From Stieleria neptunia (GTDB taxonomy: Bacteria > Planctomycetota > Planctomycetia > Pirellulales > Pirellulaceae): 64,000 nt of DNA. Positions 1 through 64,000 of this stretch are shown here, one piece after another. Positions within the stretch are counted from its first letter, which is position 1. Each line of letters opens with the position of its first letter. The position numbers were made by a program, and so were the translations under genes. Under the pieces are notes generated by a model. The model did not search any database, was not told where the DNA came from, and saw only the letters and a program-made list of their open reading frames with translations. The stretch lies in NCBI RefSeq assembly GCF_007754155.1, contig NZ_CP037423.1, positions 2,480,001 to 2,544,000 on the forward strand, in the 5' to 3' direction.

Positions 1-1164
1 CAGCTGAAAAACATCCGCTTCGACAACCCCCAATTTTCGCTCACCACGACGTTCGACCGCGAAGACTTCTCGCGGTTGTTGGTCGAGCAGTTCGATCAGG
101 ATCCCGAAACGGTCAAGTCGTTCTTTGACACCGCGCGGGGGATGAATTTTTACGACGACCAAACCACCACCACCGGCGAATTGTTCGAGCGGTTCTTTCC
201 CGGACGCAACGACATCGTTCGTCTGTTGATGGAACCGATCACCTACGCCAACGGTTCCACACTGGAAGACCCCGCGATCACCTATGGAATCGTCTTCAGC
301 AACTTCATGAGCAAGGGGGTGTATATCTATGAAGGGGGAACCGACGACCTGATCAAGCGGATGAAAAAGGAATTGGAATCCAACGGCGTTGACATCCGCA
401 TCAATTGTCCGGTCGACCACATCGACATCAAAGACGGTCGGGTCAACGCGGTCCGGGTCGGCGATCGAACCATTCGTTGCCGTGCCGTCGTCAGCAATGC
501 GAACCTGCGGACCACGATCTTGAAGATGATCGGCGAAGAAAAACTCGATGCCGACTACGTCCAACGAACCAACGCCGTGCGGCTGAACAATAGCAGCACG
601 CAGGTCTACATGGCGCTCAAAGAGGGCGAAACGATCGACGAGAGCAGCGGCGACCTGTTTTTCACCAGCACGGCGGAGGAATTCAAAACCGAGTCCTTGC
701 TCAGCCGTGACATCACCAGTCGCACGTTCAGCTTTTATTATCCGCGGACGCGACCGTGGAAAACGAAAGAACGCTACGCAGTCGTCAGCAGCACCAACGC
801 CAATTGGTCGGACTGGAACGATCTGAACGAACAGGACTATGAAGCGAGCAAGCAAGATCTGGTGGAGACCACGATCGACGCGTTGGAGCGTTACCTGCCG
901 GGCGTGCGTGACAAGATCGAACATGCCGAGGCCGCGACACCGCGCACGTTCCAGCACTACACCCTCCACGAACGAGGCGCCAGCTTCGGCACCAAATTCG
1001 AAGGCCTGGGGGTCAGCCGAGAACTGCCCAGCCAGGTCGGAGGCATGTACCACGCCGGAAGCGTCGGGATCATCATGAGCGGTTGGCTGGGGGCGATCAA
1101 TTACGGCGTCATCGTCAGCAACGAAGTCGATCAGTTGCTGACCAGCGAATCCTCGCCGGTGTGA
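1..1164 (+). CDS. CrtI/phytoene desaturase-like FAD-dependent oxidoreductase (3' part, 5' end outside window)
   Basis: The reading frame is open from base 1 to the stop at 1164, so the gene enters from the left and its N-terminal FAD-binding Rossmann motif is not visible. The visible 387 residues show the typical layout of the phytoene desaturase / carotenoid isomerase amine-oxidase fold: a segment [20 protein letters not shown], followed by a strand pattern and AVVSNANLR, which is the usual second half of the FAD domain. The C-terminal [19 protein letters not shown] is the family's final FAD-contact stretch (GG/GS..P..G....G). The family desaturates or isomerises polyenes or oxidises related lipids at the membrane. 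Which substrate applies here cannot be told. An internal TTG at 76 is only the first start codon in the window, not the real start. Confidence 0.75.
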
Positions 1165-1776
1165 GCCCGGGCTCGGCCCCGATCGCTGCGAAAGTGGTAC
1201 GACGTCCTTTCCAGGTCGTCGTCGGGAGTCCAACGGACGACAGCCCGGAAGGGCCATCGTACTCAAGAAACCGGCCGTCCAATGTTGGACGGTCCCTCAA
1301 GGCTCGAACACCAACGGTTGCTGAATCTCAGGTTACCGATGCCCGTGCCGCTCGTACGTAACCCGAAAATCGCAGCCGGCAAAGCTCCCGTATCGTCGCA
1401 AAACCAGCCGGCGTGTCGTCAAATCGATCTGTCGCGTTGCGTCGCGATTGATTCGGCCCAATCGCGGACAAATTAATCGCAACCGCCGGAGACTCGCGTT
1501 CCACAACGTCAACAAGCTCGGATGTCCGCTCGGATCGGATCAGATGGGGCGGACGGTACGTCGTTTGCAATCACGTTTGGCACCTAGTGCTTTGTCAGCT
1601 TTCAATTTTCGAGCCTGCGTTTGTCGAGCGGAAAAGGGGTCAGGTACCAAAAACCAAATGGCCCGCAGGGTGCTTCGCATTTTTGGTACCTGACCCCTTT
1701 TCCGCGGTACCCTACGAATAAAAGTTGACGAAGCACAAAGGCGTCCGCCGGGCAATTCAACCATAGCCACCCCCCC
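1165..1776. other. Gene-free stretch with repeat-derived sequence
   Basis: No convincing gene. Bases about 1195-1270 carry a degraded copy, in reverse orientation, of the hairpin-rich element found twice at 47795-48099 (shared words GTACGACGTCCTTTCCAGG and GGAAGGGCCATCGTACTC). Bases 1628-1736 hold the long palindrome described separately. The remainder shows nothing recognisable. Confidence 0.6.
1628..1736. repeat. Long palindromic repeat, copy 1 (MITE/REP-like)
   Basis: Perfect 26-bp arms (1628-1653 and 1680-1705, arm core AAAAGGGGTCAGGTACC) enclose a 26-nt loop. A conserved flank GGTACCCTA...AAAGTTGACGAAGC follows to about 1736. The same element lies in the opposite orientation at 18958-19069. 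Arms plus conserved flank mark a dispersed non-autonomous element rather than a terminator that arose locally. Confidence 0.8.
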
Positions 1777-3798
1777 ATGATGATCCGTTTCCCAAGTTCT
1801 CTTTACCAATCTGGTCTCCACACCGCAGTTGTCATTCTGTTGTCCACGCCGCTGTTTGCTCAAAGTCCTCAGGGCGACGAGCGGAGCGTCCCGCTGATTC
1901 AGCTTCAGCCAGCGCCGCAAAGCGTCAGTTCCGACGTCCAAACGGTGGATCCGGCGCCAAACGATCCACTGGCGGGCGAAGCGGGCGTGGAATACTTGAC
2001 GCACGGACCGTTGCACGAGTCGTACGCCGAACCGTATTCGGCCGATCCGCAACCCGCTCCCGTGGTCACCAAAGCGCCTCCGCCGGCGGTCAAGGAACTG
2101 CCGCCGACGCTGCGACCGGAAAGTGATCGGTCGACGTGGATCCCGGGGTATTGGGATTGGGATGAAGAACTCGGTGACTACCTGTGGATCAGTGGGGTGT
2201 GGCGCGAAGTGCCCCCGCATCGTCGCTGGGTCGCCGGCTACTGGGAGCCGGCCGAAGACGGCTATCGTCGCGTCGCAGGCTTTTGGGCGAACGAGCAATC
2301 GCCAACCGTCGATTATCTGCCCCCGCCGCCGGAATCACTCGAGCAGGGGCCGGCCGCTCCGGCTCCGGCAGACAACTATTTCTATGTGCCCGGGAACTGG
2401 AACTATCAAGCGAGCGAATACCAATGGACGCCGGGCTTCTGGGCCAGATCCCAGCCCAATTGGGTCTGGATCCCGAATCAATACGTCTGGACACCGCGGG
2501 GCTGCATCTTCCGATCCGGCTATTGGGATTATCGTCTTCAGCGGCGTGGCGTGCTGTTTACCCCGGTGTATTATCGGTCACCGATCTATCTGCGCGCCAA
2601 CTACTGGTATCGGCCGCGCTATGTGATCAACAGCGGTCTGGATCTGCTGGCGAATCTGTTCGTTAACCCGCGTTATGGTCGCTATTACTTTGGCGATTAT
2701 TACGGAGCGGGATACGGTACGCGGTACCAACCCTGGATCAGCTACTACCAGCGTCCACGGCGCTACGATCCGTTGTACTCCTATTACGGAATTCGTTCGC
2801 TGCATGATCGAGAGCCTTCACTGGATCGCATCGCACGACAACATCAACAGTTCAGGGAACATCAAGAACTCAGACCGCCGCGTACCTATGCGAGACAACA
2901 TGCGGATCGAGGGCCGCAGGGCCCCGGTCCCGAACCGGGCCAGGGAAGCCGCGTGAGTGTCGGCAGGCCAAACTTGGGGAATCCGTTGGAAGACTACGCC
3001 CGGCGGAATGCGGATGACATTCGATTCCGTCGCATCAGCGATACCCAAGCCTCGTCGTTGGGGCGGTTCGCGGAACAGTCACAGGAGAAGACTCGCAAGG
3101 CGCGCAGCGATTTTGAAAAGTTGTCACCAGGAAGGAAGCTGGGTGATGCATCAACGGCCGGTCGATCCGCAACGATGCGGGGGCCTTCACGGGTATCCAG
3201 TTTTCGCTTGCCAGAGGACGATGTGCCGCGGCGCAGCGTGCCCTCGTCGATTCGCGGGCGAGACGGGTCGAACAGCGCCATCAGGGGCAGCGCCATCAGT
3301 GGCAACAACATCAGGGGCAGCGAGAGGGGGAACCGCACGCCGACACCTGAGAACTCATCGCCGCCGGTTCGTCAATTCGGATCACCGCGTGGCAGCGGAT
3401 TTAATCCGTCGTCCGGATTCGGTCGTTCCACCAGCCGTGACCTGCCGAGCGTCCGTTCCATCCCCGATCTTCGTTCCTCCACGCCCGGCCGTTCGATCCC
3501 CCAGGGGCGCTCTTACACGCCGCGGCAATCTTACACGCCGCGGCAATCGTCTCCGCCGCGGCAATCGTCTCCGCCGATGATCAATCGCGGCAGCTTTGGC
3601 AACCGCAGCGACATCGGTGGGCTCAAGGCGTCCGGCGGCCGTGGGGGTGATGGCGGGCTCAAAGCGACCGGCGGCGGTTTCGGCGGATTCAAAGCGTCCG
3701 GACGCGACGTGGGTCGGAGCGGCGGAGGTGACCGAGGCAGCCGCGGCAATCCGGGGTCTGGAGCCAGGGGTTCCAAGGGGAAAGGTCGGGGCAAGTAG
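1777..3798 (+). CDS. Exported WXXGXW-repeat protein
   Basis: 673 aa with a signal peptide (residues 1-29, hydrophobic TAVVILLSTPLFA before AQS). Residues about 119-170 and 200-250 contain repeated W-x-x-G-x-W/Y units (WIPGYWDW, WISGVWRE, WVAGYWEP, RVAGFW, VPGNWNY, WTPGFW, FRSGYWDY), the hallmark of the YXWGXW/WXXGXW repeat family seen in planctomycete and proteobacterial exported proteins of unknown role. A Tyr/Arg-rich section follows (260-340), then a long low-complexity Arg/Ser/Gly/Pro tail (about 440-673) with near-exact short repeats (SYTPRQ twice, SSPPRQ twice, several GGLKA/GGFKA units). It is probably a periplasmic or surface structural protein. The start at 1777 is favoured because the signal peptide follows directly. 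No neighbour suggests a pathway. Confidence 0.75.
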   Translation: MMIRFPSSLYQSGLHTAVVILLSTPLFAQSPQGDERSVPLIQLQPAPQSVSSDVQTVDPAPNDPLAGEAGVEYLTHGPLHESYAEPYSADPQPAPVVTKAPPPAVKELPPTLRPESDRSTWIPGYWDWDEELGDYLWISGVWREVPPHRRWVAGYWEPAEDGYRRVAGFWANEQSPTVDYLPPPPESLEQGPAAPAPADNYFYVPGNWNYQASEYQWTPGFWARSQPNWVWIPNQYVWTPRGCIFRSGYWDYRLQRRGVLFTPVYYRSPIYLRANYWYRPRYVINSGLDLLANLFVNPRYGRYYFGDYYGAGYGTRYQPWISYYQRPRRYDPLYSYYGIRSLHDREPSLDRIARQHQQFREHQELRPPRTYARQHADRGPQGPGPEPGQGSRVSVGRPNLGNPLEDYARRNADDIRFRRISDTQASSLGRFAEQSQEKTRKARSDFEKLSPGRKLGDASTAGRSATMRGPSRVSSFRLPEDDVPRRSVPSSIRGRDGSNSAIRGSAISGNNIRGSERGNRTPTPENSSPPVRQFGSPRGSGFNPSSGFGRSTSRDLPSVRSIPDLRSSTPGRSIPQGRSYTPRQSYTPRQSSPPRQSSPPMINRGSFGNRSDIGGLKASGGRGGDGGLKATGGGFGGFKASGRDVGRSGGGDRGSRGNPGSGARGSKGKGRGK

Positions 3799-4485
3799 CG
3801 GAAGGGCGGCGTCTGCGAACAAGTGGGAAGTGGGGTAAGCATCCTGCTTGCCTCGTTCCAAGGCTCCGCCTTGGAACGCTTCTGACGGTGCGGCTCTTGC
3901 CACACGCGGTGTGCACTCGGGAGGCGGGAGCCTCCATCGCAGTGTGTTCCCAGGCGGAGCCCGGGAACAAGTGGGACAAGTGGGAAGTGGGGTAAGCATC
4001 CTGCTTGCCTCGTTCCAAGGCTCCGCCTTGGAACGCTTCTGCGGTGCGGCTCTTGCCACACGCGGTGTGCACTCGGGAGGCGGGAGCCTCCATCGCATTG
4101 TGTTCCCAGGCGGAGCCCGGGAACAAGTGGGAAGTGGGGTAAGCATCCTGCTTGCCTCGTCCCAAGGCTCCGCCTTGGACGCTTCTGACGCAAGCTGGAA
4201 GCTTACGCCACTGTTTTTTCTAAATGGCTTCATCGTCTGGCCCGGGGATTGCTCTTTCGAGGGTGGCTGTGCGAAGGCTTTGCCGACCGCACACCCGACG
4301 TTGGGGCTTTCTCGTAGATCGTTGCAAAACCTGAGACGCGATCCATGTTTGCCGCGCCGACGACGACTCACGCGATCAAATGTCACGCTTCGGGCGCCGT
4401 GCGGGCGTGCGAGTACGACACAGTGTGCTCCACCGCTTGTGTCTAACGATGACATTGATCTGAAAAATATCCACGTGATGATGCT
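3799..4485. other. Gene-free stretch, mostly tandem repeat
   Basis: The first half is the triplicated repeat 3821-4189. At 4188-4212 lies a short widespread word (CAAGCTGGAAGCTTACGCCA) that recurs at about 10294, 35501 and 35702. From 4213 to 4485 no gene or clear site is seen. This part should contain the promoter of the V-ATPase operon. Confidence 0.6.
3821..4189. repeat. Direct repeat, three copies (third partial)
   Basis: Copies begin at 3821, 3978 and 4125 with AAGTGGGAAGTGGGGTAAGC. The first two are about 147-157 bp and nearly identical; the third stops after about 65 bp. Each copy contains nested palindromes (CCAAGGCTCCGCCTTGG; GGGAGGCGGGAGCCTCC; TTCCCAGGCGGAGCCCGGGAA), so the transcript would fold strongly. 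No coding potential shared between the copies is evident. Confidence 0.85.
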
Positions 4486-5834
<1,349 letters not shown>

Positions 5835-5838
<4 letters not shown>

Positions 5839-6425
5839 CACTCGCGCTGAACAAAACGACGCTCAAACGGCAACGCGATCAAGCCAAACTGTATCGCCGG
5901 TTCTTGCCCTCGTTGGAGCTGAAACGTCAGCAGTTGCAAGCCGCGTGGCGACAGTCGAAACAGGAATTGGCGGAGATCGAGGCCGAAGTGCATCGTGTCG
6001 GTGAGGAGCTGCAATCCTTGTATCCGCTGATCGGCGGTTCCACGATTGACATCGCCGAAATGGCCCAATGGGTGCGAGTCGCCGAGGTGGACATCAAAAC
6101 GGAAAACGTCGTCGGCACCTCCATCCCCAAGTTCGGCCAATTGCGTTTAGAAGTCGATTCTTATTCGCGTCTGGCGATCCCGTTCTGGGTCGATTCTCTG
6201 GTCGCAGCCCTCAAACAGATGGTGGGATTGCGGGTGCGAATGAAGGTTGCCGAAAAGCGAACCGAAGCATTGGGCGCGGCGCTACGGCGCGTGACCCAAC
6301 GGGTGAATCTGTTCGACAAGGTGCTGATTCCCCAGGCGGAGGAGAATATCCGCCGAATCGTGATCTTTCTGTCCGACCAAGAACGCGCGGCCGTCGTGCG
6401 TTCCAAAATTGCCAAGTCACGTTAG
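5835..6425 (+). CDS. atpD: V-type ATPase subunit D (central stalk)
   Basis: 196 aa. Begins LALNKTTLKRQRDQAKLYRR and continues in two long amphipathic helices separated by a short middle section, the coiled-coil rotor-shaft layout of subunit D. The C-terminal helix (VNLFDKVLIPQAEENIRRI) is the conserved region of the family, which inserts into the A3B3 head and links it to the membrane rotor. The start overlaps the B stop (ATGA at 5835) and the stop lies 15 bp before the next gene. Confidence 0.93.
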
Positions 6426-6440
6426 GCGGAGGATCAAGAG

Positions 6441-8342
6441 ATGGCCATTGTTCCGCTGCATCGTGTGACCTTGATCGGTGAATTGAAAGACCGCGACCGG
6501 GTCGTGTTGGAACTGCAACGATTGGGTTGTGTCCATCTGGTTGATCTGGTCAACGATGGGAGCAAGCCCCAGGGGACGGCCATTGGTGCCGAGGACTTGA
6601 AAGCGGCGATCGCCTATCTGGACAGTTGCCCCGAAAAACGTCCCCCGCCATCACGATCCACGCGGCGCGGTTCGGCAACGACTGTGTCGGATCATGGTGA
6701 TGTCACGCGAATCGCTGCCGAAGTCTTGCGGATCGAATCCGAATCGCGGGAATTGGTTGACGAACAGGAAGACGTGGCTGAAAACATCGAACAAACCCGT
6801 CCGTGGGGCGACTTCCGTTTGCCTGCGGCCGACGAGCTGCGCGGACAGCAGTTCTTCTTTTACCGTCTGATGCATCGCGAGGCACGCCAGGTCCCGGATT
6901 CCGTCCGAGCGAACGGCTGTGTCAGCGTGGTCCACACCGACGCGGAACATGAATACTGGGTGATCATCGCGGAACATCCGCCCGCCGACATGCCGTGCGA
7001 TCCCGAGGAGTTGGATCCGCGTCCGCTGTCGCAACTGCAGTCGCGATCGGCTGAGATCGGCGAACAACGCGAACGGCTTCAAGTGCAGCGGATTGCGCTG
7101 ACCCGTTGGTTGGATCGTTTGCGACGAGAGCTTGCGGCGATCGAGGATGAAACGGCGCGGATGAACGCGAAGCAACGCTCGTTGGTCGATGGCCCGATGT
7201 TTGCTTTGCAAGGCTGGGCGCCGCGCGGCAAACTGGCGGCGCTGGAAACCTTTGCTCGGGAAAACACCTTGGCGCTGCATCAGCGGGCCCCCGAGATGGA
7301 CGAATTACCCCCGACGTTGCTCAGCAATCCGCGTCCGATCGCCGGTGCCGAGGGCGCCGTCACGTTCTTCATGACCCCCGGCTATCGCAGTTGGGATCCG
7401 ACCTGGGTGATGTTTTTTTCCTTCGCCGCGTTCTTTGCCATGATCTTGGCCGACGCCGGTTATGGCGTCGTGCTCGGTTGCCTGGTGGCCCTGTCCGCCC
7501 GGCGGCTCGGCCGAACCGCCGCGGGACGTCAGTTCCTGCAGTTGGCGGTGTTCATGGTCGCCGTCACCATTGTGTACGGTCTGTTGATCGGAAGCTTTTT
7601 CGGCGTCTCCCCGGCACCGGGGAGTTGGTTGGACCGTCTGGTGATCAAGAGCGGTGACCACTCGATCATGCAGGACCGCGAGGCGATGATGTTGATTTCG
7701 GCGACCATCGGCGTCTTTCACCTGGTGCTGGCCAACGCGGTGGTCGCCTGGCGTTGGCTGGGCAGCGGACATGCATTGTCCTCGGTCGGCTGGGTGGTCG
7801 CCTTGATCGGCGGCTGGCTGTTGACGCTGACCATGCTGCCCAAGCCCGACGTGATGGCATTGTTGGCGGAAACGCTCGGCGGAGAGTCAGCGGCGTGGTC
7901 GGAAACCGTCGCCGCCGGTGGCTGGTGGATGTTGGGCGTCGGGCTGGTGTTGGTGTTTTTCTTTTCCAGCACGCGGCCGGTGTTTTCCAGTCGTCCCCGC
8001 GACCTGCTGGCGCGATGTCTCGACGGCGCCTTGGGGCTGACCGGTGTGACCAAGGCGTTCGGGGACGCACTCAGTTACTTGAGGCTGTTCGCCTTGGGGT
8101 TGGCGAGTGCTCAACTGGCACTGTTGTTCAACGAGATGGCGTCCGATGCGTCGCAGGTGCCCGGCGTAGGCATCTTGTTGGGGTTATTGGTCTTTCTGTT
8201 GGGCCACACACTGAACTTCGTCCTGGCAGTGGTCGGAGGCGTCGTCCACGGGCTGCGTTTGACCTGCATTGAATTTTTTAGCTGGTCCCTGACTGATGAG
8301 GGACAACCGTTCCAAGCCTTTGAAATGAGAGCGAACAAGTGA
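6441..8342 (+). CDS. atpI: V-type ATPase subunit I (membrane stator, 'a' subunit)
   Basis: 633 aa, preceded by GGCGGAGG as a ribosome binding site. The N-terminal half is cytoplasmic and helical (peripheral-stalk-binding arms). From about residue 325 the protein is membrane-embedded with about seven to eight hydrophobic segments. The segment SYLRLFALGLASAQLALLFN starting at residue 545 carries the essential stator arginine (R548) that faces the rotor ring carboxylates. The C-terminal RLTCIEFFSW is also typical. The stop TGA shares one base with ATG 8342 of the next gene. Confidence 0.93.
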   Translation: MAIVPLHRVTLIGELKDRDRVVLELQRLGCVHLVDLVNDGSKPQGTAIGAEDLKAAIAYLDSCPEKRPPPSRSTRRGSATTVSDHGDVTRIAAEVLRIESESRELVDEQEDVAENIEQTRPWGDFRLPAADELRGQQFFFYRLMHREARQVPDSVRANGCVSVVHTDAEHEYWVIIAEHPPADMPCDPEELDPRPLSQLQSRSAEIGEQRERLQVQRIALTRWLDRLRRELAAIEDETARMNAKQRSLVDGPMFALQGWAPRGKLAALETFARENTLALHQRAPEMDELPPTLLSNPRPIAGAEGAVTFFMTPGYRSWDPTWVMFFSFAAFFAMILADAGYGVVLGCLVALSARRLGRTAAGRQFLQLAVFMVAVTIVYGLLIGSFFGVSPAPGSWLDRLVIKSGDHSIMQDREAMMLISATIGVFHLVLANAVVAWRWLGSGHALSSVGWVVALIGGWLLTLTMLPKPDVMALLAETLGGESAAWSETVAAGGWWMLGVGLVLVFFFSSTRPVFSSRPRDLLARCLDGALGLTGVTKAFGDALSYLRLFALGLASAQLALLFNEMASDASQVPGVGILLGLLVFLLGHTLNFVLAVVGGVVHGLRLTCIEFFSWSLTDEGQPFQAFEMRANK

Positions 8343-8806
8343 TGGACGAACCGATGGTGGAAATGTTGGGCAGGATCGGAATCTATGCCCCGCTGTTTCT
8401 GGGGGCGATCGGCAGCATCTTGGGCTGCGCCGCCGGGGGCCAAGCCGCGTGCGGAGCGATGCTGGATGTGGAAGGAGGCTACGGGCGACTGATCGGTGTG
8501 TCCGCGCTGCCGTCCTCACAAACCATTTATGGAATTGTCGTGATGCTGTCGATGAACGGCAGTTTCCAGATCCAAGCGGCCCCGGGGATGTTTGCGATCG
8601 GAGTGCTGTGCGGACTGGCGTTGTTGTTCAGCGGCTGGTTCCAAGGCAAATGTTGTGCGTCGGCGATTCACGCGACCAAGAGTAAGCCCGAAGTCTTCGG
8701 GCTCTCGGTGGCACCGGCGGCGATCGTCGAAGGCTTCGCCGTGTTCGCGTTCGTCTTTGCATTGATCCTGGCGGGCGGATTGCCCGCAGCGGCTGGAGGG
8801 TCCTGA
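8342..8806 (+). CDS. atpK: V-type ATPase subunit K (rotor-ring proteolipid)
   Basis: About 154 aa from ATG 8342 (GTG 8339 is one codon earlier), with four hydrophobic helices, the duplicated-hairpin form of V-type c subunits. The ion site is readable. In numbering from GTG 8339, LPSSQTIYG gives L57, S60 and Q61; FQGK gives Q102; VEGFAVFAF gives the carboxylate E131. These positions match the sodium ligands described in the Enterococcus hirae ring (Leu, Thr, Gln, Gln, Glu), with Ser in place of Thr, so sodium coupling is possible. The coupling ion is an inference. Confidence 0.93.
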   Translation: MDEPMVEMLGRIGIYAPLFLGAIGSILGCAAGGQAACGAMLDVEGGYGRLIGVSALPSSQTIYGIVVMLSMNGSFQIQAAPGMFAIGVLCGLALLFSGWFQGKCCASAIHATKSKPEVFGLSVAPAAIVEGFAVFAFVFALILAGGLPAAAGGS

Positions 8807-8810
8807 TTCC

Positions 8811-9533
8811 ATGTCAACTTCATCCCCCGTCGACACGGGCGCCAACGCCCAAACCGAAGCCAAAGCGGACGCGAATGTGGGCGTTCAAGAACTGATCGAC
8901 CGGCTCAAAAGCGAAGGCGTTCAGGAAGGCCAACAGCAGGCCGAAGCCTTGTTGGCCGAAGCCAAGAAGCAGGCCGCCAAGATCATCGACGCGGCGCGTG
9001 CCGAAGCCGATACGATCGCAAGCGACGCCCAGCTGCAAGCCGAGCGGACGCAGACCAACGGCAAGCGGGCGCTCGAATTGGCCAGTCGCGATGCCAGTTT
9101 GCACCTCAAGGAACAGCTGCAACATGAATTCCGCGGTTGGGTCGGCGGATTGGTCCGCGAACAATTCGAGGACACCGAATTTGTCGCCGAGCTGATCCGC
9201 GAAATGGCCGCCCAAGCGGTCGCGACCCTCGAACCTGGGGCCGCCGGCGAGAAGTCTGGCGACAAGTCCGGAGAAACGGCCAAGCTAAAACTCCTGGTCT
9301 CCCCTGACGGGGAAAAGGCGATCGAGGCGTTCGTCAAAGGCCAAGCCGCTCAAATGCTGCGGCAGGGCGTTGAGTTGCAAGCCGATCGATCGTTGACACA
9401 CGGATTTCGCATCCGGATCGTCGACGAAGACATCGAGATCAATTTCAGCGACGAGGCGGTCACGGCGGCGCTGATGCGTTTCCTGGCACCCAAGTTTCGC
9501 CAACGGATCAGTTCCCTCGCCACCGAGGCCTGA
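8811..9533 (+). CDS. atpE: V-type ATPase subunit E (peripheral stalk)
   Basis: 240 aa, preceded by GGAGGG. After an Ala-rich, poorly conserved start (residues 1-25) comes a long charged helix with regular Ala/Glu/Lys/Gln content (about 30-115, e.g. AEALLAEAKKQAAKIIDAAR). It ends in a compact C-terminal domain, the form of subunit E of the outer stalk. No separate G/H stalk gene is present in the operon, as in other bacterial operons of this reduced type. Confidence 0.85.
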   Translation: MSTSSPVDTGANAQTEAKADANVGVQELIDRLKSEGVQEGQQQAEALLAEAKKQAAKIIDAARAEADTIASDAQLQAERTQTNGKRALELASRDASLHLKEQLQHEFRGWVGGLVREQFEDTEFVAELIREMAAQAVATLEPGAAGEKSGDKSGETAKLKLLVSPDGEKAIEAFVKGQAAQMLRQGVELQADRSLTHGFRIRIVDEDIEINFSDEAVTAALMRFLAPKFRQRISSLATEA

Positions 9534-9539
9534 TGTGAC

Positions 9540-10199
9540 ATGCAGTCCTACTACACGCTGATCGCATCGCTGCCGCAGTTGCCGCGCGCGTTTGATGACG
9601 GGCCGATCCCGATCTCCGCGGCCGCGTTGCGGCACAGGCTATCGATGCTCGGTCACCACGACCGGCAAATCGTTCAACAGGTTTCCGACTTCTTTCGTTG
9701 GGACCGTCAGCCACGCGACCGCAGCGACGTCGAAATTCGCGAGACGCACCGCCGGCTGGTTGTCGAGATCCGTCATCCCTTGGTCGCCCGGCTGGTTCAC
9801 CATCGATTTGAAATGCGGATGCTGGTCGCGGCACTGCGATGCCAACGCGATGGATCGCCGCCGCCCGTGTTTCCCGAATTGCCCTTGGCCGTCTGGATCC
9901 AACGGCACTGGGATGAACCTTGTTTTCGGCTCAACGACCGGTTCCATTGGCTGCCCCGGTTCTGCCAATCGCTCGATGACCATCAACCGCGACGGGCCCA
10001 GTGGCACCTGTTCACGGAGCTGTGGAATCACTGGAGTCGTTGGAACGATCACTACAATTTTTCCTTCGAGTCGGTGGTGTTGTACGTGGCGCGATGGGAG
10101 ATCCTGCATCGTTGGGCAAGCCAAGACGTCGATCGTGGCAGACAACGATTCAACGCCTTGGTCGATGACCTGCTGCAAACCGGTGGGGTAAATTGCTGA
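9540..10199 (+). CDS. DUF2764 protein of the V-ATPase operon
   Basis: 219 aa. Starts MQSYYTLIASLPQLP, the signature beginning of DUF2764 proteins, which in chlamydiae and related bacteria lie between atpE and atpA. They are thought to stand in for the missing C/F-type stalk-ring connector, though that role is not proven. The protein is rich in His, Trp and Arg and has no membrane segment. It lies six bases after atpE. Placement between E and A is the strongest support. Confidence 0.85.
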   Translation: MQSYYTLIASLPQLPRAFDDGPIPISAAALRHRLSMLGHHDRQIVQQVSDFFRWDRQPRDRSDVEIRETHRRLVVEIRHPLVARLVHHRFEMRMLVAALRCQRDGSPPPVFPELPLAVWIQRHWDEPCFRLNDRFHWLPRFCQSLDDHQPRRAQWHLFTELWNHWSRWNDHYNFSFESVVLYVARWEILHRWASQDVDRGRQRFNALVDDLLQTGGVNC

Positions 10200-10350
10200 T
10201 GCGTTGTTCCGCAAACTCCTTCCGTGCGAAAACCGATGGCATTGGGCGAATGCCGTCGGCTCCACCCGCGCCAAGCGTGGGAAACCGTCTGGACGCAAGC
10301 TGGAAGCTGACGCCACGTTTCTTTTCTTTTCGCCGACACCTGGGGATTCA

Positions 10351-12162
10351 ATGAACGCTACCGCCAACGATCAAGACTCTGCCACCGCCAAGGTCTTGGG
10401 GGTCAACGGAAACATCGTTCGCATCGAAGTGTCCGGCGGACGGATCATGAAGAACGAGGTCGCCTACGTGTGCGTCGGTGACGAACGTTTGAAAGCCGAA
10501 GTCTTGCGGGTCAACGGCGACCAGGCCGAATTGCAAGTCTTTGAAGAAACCGACGGCGTGCGTTTCGGTGACAAGGTCGAGTTGTCCGGTGAGATGTTGT
10601 CGGTGTCACTCGGTCCGGGGCTGCTGGGAACGATCTATGACGGCTTGCAAAACCCGCTCAGCGATCTGGCCGAGTTGGACGGTTTCTTTCTCAAACGTGG
10701 CCGCGACGTCGCGGCGCTCGACCCGGGCAGACGGTGGGATTTCACACCGGTGTGTCAGGTCGGCGATCAAGTCGTTGCCGGTCAGGTGCTGGGGACCATC
10801 CCCGAAAAGAACATCGTTCACAAGGTGATGGTTCCCTTCGATGCGAGCGGTACGATGACGGTCCAAGCGATCGCCGAAGGCCGCTGGCGGACCGACGCGA
10901 CGGTGGCCACGTTGACGGATTCCAAGGGCCGCCCGATGCGGATCCCGCTGGTCCAAACGTGGCCCGTTCGTCGACCGATCTCGGCGCTGATGCAGCAACA
11001 GCGGCTGATCGAACGGGAGTTTCCGTCACAGCCACTGATCACCACCACGCGAATCATCGACACGTTCTTTCCGATCGCCCGTGGCGGGACTGCCTGCATC
11101 CCCGGGCCGTTCGGGGCCGGGAAAACCGTGATGCAGGGATTGATCGCGCGGTACAGCACCGTCGACGTGGTGATCGTGGTGGCCTGTGGCGAGCGGGCGG
11201 GCGAAGTCGTTGAAACGATTCATGACTTTGCCCAAATGCCGGATCCGCGAACCGGCGGAAAACTGATGGACCGCACGATCATCATCTGCAACACCTCGTC
11301 GATGCCCGTCGCCGCCCGTGAAGCGTCCATCTACACCGGCATCACGCTGGGCGAATACTATCGGCAGATGGGGCTGGACGTGTTGCTGTTGGCCGATTCA
11401 ACCTCGCGTTGGGCCCAGGCGATGCGGGAAACCAGCGGACGGTTGGAAGAGATCCCCGGCGAAGAGGCGTTTCCGGCTTATTTGGACAGTGCGATCAAAG
11501 AACTCTACGAGCGTGCCGGTGTGTTGCGGATGGCCGACGGCCAAACCGGCAGTTTGACCCTGATCGGATCGGTTTCGCCCGCCGGCGGCAATTTTGAAGA
11601 ACCGGTCACCCAGTCGACCTTGGGAACAGTCAAGTGCTTTTTAGGATTGTCCTATGACCGCGCCTACAAACGGTTTTATCCCGCGATCGATCCGTTGATT
11701 TCGTGGTCCCGCTATCGCGATCAGCTGGAATCGTTTTTTAAATCCGAAGTCGACCCGCATTGGACCGCCGGTGTTTCGGCGATGCACCAACTGTTGCGAG
11801 ACGGCGAGAGCATCGACCAGATGATGCAGGTCACCGGCGAAGAAGGCATTTCGATCGAAGACTACGTGACGCATCAAAAGGCGATGTTCTTGGACATGGT
11901 GTACTTGCAACAAGATGCCTTCGACCCGGTCGACGTCTCGGTGCCGCTGGAGCGACAAAAGGAAACGTTCTTGCTCTGCCAGAAACTGATCAACGACGAG
12001 TACGCATTCGAAGACAAAGAGCAAGCCCGAGTGTTCTTCACCGAACTGACCGGGCTGTTCAAAAACCTAAACACTGCGAAAACCGACTCCGATGATTTCA
12101 AACGGTTTCGCAAGCGGATTTCCGAACTCCAAGCCACCGCATTAGTCGTCGACGCAAGTTAA
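10351..12162 (+). CDS. atpA: V-type ATP synthase/ATPase subunit A (catalytic)
   Basis: 603 aa from ATG 10351. The frame is open further upstream, but that stretch overlaps a dispersed repeat word (about 10294-10316) and the first conserved residues (AKVLGVNGNIVRIE) come just after this ATG. The P-loop GPFGAGKT lies at residues 252-259, followed by VVACGERAGEVVE with the catalytic glutamate and DSTSRWAQAMRE, all diagnostic of catalytic A subunits. The bulge insertion that distinguishes A from F-type beta chains is present (about 100-200). It is last in the operon after a 151-bp gap, so it may have its own promoter. It hydrolyses or makes ATP in the cytoplasmic head. Confidence 0.95.
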   Translation: MNATANDQDSATAKVLGVNGNIVRIEVSGGRIMKNEVAYVCVGDERLKAEVLRVNGDQAELQVFEETDGVRFGDKVELSGEMLSVSLGPGLLGTIYDGLQNPLSDLAELDGFFLKRGRDVAALDPGRRWDFTPVCQVGDQVVAGQVLGTIPEKNIVHKVMVPFDASGTMTVQAIAEGRWRTDATVATLTDSKGRPMRIPLVQTWPVRRPISALMQQQRLIEREFPSQPLITTTRIIDTFFPIARGGTACIPGPFGAGKTVMQGLIARYSTVDVVIVVACGERAGEVVETIHDFAQMPDPRTGGKLMDRTIIICNTSSMPVAAREASIYTGITLGEYYRQMGLDVLLLADSTSRWAQAMRETSGRLEEIPGEEAFPAYLDSAIKELYERAGVLRMADGQTGSLTLIGSVSPAGGNFEEPVTQSTLGTVKCFLGLSYDRAYKRFYPAIDPLISWSRYRDQLESFFKSEVDPHWTAGVSAMHQLLRDGESIDQMMQVTGEEGISIEDYVTHQKAMFLDMVYLQQDAFDPVDVSVPLERQKETFLLCQKLINDEYAFEDKEQARVFFTELTGLFKNLNTAKTDSDDFKRFRKRISELQATALVVDAS

Positions 12163-12675
12163 CCTGATCCTCCCGTCTCTCCCAATCAACCAAAAAGGTG
12201 TCGGACACCTTTTACGCGCTACGTATTCTCGCCTGACCCCCAAGCCGTTGCGTGTGGCGGCATCGCGCGTGAGCGCGCCGCTGGCCGACTCCACACCCAA
12301 ACGCTGCCCGAAGCGCGGCCGCGTCCACGAAGCCTGATGCAACCCTGGGTCTGGCCGGCGTCCTGCGCATGAATCGGGTTTACGCAACCGTCGAAACCCC
12401 ATGCCGGCGCCAGCAAGCCGGCGCCAGCAAGCCGGCGCCAGCAGGCCACGCCCGTGACGCTGCTCGGATCGCAGGCTCGGATCGCAGGCTCGAGGTTCGC
12501 CCGATCGGTCACACGTGGCCCGACACTCTCTGAACAAGCGTGCAGATATCACGCGTGTTAATCTTTTCTGTTTGGGAGGAATTGCTTGCTAAAGATCCGC
12601 CTGTTGGGTTATAGTCCAGATCTCCCAACAAAGGGGTGTGTGGTTTGACTTTGGCCATTCGGGGGCATCTGGGGC
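12163..12675. other. Gene-free stretch with palindrome, gene fragment and short tandem repeats
   Basis: Contains a 10-bp-arm palindrome at 12193-12213 (AAAAGGTGTC, one base, GACACCTTTT), the CAP-like gene fragment at 12233-12337, a 14-bp unit GCCGGCGCCAGCAA three times at 12403-12444, and a doubled CTCGGATCGCAGG at about 12469-12494. No intact gene is seen. Confidence 0.7.
12233..12337 (+). pseudogene. C-terminal remnant of a CAP-like gene paralogous to 18337-18849
   Basis: Thirty-four codons and a TGA stop match the last codons of the gene at 18337-18849 almost base for base: LTPKPLRVAASRV and ADSTPKRCPK are identical in both, then divergence at the end (RGRVHEA versus CGRVH). Nothing upstream matches the rest of that gene, so this is a broken copy left by duplication or by a mobile repeat that carries the gene's tail. 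Confidence 0.75.
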
Positions 12676-13575
12676 GTGACGCAACATCCAAAGCTACTGC
12701 GGCTTTCTGACGCGATTTCGTACGGCATCATTGTCGTCGGATTTGCCGTCGCGATTTGGTCCTTGGTGATCAGCGAGCCGCCGACCAATCCGATGACGGT
12801 CTACGCGCTTCGGATCTTTCTTTCGTTGGCGGCAGGATTGTCGGCGAACATTATCGCGGGCAATCTGGAGATCAAATGGCTGAAGGAAAACAGCGAAATC
12901 CGCTCCACCGGCGCGATCGCATTTGCCGTGGTCACGTTTTACTCCGCGCCGAATCTTGCCCCCAGCCTTGATCCGGTCAATGTCCAGCGTGACCCGCCCT
13001 CGATTTTGAATGCGAAGGTCTGGTCGGTCAACAACCTGATTCGACCGGAAGTGTTTCCACAAACACAGAAGTCGACATGGGTCTTCAAGACCATTGAGCT
13101 GATGGGGATGCATCATGAGTCGATGCAGCACGTCATCGATGGCCGACGCGCGATTGGTGATTTGACGAAGGCTCTTGCCGGTCAGGTTTCGGACCAGCAA
13201 AAGCTTGAAGTCATCGATCGGGCGTTGCAGCAGGGGACGGCGGATGAAGAGGACGGAAAGACGATTTATGCGATCGCCGAAACGCCGCGATTCGATGTCG
13301 CCCACCGCGCCTTTGACGCGATGATCCGAACACTTCCCTCGCTGGAGAAAGGCAGTCCAGACAAACGCCACGATATCCTGCCGTTTCTGATTTCAGATAA
13401 AGGGCATTTGAAGTCATTCACGCCGTTGACGCGGAAACACGACGACGTCACCCAGGAACTTTTCATCGACGTTCCAGAATCTCAACCGGGCGACTACCTG
13501 TTTTTTATCATCAAGTTCCGATTCAAGCAGGCCACTCCGACGACCATTCTTCCTTTGGAATTGATCACGACCTAG
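12676..13575 (+). CDS. Membrane protein of unknown function
   Basis: 299 aa from GTG 12676. Two clear hydrophobic segments (about residues 13-32, IIVVGFAVAIWSLVI; about 43-63, LRIFLSLAAGLSANIIAG) precede a soluble part of about 200 residues without a recognised motif. It is followed after 48 bp by the gene at 13624 and probably forms an operon with it and 14733. No family recognised. Confidence 0.65.
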   Translation: MTQHPKLLRLSDAISYGIIVVGFAVAIWSLVISEPPTNPMTVYALRIFLSLAAGLSANIIAGNLEIKWLKENSEIRSTGAIAFAVVTFYSAPNLAPSLDPVNVQRDPPSILNAKVWSVNNLIRPEVFPQTQKSTWVFKTIELMGMHHESMQHVIDGRRAIGDLTKALAGQVSDQQKLEVIDRALQQGTADEEDGKTIYAIAETPRFDVAHRAFDAMIRTLPSLEKGSPDKRHDILPFLISDKGHLKSFTPLTRKHDDVTQELFIDVPESQPGDYLFFIIKFRFKQATPTTILPLELITT

Positions 13576-13623
13576 CGGTTGTTTTGAAAACATCTTCGTC
13601 TCTTTCTACTTTGGAGCATCAGC

Positions 13624-14715
13624 ATGACGATACACAAGACCGCGTTGGCGTTTCTTTCCGTTTTGGGGTTGGCGATGTCGCACGTGGTGGTTGCGTCGGA
13701 CGCAACCGATCGAGAGTGGACGCATCGTCAAACTGGCAAATCGGTTCGGGCGACCCTGTTGGAGGTGGATCTGCACCGTGGCGTGGCGCGATTCCTTGAT
13801 GCCCATGATCGAGAGCTGCATGCGCGGCTCGCCGACCTGTCCGACCAGGATCTCACGTTCATCCGATCGAGCCAGACACTCGACGTACAGCAGCGATTCG
13901 TGACGGTACTTCAATCGGAGGACGTCACGATTTCCGGAACGGTCAAGGATCGCAACGGCAATCCGGCTAAGAACGTGAGTGTTCGTGCGGTGCGGCAGGA
14001 CGAACCCGATATCGTGTTGGATCGCGACATTACAGATCCCGACGATGGCAGCTATCGTTTGAAGATCGCCACGAACGTGGATCTCCGTCAGGTGCGGCTC
14101 GATTTTGTCCCGCTCTTGCCGGGCTTGGTACCGGGAACGGACGAGCAATTGAAAAGCGATGAAGGCCAGACCATCAATAAGGTTTTAGATGGAGTGCCCG
14201 CTTCCTCCGGCGGTGCCGCACCAGCGGCCGTCGAAGCGATGGGGGACAGTGCTGACGGCGTCCCACCTCGCGAGATGCGAATCCAGGTTGCACCGATGCA
14301 ACGCGCAGAGCTTCGGCCGATGTTGTCCGAAGACCGGGCCCAAGATGAACTGAAGCAGATCTTCGACAATCTGCTGACCATGGAGGAGTTTCTACAGCGA
14401 ACCGAACTCAAAGATCAGGTCGATGACGACGACATCCAGCTTCGCAATCGAATTCTTGAGTATCTGGAGGCGGTGAAAACACTGCCCCAAATTCGGCCCG
14501 GTAGCGGACGCATCTACAACAGTGTTGCCAACAAGATTCGCTACCTTCGTGAAGAGTACGGGTTGACGGCCTTTGATCAAGTCTCCCCATGCCCGGTCCC
14601 TGGAGTCTCTTCTGCGCAGGTGGTTTGTCCGACCATCCGCGTTTGTCACCCCGTCTGTCGACCCGTTTGTCCGCCAAGAACGCGGCCTCTGTTCCGCCGC
14701 TTCCTTTGCCAGTAG
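13624..14715 (+). CDS. Exported protein with SHD1-like and carboxypeptidase-regulatory-like domains
   Basis: 363 aa with a signal peptide (AFLSVLGLAMSHVVVA) and a Shine-Dalgarno GGAG. Residues about 30-80 (REWTHRQTGKSVRATLLEVD, then ARLADLSDQDLTFI) follow the pattern of the SHD1-like beta domain common in planctomycete exported proteins. Residues about 100-150 (TISGTVKDRNGNPAKNVSVR ... DDGSYRLKI) look like a carboxypeptidase-regulatory (CarboxypepD_reg-like) beta sandwich. The middle is helical, and the C-terminus is Cys/Pro/Arg-rich (CPVPG, CPTIRVCHPVCRPVCPP). Middle gene of a three-gene set. Function unknown. Confidence 0.65.
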   Translation: MTIHKTALAFLSVLGLAMSHVVVASDATDREWTHRQTGKSVRATLLEVDLHRGVARFLDAHDRELHARLADLSDQDLTFIRSSQTLDVQQRFVTVLQSEDVTISGTVKDRNGNPAKNVSVRAVRQDEPDIVLDRDITDPDDGSYRLKIATNVDLRQVRLDFVPLLPGLVPGTDEQLKSDEGQTINKVLDGVPASSGGAAPAAVEAMGDSADGVPPREMRIQVAPMQRAELRPMLSEDRAQDELKQIFDNLLTMEEFLQRTELKDQVDDDDIQLRNRILEYLEAVKTLPQIRPGSGRIYNSVANKIRYLREEYGLTAFDQVSPCPVPGVSSAQVVCPTIRVCHPVCRPVCPPRTRPLFRRFLCQ

Positions 14716-14732
14716 TTACCTGAAGGGTTCCC

Positions 14733-15385
14733 ATGACCAATCAAGGCGAAAAAACCGATTCCGCGATTGACGATGTGGAATCGGCGGAAGACCACTCAAC
14801 TGCGACCGCCCCGCCTGATGGTCAGAGCACAGGGAGGGCGGACACGCCCGCCACGGAACCAGCAACGGACAACGATGACGGTCCGGCAAAATTGCCCCTT
14901 GACGGACGGACGTTGAGGCTGCTGGTGTGTTTGTTGCCCGTCGGTGGTTTGGTGGTGGTGATGATCGTGTACTTGGGCGCGACGATTCAAATGAGTTTAC
15001 CGATTGAATCGAGCAACGCTCTCCGTTCCCAAAGCTTGGATGTGGTGCGTGTCACCACTGTGTTGCTGGGCGGTGTCACGCTCGTCGTGACCGGCGTCTC
15101 GTTGATCAACCTTGGCTTGATGAATTCCATCGACGCAGACCCTGATTGGAAAGAGAGCCGACGTTACACACCGATTGCCGGCGCGGTCACGGCGCTGTCA
15201 CGGCGCTGGCCGGAGCCGCTCTGTTGGGCGCTGCACTGGCGAAGGACGTGAGTTTGTCCGGTCAACGAAACGAGATCAGCGGCAACTCCACTCCCGGTGC
15301 GAACGCCGGGACTTTGATCGATAGCACGTCTGGTGAACCGTTTCAGCCGATGGAAGATCTACAGCCAAAGTACTTTTCAAAGTGA
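14733..15385 (+). pseudogene. Membrane protein gene frameshifted by an 11-bp tandem duplication
   Basis: The frame from ATG 14733 (SD GAAGGG) gives an acidic N-terminus, then hydrophobic helices at about 66-88 (LLVCLLPVGGLVVVMIVYLG) and 107-130. It then runs out of frame at 15198 and stops at 15251. The 11-mer TCACGGCGCTG occurs twice in direct contact (15187-15197, 15198-15208). Removing one copy joins ...GAVTAL to AGAALLGAALAKDVSL, restores a third hydrophobic segment and extends the frame to the stop at 15385 (about 213 aa). The intact product would be a small membrane protein of unknown role, third in the operon. The repeat could expand and contract, so reversible on/off switching is conceivable. 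Confidence 0.7.
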
Positions 15386-15656
15386 TCATTCCATGGCCAG
15401 TTCGTTGACACTGGATGAGCAATCATCCGAATCAATTTGCTGGTCCGCATGCCCCGCGCCATCTGATACAAAGATGGACGATCTGGGACACTGGATTCTT
15501 CGGCGTTGGAGAGATGGCGATGACCGGAGGAAGGGGCAGGAGCATCTTGGGGGTTCTGCGCAGCTCTTTGGTTGCCTCGTCCACGTAATTGGCTCCTGAC
15601 CCTTTTTTCTCGCCCGACAACCCGGAAGGGCCATCGTACTCGAAAAACCGGTCGTC
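15386..15656. other. Gene-free stretch
   Basis: Convergent ends of the frameshifted gene and the MBL gene. Bases about 15600-15655 contain a fragment of the 47795-type element (CCCGGAAGGGCCATCGTACT followed by CGAAAAACCGGTCGTCC). Nothing else is seen. Confidence 0.5.
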
Positions 15657-16355
15657 CTATTGGTCTTCGATGCCGAGCACTGAGTCGGCGACGAAGGCGT
15701 TGTTGAGACGTTCTTGGCCGAAGGTGGAGACCGGTCCGTGGCCGGGCAGGAATTGGATCTGTTTGCCCAGCGGCCAGAGTTTTTGGACGATCGATTCGAT
15801 CAGGTCTTCGGTGCTGCCGTAGGGGAAATCGGTACGTCCCACCGAGCCGCAGAACAACACGTCGCCGACGAAGGCGAAGGCGTCGTCGGGCTGCACCAGC
15901 ACGATGTGACCGGGGGTATGGCCCGGGCACTCGTAGACGTCAAACTCGATGCCCGACAGTTCGACCTTGTCGCCTTCGTTCAAGTAACGATCGGGCGTGA
16001 CGTTGGTCGCGCCCACGATGCCGTACTTGCCACATTCGGCTTCGACGGAATCGAGTAAGAACTGATCTTTCGCATTCGGGCCGATGATCGGGACACCAAA
16101 CTTCTTCTTCAGCGGGCCGGCCGCGCCGACATGATCGATGTGACCGTGTGTCAGCCAGATGGCCGACACGTCGACACCGAGTTCTTCGACGGCCGCGATG
16201 ATTTGATCGGCATCGCCGCCGGGATCAACGATGGCGGCTTGTTTCGTTTCGGTCGACCAGATGATCGAACAATTCTGCTGAAGCGGCGTGACCGGCAGGA
16301 TGCTGACGCGGAAACGGGGTTGCGGGGCGGCATCGGGCTGGTCGGTGTCGGTCAT
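15657..16355 (-). CDS. MBL-fold metallo-hydrolase (glyoxalase II-like)
   Basis: 232 aa from ATG at 16355. The binuclear metal site is readable: THGHIDHVG (HxHxDH), CPGHTPGH, GDVLFCGSVGRTDFP (bridging Asp) and LPGHGP (last His). This is the pattern of YcbL/GloB-type hydrolases that cleave glutathione or other thioesters, although the substrate is not predictable. The frame stays open 69 codons further upstream to GTG 16562, but that part is a globin-like remnant. The conserved domain starts shortly after ATG 16355, so the shorter start is preferred. Confidence 0.85.
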   Translation of the reverse strand: MTDTDQPDAAPQPRFRVSILPVTPLQQNCSIIWSTETKQAAIVDPGGDADQIIAAVEELGVDVSAIWLTHGHIDHVGAAGPLKKKFGVPIIGPNAKDQFLLDSVEAECGKYGIVGATNVTPDRYLNEGDKVELSGIEFDVYECPGHTPGHIVLVQPDDAFAFVGDVLFCGSVGRTDFPYGSTEDLIESIVQKLWPLGKQIQFLPGHGPVSTFGQERLNNAFVADSVLGIEDQ

Positions 16356-16439
16356 CGTTGACGTTTTTTCGTTCGGGGCGTTTCGGTGAAGGATCAGGGG
16401 AATGAAACCGCGGCCACACAATCTGATGAATGACGGGGC

Positions 16440-16568
16440 TGACGATTCGTGGGGCGACTGCTGCATGATCGCCGCGGCATAGTTCAATGCATCGGTCCAC
16501 TGTTTGTCCAGTACGGCATTCCAGTCGTCACCGTGGAATTCTGCGATTGTCTCGACCAGCACCTCGAT
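16440..16568 (-). pseudogene. Globin-like C-terminal remnant in frame upstream of the MBL gene
   Basis: The translated stretch after an in-frame TAG (16569-16571) reads IEVLVETIAEFHGDDWNAVL, then a W..AL..A..IM helix, which resembles the G-H helix end of bacterial single-domain globins. The rest of the globin is absent; 16572-16635 has no globin sequence before the next gene. It seems to be a truncated gene whose frame happens to run into the MBL frame. The globin assignment rests on pattern only. Confidence 0.4.
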
Positions 16569-16635
16569 CTAGCATGTCGCCGCCGATTGCGTGTCGGCAC
16601 ACGGCGGTTGGGCGGGTTGCGGCGGCGGGCTGCGT

Positions 16636-18060
16636 TCAATCACCGCCGAGCGCCGGACCGGCTTGGGTCGGTTGCGATTCCAAACCAGCGGTGTTGACCG
16701 TGACAACGGAGTATTCATCGTCCTCACCCCGCTGGGCGGATTGATCGACGAACTCCATCTGCACCAACGGTTGCGTGGGGGTATCGCTGTATTGCAAGCC
16801 TTGGAAGATCGGCCGACCGAATCGGTTTGTCCCTTCCGATGGCACTTCGGCGAGCGGCTTGCCGTTGCGGAGGATGATGAACTTCTCGATCCCGCTTTGC
16901 AGATCCGCTTCCGCTTGCCAACGCAATCGATTGCCCTGTCGCTGAACCGACTTGGGCGGCGGTGGCGGTGACGAATCGGCAACGCGGGTGTCCTTGCGGT
17001 ACTGTATCCACAACGTCGCGATCGTCTCGTCCGGCAGCCAGCTGGCTTTCAGGGGATCGCCGTCAACGTCGTTCGCCGCCACGGCGGTCGTGCCGGTCGG
17101 CTCGGCCAACCAGGCGGACGCCGTGGGCATGGGACGCAGCGAACCACCGGGTTTCTTCGGCAACCGAAGTTCCAGACAGCGGTCCAGCCACGGGATCGCC
17201 AGGTAACGCTGGTTCCCGCACTCGTGGGCGGTCAGGGGATCGATTGCGATGCCGAGCAACCCGCCGCGGCCGCGGACCGCGTCGAAGAATTGCAAGTTCG
17301 CAGGCCACACGCCGGCAAACCGTCCGTCCTTCACCGTCACGCCTTCTTTTGTACCGGGATTGCACATCATCGGCACGCCCAACGCGGCCTCCGGCAATGT
17401 GTGCGGTTTGATGCCGGGGCGATCCGGATTAGGTTCCAGCAGCGGAACGCCCGAACGCAGCCATGCCGCCACAACCCGGTTCGGCCGGATCATCACCATC
17501 CCGCCGCACCAGTGACCGCCGCCGCTGTGTCCCCATAGCGCCAGCGGCGCCGATGCGAGCTCGGGGTGGCCGGACAGATTGCCGAGGTCGACCAGCGATT
17601 GTTCAAAGGTGGTCACCGATCCGTTGCGAGGGTCACACCACATCTGACAATCCGCTGCCTGCGGTTGCTCATAAGCAGGAGCCAGCAAGGCACAATCGTG
17701 TTTCTTGGCAAGGGCCTGCCAGTGTAGATCAAAGGCGCCCGTCAGTCCCGATTTGCACGAGCCTTCGCCACATCCGTGTTGGTGCACGACGACACCTCGC
17801 AACGTGTTCACACCCGGGGGAATCCAAATCGTGTAGCTGACCGGGAAGATCAATTCGCCGGGTTTCCGATCGGTGGCGTTCGGATCAGCGGCTTGCTCGG
17901 ACGCATCGTAGCGGACTCGATAGTAGGGCGGATCCGCCTGGGGGATGACATCGTATGGCGGAGCCTGTGCCGCCAAGGGCAAGGCAGTGCCCAGCAGCAC
18001 AACGATCAGCAAGAGTTGGCGGGAAACGAGCAGGCGGAGCATCGAGGGCTGGCGGTTCAT
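16636..18060 (-). CDS. Exported alpha/beta-hydrolase-fold protein
   Basis: 474 aa from ATG at 18060, where a signal peptide begins ([18 protein letters not shown] then ALPLAAQA). The nucleophile elbow WGHSGGGHW and a preceding [16 protein letters not shown] (oxyanion side) mark an alpha/beta hydrolase, with a His candidate in ECGNQR. After about residue 380 comes a fibronectin-III-like section ([36 protein letters not shown]). Planctomycetes carry many such exported hydrolases next to sulfatases. The substrate is unknown, with an ester or glycan-linked ester plausible. The longer frame to 18186 lacks a signal peptide at its start. Confidence 0.7.
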
Positions 18061-18336
18061 TCGGTGATGTGGAAATCGATTTGGCGGAGGGGTTTGGGTG
18101 GTGGTCAAGAATATAGCACGCCGGTCGGCCCCCTTGGCCCAACGCGGTGTGTTCGCCTGTCCGCCACCCGCCCTGCCGTCGCGCATCGGCCCGTCGGCCG
18201 GGTTGTCTGCTCAAGCGGAAGCGTTAGGTTTCCTCGCGGCCACCGATGACGGTGTGCCGCTGACGGTCGGGCCTCGTTCGCCGACGGTCGTTTCATGGAC
18301 GCTTGTCGCCCCCATCGATGAAAAGGGATTGTTTTG

Positions 18337-18849
18337 ATGAAATCACGTTTGATTCTTCTCGCCGCATTCGCACTGACTTCCGTTGCCATCGCCCAGGGTG
18401 GCGCCTTTGATGAAGTCAACGCGTGGCGCCGCGCCGCCGGGTTGCCGCAATTGATCGAAGACCCCGCGATGACCGAATTTGCCAAACGTAAAGCCGAATA
18501 CCGCGCCGCACGGGGGCTCAAGAACGGGCACCAGGGCCCCTCGGTTCCGGCCGGTTGGACGGAAGGTTGTGGGGAAGCAACGGAATCCTGGGGTTGGCTG
18601 ACCTGTGCGACCGAATGCGATTTCCGCTACGCCGGAGCAGGGCTGGCGATCGGCGCCGACGGGGAGCGGTACATGGTCTTTGTCGGGCGTGGCGGCAGCG
18701 GCCGGGCGCTGATCGATCCGAATCGTTACCCGATCATCAAGACGTCGCATCTGACCCCCAAGCCGTTGCGTGTGGCGGCATCGCGCGTGACCTCGCGGGT
18801 GGCCGATTCCACACCCAAACGCTGCCCGAAGTGCGGCCGAGTCCACTAG
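18337..18849 (+). CDS. Exported CAP-like (SCP/PR-1-like) protein
   Basis: 170 aa from ATG 18337 with SD AAAAGGGA. Signal peptide KSRLILLAAFALTSVAIAQG. The mature part begins FDEVNAWRRAAGLPQLIEDP, the usual first helix of bacterial CAP domains, and continues KRKAEYRAARGLKNGHQGP and CGEA..W, with four Cys probably forming disulfides. The classical CAP His/Glu cavity residues are not all clear, so this is a CAP-like assignment. The C-terminus KRCPKCGRVH looks like half a zinc ribbon. A broken paralogous tail lies at 12233-12337. Confidence 0.65.
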   Translation: MKSRLILLAAFALTSVAIAQGGAFDEVNAWRRAAGLPQLIEDPAMTEFAKRKAEYRAARGLKNGHQGPSVPAGWTEGCGEATESWGWLTCATECDFRYAGAGLAIGADGERYMVFVGRGGSGRALIDPNRYPIIKTSHLTPKPLRVAASRVTSRVADSTPKRCPKCGRVH

Positions 18850-18850
18850 G

Positions 18851-18958
18851 CAACGCACGGAAAATTAGTATCGGATCTTGCGAGTGGGATAGGCTTCCAG
18901 CCTGTCATTGCAGCGTCGACAGGCTGGAAGCCTATCCCACTTATGTTCCGTGCGTTGC
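18851..18958. repeat. Palindromic element, copy 1 (GGATAGGCTTCCAGCCTGTC core)
   Basis: Inner arms AGTGGGATAGGCTTCCAGCC... and its complement flank an 11-nt loop (about 18883-18941). Outer arms CAACGCACGGAA / TTCCGTGCGTTG pair as well. A second copy at 49990-50093 has the same inner arms but different outer arms. It would form a very stable hairpin and could stop transcription both ways. Confidence 0.8.
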
Positions 18959-19069
18959 TAGGGCTTCGTCAACTTTTATACTTAGGGTACCGCGGAAAAG
19001 GGGTCAGGTACCAAAAATGCGAAGCACCCTGCGGGCCATTTGGTTTTTGGTACCTGACCCCTTTTCCGC
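18958..19069. repeat. Long palindromic repeat, copy 2 (inverted relative to 1628-1736)
   Basis: The 26-bp arms (18993-19018 and 19044-19069), the loop and the 30-bp flank are the reverse complement of the element at 1628-1736 with a handful of differences. Confidence 0.85.
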
Positions 19070-19299
19070 TCGCTGGTCACGGTCCTGCACGATATTTGGG
19101 CAACCCGATCCGCGATGATGCCGCGGGGCAGACCGTGCAGGGTCGGTAAGGGCGGCGACCGATCCGGGAAAGCGATTTACGGCAAGGGCGTGCCCACTAG
19201 GCACCGAGGCCTCCCAACTTAGCCCGGTCGGGTACGGGGTTTGCCCCACACGAGCGAGAGGAGTCTTTTCTCGCTTCGTGCCCCCTTCGCCCCGACCCG

Positions 19300-20208
19300 A
19301 TGACCCTGGAGATCCTCGCAAACGCCGATCGTCGTCAGGTCGTGCTGGTGACGGGAGCTTCGGTCGGCTTGGGGCTCGCGATCGGACACCGGCTGCTGGA
19401 GGAGCAACGGAGGCGGCGGATCCACATTGTTCTGACGGCAAGAGAATCATCACTATCGCGATTCGGCGAGCAGGGGATTGCCCAATGCGATGACGTATGG
19501 ATTCGCCCGCTCGATGTCACCAACGCCGACCAACGGCAGTCGCTAGTCGACGAGATCTCGTCCAAGCTCGGTGGTGTCGACATTCTGATCAATAACGCGG
19601 GTGTCGCCTATCGTTCCTGTGTCGAACACGTGACCGAACCGGAACGCCTGCATCAAATGAACATCAACTTTCGCTCCCCCATCGAACTGACACGTTGTGT
19701 CTTGCCGGGCATGCGAAAAAAACGGTGCGGAAAGATCATCAACATTTCCTCGGTCGGCGGCATGATGGCGATGCCGACCATGTCCGTTTATTCGGCTTCA
19801 AAGTTCGCTTTAGAAGGGGCCAGTGAGGCGCTCTATTACGAAGTGAAACCATGGAATGTCTCGGTGACACTTGTCCAGCCCGGGTTCATGCGGTCCGACG
19901 CGTTCGAGAAAGTGCCCTACACGATGATGGGTGCCGAAGCCTCGGCGAATTGCGACAACGACTATCACGAGCACTACCATCACATGGAACGATTCATTGC
20001 AATGGCGATGAATCGGGCGCTCGCCACTCCCGACTCGGTGGCGAAGAAAGTGCTTCGGGTGATGCGGCGAAAGTCTCCACCGCTGCGGGTCTACGGAAGT
20101 GTCGACGCGGTGATGTTTTCCTGGATGCGACGTACCATGCCGAGCCGGGCGTACAATTGGCTGTTGTACCGCAATCTTCCCAAAGTGCGTCAGTGGGGAC
20201 GGCGTTGA
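19300..20208 (+). CDS. Short-chain dehydrogenase/reductase
   Basis: 302 aa. Classical SDR pattern: TGASVGLG (residues 18-25, NAD(P) binding), INNAG (97-101), IINISSVGG with catalytic Ser at about 150-151, and Y164-S-A-S-K168. The region after residue 185 (substrate loop) is extended with a YHEHYHHME stretch, and the C-terminal 60 residues are basic and partly hydrophobic (VDAVMFSWMRRTMPS), as in SDRs that work on lipid-like substrates near membranes. It is a cytoplasmic NAD(P)-dependent oxidoreductase. The substrate is unknown. Confidence 0.85.
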   Translation: MTLEILANADRRQVVLVTGASVGLGLAIGHRLLEEQRRRRIHIVLTARESSLSRFGEQGIAQCDDVWIRPLDVTNADQRQSLVDEISSKLGGVDILINNAGVAYRSCVEHVTEPERLHQMNINFRSPIELTRCVLPGMRKKRCGKIINISSVGGMMAMPTMSVYSASKFALEGASEALYYEVKPWNVSVTLVQPGFMRSDAFEKVPYTMMGAEASANCDNDYHEHYHHMERFIAMAMNRALATPDSVAKKVLRVMRRKSPPLRVYGSVDAVMFSWMRRTMPSRAYNWLLYRNLPKVRQWGRR

Positions 20209-20360
20209 ACGCGGACGAGGACAACCTTGCGCCGACACGACGTGGGGCCGCCGGCTGATGGGCCTTCATTCCGGCACGCTTTCCACCTGAATGCGTCGTC
20301 GTCGGCCGCAGCCGGTGATACACTGAAAGCGTTGGGGCCTGCAACGTTTTGGGGAGACCG

Positions 20361-21113
20361 ATGACTCGCAATCGACGCGTGACGGTGAGTGAATTTTGTC
20401 GTTTTCCGACCACGCGGTGGACATTGGTGCGGGGGGCGTGCGATCGGGTCAGCGAAGATCAGCGTCAGGCACTCAACGAGGTCTTGAGTCAATACTGGCC
20501 TGCGATTCGCGCGCATCTGGTGATTCGAAAGGGAGTCGACCCGAACGACGCGGACGATTTGGTGCAGAGCTTTGTGACTGATAGCGTGCTCGACAGTGAC
20601 CTGCTGGCGGCGGCCGATCAAGACCGCGGCAAATTCCGCTCCTTGCTCGTCAAATCGCTCGAAAACTACTTGGCAAACCAACTGCGTCGCCGCAACGCCA
20701 AGAAACGCCAGGCGGAACGGGCCGTCAGCCTGAGTGATGAGACGCTTTCGAATCAGAACGCGACGACCAACACGCCCGACAAGATCAGCGAAACCGCTTG
20801 GGCTCAAGAAACACTGGCGATCGTTCTTCAGCAGATGAAGGACGAATGTCACGCAGACGGCCGCGAAGACCTGTGGACCGTCTTCCAGGGTCGGATCTTG
20901 GGGCCGATTTTGGATGGGGCCGAACCGACACCCTACGACGAAATCGTACGACGCGGCGCGTTCGAGTCGACGACCCAGGCGCAAAACGCTCTGGTCACCG
21001 CCAAACGGATGTTCTGTCGAACGATGCGATCGTTGTTGCAGGGCCGTGGTGCAGCCGAAGCGGACGTCGATGCCGAAATCCGTGATTTGGAGCAGTGTCT
21101 CTCGGCGTACTAA
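20361..21113 (+). CDS. ECF-type RNA polymerase sigma factor, planctomycete kinase-associated type
   Basis: 250 aa from ATG 20361 with SD GGGGAGA six bases upstream. The opening FPTTRWTLVRGA is typical of the planctomycete ECF sigma factors encoded next to serine/threonine kinases. Region 2 follows (LNEVLSQYWPAIRAHLVIRK, DADDLVQSFVTDSVL), then a helical region with KFRSLLVKSLENYLANQLRR. Region 4 is longer and more divergent than usual. It probably directs transcription of a small regulon in response to the kinase encoded 69 bp downstream. Confidence 0.8.
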   Translation: MTRNRRVTVSEFCRFPTTRWTLVRGACDRVSEDQRQALNEVLSQYWPAIRAHLVIRKGVDPNDADDLVQSFVTDSVLDSDLLAAADQDRGKFRSLLVKSLENYLANQLRRRNAKKRQAERAVSLSDETLSNQNATTNTPDKISETAWAQETLAIVLQQMKDECHADGREDLWTVFQGRILGPILDGAEPTPYDEIVRRGAFESTTQAQNALVTAKRMFCRTMRSLLQGRGAAEADVDAEIRDLEQCLSAY

Positions 21114-21182
21114 ACAACGTACGGAAAAGAAGTGTCGGTCCTTCATTGGCGGTATTGCACCAAACCTTTCCTTGTGAATCCC

Positions 21183-24100
21183 ATGATGTTTCCCGGCTAT
21201 CAACTGCTGTCGCAACGTGGTGCCGGGAAGGATGGCGTCGCTTATCTGGCACGGCAGGCGTCAACGGGAAATCTGGTTCAGCTGAACGATCTGACCGCGG
21301 CGGCGGCCAATCCACGCCGTTGGGTTCGGCTCTCTCGGCAGTTGCAAAAAATTGCCCTGCTCGATCATCCCGGCAGCCGACGCTTGATCCAGATCCATCT
21401 GGACGATGAACCGCGATTTGTCGTGTTGGGTTCCGCGTTGTCGCAAACGCTTGCCGATGGTCTGGACCAACCATCGATCCAGTGGCCGCAGACGATGGGC
21501 ATCTGTGTCAGCTTGGCCGAAGTGTTGATGCACGCTCATGGCTTGGGGGTTGCTCACGGCAAGCTCTACCCCAGTCGCATTGGGCTGAGCGATGCCGGCG
21601 AACCGGTCATCGACTTCACCGAGTTCCTATCGCTCGGTGTCTCGTCTAGCGCGACACATCGCTTTGATCAAGCGTGTGTGCCGACGTCATCCGATGCGGG
21701 GGCTGTCGACCGAGCCGCCAACGACATTTTTGCGCTCGGGGCGATCGTGTCATGGTTGCTCGGCGTTGGGCAAATCGGTGAACGGGGCAACCAAATGGTA
21801 TCCGGATTGGCCGATGGTGATTTAGCGGCACTGGAGTCACTGGTCGAATCGATGATGGCCGAAGATCCGTTGGATCGCCCCTTGGCCGATGAAGTCTGCC
21901 ATGAACTCAACGCCCGCCTACCGCCCGCCTCCGCAACGCGTGGATCGACTTATGCTACGGCGGCCACGTCAGAATCGATCGGAACCGGCGGCGAGGAAGA
22001 AGGAGACACGATCGATCTGAAACGGTCCGCTCCCGGTCCGTGTGACCCAGGCGACCTGGGGGGACGGCGATTGGGCCGATTTCAAATCGAGCGTCGGATC
22101 GGCTCGGGGGCGTGGGGATCGGTGTATCGAGCGATCGACTTGGCCGATGGCGCCACGGTCGCCGTCAAAGTGCTGCATCCGGAACATGCCCGGTGCAAGG
22201 ATGTGGTCAAGCGATTTCGCGACGAGGCACTAATCCTCTCCCGTATCGACAATCCCCACGTCGCAAAACTGCTGGACGTCAATTGCCAAGACGGCGTGCA
22301 CTATCTGGCGATGGAATTTGTCGACGGACCCAACTTGGCAACGCTGCTGGCCCGATACGGAACGATTGACGAGCACCACGCGCTGCAAATACTGTCGGAT
22401 ATCGCGCGTGCCTTGGTGGAGCCTCACGCCGACGGGGTGGTCCACCGTGATGTCAAGCCGGCGAACGTGATTGTTCAAGTGCGCGAGCCTGGTGGTGCAG
22501 AGACGCTGGGTTCGGGTGACATCAACCTCGTCGCTGTGACGCTTGTCGATTTCGGGCTCGCGCAGGACTTGTTCAACGATGTCGCTGAGGCCGACGGCGG
22601 CGATAACGCGGCACCGCGGTCCGTCGTGGGGACGCCCGCCTACATGTCGCCGGAGCAATGTGGTGGGGAACCGGTCGGACCCGAGACCGACGTCTATGCC
22701 ATGGGGGCGACGCTGTTTCATCTGCTCGTCGGTCGACCTCCGTTTCTCGGCGACAACATTCAGAAGGTCATCGATCAGCATCAAAACCAGCCGGCACCGC
22801 GCGTCACGGACCTTCGAGCCGGGCTGTCTGATTCACTCGCTGACGTCATCGATCGGACGCTCGCCAAACGGCCGGTGCTGCGACACGCCGACGCCGAGGG
22901 TTTGTTGACCGACGTCGATCGACTCTTGCGAGGCGAACCGGTTTCGATCGAAATGCATCCGATCGCACCAGGGGACCACGACGCCGCGATGCGGTTTCGG
23001 TTCGAGTGGCCGCTGAAGTCCGCTCCGGCTGCGCTGTGGCCACACGTCTCCAACACCGAACGGTTGAACCAGGCGATCGGGCTTCCCGTGGTCGACTATT
23101 CACCGCAGGTCGACGCGGAAGGCGGTGTCACGCAGTCGGCCCGAGCGGAGCGTCTGGGGATGGAATTCGAGTGGCAGGAGCACCCCTTCGAGTGGATCGA
23201 AGGAAAGCAACTGGCCGTCTTGCGTGATTTTCAATCCGGGCCTTTCAAATGGATGATCAGCATGGTCCAGTTGCAGGGTTCATCCGACGGCGGAACGCAT
23301 CTGGTGCACCAAGTCATGGTCCAGCCGCGCAGCGTGCTCGGCCGCGCCGCTGCCGCGTTGGAGGTCGGTGTCAAAGCCAAACGAGCGCTCAAGCGGGTTT
23401 ATCACCATATCGATCGTTCGCTCACGGCCAAAGACGTCGACGATCCGTTTCGTCAGCCCAACCGACTAAAGCTGGCCCGCCGACGCCGGCTGGGAATCCT
23501 GACCGATCGTCTGAACACGCGAGGTTTGGACCGGCGGGTGATCGAACGATTGGCCCACCACATCGAGAAAGCACCCGCGCAGGAACTGGCGCGGATCCGA
23601 CCGCTTGCCTTCGCACGGCAGTTCGCCCTGTCGGATGATTCGGTCGTGGAAACCTTTCTCGCCGCGGCGCACGAGGGGTTGTTGGTGTTGTATTGGGATC
23701 TCCTTTGTCCGATCTGCCGCATCCCCTCGGACATCAAAGAAACGCTGCGGGAGTTAGAAAACCATAGTCATTGTCCCGCCTGCAACCTCGAGTTCGAAGT
23801 CGACTTTGCCCATTCGGTCGAGTTGATTTTTCGCGTCAGTCCCCAGATCCGCGAAGCCGACGTCAAAACGTACTGCATCGGCGGGCCGGCCCATTCACCG
23901 CACGTCGTCGCCCAGATTCGGATCGAGGCCGGAGAGCGGTTTCGTCTGGACCTCTCGCTCGACGTGGGAAGCTATCACCTTCGTGGGTTGCCCTGCGGGT
24001 TGGCGATCGATTTCGACGTCGGACAGCCCGGTGAAACGTCTCGCTGGGACGTGGACGTTGATGCGCGGGAATCGTCTGCCGATCCGGAGAGCGGGGATCC

Positions 24101-24818
24101 CGAGAGCGGGGCCGCGGCGATGCCGGCTCCGGAGATGAAGTCCGGTCACCAACGTCTGATGCTGACCAATCGCTCGCCGCGTGAGCAAGTCATCCGTGTC
24201 GAACGACGCTCTCCCCGAACGGATGTGTTGACCGCCGCCCGCGCGTCGACGTTGCGTTCGTTCCGTCAATGGTTTCCCGGCGAGATTCTTGCACCCGGCC
24301 AGCTTGTTTCAGTCGGCGCGATGGCATTGATGATGGTCTCGATCTCGGACGGGGCACAGGGCAGCGAGGTGGCCGATGCGATCGCCGGTCAAATGTTCTT
24401 GGGGCTCACCTCGGAAGTCGTCGCGCGACACGGCGGGGCGACGCTACCGGGATCAGCGGATCGAATTCGCGTCGGATTCGAGGATCCCAGTCAAGCGGTG
24501 CTGGCGGCGCTCGATCTGCATCAAGCGTTGCTCGCCGATGGATCGATCAAGAACCGGCTGATGCGTGTGGCACTCGATCATGGAGGATCGGTGGCGGTGA
24601 CCGTTCAAGACCAAATCGATTATTTAGGCGAAACGTCGAAAGCGGTCGAGCGGATGTTTTATCATGCGCGGCCCGCTGAACTGACGCTGTCGATCCGCGC
24701 CGCAAGCGATCCCGTGGTCGCCTCGCTGACCAATGAGCGGGACCTCGTCGGGCAGATCGATTCGATCGAAACGGACGATCATGAACCGACGTTGATCCAT
24801 CGTTTTCGACTCCCCTAA
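21183..24818 (+). CDS. Multidomain Ser/Thr kinase: pseudokinase, kinase, DUF5939-like, zinc ribbon, degenerate class III cyclase domain
   Basis: 1211 aa from ATG 21183 (a GTG at 21132 is an alternative start). Residues 1-250: kinase-like lobe without the active residues (no VAxK lysine; HGKLYPSRI where HRD..N is expected; IDFTEF for DFG), a pseudokinase. Residues about 300-585: complete kinase with GSGAWGS, VAVKVL, HRDVKPANV, DFGLAQD and GTPAYMSPEQ. Residues about 600-750 (FEWPLKSAPAALWPHVSNTE ...) resemble DUF5939, usually found ahead of nucleotide cyclases. CPIC...CPAC (about 842-867) is a zinc ribbon. Residues about 1045-1180 (HGGATLPGSADRIRVGFEDP, RVALDHGG, YLGETSKAVERM) follow the class III cyclase fold but lack the metal-binding Asp of the usual GD motif. 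The protein probably integrates signals for the neighbouring sigma factor. The domain order is unusual. Confidence 0.8.
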   Translation: MMFPGYQLLSQRGAGKDGVAYLARQASTGNLVQLNDLTAAAANPRRWVRLSRQLQKIALLDHPGSRRLIQIHLDDEPRFVVLGSALSQTLADGLDQPSIQWPQTMGICVSLAEVLMHAHGLGVAHGKLYPSRIGLSDAGEPVIDFTEFLSLGVSSSATHRFDQACVPTSSDAGAVDRAANDIFALGAIVSWLLGVGQIGERGNQMVSGLADGDLAALESLVESMMAEDPLDRPLADEVCHELNARLPPASATRGSTYATAATSESIGTGGEEEGDTIDLKRSAPGPCDPGDLGGRRLGRFQIERRIGSGAWGSVYRAIDLADGATVAVKVLHPEHARCKDVVKRFRDEALILSRIDNPHVAKLLDVNCQDGVHYLAMEFVDGPNLATLLARYGTIDEHHALQILSDIARALVEPHADGVVHRDVKPANVIVQVREPGGAETLGSGDINLVAVTLVDFGLAQDLFNDVAEADGGDNAAPRSVVGTPAYMSPEQCGGEPVGPETDVYAMGATLFHLLVGRPPFLGDNIQKVIDQHQNQPAPRVTDLRAGLSDSLADVIDRTLAKRPVLRHADAEGLLTDVDRLLRGEPVSIEMHPIAPGDHDAAMRFRFEWPLKSAPAALWPHVSNTERLNQAIGLPVVDYSPQVDAEGGVTQSARAERLGMEFEWQEHPFEWIEGKQLAVLRDFQSGPFKWMISMVQLQGSSDGGTHLVHQVMVQPRSVLGRAAAALEVGVKAKRALKRVYHHIDRSLTAKDVDDPFRQPNRLKLARRRRLGILTDRLNTRGLDRRVIERLAHHIEKAPAQELARIRPLAFARQFALSDDSVVETFLAAAHEGLLVLYWDLLCPICRIPSDIKETLRELENHSHCPACNLEFEVDFAHSVELIFRVSPQIREADVKTYCIGGPAHSPHVVAQIRIEAGERFRLDLSLDVGSYHLRGLPCGLAIDFDVGQPGETSRWDVDVDARESSADPESGDPESGAAAMPAPEMKSGHQRLMLTNRSPREQVIRVERRSPRTDVLTAARASTLRSFRQWFPGEILAPGQLVSVGAMALMMVSISDGAQGSEVADAIAGQMFLGLTSEVVARHGGATLPGSADRIRVGFEDPSQAVLAALDLHQALLADGSIKNRLMRVALDHGGSVAVTVQDQIDYLGETSKAVERMFYHARPAELTLSIRAASDPVVASLTNERDLVGQIDSIETDDHEPTLIHRFRLP

Positions 24819-24863
24819 GCCCGTTTGTTTTGCCACTTCTTCCCGCGCCCAGCTCAGCGTGCC

Positions 24864-26165
24864 CTACCGCACGCGGCACTTGAACTCGATCTTGGCCGTT
24901 TCGCCGACGGCCAGCGGCTCGGCGAGCGTCCACAGCATCCGCACCGAACCGGCGGCGTTGCCGTGCGTCGTGAACTCGGCTTGGCGATCACAGTTTTGGG
25001 AGTCTTCGATGTACTCCAAGCGTCCGACCAGGCTGTCCGCGATTTCGATGTTGCTGACCGCAGAGTCACCGACGTTCCGCACATGGATGGCGAAACTGAC
25101 TTCTTCGCCCTGCTGTGCATGATGCTTGTCGGCCACCTTCATGATTTCCAGACGACCGGCATCCGGGAAATCGTATTCGACGAACCCTTCAACCTTGGCA
25201 TCACGTGTCAGCACCGGCGGCGTCATGCTTTCGATCATGACTTCCACCGCATCGCGGATCATCCACGATTGGGCGGCGACGGCACCTTGTTTCAGGATCG
25301 CGATTTGCGATTCATCCAAGCGATTCAGCGAGATCGCATCGAGTGTCGCCAGAATCTCCAAGGCGTCTTCGGCCAGCAGCGGTTGCACGATGCCTTCGAC
25401 CGGAACACCGCGATTGCGATCACGCATCGCGTCGACGCGTCGTGCGACATCCGCATGAGCCAGTTCTAACGTCTCGCCGACCACCAAGCTCGGCTGGGTC
25501 AACCCAATCCCGTTGGGCCCGACCGGTTGAAAGGTGCCACGCAGGCCGATGGCTTTCTCGCCGGCCACCGCGCCGCTGACTTGGCGAATCGCGCCAAAGC
25601 GGGGTGAGTACAGGCAAACGGGATTGCTGGCCTGGACCGCGATGTCTCCCGCTTCGGTCGTGTAATGCACCACGGCATCTTGGGGTTCCAACCCGCCCAC
25701 GCGGTCATTGATCATCACGCGGGCTGCCGGTGGGGTGTCACCGCCGTTGCACAAGAACTCTTGCGGATCATACGGCTGGCCCATCGTCATGACGGGATAG
25801 GCGGGCGCGCAGGTTTGGCATTGCCCTTCGTCGGTGCTTTGGATGCATCCTTGGCAGACACCGGCCGGATCGTCGCCGCGATCACTCAATCGGCCAAAGT
25901 AGCCGACCTGTGCGATTTCGTTTTGCTGCGGTTGGATCGATGAAGTGGTGGAGACCCCGGGGACTGCAGGCGTGTGACCGCCGGGATTCATCTTCGGCGT
26001 CGGCGATTGATGGATGCCCGGCAAGTGCGGCGTTCCCGGTAACCTGAATCCCTTGGTCGCCGTCGGCGACTGACACCCGACAAGGACCACCATCGTTCCC
26101 AACAGTGTCCCTGCCGCGAACGTGCCTCGACAGAAAGATCGGCAAGATACAAAGCGGTGAAACAT
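24864..26165 (-). CDS. Lipoprotein with C-terminal DUF11-like domain
   Basis: 433 aa from ATG at 26165. Signal peptide and lipobox LLGTMVVLVGC, then a Pro/Gly-rich linker with several Cys pairs (CQGC, CQTC). The C-terminal 110 residues (FPDAGRLEIMKVADKHHAQQ, EVSFAIHVRNVGDSAVSNIE, DSLVGRLEYIED) are a DUF11/conserved-repeat beta sandwich of the type found in large planctomycete surface proteins. First of three minus-strand exported genes; it is furthest from the probable promoter at about 28526. Likely outer-membrane or periplasmic anchoring. Function unknown. Confidence 0.7.
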   Translation of the reverse strand: MFHRFVSCRSFCRGTFAAGTLLGTMVVLVGCQSPTATKGFRLPGTPHLPGIHQSPTPKMNPGGHTPAVPGVSTTSSIQPQQNEIAQVGYFGRLSDRGDDPAGVCQGCIQSTDEGQCQTCAPAYPVMTMGQPYDPQEFLCNGGDTPPAARVMINDRVGGLEPQDAVVHYTTEAGDIAVQASNPVCLYSPRFGAIRQVSGAVAGEKAIGLRGTFQPVGPNGIGLTQPSLVVGETLELAHADVARRVDAMRDRNRGVPVEGIVQPLLAEDALEILATLDAISLNRLDESQIAILKQGAVAAQSWMIRDAVEVMIESMTPPVLTRDAKVEGFVEYDFPDAGRLEIMKVADKHHAQQGEEVSFAIHVRNVGDSAVSNIEIADSLVGRLEYIEDSQNCDRQAEFTTHGNAAGSVRMLWTLAEPLAVGETAKIEFKCRVR

Positions 26166-26301
26166 GGTCGATTGAGGTTGAAGGTGTATCGGGAACAAAG
26201 CGTGTCGTCCACGTCCGTGGTCCAAACGCACGGTTGGTGTGCGGTGGGGCGAGGAGTGAAACATCGGACGCCGGTTCAACGGATCCGTGCAGCGGCTGCG
26301 T

Positions 26302-27120
26302 TCAAGGTGTTTCGGGCATCGGTTCGGGCTTGTAAATCGGCGCCCATGCGGGAAAGCCGAAGTAGAACTGGGAGGTCAGTGCCGGATTCCGCGGCGGCGA
26401 CTTGGATCCCAGACGTACGATCGCGACGGGGCGGCCGAACGAATCGGCTGTTGCGAGCGCGTCTTGGTCCAACGGGATATCGATCGGACGCGACTCGGTG
26501 CGTTGCTGGGCAAGCGGAATGGCCGTTTGAGGATCTTCCAGATAGACGACCCGGGTGACCAGATTGCCGTCCAGAGCTTCCTGCAAGTCCGATTCGTTCA
26601 GGTTGATCGGGATCGGGTAAAGCGTTTCGAGTCCGCGTGGCGGATAGATTCGCCCGATCAGCTCGACCGTCGGATAAAGTTCAGCGCCGATGGCGTCGGG
26701 GATGCCGGTGATGCGAAAGCGGTACACCGCACCGACCATCAAGCCGGCCATCAGATCCGGTTCCTCTTCGCTGTGGCTGCCCGCCAGCGGCAAGGAAAAC
26801 TTGGTGCCGGCGGGTCCTGAGAAGGCGACGGGTTGGAACGTGCCCTGCTGCATCGTCACCGCAGCCGGACTTTGCCAGATCGCACCCGGCGGTAGTGATT
26901 TGTAATACAGCGGATGTCGGCCGCTGGTGTCGAGCGGTTCGGTCGCTGCGGCGACGCTCTCGAACGCGACGCTGCTGAACAAGGCGATCAGCAAGGCCAG
27001 GACGAACATCCAAACCAACGCCGCAGTTCGGTTGCTCGATTCGGCCACGTCGATCGCGATGGCGGCGGTTTTGGGCCTGGTATGCATGGCGTTCGGCTTG
27101 GTTTGCATCATGGGGTCCAC
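26302..27120 (-). CDS. Membrane-anchored protein of unknown function, shares a domain with 27215-28525
   Basis: 272 aa. One N-terminal membrane segment (about 34-55, ALVWMFVLALLIALFSS) acts as anchor or uncleaved signal. The soluble part contains YRFRITGIPDAIGAELYPTV, NLVTRVVYLEDP and AIVRLGSK. The neighbouring gene product at 27215-28525 has the same blocks (LFRIKLTNIPGREGVELYPT, NFVTKVLYLPDP, AIIRLGDK). The two proteins are therefore paralogues or partners built on a common beta-rich domain. Function unknown. Confidence 0.65.
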   Translation of the reverse strand: MDPMMQTKPNAMHTRPKTAAIAIDVAESSNRTAALVWMFVLALLIALFSSVAFESVAAATEPLDTSGRHPLYYKSLPPGAIWQSPAAVTMQQGTFQPVAFSGPAGTKFSLPLAGSHSEEEPDLMAGLMVGAVYRFRITGIPDAIGAELYPTVELIGRIYPPRGLETLYPIPINLNESDLQEALDGNLVTRVVYLEDPQTAIPLAQQRTESRPIDIPLDQDALATADSFGRPVAIVRLGSKSPPRNPALTSQFYFGFPAWAPIYKPEPMPETP

Positions 27121-27214
27121 TCAAACGTGGGCGTCGGTCATCCGAAATTCAGATGCCGACGCCGCGTGCTTTCAACAGTTACCTCTTCAGCCCATCATCC
27201 TGCGGACCCTGCGA

Positions 27215-28525
27215 TCAGGGTTCGCAATTCGGATCGACTGATTGACTACCCTGCAACAGGGGACGTCCCGCCGGTGCACCCGGGTGGATGTTCTGCTCGG
27301 TGATCCGCACTCGGCTGACCGGGTTGGGATAGCTGTAGCCGGGCTGATGCCGAACGGTCGTTCGCATGGTTTCGACGGGCTGGGGAATATTCATCGGGGT
27401 GCGGTTCCGCATCACGTGTTTCTTCAATCCCGCGGGGGCCCCCAATGGAATGTGCGGCGGTCCGGGCAACCCGATCGGCGTGCCGCTCATCGGCATGCCG
27501 TACTGGGGTGCGTTGACGCCGGCGATCATGCCCGGCAGCTGCGGCGGCATCATCGAACAGGCACCGCCATCGGGTCCACAGCCGCTGGTTGACGCGGGTG
27601 CGAACGGTGCGGGCAGTCCGGCGATCGGCGGAGACATTCCCAGTCCCATGCCGCCCGAGCCGGGCATTTCGATATCTTTGTCACCGAGTCGGATGATCGC
27701 CAGGATCGAACCGCGTCGGTCGGCTTCGACGATCGGATCCACGCCCGGATCCAAACGTGTGCTCACCAGCGTATCGATTCCCGCCAAGGCCGGGCCTTGG
27801 AAATCCGGATCGGGCAGGTACAGCACCTTGGTCACGAAGTTACCGGTGACCACTTGGTCGAAATCCTCTTCATCGAATTGAAGCGGAATCGAGTTGTGGG
27901 CAAGGTAAGCCCCGGTACGAGGATTGGCATAGGCCAATTCGATCGTCGGGTACAGTTCCACGCCTTCACGTCCCGGGATGTTGGTCAGCTTGATGCGGAA
28001 CAAACCTCCTTGGGGAAAGTTTTGGCGGGCGGGGACGATCAACGGTTCGCTGTCGAACATGCCGCTGCCGCTTTGGTCGTAGCGAACTTGCATGCCCTCG
28101 GGGCGTCCAAAGGTGACTTGAACGGCTTGATTGATCGGCGCGGCGACCATCATGCCGGGGCCGCCGACCATCGGTCCGCTGGATCCGTCCATGCATCCGC
28201 AGGCGGCACCGCCGCCATGCATCCCCTGGACGAATCCGACTTGTTGAATTTCGCTCTGGCTCAGATCTCGGCCTGCGGCGGCGAGTTCCGACGGGAGTTC
28301 CGCGGGAACCTTGTTGGCCGCCATCATGCCGCCGGGTCCGGCCGGAGCGTTCATGGCACCGGCGTACGGTGGTGGTCCCAAAACGCCGGGGCCGGGGCCT
28401 CCGACTCCAGGACCGGGCTCCATCATTTGTTGCGCGGGCGGTAAATTGTGGCGAGTCGGTACGCATCCGGTCGCGACCATCGCACCAGCCGCAATCAGCG
28501 ACAAGTGAGTGACGAATCGTTTCAT
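27215..28525 (-). CDS. Lipoprotein of unknown function
   Basis: 436 aa from ATG at 28525, chosen because of the strong Shine-Dalgarno GGGGGAAAAG just upstream and the lipoprotein signal FVTHLSLIAAGAMVATGC. A Gly/Pro/Met-rich linker (about 30-80) leads to the domain shared with the preceding gene product (about 140-290). A Pro/Gly/Met-rich region and a basic tail follow. First gene of the minus-strand set of three. Together they look like components of one envelope-associated assembly. Confidence 0.7.
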   Translation of the reverse strand: MKRFVTHLSLIAAGAMVATGCVPTRHNLPPAQQMMEPGPGVGGPGPGVLGPPPYAGAMNAPAGPGGMMAANKVPAELPSELAAAGRDLSQSEIQQVGFVQGMHGGGAACGCMDGSSGPMVGGPGMMVAAPINQAVQVTFGRPEGMQVRYDQSGSGMFDSEPLIVPARQNFPQGGLFRIKLTNIPGREGVELYPTIELAYANPRTGAYLAHNSIPLQFDEEDFDQVVTGNFVTKVLYLPDPDFQGPALAGIDTLVSTRLDPGVDPIVEADRRGSILAIIRLGDKDIEMPGSGGMGLGMSPPIAGLPAPFAPASTSGCGPDGGACSMMPPQLPGMIAGVNAPQYGMPMSGTPIGLPGPPHIPLGAPAGLKKHVMRNRTPMNIPQPVETMRTTVRHQPGYSYPNPVSRVRITEQNIHPGAPAGRPLLQGSQSVDPNCEP

Positions 28526-28748
28526 CTTTTCCCCCATTCCTTGGGTAGCACCGCGCTCGAATGCGGTTTGCGGGGTCGGTCCCCGCCTGGGCTGAAAAAT
28601 CAAAGGTAGTTTCTCGTGCACGATCTGCCTGGACGTGTGACCCGAATCGCATCTACGATTCGCGCCACGCAACGGACAGGACGGCCACGTGATAAACCCA
28701 TCGGCACGTTGCGTCCTGATTCTTTGGAAAAATCGCCATAACCCGACC

Positions 28749-29810
28749 ATGAAGATCGATCGACACGACCGCGATCAGCCGAAAGGCCCCGTGAAACTCC
28801 GTTTCACGCCGCCGATGCGCCCCTTCGCCTTCGCTTGCGTCCTCGTCGCGATGTTTGTCGCTTCTCCACTCGGTGGACAGCCGCCCCCAGCCGACCCCGC
28901 CCCGCCCATTGAACCTGCTGTCGAAAGTACGGGCGATGGCTCAGGCGATGACTCGGCTGACAGCGTCGCCGACCAGCAGCGCGCCGCCGCACTGATCGAT
29001 CAAGTCATCGATCGCTTGGCCAATGGGGCCGCCTTTGATTGCAAAATTCGACAACGTGTTCGAACCTCCGGCCGCGAAGTGCTCGGCGTCGGGACCTTTC
29101 TGCAGGTCGGCGGCGGCACCGGACAGTTTTCTTTTCAAATCGAAATGCACGATGGCACCGGAAAACATCGTCTGCAACAAATCAGCGACGGACGGCTGGC
29201 CTGGACCCGCACCGAGGTCGCCGGCGTCGTCTCCCTCAGCCGTGTCGATGTGGGTTGGCTGGACGAAGGAGCCCGGACGCTACGCAGGAACGACCGCATC
29301 AAACCGAGCATGATGGTCGGGGGTCCGTGCGAAATGCTGGATAGCATTCGCCGAGACTATGACTTGAAACTCGGCAAAAGCTCGCTCGCCGGACGGTCCC
29401 TGTTGGTCGTCATCGGCACGTTGAAACAAAGTCGACGCGACGAAATCACCGCGCTGGTCAACGGGGCCGAGTTGCCGGCACTGTTTCCCACACGCGTCAA
29501 CGTGGCCATCGCCCAAGACGACGACCCCGAAATCAACTTCGGCAAAGGCCTGCCGATTCGAATCGAGCACTTCAGCGATCCGATCGCCTCGTCCGATGCC
29601 CCCCAACAGGAACTCCGGTCGACGCTCAAAAAACGCCAGATGATCTCGTTGCTGGAATTCTATTCGATTCGTCCCGTTGCCCCTCCCCCGATCCAACGTT
29701 TCCGCTTCGAAAACCAGGACACCGAAATCGATTTCGTCAACGAAACCGGTCGCTACGAAGACCGTTTTAATATCCGTGTCAGCGCCAAAGAACGCGAACG
29801 GTACCGCTGA
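28749..29810 (+). CDS. Exported protein, possibly LolA-like fold
   Basis: 353 aa from ATG 28749. The frame is also open from GTG 28689, and an internal Met right before the signal peptide (MRPFAFACVLVAMFVASPLG) is a third possible start. After a Pro/Asp/Glu-rich linker comes a mostly beta domain (FDCKIRQRVRTSGREVLGVG ... RLQQISDGRLAWT) resembling the outer-membrane lipoprotein-sorting fold, on pattern only. It is divergent from the lipoprotein at 28525 with 223 bp between them. Function unknown. Confidence 0.6.
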   Translation: MKIDRHDRDQPKGPVKLRFTPPMRPFAFACVLVAMFVASPLGGQPPPADPAPPIEPAVESTGDGSGDDSADSVADQQRAAALIDQVIDRLANGAAFDCKIRQRVRTSGREVLGVGTFLQVGGGTGQFSFQIEMHDGTGKHRLQQISDGRLAWTRTEVAGVVSLSRVDVGWLDEGARTLRRNDRIKPSMMVGGPCEMLDSIRRDYDLKLGKSSLAGRSLLVVIGTLKQSRRDEITALVNGAELPALFPTRVNVAIAQDDDPEINFGKGLPIRIEHFSDPIASSDAPQQELRSTLKKRQMISLLEFYSIRPVAPPPIQRFRFENQDTEIDFVNETGRYEDRFNIRVSAKERERYR

Positions 29811-29839
29811 ATCGCCGAACCTCTCGCCCACGCGTTCGC

Positions 29840-32800
29840 TCAATCCCGCTTCAACAATTCCACCAATCGGGGAAAATTCGACCGCTCCGATTCGGGGATG
29901 AACTGCTTCAACAACGCGAGTTTCTTGGAGACGTCCGGATGCGTCTGGATCACGTGCCTGGCGAATGCTCGTTGAGTCTCGCTGAATTCGTCGCCGGAGC
30001 GGATGCCGATCACGTTGCAAAGCGAAAACAGCGAATGCGGGGTGACGTCCATCGCCAACAGTCGCGAGTAAATTGCCGAGGGATATTTCGAGATTTCCGC
30101 CGACTGGGCGAACGCACTCCAATGCGATTTCCACAGACCGGGGGCTTGCTCGAACGCGAACAGGTACGTGATGGCGGCTTGATGATACTTGCGTTCCGAA
30201 GCGAGTTGGTTGGCTCGGGCGACCATCAATTCGGGCGTTAACTGTTCCTGATCAATGGCTTGCTTCCAAATCTGTATCGCCTTCTCACCTTGATCGGCGC
30301 GTTGATACAACTCTGCCAATGCGTCCACGAAGCCATCAGGAATCGGCGCGTCGGGGGTGGTCCCAAGACCGATTCGCCGCTCGAACATCGAAACCAGTTG
30401 GTCAATTCGACCGGCACGGATCAGGATCTCCATCGCTTGGCGAGACACCGCGGACCGTAGAATCTTTCCGTTGGCCATGTGATCTTGAAGGATCGAATAA
30501 GCGACCTCCGACGCCGTGGTGCGATTGCCGTCGATCAACAGGGATTGGGCCATTCGCAGTTGATACAGATCATCTTGTCGCAACAAACGCGACGCCTGCA
30601 TCCTGCTTTGTGGAGCCATGGCCCTCGGACCCGACTGGATGTCCAGCCCCATCTCTGCCACGAGCTTTTCCATCGCCGTGCGCGTGGCATGGTCGACGTG
30701 CAGCGTGAGGATCTGAGCGGCCGTACCGCGAGCCGATTGCAAGGCGCCGAAACGCATCGCCAGATGAAACTTGGCCAGTTCAATTTTCAGCTTCGACTGG
30801 TCATCGGTCGTCTCCATGTTGCTCAGCCGCGCGAACCCTTGGTCGGCTTTGGAGGTTTCCATTTCGAACCGCGCCAACTCGATCTGCAGGTCCACATCCC
30901 CTGGATACCTTTCGCAAAGCCACTGCATCCTCTGGTAACAATCAGCGGGCTGGTGCATCCACCACGCCGCATACGCCGCGACCAACTGGCGCAGTTTCAG
31001 TTCTTGTTCCGGCGCTCCTTCCAAATCACGTTGAAGCTCTATCCACCAACCCTCCGACTGGGAATCCCCGGCGGCGTTCCAACGACGGGAATTGTTATTC
31101 AATGCCAGTTGCTCGATACCGTGAATCAGATAGTCGTCGATCAGATGTTTGGAAAGTGTTGATTGCCAACCGTGCTGCGAAACACGCCGATTGGGGAAGC
31201 TCAAGACCGTCATGGAAGCCGTGGACGTGATGCCCTGTCGTTGGTGGGCTGGTTCGTATTGGCGGACGAGCGAGGCGACGCTGAGTGTTTTCTGGTTCAG
31301 CGTGTTTCGATGAGTGCAGTGGGCCAACCAGGCATCAAGGAGAGCCGTCTGATGGCGCCGTTGGAATTCGAGTTCCGAGGGCACGGTGGGTGCAAGGAGC
31401 CAGGTGATGACTTTGTTGGCCTGCAATTCTTTCAGCAAATCGGGTTGTGGATCGCGGCGTGCGATGTCGGTCAACCCGGCGACAAGTTTGTCGGCATGGG
31501 GCACGTCGTTGTCCCAAAGCGCCAATTGGATATCCGCGATGGCAACCATCAAACGGTTCGGTTGCTGCGCGGGATCACGATTCAGTGTCGGACTTTCCTT
31601 TCCGGCGAGCCGAAACTCACGCATCATGGTGCGATGCAATTCGAGCGTTTCCCCGATCTGCTTCGTCGTCACGACGCCCGCACGTCGCATTTGCTGCCGT
31701 GCCGCGACAACCTTTGCCAAGATTGCCAGTTGGCGGTCATCGAGTGACTTCAGGCGGCGCGACGACCCATCGCCTTCAACGCTCAGACGCTTCTTCCTGG
31801 TTTCTAATGCCTTACGCCATGCCGGGTGCTCCCCTGTCGGGTCCACTTCCGCCATTCTCCAAAACAACGATTCCGGTGGGCCGCCGGATGTACCGGTCAG
31901 CGAGTTCTTTAGACCATAAAATGCGAGCTTCTCTTCGAGCTTGCCCAGATCATCGATCTGATCCAGCGGCGGCAGGGGGAACAATTCGTCAATGACTTCG
32001 TGCGGCGTTTGCTGTTTGCCGTCGCGGGCGTTCTGTTTGCAGCGGCCAAGCACACTGATCGCACGACAGATCCAGCGCGCTTGATGGAAGTCTTCCGGGA
32101 TCATGTAATCCTTGACGACGGGCGGCACCGGGACACCGACGGCACGGGGCGAGTCCACTTTTCCCAGCAAGTTACCCAGGAAATACGTGAAGCTACGTTT
32201 CGGTACCGTGACCGTGCCCGCATTGGCCCTGCTGGAACGACTGACTTTCGCGGGCAATCGAATTGTGTAGTTGCCCGACAAACCCGTGCCGGATGCCTGA
32301 GAGCCTAGGCATGGGGGCGGTGTATCGAGCCGCATGTCCAACGTGTCAAACTCGCCGGCCATGCGGATCGCTTCGGCGAAACGAGCGTCGTCGGTGTCGC
32401 CGGCGGTTTTGAACAGCAATTGAGTATGAACACACTGGATTCCCCACCACGCCGGTTCACCTGCGGTCACGATCCGGCACAGTTCGATGGCCTGTTGGTG
32501 ACTCCGATTGGCCGCGCGATCGATGATCTTCATCGCCCGTTGTGGATCGGTTGTGACCGCCAGTTCGCGTGCGAACAATTCGAAAGGATCTGAATGGCCG
32601 CATTGGGCATGAAGTTCCGCCAACAAGTCATAGTCGTCCGGTGTGCCCTTCAGGTCGGTCAATCGACGCTGATACTCCATCGCGGCCTGGAAATCTGACA
32701 CCGCCATCAGACAGGTGACGGTCTGGCGGATCAGATCATCATCGTTCGGGTTTTGATCCACCAATTGCCGCAACAGAAATCCCGCACGTTTGAAATTGCC

Positions 32801-35215
32801 GATCGATTGCCAAAACGATGCGATCATCCGCTGCGTGTGGTAACGGTCCTTGGTCGCCAACGCAAATTGTTCCAGGCGTCTTAGCAGCTGCCCCGATTCT
32901 CCACGCCGCTCGTACAGTGGAACCAACAATTCCAGCAGCTCGTGACGACGATCCCAATCGCGTTCCAGTTCGATCGCTTCCCAATACAGTTGGATCGCCG
33001 GATCGGTCTGGAACCGTTCGGCGTAGTGCTTGGCCAACGTCAGCCGGTTCAGATTGTCTCGCGGCGCCAAATCGATCGCGTTTCGCAGTGCCGCAACCGC
33101 TTCTTCATCGCGACCGAGTGCGAACGCCAGTTCGGCATAGATTCGATAGGAATCAGGTGCACCCGGAGCGACGCGGATCAAGGCGCCGGCGGCGTCGATC
33201 GCTTGGTCCAAATCGCCGAGTTCGTTGTGCAGCGTCACGATCCGACGCCGGTACGTTGTCTGGAACCTTCGGTCCAATTCCGCCAAACGCTCGAAATAGC
33301 GGATCGCGTCCATTCGCCGCTGTTGTTGCTCGGCGGTCTCCGCCGCAACGAGTAGTGTTGCGACATCGTCGGGCGCCTGCTCGGCCGCGGCTTCGATCGT
33401 CAGGGCGGCGCGGGACAATTGATTGTCGGCAAGGTACAGCAACGCCAGAAGCAAGCGGTTCTTGACCGAGGGTTCCTGATCGGCGGTTTCTGCGATCTTT
33501 TCTCTCAGTATTCCGGCTTCGGTGTAGGCCGTGATTTGGTCACGAAGCACGTGTTGACGCTCGTCTCGCGTTTCGGCGATCGACTCGGCCGCCTCCAGTT
33601 GCGCGATGGCTTGGCGGTAGGCTTTCGCGTCCAGCAGGGCACGGGCGTAGCGGAGCTGTTGATTGAAAGTCAGATCGAACGACGACGCCTCCTGCCACGC
33701 CTGGAGTGATTGAGAGTTGAACTTGAACGCCGCAAAGATTTCCGCCAACCGAATCAACGACTCGCGATTCCGCCGCGGCCCGGCCGCGATCGATCGCCAT
33801 ACTTCGATGGCCTCGTCCTTCCGCTTAAGTGAATGAAGCTGTTCACCCAGGTATTCGCGATAGGGTGTCGAATCGGGGGCCAGTTCGACCGCTTTGCGGT
33901 ACAGGGCAATGGCGTGTTCCGTGCGGTTGATACCGGCCAGCAATTTGGCGACGCGGACATGCAGAACCGGATCATCGGGACGCGACTTCAATAGGCGTTC
34001 CCAGACGGCAACCGCGGCGTCACGTCGTTCGTCGACTTTCCGGTCCGCGTCACGTAACAACAGACGGCCCCAGCGAATGAAGTGATCGGGGTTGTTGGGG
34101 TCTAGACGGACCAGGGCTTCGAACTGCGGTGATGTTTCTGCCGGACGATCGGCGCGATCCAGAATATCGATCAAGGCCAGACGTGCGGCAACGTCGCCCG
34201 GAGCCCGATCGACGGCGGTCTGCATCGTCTGTCGGGCCAGATCCAAACGCCCGGCAAGTGTTTGGATTTGACCCAGTCGAATCCGCAACGACAGGTCATC
34301 GGGCAACCTTTCCACCTCCGCGGAATAAAACTCGATCAGTGCATCGAATGAGCCATCGTGGAGCAATCCCGCCTCCAGCCGATCACGGACATCGCGATAC
34401 AGCCAACTGCCCGGACGTAGTCGCCGCAACAGGGATTTTAATTGTTCGTTCGCCAGTTCGGGGCGATCGAGCAGACGCTGCAATTCCGCCGTCTGGATTT
34501 GAAAACGAAGTTTCTGTTCGGCGTGCTCCGTCTTGCGCACCAGTTGGGTGTATTGTTCCAAGGCCGGTTCGTACAGTCTTTCATTGACCAAGTGACGGGC
34601 GACCCGTTCAGCGATCGTTTGATCGCCGGGGAACTGTTGTTCGAGTTGTTTCCACGTTCGGATCGCTTTATCTTGGTGGCCCGATTGAGCATAGAGTCGA
34701 CCGAGTTGCAGGTAGATGTCCACCGCGTCGACGCGTCCGGGGCCTCGTTCGATCGAGCGTTTCATGGCCTCGGTCGCTTCGTCGGTTTTCCCCGTCGCTT
34801 GTAACGCCTTTCCCAAATGAAAGCTCGCCAGGGCGTTGTTTTCCAACCAGCGTTCGGCCTTGCCGAGCGCCCCGATCGCATCGTCGTACAAGCCGCGGCG
34901 GAGCTGAATCAACCCGAGCGTCATCTGACGCTCACCGGCACGCTCGGCGGTTTCGGCGACGTCGAGCGATCGAAGGAAATCGTCGAGCGTGCGATTTTGC
35001 AGATGGTGGCTGTACACGCGATCGAGCGCGATTCCCGGTCTCGGCCGCCGCAGCAGCACCTCGGTGAATCGCTCGATCGCCTGGTCAGCCTCGGCAGCCG
35101 GGCGTTGGGCCAGGACGCCACATCGATCGGAAAAGAGCATGCCACAGATCGTGAGCAGACAGACCAGCAGGGCAACACGCGGCGATCGGATTCGAGAGCG
35201 ATTGTTTTGCGTCAT
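29840..35215 (-). CDS. Giant exported TPR protein, paralogue A
   Basis: 1791 aa from ATG at 35215, where the signal peptide begins (RVALLVCLLTICGMLFSDRC). From residue about 60 to 870 the protein is helical tetratricopeptide-type repeats (for example GLIQLRRGLYDDAIGALGKA, DIYLQLGRLYAQSGHQDKAI, YREYLGEQLHSLKRKDEAIE). A central non-TPR section (about 920-1100) has a beta-rich, Gly/Ser/Thr stretch. Helical repeats resume to the C-terminus. The whole length is paralogous to 35733-42455 (both have RPRPGIALDRVY / NPRPGTALDRVY near the start). It probably acts as a periplasmic scaffold. Partners unknown. Confidence 0.75.
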   Translation of the reverse strand: MTQNNRSRIRSPRVALLVCLLTICGMLFSDRCGVLAQRPAAEADQAIERFTEVLLRRPRPGIALDRVYSHHLQNRTLDDFLRSLDVAETAERAGERQMTLGLIQLRRGLYDDAIGALGKAERWLENNALASFHLGKALQATGKTDEATEAMKRSIERGPGRVDAVDIYLQLGRLYAQSGHQDKAIRTWKQLEQQFPGDQTIAERVARHLVNERLYEPALEQYTQLVRKTEHAEQKLRFQIQTAELQRLLDRPELANEQLKSLLRRLRPGSWLYRDVRDRLEAGLLHDGSFDALIEFYSAEVERLPDDLSLRIRLGQIQTLAGRLDLARQTMQTAVDRAPGDVAARLALIDILDRADRPAETSPQFEALVRLDPNNPDHFIRWGRLLLRDADRKVDERRDAAVAVWERLLKSRPDDPVLHVRVAKLLAGINRTEHAIALYRKAVELAPDSTPYREYLGEQLHSLKRKDEAIEVWRSIAAGPRRNRESLIRLAEIFAAFKFNSQSLQAWQEASSFDLTFNQQLRYARALLDAKAYRQAIAQLEAAESIAETRDERQHVLRDQITAYTEAGILREKIAETADQEPSVKNRLLLALLYLADNQLSRAALTIEAAAEQAPDDVATLLVAAETAEQQQRRMDAIRYFERLAELDRRFQTTYRRRIVTLHNELGDLDQAIDAAGALIRVAPGAPDSYRIYAELAFALGRDEEAVAALRNAIDLAPRDNLNRLTLAKHYAERFQTDPAIQLYWEAIELERDWDRRHELLELLVPLYERRGESGQLLRRLEQFALATKDRYHTQRMIASFWQSIGNFKRAGFLLRQLVDQNPNDDDLIRQTVTCLMAVSDFQAAMEYQRRLTDLKGTPDDYDLLAELHAQCGHSDPFELFARELAVTTDPQRAMKIIDRAANRSHQQAIELCRIVTAGEPAWWGIQCVHTQLLFKTAGDTDDARFAEAIRMAGEFDTLDMRLDTPPPCLGSQASGTGLSGNYTIRLPAKVSRSSRANAGTVTVPKRSFTYFLGNLLGKVDSPRAVGVPVPPVVKDYMIPEDFHQARWICRAISVLGRCKQNARDGKQQTPHEVIDELFPLPPLDQIDDLGKLEEKLAFYGLKNSLTGTSGGPPESLFWRMAEVDPTGEHPAWRKALETRKKRLSVEGDGSSRRLKSLDDRQLAILAKVVAARQQMRRAGVVTTKQIGETLELHRTMMREFRLAGKESPTLNRDPAQQPNRLMVAIADIQLALWDNDVPHADKLVAGLTDIARRDPQPDLLKELQANKVITWLLAPTVPSELEFQRRHQTALLDAWLAHCTHRNTLNQKTLSVASLVRQYEPAHQRQGITSTASMTVLSFPNRRVSQHGWQSTLSKHLIDDYLIHGIEQLALNNNSRRWNAAGDSQSEGWWIELQRDLEGAPEQELKLRQLVAAYAAWWMHQPADCYQRMQWLCERYPGDVDLQIELARFEMETSKADQGFARLSNMETTDDQSKLKIELAKFHLAMRFGALQSARGTAAQILTLHVDHATRTAMEKLVAEMGLDIQSGPRAMAPQSRMQASRLLRQDDLYQLRMAQSLLIDGNRTTASEVAYSILQDHMANGKILRSAVSRQAMEILIRAGRIDQLVSMFERRIGLGTTPDAPIPDGFVDALAELYQRADQGEKAIQIWKQAIDQEQLTPELMVARANQLASERKYHQAAITYLFAFEQAPGLWKSHWSAFAQSAEISKYPSAIYSRLLAMDVTPHSLFSLCNVIGIRSGDEFSETQRAFARHVIQTHPDVSKKLALLKQFIPESERSNFPRLVELLKRD

Positions 35216-35732
35216 CGTCGTGGAAATTCCTCTCCGAACTGCGCCGCTGCGACATCGATACGAGCACGACAATCAACGATTGTACCGATTCAGCGTACCA
35301 AGATCACGCGCCACTGGCTGACCAGCATGTCGATTGAATCGGGATTTGCGGAGTCAATGGTGAGCCGCTGGCCGTCAGGCCTCGGGCGTGCGTCTGGATG
35401 CCCGGCCGCTTACGCGTCGCGGCTCACTCAATCAACAGACCGTGACGCTTCCCGCTGGGGGCGGCGGGTGCAAGCTGAAGCTTGCAGGGGTCGCAAGCTG
35501 GAAGCTTACGCCACTTGTGCCGGTTGCTGACCGGGCTGTTGATTGATTCGGGATCTGCGGAGTCAATGGTGAGCCGCTGGCCGTCAGGCCTCGGGCGGGC
35601 GCCGAAATGCCCGGCCGCTGACGCGTCGCGGCTCACTCAATCAACAGACCGTGACGCTTCCCCCTGGGGACGGCGGGTGCAAGCTGAGGCTTGCAGGGGT
35701 CGCAAGCTGGAAGCTTACGCCACTTGTGCCGG
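35216..35732. other. Gap between the TPR paralogues, mostly a duplicated repeat
   Basis: 35332-35732 is two direct copies of a 200-bp repeat. 35216-35331 should hold the promoter of paralogue A. No gene is seen. Confidence 0.6.
35332..35732. repeat. Direct repeat, two copies of about 200 bp
   Basis: Copies start at 35332 and 35541 and are about 93-95% alike by eye. Shared words include GAGTCAATGGTGAGCCGCTGG, CGCGGCTCACTCAATCAACA and CAAGCTGGAAGCTTACGCCA. Each contains a long stem (AGTCAATGGTGAGCCGC versus GCGGCTCACTCAATCAAC). The last word recurs at 4191 and 10294. Confidence 0.85.
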
Positions 35733-38700
35733 TCAGCGAGCGGCGGGGGCGTCGTCGCGATGATGGAGGCCCGTCAGCACCGACAGGGCTGCCTGGTCAC
35801 CGTTTTCGTCCGCAATTTCAACCAACCGCGCGATCATTTGCTCCAATGCCGCGTCGACGGATTCGACGTCGCTCCTCTCGATCGCCGTCAATGCCAGGAC
35901 CCATTCACGCAACGGACCCGCTTTCAACCGTGTCTCCGTAGGCAACGTTTGCAGGCATTCATCGACCAGGTCGCTCAAATCGTCCGGCCTGACGACCGAC
36001 GCCAACATCAGACGGGCGGGAAGATTGGATGAGGGTTGCTTTTCGCCATCGGCGATGCGATCGAATTCTGTGAGCAGTTTCTGGCATGCATCGCGTCCGG
36101 CCGGAGTCTCTGAGGCCGTTCGGATTGCCAGCTCGAACAGGCAATCCCGTGGAGTCTCGGTCAAGCGGTCCAGCTTGGTTGCGTACAGATCCACAGGGGC
36201 CTCCTGAACGCCGGCCAACAGATCAGCCCGCATTGCATTGACGTACAAGATGGCGTTTTCGGCATCGACGGATTCGATCGCGGATTCAAGGCGAGTTTCC
36301 AAAATCCTTTGATGATTTCGCCCCTGGCTGTATCGTCTGGCCAATTGGAACACCAGGGGCTGGTCCAGGAAACGCCGACAGATTCCGGCGGCATCGATCG
36401 GGAAACCGGATTCGAACAGGTGCTCAGCGAGGTGCGCCGCGACCTGCAATTGCCGATTCTCTCGCACGCCCGTGGTGCGCGGATACTCCCACGTGCGGAG
36501 TCGCTGCAGCCAACCGCGTCGGGCCAGATCGCCCCGTCCGACTTTGACGTAGGCGCGAAACAGTTGATCCAGTGGCGAGCCGACGGGATGTGATGCGACG
36601 GGATCCGATGGCGAATGGCGAACCGCGGCCTGAAAGATTCCGATTTGCAGCATCGCTTTCTGATCGATCGGATCGAGTGTTTCGATCAGTTGGCCGGTTT
36701 GCCAAAGCAGTCCGGCGGGAATGTTTCCTGCCGGAGACGCCGTGATCGCTGCATCCAAGCGAGGCGGAACCATCGCGCGAATCCGCTCCGCCGCCGCACC
36801 CCGTGTCTCCTCGGCATGCAGTTCATAAACGGCCTTCAGAAACTCGCCATTCGCCTGAGTGTCCTCCGACGCTGAGACATCGACCGCCATGAGAAACCGT
36901 TGCGACGCTTGGTCATCGCGATGCAACAGATCCATCAGATCGCTCAACACGCCTGGAACGATTCCCGATTCGTTCCACCCCCGCATGCTCCAAAGTGGCG
37001 AATCGTGGCGAAAGGCATCCCGTGAGGTGATGGCATCGACCATCATCGAGGTCAATTCGGGAATCTGCTTCCGTTCGGATTTTGGAATCGCAGCCAACAG
37101 CACGTCCAATTGTGTGGCGGCTTGGGGATGGTTCACGACATGCTGGGCAAAGCGTCGCCGAGCCTCGCTGAACGGCCCCGATCCGGGAATCCGGATCACG
37201 CTGCAGGCGGATTCGAGGGGGAACGATCGGATGTCGATTCGACAAAGGTGATCAAACAGAATCTCTTGCGAGGTCGACATCGACGCCGCGCGAGTGAACA
37301 CATTCCAGTGACTCTGCCATTGTTTCGGATCGCGCTCGAACGCGACCAAATATAGCACCGCGGCGTGATGGAATTTCTGTTTGCCTCGCAGCGAACTCGC
37401 CCGCCTGATGATTTGGCGCGGCGTCAGCTTCTCCGATTCGATCGTCTGTTCCCAGAGCCGGCCGGCGAGTTCCGGTTCCCCAGCGGCGACATACAAATCG
37501 GCGAGTTCTTCGCGATAGACACTCGAGTTCGGAGAGGACTCGAGTTTACGCTTGGTCGTGGTGATCAGGGGCTGCAAGCGGTTCGTCTGGGCCAGGATCT
37601 GGATCGCTTGACGCCGTGTACCGGTTCGGTTTGCCTTGCGTGGGTCTTGTTGGCGATGGATGACCGAATAGGCGACTTCCGACGCGGTGATAAAATTACC
37701 CGATTCGAGCAGCGATTGCGCCAACTGGATTTGTTCGACAGCATCCGCCACGGGATTGCGGATGGGGACGCGATTCGGGGCGGGGGCGACGGGCTGTTTC
37801 CTGATCGCCTGCTGCAACGAAGCGACCGATGCGTTTTTCGAATGGATCGATTCCAATTGTTTCGTCAGGAATGTTCGCGTGTCGTCATCCATCGGCCGAG
37901 CGAGTAGCTGTCTGGCGGTGGAACGAACGAGGTCATCGTTGCCCGCCTGTGCGGCCAGAATCACGCGTGCCAATTCGACTTGTTGGCGGGCTGAATCGTC
38001 CGTGGTTTTGATTTGATCGAGACGTTCGAATGCTTTAGCCGGTTGCTCGGTGACCACGGCCAGACGCGCCGCTTCGATTTGCAAGTCGAGATCGTCGGGG
38101 AACTCATCGGCCAGCGTTTCCAGCTGGACAAAACAATCCAGCGGCCGTTGGTCCCACCACGCCGCGAACGCAGCAAGAATCCGCCGCAATTTCAACTCGT
38201 GCGGCGTTGCACCCTCGAGCGGCTCGACCAACCTTTGCAGAAAATCGTCCGGGACCGAAAGGATGGTCGATGAGGATCCTCTCACAGACTGCTTTGGAAT
38301 CAGCGGCAGCACTCCCCGCAACAGATTGGCCTCGATCAATCGCTTCGATAGTGGCAGCTGCAGTTTGAAAAGTTCATAGCGTGGCGGGTGCAGACCCGGC
38401 AACAACACCGGAGTCACGATTTGCAGCTGGTCACCACCAAACAATTCTGACGGGGGCAGACCTTGGCGGTAAAGAATCGACCAGCGCGACCAATGCGCGA
38501 TCCAAGCATCGGCCAGCAGTTGTCGATGGCGGATCACGAAGGCTTGTTCGTCGTCACTGTTTGGCGAGACGATCCACGGCACCACTTGGTCGGTCATCGA
38601 TCTGCCGGGGCGACTGGACCTGGCGATCTGGACCAAATCGGCGGCTTTTTCATCCGCCAGTGTGAAAGCGTTTTCCCACAATGCTGCTTGGATTTCTGCG

Positions 38701-41700
38701 ATGCCGCGATGGTAGCTCGACGGGGCGAACGGCTGATCAAGCGTCTCGGAGAACGGATCGTCTTTTCCTGCCAGACGAGACTCCGCCACCAGGTTTTGTC
38801 GCAACTGCAGGTCACGTCTAATCGTTTCGATCGGCGCCGAACGCTTCGTCGCCAGGGTCTGGTGTGTTTGGCAAACGTCGGCCAGGATCGCCAGTTTTGC
38901 ATCGTCGAGCGGTGAAATCTTGTCCTGCCGGGGCCTTGCCAGTACGTGTCGATTGCGTGATCGCCTGGCGAGCAGCTCGGCGAGCGCCGGTTGATCGCTC
39001 GCCGGATCGAGCTGGGCGAACCGCCAGATGATCGCTTCGGGTGGCAACGTGTCGGTATCGTCGAGCGAATTTTGAATCGAATGCAGCCGGATTGCGTGGC
39101 GAAACGCGTCGACGTCCTCGGACTCGATCGGCGGGTTGGAGAACCGTTTGTCGATCACTTGCTTCGCCGTGATCGGTTGTCCGTTGAGTGACGCCAATTC
39201 ACGATCCGCGAGAATCTGCACGCAACGCGCGATCCAGTAAGCCTGGAAGTAATCCCCGGGTGCGAGAAAATTGCTGCCGAAGGAGAACGAATAACTTTTG
39301 GATCCGTTGTTTCGCCGACTCGTGATGCGTCGTTCATTGAGGAACAAAATGGTCTGCAGTGACGCCGCAGCGGACGCGGGATAGCCATCGCGGCCCACCG
39401 AGGCTTGTCTCGGTCGCCGGACTTTGAGCGTCAGGGACGCTCCCGGCGCGGCGCGGCTCACCACAACATACTTCGTGAGTGCGGCGGGGTTCGAGTATCT
39501 AGCAGAGGAAACCCGCAAGGTGGCGTTGGACGGGGCCGTCGGGGCAAGGCCTGAGATGGACGCCAAGTCCGGATCGAGTTTCAACCCCGCCACTTCGCCG
39601 GCCAACTTTCCGGCTTGGGCCACATGCTCAGCGCGTTCGGGGGCATCGGACAGTAACAGCAGTTGAGCCCGGACGATTTGAATGTCCCACAAGTCGCCAT
39701 TGTTCTGCAACGCGACGCGACACAGTTCGGCCGCCTGCTCGGGATCGGTGGCTGCGATCCGACGAATGATGGACGCCATCCGCGTGGGATCCTTCGTCGC
39801 CTTCATCTCCCGCATCGTCACTTCGGTTTGCGTGATCAATCCGGCTTCCAGTTCGAGCGACGATAGCCGACTTTGATTCGACGGCGTGTCTTCCACACGG
39901 ACCAGCCGGCGTTGATACGAAACCGCCGCGAGCAAATCGCCGGATTGCGACAAGTGATCGACCATCGCCTGCAGCAGTTTGACATCGCGAGGATGTTTGC
40001 CGAGCATCCGCTTGAGAACCGTGTGGGATTGCCGGAAATCTTTGACAACCGTCCAAACGGTCGCGATCAGAATGGGCTTGGTTTTTGGGTCCAGCCCGTC
40101 CAGTTCGACGCGTTCCAGCCGGGCCACGAGCTGGTCGATTTCTCCGCGTCGTGCATACAGGGGCACCAGCTGTTGGACCAACTCCGTCCGTGCCGTGAAT
40201 TCCGGTTCGTATTCGATGGCTTGCCAGAACAAATCGATCGCGGCAAGTGTTTCATACCGTTCGGCGAATCGCCTTGCCAGCGTGACACGTGCTTCGATGT
40301 CCCGGGGGTCCACCAGGATGGCTCGTCGCAACGCGCTCTCGCCCGCTTCATCCCGACCGGTCGCCAAGGCGATTCGAGCGTACTGATGATACGATTCCGG
40401 TGACGCCGGGTTCGCGTCAATCATGGCTTGAGCGGCATTCAATGCGAGATCCGTTTCGCCCAACTGTTCCCGAAGTTGGACCAGCCGACCGAGATGGTTG
40501 ACCTGGAAACGTTTGTCCAACTGCACCAACGCTTCCAGATGCGTCGCGGCGGCGGAGAGTCGACCCAATCCGTCGGCGATGTCGACCGCATCGCGAAGGG
40601 CCGTCACGTTTTCCGGATCGAGTTTCAGTGCGGCGTCGATCGAAAGCCATGCCGCCGCCGGTTGTCCGTTGGCCCGGAAAAGCAATGCCAGAAACCGCTG
40701 GTTTTCCGCCGTCGGTTCTTGGACGGAAACCTGGGCAATCTGCTCGTCCAGTTTGCCCGCCGCCCGCAGTGCTTCGATTCGATGCCGCATCAGCCGCTCG
40801 CGTTCTTCGCCGCTTTCCGCCAAACCCGAGGCGTTTTCCAATTCTTGAAACGCCGCGTCGTGCCGATTCGCGTCGGAGAGCACGCGGACGTAATGCAAGC
40901 GTTGGTCAAACGACAAATCCAACTCGGCCGCTTGCTGCCAGCTTTGCAGTGCCAGATCGGTCCGCTCGACGGACGCGAAGATTCCGGCCAACTGAATCAG
41001 TGTCTCCGCACTGCGCCGCGGGCCCTCGGCAAGGGACCGCCAGACCGCGACCGCATCGTCGTGCCGCCCGAGATCGTGCAGCAGCTCGCCCAGGGAGGCG
41101 CGATAGTGTGGGGCGTCGGGGGCCGCATCGATGGCTTGCCGATAGAGTTCGATGGCGCGATCGGAGGCTTCGATGGAATGCATACGTCCAGCGATGATCG
41201 CCAGCAGGGCGGCATCATCAGACTTGATTTCCGCGAGCTGATCCCACGCGTCGCGGGCCGCACCGCGCCGTCGCTTGAGACTGATGGATAAATCATCGAG
41301 ACGGGCTTCTCCCAGACGCAACCGATAGTCGGGATTGGCCGGATCGATGGCGATCAATTGTTCGATTTGTCCAGCAGCCTCGCCGGCCCTGCCTTCGCCT
41401 TGGAGAATTTCCACCAAGGCAAGACGGGCATCGACATCTTGCGGCGCGCTGTCGAGCGTCTGCAACAGGATCGTCTCGGCTTCCGCAGTGCGCCCCGATC
41501 CCGCCAGGATTTCCGCCAAACGAATCGGCAGCGTGACGTCGTCCGGAAAACGTGCCGATTGGTGCCGGTAATAATCCGCCAACGCGTCGGTGTCGCCGGC
41601 GGACAGATAGCTCCGTTCGAATCGGCTGCGGACGTCGGCGTGCAGCCAGCTTCCCGGACGCAAACGGTCCAGAATCGATTGCAATTGCTCGCGGGCCTGC

Positions 41701-42455
41701 TGCGTTTGACCGATCCGGGCCGTCAGATCAGCGACTTTGATTTGATAGCCGACCCGGGTTTCCGCCGACTTGGCTTGTTCGGCTAATCGTCGATAGTGGT
41801 CGAGTGCTGGTTCGTAGGCTTGCTGTGCCACCAAGGCGGTCGCGACCTTTTCCGCGATCGAAGGATCGTCGGGAAATTGATCGACCAACTGTTGCCAAAG
41901 CGTGATCGCCCGGTCGACGTGGCCGGTCCGGCAATGCAGTTTGCCGAGATCGAGATAGATGTCCGGTGCGTGTCGACGATCGGGCTGTTTCGCGATGGCA
42001 CGTTGAAACGCTTCGATCGCCTTTTCGTGTTCACCCGCGTCCGCCAGCGCCTTGGCCAGCTGGTGGCTGACGTTGGCATTTCCAGTCAACAACGCTTCCG
42101 CATTTTGCAGGGAATCAACCGCGGCCGATGCGTCTGCCCGCTTGAGCTGAATCAGACCGCGGACCGTCTGCTTGTGACCCGAATGGGCATCATCGAGCGA
42201 CTGCAGCAATCGATCGAGCGATTGGTGTTGGACATGAAAGTCATAGACCCGATCGAGCGCCGTGCCGGGACGGGGATTCCGTACCAGGACTTCGAGGAAC
42301 CGATCCGCGATCTGACGTTCTCGATCGGGAGGCTGCGCGGACAAGGGCGACGCGGTGACCAGCAGCGTCAACAGGCCCAGCGCTGCGAAACGGATCGAGA
42401 CGGCCTGCGAATGAATCGACCTGGAACGCAGTGAGAAGGAAAACCGTGTCGCCAT
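35733..42455 (-). CDS. Giant exported TPR protein, paralogue B
   Basis: 2240 aa with a signal peptide (SIRFAALGLLTLLVTASPLS). Architecture as in paralogue A: N-terminal TPR array (e.g. HQLAKALADAGEHEKAIEAF, DIYLDLGKLHCRTGHVDRAI), a central beta-rich section, and a second helical array. It also has an extra C-terminal section of about 430 residues (from about residue 1800, after PKSERKQIPELTSMM) that paralogue A lacks. Both genes point the same way and arose by tandem duplication followed by loss or gain of the tail. Probably a large envelope scaffold. No enzymatic motif seen. Confidence 0.75.
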   Translation of the reverse strand: MATRFSFSLRSRSIHSQAVSIRFAALGLLTLLVTASPLSAQPPDRERQIADRFLEVLVRNPRPGTALDRVYDFHVQHQSLDRLLQSLDDAHSGHKQTVRGLIQLKRADASAAVDSLQNAEALLTGNANVSHQLAKALADAGEHEKAIEAFQRAIAKQPDRRHAPDIYLDLGKLHCRTGHVDRAITLWQQLVDQFPDDPSIAEKVATALVAQQAYEPALDHYRRLAEQAKSAETRVGYQIKVADLTARIGQTQQAREQLQSILDRLRPGSWLHADVRSRFERSYLSAGDTDALADYYRHQSARFPDDVTLPIRLAEILAGSGRTAEAETILLQTLDSAPQDVDARLALVEILQGEGRAGEAAGQIEQLIAIDPANPDYRLRLGEARLDDLSISLKRRRGAARDAWDQLAEIKSDDAALLAIIAGRMHSIEASDRAIELYRQAIDAAPDAPHYRASLGELLHDLGRHDDAVAVWRSLAEGPRRSAETLIQLAGIFASVERTDLALQSWQQAAELDLSFDQRLHYVRVLSDANRHDAAFQELENASGLAESGEERERLMRHRIEALRAAGKLDEQIAQVSVQEPTAENQRFLALLFRANGQPAAAWLSIDAALKLDPENVTALRDAVDIADGLGRLSAAATHLEALVQLDKRFQVNHLGRLVQLREQLGETDLALNAAQAMIDANPASPESYHQYARIALATGRDEAGESALRRAILVDPRDIEARVTLARRFAERYETLAAIDLFWQAIEYEPEFTARTELVQQLVPLYARRGEIDQLVARLERVELDGLDPKTKPILIATVWTVVKDFRQSHTVLKRMLGKHPRDVKLLQAMVDHLSQSGDLLAAVSYQRRLVRVEDTPSNQSRLSSLELEAGLITQTEVTMREMKATKDPTRMASIIRRIAATDPEQAAELCRVALQNNGDLWDIQIVRAQLLLLSDAPERAEHVAQAGKLAGEVAGLKLDPDLASISGLAPTAPSNATLRVSSARYSNPAALTKYVVVSRAAPGASLTLKVRRPRQASVGRDGYPASAAASLQTILFLNERRITSRRNNGSKSYSFSFGSNFLAPGDYFQAYWIARCVQILADRELASLNGQPITAKQVIDKRFSNPPIESEDVDAFRHAIRLHSIQNSLDDTDTLPPEAIIWRFAQLDPASDQPALAELLARRSRNRHVLARPRQDKISPLDDAKLAILADVCQTHQTLATKRSAPIETIRRDLQLRQNLVAESRLAGKDDPFSETLDQPFAPSSYHRGIAEIQAALWENAFTLADEKAADLVQIARSSRPGRSMTDQVVPWIVSPNSDDEQAFVIRHRQLLADAWIAHWSRWSILYRQGLPPSELFGGDQLQIVTPVLLPGLHPPRYELFKLQLPLSKRLIEANLLRGVLPLIPKQSVRGSSSTILSVPDDFLQRLVEPLEGATPHELKLRRILAAFAAWWDQRPLDCFVQLETLADEFPDDLDLQIEAARLAVVTEQPAKAFERLDQIKTTDDSARQQVELARVILAAQAGNDDLVRSTARQLLARPMDDDTRTFLTKQLESIHSKNASVASLQQAIRKQPVAPAPNRVPIRNPVADAVEQIQLAQSLLESGNFITASEVAYSVIHRQQDPRKANRTGTRRQAIQILAQTNRLQPLITTTKRKLESSPNSSVYREELADLYVAAGEPELAGRLWEQTIESEKLTPRQIIRRASSLRGKQKFHHAAVLYLVAFERDPKQWQSHWNVFTRAASMSTSQEILFDHLCRIDIRSFPLESACSVIRIPGSGPFSEARRRFAQHVVNHPQAATQLDVLLAAIPKSERKQIPELTSMMVDAITSRDAFRHDSPLWSMRGWNESGIVPGVLSDLMDLLHRDDQASQRFLMAVDVSASEDTQANGEFLKAVYELHAEETRGAAAERIRAMVPPRLDAAITASPAGNIPAGLLWQTGQLIETLDPIDQKAMLQIGIFQAAVRHSPSDPVASHPVGSPLDQLFRAYVKVGRGDLARRGWLQRLRTWEYPRTTGVRENRQLQVAAHLAEHLFESGFPIDAAGICRRFLDQPLVFQLARRYSQGRNHQRILETRLESAIESVDAENAILYVNAMRADLLAGVQEAPVDLYATKLDRLTETPRDCLFELAIRTASETPAGRDACQKLLTEFDRIADGEKQPSSNLPARLMLASVVRPDDLSDLVDECLQTLPTETRLKAGPLREWVLALTAIERSDVESVDAALEQMIARLVEIADENGDQAALSVLTGLHHRDDAPAAR

Positions 42456-42647
42456 CTTTGTCGTCTCAGGGCGTGCTCAACATCCATTGCCGCAACGCCT
42501 GGTCTGCGGCTTGCTGATTCCCAGTATGACGTAGACCCCGTCAATAACGCAAATGTGCGTGAAATCCTCCACTGCCTTTTCTGGTCAGCTCATTTTTTGA
42601 CGTGAGCCCGGCGTCCATTCTGAGCGTGTTCGCAGCAACGGGGTCGC

Positions 42648-43748
42648 TCAGCAGCTCCAGACCGGGTCGCCCAGGACGTCGAATTTAGGGGTGATCCCCA
42701 GCCCGGGCTCGGTCGATGCCGCCATCCGGCCGTTGACCCGTTTGGGTGCCCCGTCGGCGATCGACTGGGTGACGTAGCTGTTGAAGTCCGTTGACGTGAA
42801 CAGATAGTCCGTCGGGGTGCTGTGTGCCAGGTGCGCGATCGCGGCGGTGATGATGTCTCCGCCCCAGCTATCTTCGATCGTCATCGCGATCCCCAGGGAC
42901 ACGCACAGGTCGCGCGCCTGTCTGGCTTTGGTCAGTCCGCCGAACTTGCTGATCTTGATGTTGACTGCATCCATCGCACGGTCGGAGGCACCTTTCAGGA
43001 TCGCGTCGACCGAGTCGATGACTTCGTCCAAGATAAACGGCAGATTGGTGTTTTCGCGAATCGTCAAACACTGCTGATACGTCGCGCAGGGTTGTTCGAT
43101 GTAAACGTCGACGTCACGCACGGCGCCGACGACCCGCATCGCTTCGTGCATCAACCAGCCCGTATTGGCATCGGCGACCAGTTTATCGCCCGGCTGCAAC
43201 ACCTCTCGGGCCGCGCGGATTCGCTCGATGTCCTCATCGGGTCGGCCACCGACCTTCAACTGGAACCGTCGATAGCCTTCTTCGCGATACCCGGCGACGT
43301 TCTCGGCCATCTCGGCGGCCGGTCGTTGGGAGATCGCACGATAGAGCACCACGTCGTCTCCGAATCGGCCGCCCAGCAAGGTGCAAACCGGCAACCCAGA
43401 GACTTTGCCCAGGATGTCCCAGCATGCCATGTCGATCGCCGTTTTGACGTAGGGGTGGCCCTTCATCACGCGGTCCATTTTTTGATTCAGCGCCAACAAC
43501 TCGGTCGGGTCTGCGCCGATCAGTTGGGGGGCGAGTTCTTGGAGCCCCGCCCGGGCTCCGGCGGCGTAGGCGGGCAGGTAGACCGGTCCGAGTGGGCAGA
43601 CTTCACCGAAACCGACCACGCCCGCATCCGTCTCGATTTGGACGACCGTGGAATCAAAGACGTCGACGCTCTTCCCCTCCGACCAGCTGTAATTGCCTTC
43701 CGCCAGGGGCAGGTCGACTTGGTAAACCTTGAATCCGGTAATCTTCAT
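42648..43748 (-). CDS. Mandelate racemase/muconate-lactonizing (enolase superfamily) enzyme, cis-3-hydroxy-L-proline dehydratase-like
   Basis: 366 aa from ATG at 43748 (the open frame extends to 44093 but the conserved N-terminus [15 protein letters not shown] starts here). The capping domain contains [20 protein letters not shown] and [17 protein letters not shown], closely like cis-3-hydroxyproline dehydratases. Barrel residues are QLKVGG (base on strand 2), the metal ligands ADANTGW (D), YIEQPC (E) and ILDEVID (D/E), and [11 protein letters not shown] (second Lys). It would dehydrate hydroxyproline or a related acid, feeding collagen-like or glycoprotein breakdown products into metabolism. 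Substrate choice is inferred. It is divergent from the sulfatase gene at 44099. Confidence 0.8.
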
Positions 43749-44098
43749 CTCGTCGTCTCGATCGGTAGGGCAATGGGAGATGACTGCCAGGCGAATTCCG
43801 CGACGGCAGCAATCGATGTCGAACCGAGAATTTAACAGCAACGGCGTCGTTGCGGCAGCGGTTCGGGGGCAGCGGTCACGTGCGAGGCTCCGGGCGCACC
43901 CTTTGATTGATCTTGCGCCTGCAGAATGGCCTTTAGATTCCGCTCGTTGCCTAACCGGTGAGGATGCGTTTGACATCAAACAGGTGACTTCGGTGCCCCT
44001 TCGATTCCATGCCGCACCGCAGCCTTGGGAATCGAATACACTGGCACGGTTGAATATCCCCCTCCTCGACCGCCTCCCCCTTACCCCGGCCATCTCCC
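43749..44098. promoter_or_regulatory. Divergent intergenic region between dehydratase and sulfatase genes
   Basis: 350 bp that must carry promoters for both divergent genes. I see no clear palindromic operator or sigma-70 box pair. Confidence 0.4.
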
Positions 44099-45445
44099 AT
44101 GTCGCGATTGATGATTGTCGCCGCCCTGTGCTGTCTCTCCGGTTTCGCTTCGGCGGCGGATCGACCGAACGTTCTGTTCATCGCCGTCGATGACTTGAAC
44201 CATTGGTTGACGCATTTGAACCGCAACCCGCAGGCTCGCACGCCGAACTTTGATCGGCTGGCCCGTCGCGGCGTCACCTTCACCAACGCCCATTGTGCCG
44301 TGCCGGCTTGCGAACCGTCGCGTTGTGCGTTGATGAGCGGACGGCGACCGTGGGTGTCAGGCTGCTACAAAAACGGTCACGCCTGGAAAAAACACCAAGC
44401 GGCCGGCGAGGGGTTGAGCGCGCAATTTCTAAACGCCGGTTACCACGTCGCCGGTGCCGGAAAAATCTACCACTCCCGACAGTACTACCCCAGCGAATGG
44501 ACCGAGTACATGTCCGACGACGGGTTAAGTGCGAACGGACCGGGGGTAAAAAAAATGGATGGGTACCACGACGATGTGACGCACCCCAACCTGAAAGACG
44601 ACGACATCATGGATTGGCACTGCGTCAACTACTGCATCGAACGCATCACCAAGAAAAGCGACAAGCCGTTCTTCGTCGCCTGCGGACTGTACAAACCCCA
44701 CCTGCCGTTCGTCGCCCCGCGAAAGTACTACGATGCGTTTCCGCTGGAATCGATCCAGTTGCCGCCGCACATCGAAAACGACTTGGCCGACATTCCGCCG
44801 TCGGGCGTGAAGATGGCCGGCCCACAAGGCGACCACGCCAAATTCCTCAAGAGTGGTCGTTGGAAGGCCGCGATTCAATCCTATCTGGCGACGTGCAGCT
44901 ACACCGACATGAACCTCGGTCGATTGCTCGATGCACTTGACGCCAGCCCGAACAAAGACAACACGATCATCTGCCTGTGGAGCGATCACGGTTGGTCGCT
45001 GGGCGAAAAGGAACACTGGCGTAAGTTCGCGCTGTGGGAAGAAACCACGCGGACCGCCTTCATCTGGGTCGTGCCGGGATTGACGACGCCCGGCACACGC
45101 TGTGACCGTTCGGTGGATTTGATGTCGGTGTACCCGACGCTGTGCGAATTGACCGGCATCGCGACCCCGGATCACGTCAGTGGTCGAGACATCTCGTCGT
45201 TGCTGCGGGATCCGCAAGCGGCTTGGGAATTCCCGGCGATCACCACGCACGGACGCGGCAACCATTCGGTCAAGACCGAGACGCATCGTTACATCCGCTA
45301 CGCCAACGGCGAAGAAGAACTCTACGACGTCGTCGCCGATCCTTACGAATGGAAGAACCTGGCCTCGAAACAGGGAAGTGACGCTATTAGGTCACAGTTG
45401 GCCAAGTGGTTGCCGAAGCAGGAAAAGCCCGAGCCAAAGAAGTAG
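44099..45445 (+). CDS. Exported sulfatase (iduronate-2-sulfatase-like, type I)
   Basis: 448 aa with a signal peptide ([16 protein letters not shown]). The metal site starts [11 protein letters not shown] (D31, D32). The formylglycine motif [14 protein letters not shown] has C71 as the residue converted to formylglycine. Further down are the conserved [10 protein letters not shown] region, [14 protein letters not shown] and [18 protein letters not shown], which together are the iduronate-2-sulfatase-like subgroup. It removes sulfate esters from carbohydrates in the periplasm or outside the cell and needs a formylglycine-generating enzyme, not in this window. Confidence 0.9.
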
Positions 45446-45889
45446 GGCATGCTGTGCATGCCACCCGTCACGCACAGCGTGACCTACATCACTGAGAACG
45501 AGAAAAAGTAGGGCATGCTGTGCATGCCATCGTGACGTCATGCACAGCGTGACCTACTGCAGCGTCTATCGGTAGATGTCATGCGGGGGAGCCATGGACC
45601 GTCTGGCAATCCGCTTCCCTCGATCGATCTGATCGAACAGACGATCTCCGGTACCACAGCAATGGATCACACCCACGGATGGCAGCGCGTACCCACGGAT
45701 CCCAGGCTGCTTTCTATCCGTGGGTTCGCTCTGCCATCCGTGGGTTCATTTAAATCGGGCACTCGGGGCTGTCCTTAGGCTGGCGTTTCCAGCGTCGCAC
45801 TGCAACCCGCCGGTTTGACTCCGCGATCCAATCAGACGGATGACCGGCGCATGACGTTTACCGCTAGACGGTCCACTACGGCGGCAAGA
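45446..45889. other. Gene-free stretch with three hairpin elements
   Basis: Two related imperfect hairpins follow the sulfatase stop (about 45446-45491 and 45510-45566: GTAGGGCATGCTGTGCATGCC against CACAGCGTGACCTAC). A third, long hairpin lies at 45672-45744 with 29-bp arms and only two mismatches (arm ends CCCACGGATGGCAG). No gene is seen. Confidence 0.65.
45672..45744. repeat. Long hairpin with internally repeated arms
   Basis: Left arm 45672-45700 and right arm 45716-45744 pair over 29 bp with two mismatches around a 15-nt loop. Each arm itself contains CCCACGGAT twice, so the motif occurs four times. This could be a mobile hairpin or a binding-site cluster. Confidence 0.75.
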
Positions 45890-46165
45890 TCACGTCGGGA
45901 CGTATTCCACCACGTGACCGATTTTGATCACAAACGGATGGGTTTTGTGGCTCTTGAAAAAGCCGCTGACCGTCACGCCCTCCGGGTTCTCGATCACTTT
46001 GACGATGTTGACATACGGGACGTGGAAAACGTTCGCGTCATCGCCGGATCGAACCGAAAAATAATCGTCCTCGGCGGCAAGCAACGACGCCGATTCGATC
46101 CGGTGGGCACTGTGAATGTTAATCCCGATCTCGTTGCCCATTTGCGTTTCAATCAGCTTTTTCAT
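45890..46165 (-). CDS. Small protein of unknown function
   Basis: 91 aa. Begins MKKLIETQMGNEIGINIHSA and continues in a regular beta-like pattern (DDYFSVRSGDDANVFHVPYV, GVTVSGFFKSHKTHPFVIKI). No signal peptide or membrane segment. The composition is that of a real small cytoplasmic protein and it lies clear of other genes, but no family is recognised. Confidence 0.55.
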   Translation of the reverse strand: MKKLIETQMGNEIGINIHSAHRIESASLLAAEDDYFSVRSGDDANVFHVPYVNIVKVIENPEGVTVSGFFKSHKTHPFVIKIGHVVEYVPT

Positions 46166-46334
46166 GACACTTCAACTCAAACGTTGTTTGGGATCCGCTG
46201 CACGGAATGACGTGCAATTCCCCAATCCTATCAGAACAGCCCCGGGCTTTGTGGATGGATTGCCACCTTGTTCCAGCCTACACGCCCCATCATTCTGCCC
46301 CGAATCATTCTGCCGTCCCTCCGCTGATTTTCCG

Positions 46335-47756
46335 CTACCGCAAGCGAATTTTCCCGAGGGTCAACCAGCCCGGTTTCGTTTGTCCTTGCTCCGCGTTGGC
46401 GAACCGCAACGGTTTGCCTCCTTGGAGTGGATGGACCACTCGCATCAACACGCTGTAGGTTCCCGAAAGCCCTGCGGTGTCGATCGACGCCGATAATTCA
46501 TGCGCCGTTGCACTCGGCAAGTGCCCCCGCATGGACAGCCCCGGAACGAGCCTTCGTTTGGCAATTTTGCCGGCTTCATCGACAAGAGCCACTTCGGTGG
46601 GCCAGTCGGCATAGAACGGCGCGACGCCTTGATTGATCAACTGCAGATTGATTTTGCATCGGCCAGTTCGTTCATCGGGGAAAAACGCCGCACGGCGGAC
46701 AAAGAAATCATACCCCATCCGCCGGACTTCGCGCGTTGCACGTTCCAACCGCTGCGGTGAAGCGACTTCACGAAACAGACCAGTGTCCATCAACCACGTC
46801 GCGTGTGTTTGGCTGACACAGTCGCGGAAACTCTGCGCCTGCTTGGGCCACTGATCAGGGGCGTCAAAGATTTTGCCCCAAGCCTCCGGGCGAATCTCGC
46901 CGCCGATCGGATGGGATTTCCATTTGTTGATTGCCGCGCCACCGGCGGCCTTGAGCGCCGGCATGTAGAACCAATCGTCTTCCTGTTTACCGGTGTCGAT
47001 CGTCGCCCAGGCAAACGAATCGTCGTGATAACCGAAGGGGCGCGAGGCGTTTTCGGTCTGGTAGCCGTGATCCGGTCCGGCCGGGTAGCGCAGCAGGACG
47101 GGAGTCGACGGGAACGCGGCTTCGTAGGCATCCAACACGATGCCTTGGGTTCCTTTGCTGGCCCAGAGGTCGCTTCGTGGATACGTATGCCATTCTCCCC
47201 AGGTGCCCAGCAAGCCGGCGGTGATGTAGGCCAACCGTGCGTCTCCGTCGTACTTGTCGCCGAACGCGGCGATGAACGCACGAAACGCCGAACGGAGCTG
47301 TTCGTCCTCGTAGTCCGGTGTCGTGATCTGTTTCGGCGGCAGCGGCGCCGTGTTGGTGTTCAGGTACGTGTGCAGCTTCAATCCGCCCTTGATCAGATAC
47401 TTCGGAATCCCTCTCTTCTTGCCGGGGTATTCGACGTAGATGCGAACCACGGCCTGGTTGCCGCGCGAAGCGATGTCGTCGAGTAACTTTTCCAGCGGCC
47501 GCCAATCGAATGCGTCTTCCGCGAGCATCAGATCGCTGAGTGCCAGATAGCTGAACTCCATGCTGTGCGGGAATCGATCCGGGTAGGGACGCGCGTACGG
47601 CACCAACCCCTTGAGCGGATTGTCGAGCGGGCTGTCGGCCGGTTTCAGGTCAAACGCTTGCTGCGCGTGGGTCGTGGTCCGGTCGCCGAGCAACGCAAGC
47701 AAATAAATGACAGTGCAACAGAAGATTCGCAGTATCGCGTGAACTCGGTTTTTCAT
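46335..47756 (-). CDS. Exported DUF4832-type protein (glycosidase-like barrel)
   Basis: 473 aa with a signal peptide (ILRIFCCTVIYLLALLG ... HAQQ). Contains NPLKGLVPYARPYPDRFPHS, VVRIYVEYPGKKRGIPKYL, ITAGLLGTWGEWHTYP and a C-terminal beta domain (INLQLINQGVAPFYADWPTE), the layout of DUF4874/DUF4832 proteins that resemble glycoside hydrolase barrels. The catalytic role is not established for the family. Its place between two sulfatase genes supports a job in polysaccharide breakdown. Confidence 0.75.
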   Translation of the reverse strand: MKNRVHAILRIFCCTVIYLLALLGDRTTTHAQQAFDLKPADSPLDNPLKGLVPYARPYPDRFPHSMEFSYLALSDLMLAEDAFDWRPLEKLLDDIASRGNQAVVRIYVEYPGKKRGIPKYLIKGGLKLHTYLNTNTAPLPPKQITTPDYEDEQLRSAFRAFIAAFGDKYDGDARLAYITAGLLGTWGEWHTYPRSDLWASKGTQGIVLDAYEAAFPSTPVLLRYPAGPDHGYQTENASRPFGYHDDSFAWATIDTGKQEDDWFYMPALKAAGGAAINKWKSHPIGGEIRPEAWGKIFDAPDQWPKQAQSFRDCVSQTHATWLMDTGLFREVASPQRLERATREVRRMGYDFFVRRAAFFPDERTGRCKINLQLINQGVAPFYADWPTEVALVDEAGKIAKRRLVPGLSMRGHLPSATAHELSASIDTAGLSGTYSVLMRVVHPLQGGKPLRFANAEQGQTKPGWLTLGKIRLR

Positions 47757-48200
47757 CGGAGATACCTAAAGGGTTGTGGAGGTAACGTCGCCCTGTTTTT
47801 CGAGTACGACGGCCCTTCCGGGCCGTCGTCCGTCGGGCTCTGCCCGACGACGACCTGGAAAGGACGTCGTACAACGATCCGCTGACCACATCGCACTCAA
47901 TCGACTAGGTCGTACGTGAGTGTTGGTGTCCAGCCTTCAGGCGCCTTGTTTTTCGAGTACGACGGCCCTTCCGGGCCGTCGTTCGTCGGGCTCTGCCCGA
48001 CGACGACCTAGAAAGGACGTCGTACAACGATCCGCTGACCACATCGCACTCAATCGACCAGGTCGTGCGGAGTGTTGGTGTCCAGCCTTCAGGCGCCTTG
48101 CAGGTGCCTTGAGGCACCCCGCGCACCCCGCACAGCGCCCTGCGGGGCGAATCGGCGGAAGCCTGGGCACCAGCGCCACCCCGTTCCAAGACACTGCGAC
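47757..48200. other. Gene-free stretch filled by a duplicated hairpin repeat
   Basis: Two copies of a 150-bp element (47795-47947 and 47949-48099) occupy most of it. The remaining 100 bp before the sulfatase stop shows nothing. Confidence 0.65.
47795..48099. repeat. Tandem repeat, two copies of about 150 bp with nested palindromes
   Basis: Copies begin TTTTTCGAGTACGACGGCCC and end CAGCCTTCAGGCGCCTT at 47947 and 48099. Each holds the palindromes GGCCCTTCCGGGCC and GTCGGGCTCTGCCCGAC. Degraded single copies lie near 1195 and 15600, so this is a dispersed family in this genome. Confidence 0.85.
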
Positions 48201-49745
48201 CTAACGGCCGTCGCCGCTGTACTGGATCGTCGCACCGGTCGGCGCTTGGGGCCACGGGGTCTCGCCGGGCGCCCACGACTGGGGCTGCTTGATCCGCACC
48301 GCCATCACGCGTTCTTTCAACCAGTCCGGCGCGTCGCGATTTTCGGCTTGTCCATAAACCCACGGCTGGGGCGTGCGCATCAATCGCGGCGGCGAGCCGA
48401 GCACCTTTTCCAGCGGCGGCCGTTGCTTGCCGATCGCATCAAGACGCGATTTCAACCGCGCGACGATTTCCGGATGTTTTGCAGCGATGTCCGTCGACTC
48501 GCTCGGATCGCTGACGACGTTGTAAAGCATGTCACCCATCAGTTTGTAGTCGCCCGATCGAATCGTCGGCAAACGCACGCTGCCGGCGACTTCGTAAACG
48601 ACCTCCGTTCGTGGACTCGGTTGTCCGTTCAAGATTACCCCTGACATGTCCATTCCATCGAGCGTCTGACAGGGTTCGGTGCTGCCGCCGGCGAGGCTGA
48701 CAAACGTGGGCAGCAAGTCCACGACGTGCATCATCGCGTCGTTGGTTTTTCCGGCGGGAATTTTTCCGGGCCATCGCATCGTGCACGCCACACGAACGCC
48801 GCCTTCAAAGGTCGTGTTCTTCGTCCCGTGGTACGGACGGTTGACCTCTTCGGTCAGCCCCCCGTTGTCGTTGGCGAACACGACAATCGTGTTGTCGGCG
48901 AATCCGTGTTGATCGACCGCGCCGACGATCCGCCCCACGGCGTCGTCCAAACACTTCAATGCCGCCGAGCGTTTATCCAGCGTGTCGGTGTAACGTGGAA
49001 TTTCTTCCAGCGGTCCATGAATCGCATTGAAGGGGACATAGATGAAAAACGGAACATCATCGCTGCGCTCAGAAATCAAACGGACCGCTTCGTTGGCGAA
49101 CAAGTCAGTCGAGTAGCCCTGTTCGTCGAGTGGTTGTTGATTGCGATGCCAGTCATAAACCGCAAAGGTTGCCGGTGAATTGTGGGGGATCGTGTAGTTG
49201 TTGTAATCGATGCCCCAGCCGTAGTGACCGTACTGGTGATCAAAGCCTTGGCCCATCGGCAGTTGTCCGGGCAGCCATTCGCCCAGGTGCCACTTGCCGA
49301 TCAAGGCGGTGTAGTAGCCCGATGCCTTCAAGGCTTCGGCGATCGTGTGTTCGCCCGTGTCCAGTCCGTGCAGCATCCGCGTCGGTGTGCCGTCGGGTGT
49401 GTGTGCGAGTTCCAGACCGAGTTTTTTCAGGTAACTCGGTTTGCCAAAATCTTCCGAGCGCCAATCCATCCAATTGCGAAACGCGTAACGGCCGGTCATC
49501 AAGGCGCAGCGGGTCGGGGCGCAAACTGAATGGGCATAAAACTGCGTCAGCCGCAGACTTTCGCCGGCCAGACGATCCAGGTTGGGAGTCAAATCCGGAT
49601 TGCCGCCCTGAAACCCCGGATCGGCCCAACCCATGTCGTCGGACAACATCAAAACAATATTTGGCTGTTCGGCCGCGGATGACGGCGAAGCGAAACACGC
49701 CCAGGCGACCAGGGCGATGATGGCAAAACGATTCGAAAGTTGCAT
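48201..49745 (-). CDS. Exported sulfatase (arylsulfatase A-like, type I)
   Basis: 514 aa with a signal peptide (FAIIALVAWACFASPSSAA). Metal ligands in NIVLMLSDDMGW (D36, D37). Formylglycine motif CAPTRCALMTGRYAFR with C75, a C-x-P-T-R variant of the usual C-x-P-S-R. Also GYYTALIGKWHLGEW and IVVFANDNGG (later metal ligands). It belongs to a different sulfatase subfamily from the one at 44099, so the pair would remove different sulfate esters. Periplasmic or extracellular. Confidence 0.9.
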   Translation of the reverse strand: MQLSNRFAIIALVAWACFASPSSAAEQPNIVLMLSDDMGWADPGFQGGNPDLTPNLDRLAGESLRLTQFYAHSVCAPTRCALMTGRYAFRNWMDWRSEDFGKPSYLKKLGLELAHTPDGTPTRMLHGLDTGEHTIAEALKASGYYTALIGKWHLGEWLPGQLPMGQGFDHQYGHYGWGIDYNNYTIPHNSPATFAVYDWHRNQQPLDEQGYSTDLFANEAVRLISERSDDVPFFIYVPFNAIHGPLEEIPRYTDTLDKRSAALKCLDDAVGRIVGAVDQHGFADNTIVVFANDNGGLTEEVNRPYHGTKNTTFEGGVRVACTMRWPGKIPAGKTNDAMMHVVDLLPTFVSLAGGSTEPCQTLDGMDMSGVILNGQPSPRTEVVYEVAGSVRLPTIRSGDYKLMGDMLYNVVSDPSESTDIAAKHPEIVARLKSRLDAIGKQRPPLEKVLGSPPRLMRTPQPWVYGQAENRDAPDWLKERVMAVRIKQPQSWAPGETPWPQAPTGATIQYSGDGR

Positions 49746-50145
49746 GGGGAGCCGGTTGAGGAGGGGAAGAGGAAAGAAGTTGCAATCGGGTAAAGCCTAT
49801 TGTAATCATCCACCTCGATCCAAGGCCCCGGCTTCGGAGTCACAAGCGAAGCCTCCCCGGCACGAACGTTTCCCAGGAAATGTGGTGTCCAGCGTTCTTC
49901 ACGTTTCGCATCATTCCCAAGCTGGACGGTCCCGTCGAAGGCCTCCCAACGACGCCTCGGGACGTCAATTCAATTACTTAGGACCGTCGGAAGAATAAGT
50001 GGGATAGGCTTCCAGCCTGTCATGGCGAAAACGACAGGCTGGAAGCCTATCCCACAATCAATCCCCGCCACTAATTCTTCCGACGGTCCTTACGGATTTG
50101 GCAACCGATTGAGTCTCTCTCCCACTGAGGGTTCTTCGCGGATAT
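49746..50145. other. Gene-free stretch ending at an IS630 insertion
   Basis: Contains the palindromic element at 49990-50093. The rest shows no gene. Confidence 0.6.
49990..50093. repeat. Palindromic element, copy 2 (GGATAGGCTTCCAGCCTGTC core)
   Basis: Inner arms are identical to 18851-18958 (TGGGATAGGCTTCCAGCCTG). Outer arms AGGACCGTCGGAAGAAT near 49980 and ATTCTTCCGACGGTCCT near 50077-50093 pair with each other but differ from those of copy 1. Confidence 0.8.
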
Positions 50146-51341
50146 TAAGCACGTCAGCACGAGTTATTCGGCATAACTTTCAAGTGATGGCATGTAGGTT
50201 ACCTCACCGATTTCGCATAGCTTCGTCGTCAGCGTTTGTAACAAGGTTTTGAATCGTTCCCAGGCCGTGGCGGGCATTTGTTGATACTTTAGTTGCCTCC
50301 ATAGTCGCTCGATCGAATTCAGTTCGGGACTATACGGCGGAAGATGATAAACCAGCAGCCCACGCTCTGCCCAGCGTTCGATCGATGCTTCAAAAGCTCC
50401 GCTGGTGTGGCAAGATGCATTGTCGAGGATGACCACCGTTGTTTGGTCAATCGTCTCACAAAAATCATCCATGATTTCAATGACCGTTTGCGTGTTGACG
50501 TACCCTTTGTGAAGATAGGTATGGGTGGTTCCATCTTGATGCTCAAAGCCAAGTGCCTGAACCGTCGCCCCATGGGCGCCGGTGACTGGCACATCGGTCC
50601 GTTCGCCGATGGGAAGCCATCCGTATGGCACCACGCCCTTAAGCGAAAATCCCGCTTCGTCAAAGTATACGACATCCAGTTCAGGTTCATTGAGCAACTC
50701 GGCGAGTTCCTCTTGAGCCAACCGGAAAGCCTTTTCGTCTCGTTTTTTCCGCAGGCTGCGCCGAAACCGCTTCCAGCTCAAATTGAATCGTCGGGCGTAA
50801 CGACGCAGCGAATGTCGGCTGATCGATTTGCCGGTCCGTGTTCGCAAACGCGACAGGACTGTGGCAGGCCGGGAGGGAAATTGCCGCAACAAATCTTTGA
50901 GGATTTGCTCTTCCTGTTCATTGAGCTTCCTCGGTCCGCCTGGTCGCTTTTCGTCCAGCAGGGCGTCTGGTCCGTCTTGTTCAAAGTGTTTGATCCAAGC
51001 TCGCACGCTGTCTCTACTGACACTAAGAATATCGACGATCTGCTCAATTTCGTATTGAGCATCGCTCAGAAGAATCGCGTGTGCCCGTATTCGTGTGTAA
51101 TGGTTTGGATGCTGTTTCCAAAGCTCAATCAGACGGTCACGTTGCTGCTGGTTCGTGATTTTCGCGAAAACGGTTGCAGGTCTTGCCATGGTAAGTCTCC
51201 CGTGATTGTCGGGAGGCACCGACCTTGCCAGGCCCGTCCGACGACCGGACAATTAGCTAGCAAAAGAACGAACCGCGCCCATCGTGACAAACCTGCAAAA
51301 GCCTTGCCAATTTCCATGAACTACACATGCTCACGTGCTTA
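50146..51341. mobile_element. IS630-family insertion sequence, complete with TA target duplication
   Basis: Near-terminal inverted repeats (left AGCACGTCAGCACG from 50148, right end complement AGCACGTGAGCATG ending at 51339) are each flanked by TA (50146-50147 and 51340-51341), the target duplication typical of IS630/Tc1 elements. The element is about 1192 bp and carries one transposase on the minus strand. Confidence 0.8.
50164..51189 (-). CDS. IS630-family transposase
   Basis: 341 aa from ATG at 51189. N-terminal helix-turn-helix part (QIVDILSVSRDSVRAWIKHF, then LDEKRPGGPRKL), and a DDE catalytic domain with YFDEAGF (D177), VILDNASCHT (D256) and PPYSPELNSIERLW (E294). Full length for the family and uninterrupted, so probably functional. 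It catalyses cut-and-paste transposition into TA. Confidence 0.93.
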   Translation of the reverse strand: MARPATVFAKITNQQQRDRLIELWKQHPNHYTRIRAHAILLSDAQYEIEQIVDILSVSRDSVRAWIKHFEQDGPDALLDEKRPGGPRKLNEQEEQILKDLLRQFPSRPATVLSRLRTRTGKSISRHSLRRYARRFNLSWKRFRRSLRKKRDEKAFRLAQEELAELLNEPELDVVYFDEAGFSLKGVVPYGWLPIGERTDVPVTGAHGATVQALGFEHQDGTTHTYLHKGYVNTQTVIEIMDDFCETIDQTTVVILDNASCHTSGAFEASIERWAERGLLVYHLPPYSPELNSIERLWRQLKYQQMPATAWERFKTLLQTLTTKLCEIGEVTYMPSLESYAE

Positions 51342-51463
51342 GTGGGTGCTCTCGAATACTCGGGGAAGGTTTTTTGAGGGATGACTGCGATGTCCGATGG
51401 TTCTGTTCGGTAGGATGGCGAAGCCAGGTGAAGCGGAGGCGGGCTCTGCTCTCAAGGAACTTC

Positions 51464-52861
51464 CTACCCAGCTAGTTCATTGGGGACCACTCGCAGGTTG
51501 AGTGCAGCTGCCCGTTTCGCCAGGTTTTCCATTGCTCGCTTCTTGTATTGCTGTTCGTAATAGTCGTTGCCGACATCGACATATTCCCTCCCGTACTTCA
51601 GCATCCCATAAACTATTTTCGCGAGCTTGTGGGCCGTCGCCGTGATCGCTTTGGGTGAACCAAGACGGGAACGGATCCTGCGAAAGAACGCTCCTAAGGC
51701 GCAGTTTGATCGTGCCAGGGACGCGGCGGCTGTTCGAAGTGCGGCGGCGGCTCGGTTCGCACTTGTACGTGTTTTACCACTGAGCAATTTCCCACCTGTC
51801 TTCTTACTGCCCGGACATAGGCAAAGCCAAGAAGTGAAATGCTTCTCTGTTGCCCACCTACTCATGTCGGTACCGATTTCAGAAATCAGTGTGATTGCGG
51901 ATTGACCGCTAATCCCATCAATGGTCGTCATGTCGACGCCCAGCACCCGGTAGAGCTGATTGCGCATATCGAACCGGGGGCTATTGCTTCCAGCTTTAGG
52001 AGCCTTCAGCTTCGGCAGAATCTCACCGTCACTTCGGTCGGAAAATGTACCCAAATGTTCTTCAAGCTTGGAATCGACTTCCGACAGTTTGGAACCGTAA
52101 AAACGGTACAGTTCCAGAGCCTGTTTTAACGCAAATACATGTTCTTCACGCCAATTGCCTTCCAGAGCTTTCGCGATCGTCGACTCGTCATTTTTGCACC
52201 TTGGATCGCGAAGTTTTGCGAGTAGGTGAGGGTCTCGACTGCCCGCAACAATGGCATCCAAAATGGCAAGGCCAGTGGTGCCGGTGATGTCCGAAATGAC
52301 GTGATGGAGCTGGACATTCATTTCCATCATCGCCTTCTGCATCCGTTGGATATGCTCGCTCGCGTTGGCGACGAGCATGGCTCGTTGCCGCATGTAAGAA
52401 CGCAGAACACAAATTGCCGAATCCGGTCGAAACGATCCGGCCAGCAAACCGTATGTGTGAAGCTGCTGGATCCACTGGCAATCCAAGACATCCGTTTTTC
52501 GGCTAGGAACGCTCTTCAGCTTGCCAGGCTCAACAAGCTTCACTTCAAACCCCCTGGCTTCGAGAAGCTCGAAAACTGGAATCCAATAGACCCCTGTTGA
52601 CTCCATTGCAATCGTTTTGATTCCGCACTCTTCCAACCAATCTGCGAGCGACGCCAGATCGGATGTAAAGGTGCCGAAGCAGCGAACGTGTGATGAGTCG
52701 CGATCGGAGGGCACGGCAACATAGTGCTGGGTCGAACCAATATCGATGCCGGCAGCGTTCAAGTTGATTGTGTCAAGTGATTGTGGAACGGGTGCGTTGT
52801 CAATCGGAAACCCACCACGTGATCGACGCTTAGGTTTCCCAGAGGATTTCTTCTTGGCCAT
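51464..52861 (-). CDS. IS110-family transposase (DEDD/serine recombinase, bridge-RNA guided type)
   Basis: 465 aa. RuvC-like DEDD residues D40 (AGIDIGSTQHYVAV), E87 (TIAMESTGVYW), D124 and D127 (SRKTDVLDCQW). The C-terminal Tnp20 domain carries the serine in GISGQSAITLISEIGTDMSR, plus GSKKTGGK and ANRAAAALRTAA. Longer than the average family member because of a basic N-terminal extension (KKKSSGKPKRRSRGG). IS110 enzymes are guided by an RNA made from a non-coding end of the element. The likely place here is the gene-free side 52862-53640 or 51345-51463. Intact reading frame. Confidence 0.93.
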   Translation of the reverse strand: MAKKKSSGKPKRRSRGGFPIDNAPVPQSLDTINLNAAGIDIGSTQHYVAVPSDRDSSHVRCFGTFTSDLASLADWLEECGIKTIAMESTGVYWIPVFELLEARGFEVKLVEPGKLKSVPSRKTDVLDCQWIQQLHTYGLLAGSFRPDSAICVLRSYMRQRAMLVANASEHIQRMQKAMMEMNVQLHHVISDITGTTGLAILDAIVAGSRDPHLLAKLRDPRCKNDESTIAKALEGNWREEHVFALKQALELYRFYGSKLSEVDSKLEEHLGTFSDRSDGEILPKLKAPKAGSNSPRFDMRNQLYRVLGVDMTTIDGISGQSAITLISEIGTDMSRWATEKHFTSWLCLCPGSKKTGGKLLSGKTRTSANRAAAALRTAAASLARSNCALGAFFRRIRSRLGSPKAITATAHKLAKIVYGMLKYGREYVDVGNDYYEQQYKKRAMENLAKRAAALNLRVVPNELAG

Positions 52862-53650
52862 GGCGGAACTCCGAAAGGTGACTTCAACGGAAAAACGCGG
52901 CAGGCGCGGGAGTAGGGCTCTGTTATTCTCTCAAACGGGGTCAACGCCGTGAGGCGAGCCACCAATGTCATTTTCAAGCAAACTCCCGGGACCAGGCTGA
53001 GAAGCGGGCACGAAGCACCACGTAGAGAACGGCCTCCACGACCCGCCGCGTATCCGACATGATAATCCTCACACCCAGTTCCTCGGAATCATTTGGTCAC
53101 TTGTGGCCTGCGGCGGCTGAGGAGCAACCCGCCAAGGAATCACCTGGTCTGCGATGCGCCGAAGGTGCTTCGTGCCCTCCGCCGGCCCCCGTGTCGGCGA
53201 AGGGTCGTTTGAACCGAGCGTTTGTCCTCGCTCTCCCCATTCGGACATCGCAGCAATGCCTCGAAAAACCTGGGTCCTGAGCGATTAGCCACTAAAATCC
53301 ACGAAGAACCCCTTCTGGGAGAGACGGCGTTTGCGCAGCAAGCAAACGCCAGAGGGGGCCGGCGCTGCAAAAGTCTCAGCGACTTCCGCTACGATCAACG
53401 CCGCCGTTTATCAATTCGACGTCCTCTGGAAGGAGGGCTCAACGCCCGCTGCCGACCGCTTCCCGCCATCTCCACCGGCTGATCCACCCACAATCTTGAA
53501 CGACTCGCTCCAAACCCGTAAGATTGGGTGGTAGGAGATATTCCGCGGTCCAGCCGAGGAATATGTGCTTTTTACCTCGGTTCAACCACCAATAATCAAT
53601 CGTTGAACTGGCCTTCGGGTTGAGCTGCAAACATTGATTGCGAGGTGCCG
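52862..53650. other. Gene-free stretch between two transposase genes
   Basis: Nearest 52862-53060 is the probable upstream end of the IS110 element (candidate bridge-RNA region). Hairpins are present at 53326-53350 (arms GGCGTTTGC / GCAAACGCC), at about 53490-53525 (CAATCTT / AAGATTG) and at 53579-53607 (GTTCAAC / GTTGAAC). The last two may be end structures of the IS91-like element that follows. No gene is seen. Confidence 0.5.
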
Positions 53651-54847
53651 ATGGCCATCACGCTTCAACAGATTTTCGGACGCTATTTCGACTCCTTCGC
53701 CTCGCGTTTTCACGTCTCGCGGGAGATGCTTCGCGCCGCATGGTGCATCCAACACTGTCGCACTCGGACGCTCGGTGGGCACGTCAACAGTTGCCCCGAA
53801 GGTCACTACCACAGCATCGCCTACAACTCCTGTCGGCATCGGTGCTGCCCCCAGTGCGCCTGGGTGGCCCGAGAGCAGTGGCTGGCCAAATGTAAGCAAC
53901 GCTTGCTGCCCTGCCCGCATCATCACATCGTCTTCACACTCCCGAGCGAACTGAATCGAATCTGGCGGTTCAACAAGGCTGCCTATGCAGAGACCCTCTT
54001 CAACGCCGCGAAGGAAACACTCCAGCAACTGCTCAAGGACCCCAAGTACCTCGGTGCGAAGCCTGGGATCCTGGCGGCGCTGCACACCTGGAACCAGACC
54101 CTGTTGCCGCACGTGCACTTGCATTGCATCGTCACCGCCGGCGGGCTGGCTGGTGATGGGACGTGGCGCCGTCCCCAAAAAGATTGTTTGCTGCCCCGCA
54201 AAGTGTTGATGCTCAAGTTCCGCGGCAAATTCAAGGCGATGCTTCAGCAGAAGGTTCAATCAGGCAAGATCCAATTGCCCGACTCGATGAGCGCGTCCGA
54301 CTTTCAGAAGCTGTTGGCCAAGCTCAGCGACAAACCGTGGAACGTCAAAATATTTGACGCCTATCGTGATGGCTCCGGTGTGGCGACCTATTTGGCTCGG
54401 TACATCAAGGGCGGCCCGATCGGCAAGTCACGGTTACTGGACGTTCAAGATGACAAGGTCGTGTTTCGCTATCGGATTGGAACGCAGGACGGTGGGGACG
54501 GGAAACGTCAGGGGGTGACCGCGTTGCCGATCGATCAGTTTCTCGGCCGCTGGCTGGAGCACGTGCCGCCGCGGCGATTTCAGACGGTCCGCGGCTACGG
54601 TCTGTACAGCGGCAACCAATACTCCCAGCTCGATGAGGCCCGTGCCGCGCTCGGCGTGGAGCCGCCAGAGTCCGACTCGCTTGAACAGTTGACTTGGCAA
54701 CAATGGTGCGAGTCGGCCGGGCTGCTTGATGCTTGCACGTGTCCGGTGTGTGGTAAACGGTTGGTCTCGCATCACGAATTTTCCGCCGGGCGGGATCCTC
54801 CCTCTGATGCGTATTCTTGGCGTGAGAAACAAGGGCAAGCCGCATGA
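53651..54847 (+). CDS. IS91-family (HUH, Y2) transposase
   Basis: 398 aa from ATG 53651 (GTG 53645 is two codons earlier). N-terminal zinc-finger cysteines (CIQHCRTRTLGGHVNSC, CRHRCCPQC), the HUH motif LPHVHLHCIVTAGGL with H154/H156/H158, and two tyrosines four apart in YLARYIKGGPIG (Y247, Y251), the Y2 signature of IS91/ISCR-type rolling-circle transposases. Complete length. Such elements can drag neighbouring DNA along by one-ended transposition. It sits 181 bp before the first attC-like site of the cassette array. Confidence 0.9.
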   Translation: MAITLQQIFGRYFDSFASRFHVSREMLRAAWCIQHCRTRTLGGHVNSCPEGHYHSIAYNSCRHRCCPQCAWVAREQWLAKCKQRLLPCPHHHIVFTLPSELNRIWRFNKAAYAETLFNAAKETLQQLLKDPKYLGAKPGILAALHTWNQTLLPHVHLHCIVTAGGLAGDGTWRRPQKDCLLPRKVLMLKFRGKFKAMLQQKVQSGKIQLPDSMSASDFQKLLAKLSDKPWNVKIFDAYRDGSGVATYLARYIKGGPIGKSRLLDVQDDKVVFRYRIGTQDGGDGKRQGVTALPIDQFLGRWLEHVPPRRFQTVRGYGLYSGNQYSQLDEARAALGVEPPESDSLEQLTWQQWCESAGLLDACTCPVCGKRLVSHHEFSAGRDPPSDAYSWREKQGQAA

Positions 54848-55028
54848 TGCCGCTGGAGAATTTCACAAGGGACAGCCATTGCCACCGACGGTACCGAAGG
54901 TGCGCGCCCGATGAGGTCCATTCGTTGGGGACAGCTGCGAGAATCCCCCACGACGGGTCGTTCGATCGGGTAAACTCCTAAACATCGGTCGAGCCGGTCC
55001 CACGACATCGGGGCCGAACGAAGGCCTC
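54848..55028. other. Junction between IS91-like element and cassette array
   Basis: No gene. Contains a short hairpin GAACGA / TCGTTC (about 55014-55032) that touches the first attC. It could hold the end of the IS91-like element. Confidence 0.4.
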
Positions 55029-55119
55029 GTTCAACCAAAAAATGCACCCGAGTCGCGAAGTCGGGCGTTTTGACATTGGAGAATCTCTCGTCGCGACCGG
55101 GTGATTTTAAACGTTCACG
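55029..55119 (+). repeat. attC-like site 0
   Basis: 91 bp. R'' GTTCAAC (canonical RYYYAAC), R' GTTCACG. Left arm AAAAT, extrahelical G55044, CACCCG, extrahelical A55051, GTCGCG. Right arm CGCGAC, CGGGTG, ATTTT (55092-55108), four unpaired bases, GTT 55113. Confidence 0.85.
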
Positions 55120-55542
55120 CTGGTAACCCACGCCTGACGACAGCGTCCACTTCTTCTTTTGCGTCTTCTCGCGTTCTCTTGTGGCAATTGATTTGCTGTC
55201 GTTTGATCGTGACCCGAAGGGCGCCCACCGGAATTCGTCGAACCTCCGTTTCCTGGGTTTCGCATTTGATGTCACGGTTCGATAGGTGCGCGGTCGACTC
55301 GGCCGAAGAAGACAAACCGACGCCTGTCGATCCCAACGCTGACAACCGACGCCTGACGTGCCGACCGCTGATTGGGATACCGAATTTCCCACGGCGATTC
55401 CGATCGAGTACATTGGCAATCAGCGATGATGGAACGGGCTGTCGTCGTGGCCGGACGCGTGAACCACGTGGTGCACCGCAGTCGGCGAGTTGAGTTTGTT
55501 TTTGAGTTCAGGTCCATCGCGCCGACGCGGTGACCACCGCCG
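55114..55542 (+). mobile_element. Repeat cassette X, copy 1
   Basis: 429 bp between two GTT junctions, about 40 bp shorter than copies 2-4. Starts TTCACGCTGGTAACCCACGC and ends in attC site 1. Several frames are open, but none is conserved as protein between copies. It precedes the coding cassette at 55543. Confidence 0.8.
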
Positions 55543-55548
55543 TTCCCC
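55458..55548 (+). repeat. attC-like site 1 (X type)
   Basis: 91 bp. R'' CGTGAAC, R' GTTCCCC. Arms GTGGT-G-CACCGC-A-GTCGGCG against CGCCGAC-GCGGTG-ACCAC. Loop GAGTTGAGTTTG.... Confidence 0.85.
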
Positions 55549-55582
55549 TACTTAAGAACAAGCTCTCACGAAACGCATCAAC

Positions 55583-56047
55583 GTGAAATTTACGCTGGCA
55601 ACACTGCTGCTATTTGTCACGGCCTTCGCCATCGCGTTCGCAATGGTCTCGAATCCCAGCGGTTTCGGTGCGGACGCCGTCTACGTGTTTCATGTTCTCG
55701 CGGCTGCAACCGCCCTCGTCATCGCGCGGTACACCAAGGGATCGATTCACGCTTACGCACTTACGTTTGGCGTATTTGGATTTGCGACTCACTTTATGCA
55801 CGCTTGCCCCTATGATTTGCAGCAATGGATCTACGAGAACATAACGTACGATGGCCCCGATACCTTGCCGATGGGCAATGGTTGGGAAATGGGGCCGCAT
55901 CGCATCATCGCGACTTGGTTTGATCTATTGATCGCATTGTTTGCCGCATCCCTTGCATCGAGTATCATTCGAGGATTCGAGAACGACGATGCAGAAACCG
56001 CAACACAACAAGGGGAACCATCACATGCACCGAAGGACGCGAGCTGA
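55583..56047 (+). CDS. Cassette gene: small membrane protein
   Basis: 154 aa from GTG 55583, 41 nt after the cassette junction. Begins MKFTLATLLLFVTAFAIAFA, and has further hydrophobic segments at about 32-50 and 55-72 and one near 108-130 (WFDLLIALFAASLASSII); charged C-terminal tail. The stop codon lies inside attC site 2, as is common for integron cassettes. No family recognised. Base composition is lower in GC than the chromosomal genes, consistent with foreign origin. Confidence 0.75.
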   Translation: MKFTLATLLLFVTAFAIAFAMVSNPSGFGADAVYVFHVLAAATALVIARYTKGSIHAYALTFGVFGFATHFMHACPYDLQQWIYENITYDGPDTLPMGNGWEMGPHRIIATWFDLLIALFAASLASSIIRGFENDDAETATQQGEPSHAPKDAS

Positions 56048-56102
56048 GCGGTTTGGCAATGGAGAGTCTCTCGCGCGTCCTCGGTGATGTGTACCGTTCA
56101 TC
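56012..56102 (+). repeat. attC-like site 2
   Basis: 91 bp. R'' GGGGAAC, R' GTTCATC. Arms CACAT-G-CACCGA-A-GGACGCG against CGCGTCC-TCGGTG-ATGTG. Fully complementary apart from the two extrahelical bases and the unpaired spacer. Confidence 0.9.
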
Positions 56103-56491
56103 GGCTTCAGGTCAGATCAAGCGAGCGTTGCGATGGACACTGCGACGAGCAAACGTCCAACGCCTGAAGACGACTCGCGTACCAGAACAATCCAACGCCT
56201 GTCAATAATCCGACGCCTGTCGATTCAACCAACGCCTGTCGAATAAACCGACGCCTGTCAAAATCCGACGCCTGTCAAAATCCGACGCCCGGACACTGCA
56301 CCGCTGACCTCCGACGCCTGACCACTCGGTAGCAAGTTTGCTTTCGGAGATTCGCATCGGGTAAAGTAAAGCAACGGATGACCGAGACGCCCGAACACGA
56401 GCACGCGATGAACAATGCGATGAACGGGAGTTGCGGGCGCCGTCTTTTCGTGAGTTCAGGTTTTCTGGCCGCAACCCCGTTATCGCTACCG
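56097..56491 (+). mobile_element. ORF-less cassette with a short tandem motif
   Basis: 395 bp, no coding frame on either strand that looks real. Bases 56186-56325 repeat the word CCGACGCCTGTC (or CCAACGCCTGTC) about seven times at spacings of roughly 19-23 bp. The same word is scattered through every X cassette. Confidence 0.7.
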
Positions 56492-56497
56492 TTCGCG
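56407..56497 (+). repeat. attC-like site 3
   Basis: 91 bp. R'' GATGAAC, R' GTTCGCG. Arms GCGAT-G-AACGGG-A-GTTGCGG against CCGCAAC-CCCGTT-ATCGC. The inner stems share no sequence with site 2 yet keep the same plan. Confidence 0.9.
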
Positions 56498-56959
56498 CTG
56501 CTAACCGGCGCCTGGTGACAGCGTCCACTTCTTCTTTTGCGTCTTCTCGCGTTCTTTTGTGGCAATTGATTTGCTGTCGTTTGATCGTGACCCGGAGGAC
56601 GTCCACCGGATTTCATCGGACCTCTGTTTCCTGGGATTCGCATTTGATGTCACGGTTCGATAGGTGCGCGGTCGACTCCACCGACGAAGACAAACCGGCG
56701 CCTGTTGATCGAGTACGAGCACGAGTACCGCGATGCTGAGTACGAGTACGATTCAAGACAGACCGACGCCTGAAGTGCCGACCGCAGATTGGGACACTCG
56801 ATTTCCCACGGCGATTCCGATCGAGTACATTGGCCGTCAGCGACGATGGCTCGGGCTGTCGTCATGGCCGACCGCGTGAACGAAGTGGTGCACCGCAGTC
56901 GGCGAGTTGAGTTTGTTTTTGAGTTCAGGTCCATCGCGCCGACGCGGTGACCACCGCCG
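56492..56959 (+). mobile_element. Repeat cassette X, copy 2
   Basis: 468 bp. Very close to copy 3, which follows it directly, so two X cassettes stand in tandem. Contains a TACGAG-rich stretch (GAGTACGAGCACGAGTACCG) and CCGATCGAGTACATTGGC before its attC. Confidence 0.85.
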
Positions 56960-56965
56960 TTCACG
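56875..56965 (+). repeat. attC-like site 4 (X type)
   Basis: 91 bp. R'' CGTGAAC, R' GTTCACG. Near-identical to sites 1, 5, 7 and 14. Confidence 0.85.
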
Positions 56966-57427
56966 CTGCTAACCGACGCCTGACGACAGCGTCCACTTCT
57001 GCTTTCGCGTTTTCTTGCGTTCTTTTGTGGCATTTGATTCGCCGTCGTTGGACCGTGCCCCGGAGAACGCCCACCGGATGTCATCGAACCTCCGTTTACT
57101 GGGTTTCGCATTTGATGTCACGGTTCGATAGGTGCGCGGTCGACTCGGCCGGCGAAGGCAAACCGACGCCTGTCGATCGAGTACGAGCACGAGTACCGCA
57201 ATGCTGAGTACGAGTACGATCCAAGACAAACCGACGCCTGAAGTGCCGACCGCAGATTGGGACACTGGATTTCCCACGGCGATTCCGATCGAGTACATTG
57301 GCGACCAGCGGCGATGGCTCGGGCTATCGTCGTGGCCGGACGCGTGAACCACGTGGTGCACCGCAGTCGGCGAGTAGAGTTTGTTTTTGAGTTCCGGTCC
57401 ATCGCGCCGACGCGGTGACCACCGCCG
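56960..57427 (+). mobile_element. Repeat cassette X, copy 3
   Basis: 468 bp, directly after copy 2 and directly before the coding cassette 57428-58187. Confidence 0.85.
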
Positions 57428-57433
57428 TTCTGC
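57343..57433 (+). repeat. attC-like site 5 (X type)
   Basis: 91 bp. R'' CGTGAAC, R' GTTCTGC. Arms as in site 1. Confidence 0.85.
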
Positions 57434-57449
57434 GTGCAAGACAAAATCT

Positions 57450-58148
57450 ATGACCCGCAACGCATGGCGAAATTTCCGAACCGTCGTCCGCTATGTAGTC
57501 TATGCTTGCTGCGTGATAGTCGTGTTGTTTCCAATCCTGGTATGTGGATCTTTCCTCATCAATCCTTTTGGAGGATTTGCCGGATCATCGGAATTCGCTA
57601 ACAAGACTGGTTCCGCTGCCAAACGCTCGATTAATGAATGGCCTTCGAATGTTGCTACCGCGGCAGTCCGGTCGGTGTCGCGAAAACGCGACTACTCGAT
57701 CGACAGTCACTCAACGTGGTATAAGATTGAATTAGATACTGCTTCCGCTCAACTCTGGGCAGACTCTGTGCATTCAGATCGCGAGCGCCATTCTCGCGAA
57801 TCTTTACGGCCAGACGATCGAGGCTTGGAAGGCGTTCGCAGGATCGTACCTGGCCCACCACCACTACACTCAAAGACAGGTGACACACCTGACTGGTGGT
57901 CCCCGCCGCCAATCGATTTTCGCGCAACCGAAGCAATGAAGTGGTATTCCGGCTATGATTCTGGTGTTGGGCAGGCGGCATATACGGGATATGATGCTGA
58001 CAAGCAAACATTGTGGGTGTATGAGTACGCTTGCCAACATGATCGACTCTGGGAACCAGATCAGATACCTGATGGCGACGTCTTCTCGCGACTCAATGAA
58101 AACGCAGAACCAAACGATGCAACCGAGCGGCGAAAACGGGCGTTTTGA
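57450..58148 (+). CDS. Cassette gene: membrane-anchored protein of unknown function
   Basis: 232 aa from ATG 57450, 22 nt after the junction. One strong N-terminal membrane segment (about 14-38, VVYACCVIVVLFPILVCGSF) and a soluble remainder rich in Ser, Arg, Asp and aromatic residues (WWSPPPIDFRATEAMKWYSG, TLWVYEYACQHDRLWEP). The stop lies inside attC site 6. Low-GC, non-host-like codon choice. No family recognised. Confidence 0.7.
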   Translation: MTRNAWRNFRTVVRYVVYACCVIVVLFPILVCGSFLINPFGGFAGSSEFANKTGSAAKRSINEWPSNVATAAVRSVSRKRDYSIDSHSTWYKIELDTASAQLWADSVHSDRERHSRESLRPDDRGLEGVRRIVPGPPPLHSKTGDTPDWWSPPPIDFRATEAMKWYSGYDSGVGQAAYTGYDADKQTLWVYEYACQHDRLWEPDQIPDGDVFSRLNENAEPNDATERRKRAF

Positions 58149-58193
58149 AGTGGTTGATCTTCCGTCGCCGCCGGCTGATCGTCAACGTTCACG
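58104..58193 (+). repeat. attC-like site 6
   Basis: 90 bp. R'' GCAGAAC, R' GTTCACG. Arms ACGAT-G-CAACCG-A-GCGGCGA against TCGCCGC-CGGCTG-ATCGT, with one mismatch in the middle stem. Confidence 0.85.
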
Positions 58194-58656
58194 CTGGTAA
58201 CCCACGCCTGACGACAGCGCCCACTTCTTCTTTTGCGTCTTCTCGCGTTCTCTTGTGGCAATTGATTTGCTGTCGTTTGATCGTGACTCGAAGGTCGCCC
58301 ACCGGATGTCATCGAACCTCCGTTTACTGGGTTTCGCATTTGATGTCACGGTTCGATCGGTGCGCGGTCGACTCGGCTGACGAAGACAAACCGACGCCTG
58401 TCGATTCGAGTAGGAGTACGAGTACCGCAATGTTGCGTACGAGTACGATCCAAGACAATCCGACGCCTGAAGTGCCGACCGCTGATTGGGGCACGGAATT
58501 TCCCTTGGCGTTTCCGATCGGCTACATTGGCCCTTGGCGGCGACGGCTCGGGCTGTCGTCGTGGCCGGACGCGTGAACTATGTGGTGCACCGCAGTCGGC
58601 GAGTCGAGTTTGTTTTTGAGTTCAGGTCGATCGCGCCGACGCGGTGACCACCGCCG
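58188..58656 (+). mobile_element. Repeat cassette X, copy 4
   Basis: 469 bp, same start as copy 1 (TTCACGCTGGTAACCCACGC), followed by the coding cassette 58657-59978. Confidence 0.85.
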
Positions 58657-58662
58657 TTCGCC
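58572..58662 (+). repeat. attC-like site 7 (X type)
   Basis: 91 bp. R'' CGTGAAC, R' GTTCGCC. Arms as in site 1 with one or two substitutions. Confidence 0.85.
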
Positions 58663-58679
58663 AACGAGAGAGGATCGTT

Positions 58680-59399
58680 TTGCGTAGTTTCGCTTACTGT
58701 TCGCTAGACCGGCTGTGTTCGCTCTCAACGGCAACAATCATCTGCACGGCTATCTTCGCGTTCGGATGTACAAAAACCATCGAGTCCGAATCGCATGCCG
58801 AAGTACCACGCGACTCAACCGTAACACAAGAGGACGATGCCGCAAAACGAGCAATTGCATCAAACGACTCATACTGGATGGCAATGGACGGGGTGCAACA
58901 ACGCTTTCCCGACGCTGTTGTCTACACGTCACCCGGACGCGATTTCCCGCCTGGCAACCCAGATTTTACACTCGAAGAACAAGAGAGGATCGATAGCCAT
59001 CGTGGCCAGCAGGTGATTCTTCTTGTGGACATCGTTGATATCTATCGAGTCGGCACGACATACCGGATTGTTTGTCAGAACATCATGGATCACATGTTCA
59101 TTCTTGATAGCGATAAAAACACGGTTGACTCGATAATTGAAGTCGCCAAGACGGACGATGTATTTTGGAATCGTACCTTCGCAATTGTCGCCGAACTGGC
59201 CGCGTCCAAAGTTGCGTACGAGAGGCTACGTCACGCAGAGGTCGTCTATGAGGCGGAAGAGTGGTACGAAGATTCCGAGGCGGAATTGCGAGAGGAGGGG
59301 CTTCATCCCACGGTATACGTTACTGGACAGTGCGTAAGAACCGTTCACATTCCAGGTTTTGACCTATACGTTGACTGGGAGGCAATCACGCCACGTTAA
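58680..59399 (+). CDS. Cassette gene: lipoprotein
   Basis: 239 aa from TTG 58680, 23 nt after the junction. The start is set by GAGAGAGGA nearby and by the lipoprotein signal that follows (LCSLSTATIICTAIFAFGC). The soluble part has DAVVYTSPGRDFPPGNPDFT, VILLVDIVDIYRVGTTYRIV and an acidic C-terminal section (EVVYEAEEWYEDSEAELREE). No family recognised. First of two or three genes in one cassette. Confidence 0.7.
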   Translation: MRSFAYCSLDRLCSLSTATIICTAIFAFGCTKTIESESHAEVPRDSTVTQEDDAAKRAIASNDSYWMAMDGVQQRFPDAVVYTSPGRDFPPGNPDFTLEEQERIDSHRGQQVILLVDIVDIYRVGTTYRIVCQNIMDHMFILDSDKNTVDSIIEVAKTDDVFWNRTFAIVAELAASKVAYERLRHAEVVYEAEEWYEDSEAELREEGLHPTVYVTGQCVRTVHIPGFDLYVDWEAITPR

Positions 59400-59400
59400 C

Positions 59401-59640
59401 ATGGCGGGACTCGTGATTCCTGCTCCAATTATCGCAGCGGCGTTGATCTACACGCATTACGATGAGACCGCGAACGATCGAGCATACCTACAGGGGGTCA
59501 GGCGATACCGTTTTCAAGATCGACCAGCGGACCGGAGAGGTATGGCGGTATTCCCAATATCTGTTTATACCGGTAAACACATTGAAGCCGGAACGGTCAT
59601 CCAATTCCAGTTGAGTCTTCAACGCCACCACAATGATTGA
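59401..59640 (+). CDS. Cassette gene, uncertain frame: small membrane-anchored protein
   Basis: 79 aa from ATG 59401, one base after the previous stop. Starts with a hydrophobic helix (LVIPAPIIAAALIY). From about 59470 another frame reads more like a natural protein (YRGSGDTVFKIDQRTGEVWR, stop near 59615), so the gene may carry a frameshift or one of the frames may be a shadow. Confidence 0.35.
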   Translation: MAGLVIPAPIIAAALIYTHYDETANDRAYLQGVRRYRFQDRPADRRGMAVFPISVYTGKHIEAGTVIQFQLSLQRHHND

Positions 59641-59890
59641 TCCACCCGATCCCGTACTGTCTCTCTACGGCATTCGCGCCGGTGGACCTTGGATAATCGT
59701 TCACGGTTTGCGATTGGTTCAATTCGACCACCACTCGGAATGGAAATACGATCTGCATTGGACCGGGAGTGGATGGTCCAAGCCAGACGCCGACGACGCA
59801 TATGTTTTTGAGTACGAAAAGAACGCCCAATTTCACATTGATGAGAATCGCGACGAACTTATACGCTCGATCCCACGCAGCTTCGAATAG
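59633..59890 (+). CDS. Cassette gene: small protein of unknown function
   Basis: 85 aa from ATG 59633, overlapping the previous frame by eight bases. Aromatic- and Asp-rich (FDHHSEWKYDLHWTGSGWSK), no signal peptide. The stop is 8 bp before the R'' box of site 8, which supports it as the last gene of the cassette. Confidence 0.5.
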   Translation: MIDPPDPVLSLYGIRAGGPWIIVHGLRLVQFDHHSEWKYDLHWTGSGWSKPDADDAYVFEYEKNAQFHIDENRDELIRSIPRSFE

Positions 59891-59897
59891 CAAAAAC

Positions 59898-59984
59898 GGC
59901 GAACCTGCCGAAGGCATGGAGCCGGGATTGATCTGAAGCAACTTCGTTCGCCGAATGAAATGACGCCGTACTCACCCGTTCATC
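59898..59984 (+). repeat. attC-like site 8 (degenerate)
   Basis: R'' GGCGAAC is followed in the correct register by 8 nt, G, 6 nt, A and GCCGGG. GTTC boxes occur at 59945 and 59978, but neither right arm pairs with the left one. The distance to the second (87 bp) suits a decayed site. Confidence 0.45.
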
Positions 59985-60006
59985 CTTTGCATCGCCTAAC
60001 GCCTTC

Positions 60007-60561
60007 ATGCCATTTATGACTCCAAATGGACTGAAAATCCGACTTGAAGAAGTCGCATCGTTCAACGCCATTCAACAAGCACGTTTTGGAACAGCGGAAG
60101 ATGTGCTGCATTCCACCGAATCGCTTGAAATGGCTCCTGCACTTCTTTCGTTCGTCGGAGGAATGGTTGCATTTGCAGCCGGCCAGCCATTGTGGGTGGT
60201 TGTTGCGACGATGATTGCGACTCAGTTTGTCCCCCGAGAACTTTATGCTTGGATTCCCGGTTGGCTATCACTTTCTCATTTTGCAAACCCGATTTTGCGG
60301 CTGGTCGCCGGCCTTGCCGCAGGGTATTACTTCGCAGGATGGAACGGATCGTTGACTTACTTCGCTGGAATGGTTGGGGCGTTTGTTCTACCAATGATGC
60401 TAACGCCCTTGCATATTTCTATGTTTGGGATGACTCAAGCTGAACGAAGTTTTCTGCTTGCTTGTGCGAAGCACGGGGTGCCGAAATCTGCGATTGACGC
60501 CATCTTCGATGAAAACGGCGAACCAGACGATGCAGGTGAGTCGCCGAGTTTAGTTTATTGA
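60007..60561 (+). CDS. Cassette gene: membrane protein
   Basis: 184 aa from ATG 60007, about 28 nt after the GTT at 59978. Three to four hydrophobic segments (about 44-60, LLSFVGGMVAFAAG; 62-80; 93-112; 117-135, FAGMVGAFVLPMMLTPL), charged C-terminal tail. The last 15 codons run through the left arm of attC site 9 (NGEPDDAGESPSLVY). The only coding cassette here not preceded by an X copy. No family recognised. Confidence 0.75.
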   Translation: MPFMTPNGLKIRLEEVASFNAIQQARFGTAEDVLHSTESLEMAPALLSFVGGMVAFAAGQPLWVVVATMIATQFVPRELYAWIPGWLSLSHFANPILRLVAGLAAGYYFAGWNGSLTYFAGMVGAFVLPMMLTPLHISMFGMTQAERSFLLACAKHGVPKSAIDAIFDENGEPDDAGESPSLVY

Positions 60562-60606
60562 AGTGGTGAGTCCTTCGCGGCGACCACGTGATCGTTAACG
60601 TTCGCG
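60517..60606 (+). repeat. attC-like site 9
   Basis: 90 bp. R'' GGCGAAC, R' GTTCGCG. Arms ACGAT-G-CAGGTG-A-GTCGCCG against CGGCGAC-CACGTG-ATCGT. Closely related in sequence to site 11. Confidence 0.9.
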
Positions 60607-61132
60607 CTGCTGAATCGTACTCGTACTCAGGGCGCAGCCCGGTACTCGTACTCCTACTCGATACAGCTTCCAACAAACCAACGCCGGTCGCCGATGCTGC
60701 CGAATGTTGCGTTCGACCTCGCCCTCGTTGATTTCATCAGACCTCCATGGCCAGTGATGGGCGTCTGATACCACGGTTGGGATGGTGTGCTGAATCGTTG
60801 GCCACTGAGATCTCCGAGGACACCGAGGCGAGACAGTTTCTGCTCTGTGCTCTCGGAGTCCTCTGTGGCAAAGTGCACTTGAGAGTTCACACGGACGACC
60901 AACGCCTTGACCTTGCCACCATTGGGACACCGAATTTCCAGTGGCTATTCCAATCGGGTACATTGGCTGCTAGCGACGATGGTTCCAAAGTGGCGTTCCG
61001 GCCGGATGCGCGAACCACACGATGCACGCCCAGTTCGCTCATCGTTGCGAGACCCAAACTTTGACCCGTCCCCGCGATCACTCGACTGCCGACTCCAATC
61101 CGCTGGTCCGCGAACGGGGTGATCGTCGACGT
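60601..61132 (+). mobile_element. Diverged X-like cassette, copy a
   Basis: 532 bp, no credible gene. The right half aligns with X (TTGGGACACCGAATTTCC, GGGTACATTGGC). A TACGAG-rich block present in X occurs here inverted near 60618-60660 (GTACTCGTACTC). It precedes the PIN-domain cassette. Confidence 0.75.
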
Positions 61133-61138
61133 TCGCCG
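61009..61138 (+). repeat. attC-like site 10 (long-loop type)
   Basis: 130 bp. R'' CGCGAAC, R' GTTCGCC. Arms ACGAT-G-CAC(G)CCC-A-GTTCGC against GCGAAC-GGGGTG-ATCGT, with one extra base. The loop of about 65 nt is related to that of site 12 (GTTGCGA..C.CAAACTTT.AC). Confidence 0.8.
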
Positions 61139-61150
61139 ACAAGACCAAAC

Positions 61151-62155
61151 ATGTCACTTACTGTCGTTCTCGATTCGAACATCTGGCTAAATGAACAGAT
61201 GCTGCGACACAGCGTCGGTAGCGCTGTTCGCTTCTTCCTTCGTAGGCACAGCGCACACGTGGTTGTTCCAGAAGTAGTACGGCGAGAGGTCGAACTGCAT
61301 CTCGAAAAAGAATTGAAAGAACTGACATCACGTCTTCGGGAAGGGCATCGGCGACTGCTTGGACTCGTTGGAGAGCTTAAAGAACAGGTCCTGCCGACCG
61401 ACGACGAATTGACAGTAATCGCATCTACTGCGTTCGCAAACGCTGGGATTGAAATTACTGACTTCCCTTTTTCGCTTAAGTCCGCACGATCCTCATTTGA
61501 GAAGACGATTCGATCTGAGCCGCCCAGTGGGCCAAAGAATCAACAATTCAAGGATGGAGTAATCTGGGCAGATTGTCTAACGCTCGCCATGGACTCACCA
61601 GTTCTTTTCATTACGCAAGACAAGGCTTTCTACAAAGCAAAAGATTACAAAAAGGGGCTGGCAGACAATCTCATTGAAGAGGCCCAGCAGGCAACGCACG
61701 AAATATCAATCGCGCACGACATCAGTTCAATTCTTGAACGTATTGGCGACCCGATCGAAATAGATTATTCGTTTCTTCACCGCGAATACTACCCGACAAT
61801 AAGCGACGGAACAGAACGGCTTATTGGTTCCGAGGGCTACGAGCTTGCTGAATTGCTGTCAGGCGATCATACGGTTTTTGCGACAAATGATCCCAACATC
61901 GGTCATGTCGAGTTCTCCCTCCAGTATAAATGCGTTCACCCTACGCTGAGCGATGGCTCGCTGGTTGCAAAGGGAGAGTGCGTGATTAACTCCGTCTCAG
62001 GAAACCTGTCGGACTTTCGAAACCGTGGTGAAGAATTTCATTTCGTGAACGCTGAAGGTGAACAACAAAAACGCAATATCGTCCTGGGGGTCGGCAGTAT
62101 TGTGCTTGGACATCGAACGGTTCAACACTCAGTTCGAGCCGTTCTAGACGCGTAA
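61151..62155 (+). CDS. Cassette gene: PIN-domain protein (DUF4935-like)
   Basis: 334 aa from ATG 61151, 18 nt after the junction. Begins SLTVVLDSNIWLNEQML (first PIN acidic residue D9); further acidic positions are EVVRREVELHLE and KDGVIWADCLTLAMDSPVLF, then ITQDKAFYK, the normal order of a PIN nuclease. The C-terminal 150 residues are an added beta-rich domain. PIN proteins of this size are RNA- or DNA-cutting toxins or defence effectors. No antitoxin gene is visible beside it. The stop is 5 bp before attC site 11. Confidence 0.8.
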   Translation: MSLTVVLDSNIWLNEQMLRHSVGSAVRFFLRRHSAHVVVPEVVRREVELHLEKELKELTSRLREGHRRLLGLVGELKEQVLPTDDELTVIASTAFANAGIEITDFPFSLKSARSSFEKTIRSEPPSGPKNQQFKDGVIWADCLTLAMDSPVLFITQDKAFYKAKDYKKGLADNLIEEAQQATHEISIAHDISSILERIGDPIEIDYSFLHREYYPTISDGTERLIGSEGYELAELLSGDHTVFATNDPNIGHVEFSLQYKCVHPTLSDGSLVAKGECVINSVSGNLSDFRNRGEEFHFVNAEGEQQKRNIVLGVGSIVLGHRTVQHSVRAVLDA

Positions 62156-62160
62156 GAAAC

Positions 62161-62250
62161 GGCGAACCAGCGGATGCACGTGAGTCGCCGAGTTGAGTTT
62201 GTTGAAGTGGTAAGTCTTTCGCGGCGACCACGTGATCCGTATCGTTCGTG
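62161..62250 (+). repeat. attC-like site 11
   Basis: 90 bp. R'' GGCGAAC, R' GTTCGTG. Arms CGGAT-G-CACGTG-A-GTCGCCG (G62176 and A62183 extrahelical) against CGGCGAC-CACGTG-ATCCG, four unpaired bases, GTT 62244. The best-formed site in the array. Confidence 0.92.
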
Positions 62251-62677
62251 GCGGTAGACGTGGCTGCGATCGACCAACGCCTGTCGTCCATGCTGCTGAT
62301 TGGTGCGCTCGAAGTTGGCCCACTTGAAGTCATCGAACCTCCGTTTCCTAGGATTCGCTTTTGATGTCGCGGTTTGACGGGTGCGCGGTCGACTCGGCTG
62401 ACGAAGGCAAACCGACGCCTGACGACTTCAGCGCTGGCGACCGACGCCTGACATGCCGGCTGCAGATTGGGACGCTCGGATTTCCCTTGGCAAATCGAAT
62501 CGAGTACATTGGCAAGCCGCGACGATGTTCCAAACCGGCGTGCCGACCGACGCCACGAACCCGGCGATGCACCCCAGCACACTCATTGTTGCGATACACA
62601 AACTTTCACACCGACCGCCTTCATCACGCTCACGCCATCTCAATCGTAGTGGTCCGTGTGCGAGGTGATCGCTGATG
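62245..62677 (+). mobile_element. Diverged X-like cassette, copy b
   Basis: 433 bp without a credible gene. Shares GTCATCGAACCTCCGTTTCC, GTGCGCGGTCGACTCGGC and TCGAGTACATTGGC with X but ends in a long-loop attC. It precedes the cassette 62678-63292. Confidence 0.75.
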
Positions 62678-62683
62678 TTATTT
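62554..62683 (+). repeat. attC-like site 12 (long-loop type)
   Basis: 130 bp, same length as site 10. R'' CACGAAC, R' GTTATTT (the one right box without C after GTT). Arms GCGAT-G-CACCCC-A-GCACAC against GTGTGC-GAGGTG-ATCGC, with one mismatch. Confidence 0.85.
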
Positions 62684-62698
62684 GCACGGACGCTTCCA

Positions 62699-63211
62699 AT
62701 GTTCGCACCCGCTGCCATCCTAAAGACGTTTGTCGCTTTGGTGCTGATCGCGCCCCCGGCATTTGAATCAACTGACGCCACCGTCGCACGGTTGCGATCG
62801 CACGGGATCCAGCTCTCCGGCCGAGACCCGTGCGAGGGCACCGGTCTTCATTGTGCGTTGCTTCCTGTCTATACGGCGGGCGACGTTTGCTCTGTCTTTC
62901 TACCCCGACGCGGATACACGGTTGCCGATCTTCGTACGCTTTCTCGTCTTACCAACCTGCAGCATGTCCGATCAAATCGGATGCTGTCGGAACGCGAATA
63001 CAACATTCTCAATGCGTCTGTACCCAGAAGCGTATGGCTGTTCTGCAATGTGCGGCTCGATGATGGTACACTCAAGCGGTTGGGCACTCGCTATAGTCGT
63101 CAACCCAACACTTACGAAGACGTAAACGGCGACGGCGTTGTTGACGAACATGATGGATTTGATTCCGCCGCCGGTCCGGCTGTTCCACCGCGTATCGAAA
63201 ACGGCAAATAA
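62699..63211 (+). CDS. Cassette gene: exported protein of unknown function
   Basis: 170 aa from ATG 62699; an earlier ATG at 62675 straddles the attC right box, so the later start, 22 nt into the cassette, is preferred. Signal-like N-terminus (MFAPAAILKTFVALVLIAPP), then HGIQLSGRDPCEGTGLHCAL, a short leucine-rich-like stretch (VADLRTLSRLTNLQHVRSN) and a C-terminal EF-hand-like DVNGDGVVDEHDG, as in dockerin-type calcium loops. The stop falls inside the R'' box of site 13. No family recognised. Confidence 0.65.
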   Translation: MFAPAAILKTFVALVLIAPPAFESTDATVARLRSHGIQLSGRDPCEGTGLHCALLPVYTAGDVCSVFLPRRGYTVADLRTLSRLTNLQHVRSNRMLSEREYNILNASVPRSVWLFCNVRLDDGTLKRLGTRYSRQPNTYEDVNGDGVVDEHDGFDSAAGPAVPPRIENGK

Positions 63212-63298
63212 CCATGAAATGCACGCGAGGACGGGAGTCGCGGTTTTTGGTCTGCTTGCATGTTTTTCGCCCGTCCCGCGTGATTTCTACCGTTCACG
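63206..63298 (+). repeat. attC-like site 13
   Basis: 93 bp. R'' AAATAAC, R' GTTCACG. Arms GAAAT-G-CACGCG-A-GGACGGG against CCCGTCC-CGCGTG-ATTTC, fully paired. Confidence 0.9.
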
Positions 63299-63972
63299 CT
63301 GCTAGCCGACGCCTGACGACAGCGCCCACTTCTTCTTTTGCGTCTTCTCGCGTTCTCTTGTGGCAATTGATTCGCCGTCGTTTGATCGTGACTCGAAGGT
63401 CGCCCACCGGATGTCATCGAACCTCCGTTTACTGGGTTTCGCATTTGATGTCACGGTTCGATAGGTGCGCGGTCGACTCGGCCGAGGAAGACAAACCGAC
63501 GCCTGTTGATTCGGGTACGAGCACGAGTACCGCGGTGCTGAGTACGAGGGCGGCTTTCAGGCCCGGAGGGCCGGTAGAGTGTCTGCCGGTGGCGTGAGCC
63601 ACCGGGGGTGGATTCAAAGGCACGCCCTAGGCCCAGCGGGTCGACACAATATCCGGGCTTGGAGTGGACCCGGAGCCACATTGTGCCGGCCTTCCAGGCC
63701 TCCGCAAATCCGTTCTTTCGATACCGGTGGCTGACACCACCGGCAAGCATTGTGCCAGCCCTCCGGGCTTCATCCCGACTCCACATAGAAATCGGTTCAG
63801 CGAGGGGAGTGAAAGTTTCCACGGCGATTTCGATGGAGTACATTGGCAAGCAGCGGCGATGGCTCGGGCTGTCGCCATGGCCGGACGCGTGAACCATGTA
63901 GTGCACCGCAGTCGGCGAGTTGAGTTTGTTTTTGAGTTCAGGTCGATCGCGCCGACGCGGTGACCACCGCCG
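63293..63972 (+). mobile_element. Repeat cassette X, copy 5, interrupted
   Basis: 680 bp. Starts TTCACGCTGCTAGCCGACGC and matches X to about 63548. A foreign block of about 265 bp (63549-63815) replaces about 60 bp, and X resumes at TTTCCACGGCGATT and ends in site 14. Confidence 0.85.
63549..63815. repeat. GC-rich hairpin insertion inside X copy 5
   Basis: Several nested palindromes (TTTCAGGCCCGGAGGGCCGG, GGTGGCGTGAGCCACC, GCCGGCCTTCCAGGCC, ACCGGTGGCTGACACCACCG). Absent from the other four X copies, so a recent insertion with loss of about 60 bp. Confidence 0.7.
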
Positions 63973-63978
63973 TTCTGC
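63888..63978 (+). repeat. attC-like site 14 (X type)
   Basis: 91 bp. R'' CGTGAAC, R' GTTCTGC. Arms as in site 1. The next cassette begins at 63973 and runs out of the window. Confidence 0.85.
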
Positions 63979-64000
63979 CATGGAGTTTTTGTCCACCACA

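Follow-up and report, generated by a model that had tools for sequence, protein, structure and literature searches.

An integron cassette array of the planctomycete Stieleria neptunia that starts at a head without an integrase gene and is likely worked in trans by a distant integrase

In the textbook description of integrons, the R box of an attC site follows the rule GTTRRRY, classic sites carry a C as the first bulged base of the top strand, and the bottom strand is the strand of attC that the integrase IntI uses. Among the described systems, the sedentary chromosomal integron of the Vibrio or Xanthomonas type resembles the DNA considered here in having an intI gene, a head with a predicted promoter and likely attI, a long attC array and ORF-less cassettes. 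Equally alike are the CALINs, attC clusters without a nearby intI (Cury et al., as cited in PMC8618304 and PMC9024848); the passages of these two papers that bear on CALINs give loss of intI as one proposed origin, a passage of PMC12444791 states that their cassettes are mobilized in trans, and one in PMC9024848 describes attI sites outside class 1 as poorly described. Within the same phylum, both attC and intI have already been reported, judging by the relevant parts of the papers on a planctomycete attC model (PMC8352920) and on the intI of Rhodopirellula baltica (PMC3108266).

We analyzed a stretch of 64,000 nucleotides of Stieleria neptunia (NZ_CP037423.1, positions 2,480,001 to 2,544,000; hereinafter the window, to which coordinates refer unless stated otherwise). 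An earlier note, made from the letters alone, had taken fifteen hairpin sites in its right part for attC sites and the blocks between them for cassettes, and this is borne out: 13 of the 15 are strict attC sites, one is a bulged form and one is a relic. The array does not start at 55029, as had been thought, and instead begins at 53602, at a head (53496–53604) to the left of the interval in the note, which comprises a predicted promoter, a hairpin and the GTT where cassette 1 starts and which is common to the intI locus. From there it extends to genome position 2,564,991 and holds 29 attC sites. In most cassettes, the closing R'' box reads as the reverse complement of the bases with which that cassette begins, and this match is given below as the R''/own-start run. 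The features of the array within the window are:

53496..53524, +, predicted cassette promoter of the head: -35 TTGAAC, 17-bp spacer, -10 TAAGAT
53547..53587, +, head hairpin, likely part of attI: two 13-nt arms, 15-nt loop, 10/13 Watson-Crick pairs in this copy
53602..53604, +, head GTT, start of cassette 1 and likely attI crossover: start GTTGAAC predicted by the R'' of the first attC
53602..55112, +, cassette 1, IS91-family transposase gene (53645-54847) with its own attC: NF033538, 375.8 bits (cut-off 125); Y2_Tnp, Zn_Tnp_IS91
55029..55116, +, attC 1 (detector)
55113..55541, +, ORF-less cassette of the recurring family (repeat comparison)
55458..55545, +, attC 2 (detector)
55542..56095, +, gene cassette, ORF 55583-56047, 154 aa, no Pfam match; R''/own-start run 8 nt
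56012..56099, +, attC 3 (detector)
56096..56490, +, cassette without clear gene, short ACGCCTG-type repeats; R''/own-start run 8 nt
56407..56494, +, attC 4 (detector)
56491..56958, +, ORF-less cassette of the recurring family (repeat comparison)
56875..56962, +, attC 5 (detector)
56959..57426, +, ORF-less cassette of the recurring family (repeat comparison)
57343..57430, +, attC 6 (detector)
57427..58186, +, gene cassette, ORF 57450-58148, no Pfam match; R''/own-start run 9 nt
58104..58190, +, attC 7 (detector)
58187..58655, +, ORF-less cassette of the recurring family (repeat comparison)
58572..58659, +, attC 8 (detector)
58656..59945, +, cassette with three small ORFs (58680-59399, 59359-59640, 59633-59890), no Pfam match; R''/own-start run 7 nt
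59898..59949, +, attC 9, relic: R''/R' present, L arms unrecognized (R boxes; missed by detector)
59946..60599, +, gene cassette, ORF 60007-60561, no Pfam match; R''/own-start run 8 nt
60517..60603, +, attC 10 (detector)
60600..61130, +, cassette without an ORF, related to the family but diverged: matches to repeat families D4 (70%) and D5 (80%), no match on its own in the cassette-family comparison
61009..61134, +, attC 11, long form with one more bulged base (by eye; 54.9 bits with the covariance model, by construction; missed by detector)
61131..62243, +, gene cassette, PIN-domain protein 61151-62155: PIN_12, 53.1 bits (cut-off 32); R''/own-start run 8 nt
62161..62247, +, attC 12 (detector)
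62244..62676, +, ORF-less cassette, diverged member of the family; R''/own-start run 10 nt (and repeat comparison)
62554..62680, +, attC 13, long form (detector)
62677..63291, +, gene cassette, ORF 62675-63211, no Pfam match; R''/own-start run 9 nt
63206..63295, +, attC 14 (detector)
63292..63971, +, ORF-less cassette of the recurring family, longer copy (repeat comparison)
63888..63975, +, attC 15 (detector)

The strict sites all score above 12 with our structural detector and share a fixed geometry: AAC, 7 nt, one pair, a bulged G, six pairs, a bulged A and the stem, then back to 8 nt and GTT. The site near 56390 is a perfect attC once placed at 56407-56494. That near 59900, whose right end had been misplaced, has an R''/R' match at 59898-59949 without L arms that the detector could find, and is a relic or truncated attC; that at 61009-61134 escapes the detector through one extra bulged base and a long loop. 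The covariance model was built from 13 window sites, the one at 61009-61134 among them, whose matches to it are hence by construction; attC 4 and attC 9 are not among the matches listed for it. The structure was supplied by hand, as MAFFT alone misplaced the middle of the all-site alignment. No site of score 12 was detected in window 1-52900 on either strand or on the minus strand of the array; Rfam at gathering scores gave no match in the window, and we know of no attC family in Rfam. Over both strands of 601 kb of cluster DNA from the genome, the detector finds 203 attC sites, each cluster using one strand only, against 1 site in a Markov control of equal length scanned on one strand only; a stricter version without bulge bonuses finds 179, against 5 in the control over both strands. 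Among 72 distinct arms, 93.6% of the pairs are Watson-Crick against 53.9% (maximum 59.4%) upon permutation, the former figure being inflated because the sites were selected by pairing. As the earlier note had anticipated, the R boxes are a variant that departs from GTTRRRY: their fourth base is C in 156 of the 203 sites (GTTC), A in 24 and G in 23. Likewise, the first bulged base is a top-strand G in 199 of 203, where the classic sites have a C.

The complementarity between R'' and the cassette's own start indicates that the blocks are indeed cassettes, as excisable circles require. For 14 cassettes of the window, none of 100000 permutations scored as high, with one of the 15 GTTs misplaced, which lowers the result. 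In the cluster DNA, the run is at least 6 in 130 of 182 cassettes, versus 39 of 182 for the same site, and the summed run of 1230 compares with a permuted mean of 783 and maximum of 842 (2000 permutations); with the two commonest starts left out, the counts are 84 versus 22 of 124. The 52 of 182 cassettes that fail at a run of 6 include some in spans with missed sites or insertions. One ORF-less cassette family, which the earlier note had missed, makes up 84 of the 182 spans across the arrays. All eight ORFs taken as cassette genes, picked by hand from the ORF list without a gene finder, lie on the plus strand, in keeping with the single direction previously noted. Most stops had been said to fall in or within about 8 bp of the sites: in the six gene cassettes after the transposase cassette, the last stop is inside the attC in four and 6-8 bp before it in two, whereas about 180 bp separate the transposase stop from the attC of that cassette. 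Eight cassette proteins had no match in PADLOC. Of cassette 1 the genome has seven copies that are 99-100% identical over 1447 bp or more, and a further one at 81%. We considered whether attC 1 might be the end of this IS91-family element, given that three copies diverge inside its attC; this was dropped, and as two different attC sites stand behind the same transposase gene, the block is treated as a cassette.

The R'' rule also locates the beginning of an array. The R'' of the first attC predicts a cassette start of seven bases, GTTGAAC, which occurs exactly at 53602 and nowhere else upstream in the searched stretch; likewise, the start predicted at the intI locus falls exactly on its head, at genome position 9038333. 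The two heads are 80% identical. In the genome we found attC clusters at eleven places, of which nine are large. The heads that we found number twelve and fall into three types: six of type A (121-139 bits with a model that includes all six), one of type B and five of type C (four of them in their model), with just one adjoining an intact intI. A regular expression showed only two of these, the rest emerging through R'' prediction, a motif scan and a sequence model. All nine of these clusters with at least three attC sites have a head at most 1.6 kb upstream of the first attC. In seven of the eleven, the cassette start predicted from the R'' of the first attC detected coincides exactly with a head GTT; three of the other four have a head found by sequence, likely with missed sites in between, and at the 5.39 Mb cluster neither R'' prediction nor the motif scan found a head.

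The six type A heads of the genome all display TTGA, 17 bp and TA..AT. Across 39 type A/B heads from seven genomes, the commonest base averages 77% at the hexamer positions versus 55% in the spacer, five type B heads, including the 2.71-Mb one, being without a good -35. The hairpin cells of these heads, counts drawn from related sequences, comprise 423 Watson-Crick, 43 A.C, 6 G.T on top and 35 other; an A.C here equals a G.T on the bottom DNA strand, on which the hairpin probably acts. attC sites follow downstream on the same strand in 29 of the 39, with none upstream and none on the other strand. Five of the remaining ten are cut by a contig end; the others (L242, L252, L256, L259 and the 0.09-Mb head) have no strict attC in the 5-6 kb downstream, with no more than a weak match to the model, some 1 kb further down, at the 0.09-Mb head. 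The promoter motif of the head is a candidate cassette promoter Pc, and the head, common to the intI locus and with cassette 1 starting at its GTT, carries a likely attI.

Just one IntI above the family cut-off is encoded in the genome (TIGR02249, 380 bits, cut-off 265). Its gene, 6.5 Mb from the window, has its own head and leads a 47-attC cluster; the protein is 99% identical to the IntI of Stieleria sedimenti and Rhodopirellula sp. SM50, which fits the earlier description of an integron array in a planctomycete. The DNA around the window's array gave no intI match and only an IS-type recombinase at 26%. Hence, that it lacks an integrase is correct locally and incorrect for the genome. With no intI beside it, the array is not a complete integron; with 29 attC sites (two suffice) and no integrase nearby, it is a CALIN; and with attC hairpins, excisable cassette units and an integrase gene in the genome, 6.5 Mb off, it belongs to an integron. 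The genome's type C heads have no cognate integrase.

In sister species, many heads recur between the same flanks. In 31 head pairs from 11 groups (G005_L244 being grouped by head similarity, not flank), similarity breaks off 1-12 bases beyond the G of the GTT in 20, and in 15 of these neither head has an intact intI; it continues in three, where by eye both members start with the ORF-less family, and in eight the GTT is not spanned. Thus, both observations that the earlier note had said would speak against it, a want of clean breaks at GTT and of arm covariation, came out the other way. At the 7.28-Mb place, no trace of intI is seen in five species and the GTT is kept in four; the first cassettes of G002 and G005 differ there next to a flank and head that are 94% identical over 2504 bp, and an ORF-less-family cassette is first in both G000 and G002. 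One shared place shows intI in three states: intact in G012, short of about 0.9 kb in G002 and of about 1.2 kb in G001; all three keep the head. Similarly, at a type C head of G001 some 0.9 kb is missing from an integrase of which the same genome has an intact copy at another place. The draft genome G013 has heads and no IntI at E 1e-60, and G001 has a type C integrase only; of the type A heads that they share, three nonetheless differ at GTT, which reflects either recent loss, or another integrase, or changes older than the loss. A 610-bp difference between G000 and G005 at a type C head was rejected as a clean one-cassette insertion, since the shared part looks like the common ORF-less cassette.

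Taking these observations together, we consider it likely that the window holds an integron cassette array that starts at an integrase-less head and is worked in trans by the only IntI found in the genome. An ancestor would have had several complete integrons, which would have lost their integrase genes by successive deletions and retained their heads; the IntI that is left would still insert and remove cassettes at the orphan heads, or at any rate at those sharing its A/B type. Transcription of the first cassettes would start from the head promoter, and the ORF-less cassettes may well add promoters further down the array. There is perhaps an even chance that this amounts to a multi-headed integron, in which one IntI runs chromosome-wide promoter–attI platforms in trans: the integrase-less clusters would still be capturing cassettes, at fixed positions that the species have in common, each first cassette would have its own promoter, evolution would have removed redundant integrases, and the attI of this lineage would be a bottom-strand hairpin.

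The strongest competing explanation is that the orphan arrays are dead relics, that is, ordinary CALINs with immobile cassettes, whose heads have merely not yet decayed. CALINs are described as degraded integrons in the relevant passage of PMC9024848, five A/B orphan heads and one of type C have remnants of intI next to them, and some heads (G012_L256 and G005_L244) have lost their GTT. However, first cassettes differ at the GTT of intI-less heads whose flanks are up to 98% identical, the promoter hexamers are on average better conserved than the spacer, and orphan arrays reach 30 attC sites; we accordingly regard this explanation as doubtful, if still deserving of attention. It is far less probable that an IS91-family element moved the arrays as blocks and copied the head along: it is true that the head in the window and the one at intI are followed by the same transposase cassette, matching at 99% across about 1.6 kb, and that relatives of the element occur frequently in the arrays, yet the other four type A heads of the genome are followed by cassettes that start differently, even though copies occur further along the 9.19 and 9.88 clusters, and the two heads are only 80% identical where the element copies are 99-100%. 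That there is no integron at all, only hairpin repeats dispersed between genes, can practically be dismissed, for although a single non-coding repeat accounts, in copies or relatives, for seven blocks of the window, this reading is contradicted by the R''/own-start pairing, the fixed two-bulge geometry, the arm covariation and an IntI with its own head.

These results have several implications. Through the R'' rule, sequence alone directs one to the likely attI, and where sister species share the flanks of a head, cassette turnover becomes comparable place by place; thus, the origin and activity of CALINs become testable. It is also suggested that several promoters can be fed at once by one integrase. 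In the open-licence literature that we searched, we found neither a description of conserved integrase-less promoter–attI heads nor anything on Stieleria with an integron. Unlike the sedentary chromosomal integron, the genome has eleven attC places, of which the nine large ones each have an upstream head, for one integrase found, together with the GTTC boxes (156/203) and the bulged G (199/203). Unlike the CALINs as described, its clusters have retained a head; this is conserved among the species, and the cassettes at its GTT differ from one species to another. Neither the heads nor the multi-platform layout is described in the relevant parts of the planctomycete papers PMC8352920 and PMC3108266. 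Finally, the mixture of ORF-less and gene cassettes parallels the gene-less promoter cassettes of Vibrionaceae superintegrons, as given in the pertinent passage of PMC11014356; here, by contrast, a single sequence family supplies 84 of the 182 spans, and its role as a promoter is a proposal.

The window occupies bases 2,480,001-2,544,000 of one 10,975,817-bp contig, and its array half, which the earlier note had read as an integron cassette array, contains 13 attC sites above a score of 12. This is the threshold of a structural detector that scores AAC, a spacer, a single pair, the first bulge, six pairs, the second bulge, the stem and GTT, and that adds a small bonus where the two bulges are G and A. 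All 13 sites have spacers of 7 and 8 nt, G at the first bulge and A at the second; no site above score 12 was found on either strand of window 1-52900 or on the minus strand of the array. A covariance model built from 13 window sites yielded at least 150 matches in the whole genome; the window sites among these match by construction. In the 601 kb of DNA fetched around the listed matches the detector found 203 attC, against 1 in a one-strand Markov control; the 203 are a minimum for the genome, since the count is confined to the neighbourhood of those matches. Within each cluster the sites lie on one strand. A stricter detector, without bonuses and restricted to Watson-Crick pairs, retains 179 sites (control over both strands: 5), with the 7/8 spacing in 172, the bulged G in 174 and the bulged A in 176. 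The left and right arms, on whose co-variation the earlier note had staked its reading, do co-vary: 93.6% of the cells in 72 distinct arms are Watson-Crick (permuted 53.9%, maximum 59.4%), the observed figure being inflated because the detector itself selects pairing arms. On the top strand the attC cells include 44 A.C versus 19 G.T and 60 other combinations, from a detector that favoured top-strand G.T.

When a cassette is excised, the circle regenerates R' from the bases with which the cassette begins; R'' is therefore expected to pair with its own cassette's start rather than with that of the next. In the window the mean R'' run is 7.9 bases with the own start (14 cassettes) versus 4.6 for the same site (15 sites), and the own-start sum was reached by none of 100,000 permutations, even with one misplaced GTT that counts against the observed result. 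Across the genome's clusters, after removal of ten gaps longer than 3.5 kb (192 to 182 cassettes), a run of 6 is reached with the own start in 130 of 182 cassettes and with the same site in 39; the own-start sum is 1230, with a permuted mean of 783 and a maximum of 842 in 2000. Without the two commonest starts the proportions are 84/124 versus 22/124. Some of the 52 of 182 cassettes that fail are long spans in which sites were missed or elements have inserted.

One family of recurring gene-less cassettes (the ORF-less family) is matched by 84 of the 182 cassette spans in these clusters, with gene cassettes interspersed. The window holds six copies by family match and a more diverged seventh by repeat comparison, located as follows:

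Window 55113-55541: ORF-less family
Window 56491-57426: ORF-less family, two adjacent copies
Window 58187-58655: ORF-less family
Window 60600-61130: ORF-less family, by repeat comparison only
Window 62244-62676: ORF-less family
Window 63292-63971: ORF-less family

The motif TACATTGG occurs in 58 spans; 41 of these have it 132-133 bp ahead of the following cassette, and most such spans have a TTTCCC block 17 bp upstream of TACATT. These cassettes may act as promoters, by analogy with the gene-less cassettes of Vibrio (PMC11014356). The array also harbors, at window 53602-55112, an IS91-family transposase gene that looks like a cassette carrying an attC of its own; two different kinds of attC occur among seven copies examined. 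Beyond the window, at L009:8732-11460 (a fetched locus; genome ~2548732-2551460), we recognized by eye a 2.7-kb IS91-like element with a tyrosine recombinase. The GTT of an attC marks the exact start of this element, and in four copies examined a further GTT comes after it; the attC GTT looks like the target of the element. In the 1.21-Mb cluster (genome 1222663-1241379), two pairs of equal-score attC 18,058 bp apart suggest a duplication within the array.

The first cassette beside the integron integrase gene, intI, is preceded by an adjoining block of ~120 bp, the type A head, which comprises in order TTGACT, 17 bp, TACTAT, a 13-bp inverted repeat, AATAATTAATG and GTT. This block recurs at six places, namely at intI, at four further loci and in the window:

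Window 53496-53604: type A head, same block as beside intI

Left of it, two large minus-strand ORFs (window 50164-52861) look by eye like IS630- and IS110-type transposases. When the start of cassette 1 was predicted from the R'' of each cluster's first detected attC, for 7 of the 11 clusters (window, intI, 7.28, 9.19, 2.71, 1.44 and 2.14 Mb) it coincided exactly with a head-like block's GTT; in two of these seven the predicted key is also present once farther upstream. This prediction exposed head types B (2.71 Mb) and C (1.44 and 2.14 Mb); further type C heads lie at 1.21 and 8.20 Mb, and by the type A model 9.88 Mb has a head as well. Six matches in the genome were obtained with a sequence model of type C; four of the six belong to the model itself, and five reach its end. 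With the partial one left out, the genome has 6 A, 1 B and 5 C heads. One type C head (genome 237526-237641, minus) is outside the fetched clusters. All nine clusters found with at least three attC (30, 7, 29, 3, 10, 25, 47, 19 and 30) have a head no more than 1.6 kb upstream of the first detected attC; none was found at the 5.39-Mb cluster of 2 attC. The 2.71-Mb head lacks a good -35, and by eye the type C heads have TTGCAA-16-GATAAT, weaker at 1.21 Mb. The head hairpins, related sequences whose counts are not independent, comprise 423 Watson-Crick, 43 A.C, 6 G.T and 35 other cells on the top strand. Since A.C on the top strand is G.T on the bottom strand, folding of the bottom strand seems to have been maintained, as it is in attC.

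The genome has a single TIGR02249 match over the cut-off (380 bits; 9,036,714-9,037,652, minus), the other 51 rows all lying below it. Of the ten next-best matches, nine lie in the fetched DNA and share 26% identity with IntI over 335 residues; one belongs to an IS91-like element. IntI is 453 residues long, its integron core spanning 138-450, and is 99% identical to the IntI proteins of Stieleria sedimenti and Rhodopirellula sp. SM50; its identity to that of Planctomycetes bacterium TBK1r is 81%. These identities place the host among the planctomycetes, in this genus-level group. The ~135 residues ahead of the core (gene at L014:6702-8063, minus) have no Pfam match; in several Pirellulaceae relatives the alignment begins at residue 1.

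Type A model matches occur in 9 of 60 genomes searched, all of this genus and our own (G000) included: 7 in G000, 9 in G001, 6 each in G002, G005 and G012, 7 in G013, 2 in G009 and 1 weak match each in G008 and G011. The attC model matches all 14 genomes of the genus, with 12 to at least 150 matches each. Leaving out six weak matches, we analysed 39 A/B heads from seven genomes; 29 have attC downstream on the same strand, and within the fetched DNA none has attC upstream or on the other strand. Five of the 10 without attC end at a contig end within ~0.5 kb. Type A heads adjoin a window-type integrase in G000, G002, G005, G009 and G012. The type C block adjoins the G001 integrase, the truncated second integrase of G012 and the second integrase of G005; our genome has type C heads and no type C integrase over the cut-off.

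Many heads are orthologous by their upstream flanks: the 7.28-Mb head is also in G001, G002, G005 and G012, the 9.19-Mb head in G002 and the 2.71-Mb head in G001 and G002. The prediction that cassette content would change exactly at GTT between relatives is borne out in 20 of 31 head pairs (11 groups; G005_L244, a fetched locus, grouped by head similarity only), where the two sequences cease to resemble each other 1-12 bases beyond the G of GTT. G002/G005 at the 7.28 place are 94% identical over 2504 bp, ending at +3, G000/G002 at 9.19 are 92% identical, ending at +3, and G001/G013 are 98% identical over 975 bp, ending at +2. In three pairs similarity continues past GTT, and by eye both members there start with an ORF-less family cassette; in eight others it stops short of spanning GTT (four with a decayed G012 head, three with an eroded G001 locus and one more). 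Type C pairs behave likewise: G000/G012 at 1.44 (83% over 1632 bp) and G002/G005 (95% over 1623 bp) both end at +3. Neither head has an intact intI in 15 of the 20 pairs ending at GTT. The picture of action in trans is complicated by G013 and G001, in which no type A integrase was found and which nevertheless differ at shared type A heads.

Whole intI genes stand beside five of the 39 A/B heads, partial IntI traces beside five orphan heads, i.e., those without an intact adjoining intI (three in G001, one each in G002 and G012), and no trace beside 29. One place is shared by three genomes: G012 has an intact intI there, G002 lacks ~0.9 kb and G001 ~1.2 kb, with 92-97% identity on the head side. 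One type C head of G001 has an integrase lacking ~0.9 kb inside, with an intact copy elsewhere in that genome, and two type C heads of our genome have ~0.55 kb in common with the DNA that adjoins intact type C integrases. These traces and deletions argue that at least some orphan heads are former complete integrons; we infer the same for the 29 trace-less heads.

We propose that the genome's one IntI would cut and join at the GTT of attC and heads at any location, and that a cassette arriving at an orphan head would be placed behind the promoter predicted there. From the sequence, the head promoters are predictions, and both a function of the heads as attI and action of IntI in trans are likely. 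Searches of open-licence papers turned up no account of conserved promoter-attI heads that lack an integrase, and attI is poorly described beyond class 1 according to PMC9024848. Clusters of attC with no nearby integrase are known as CALINs, for which PMC8618304 gives three proposed origins; their mobility in trans is stated in PMC12444791.
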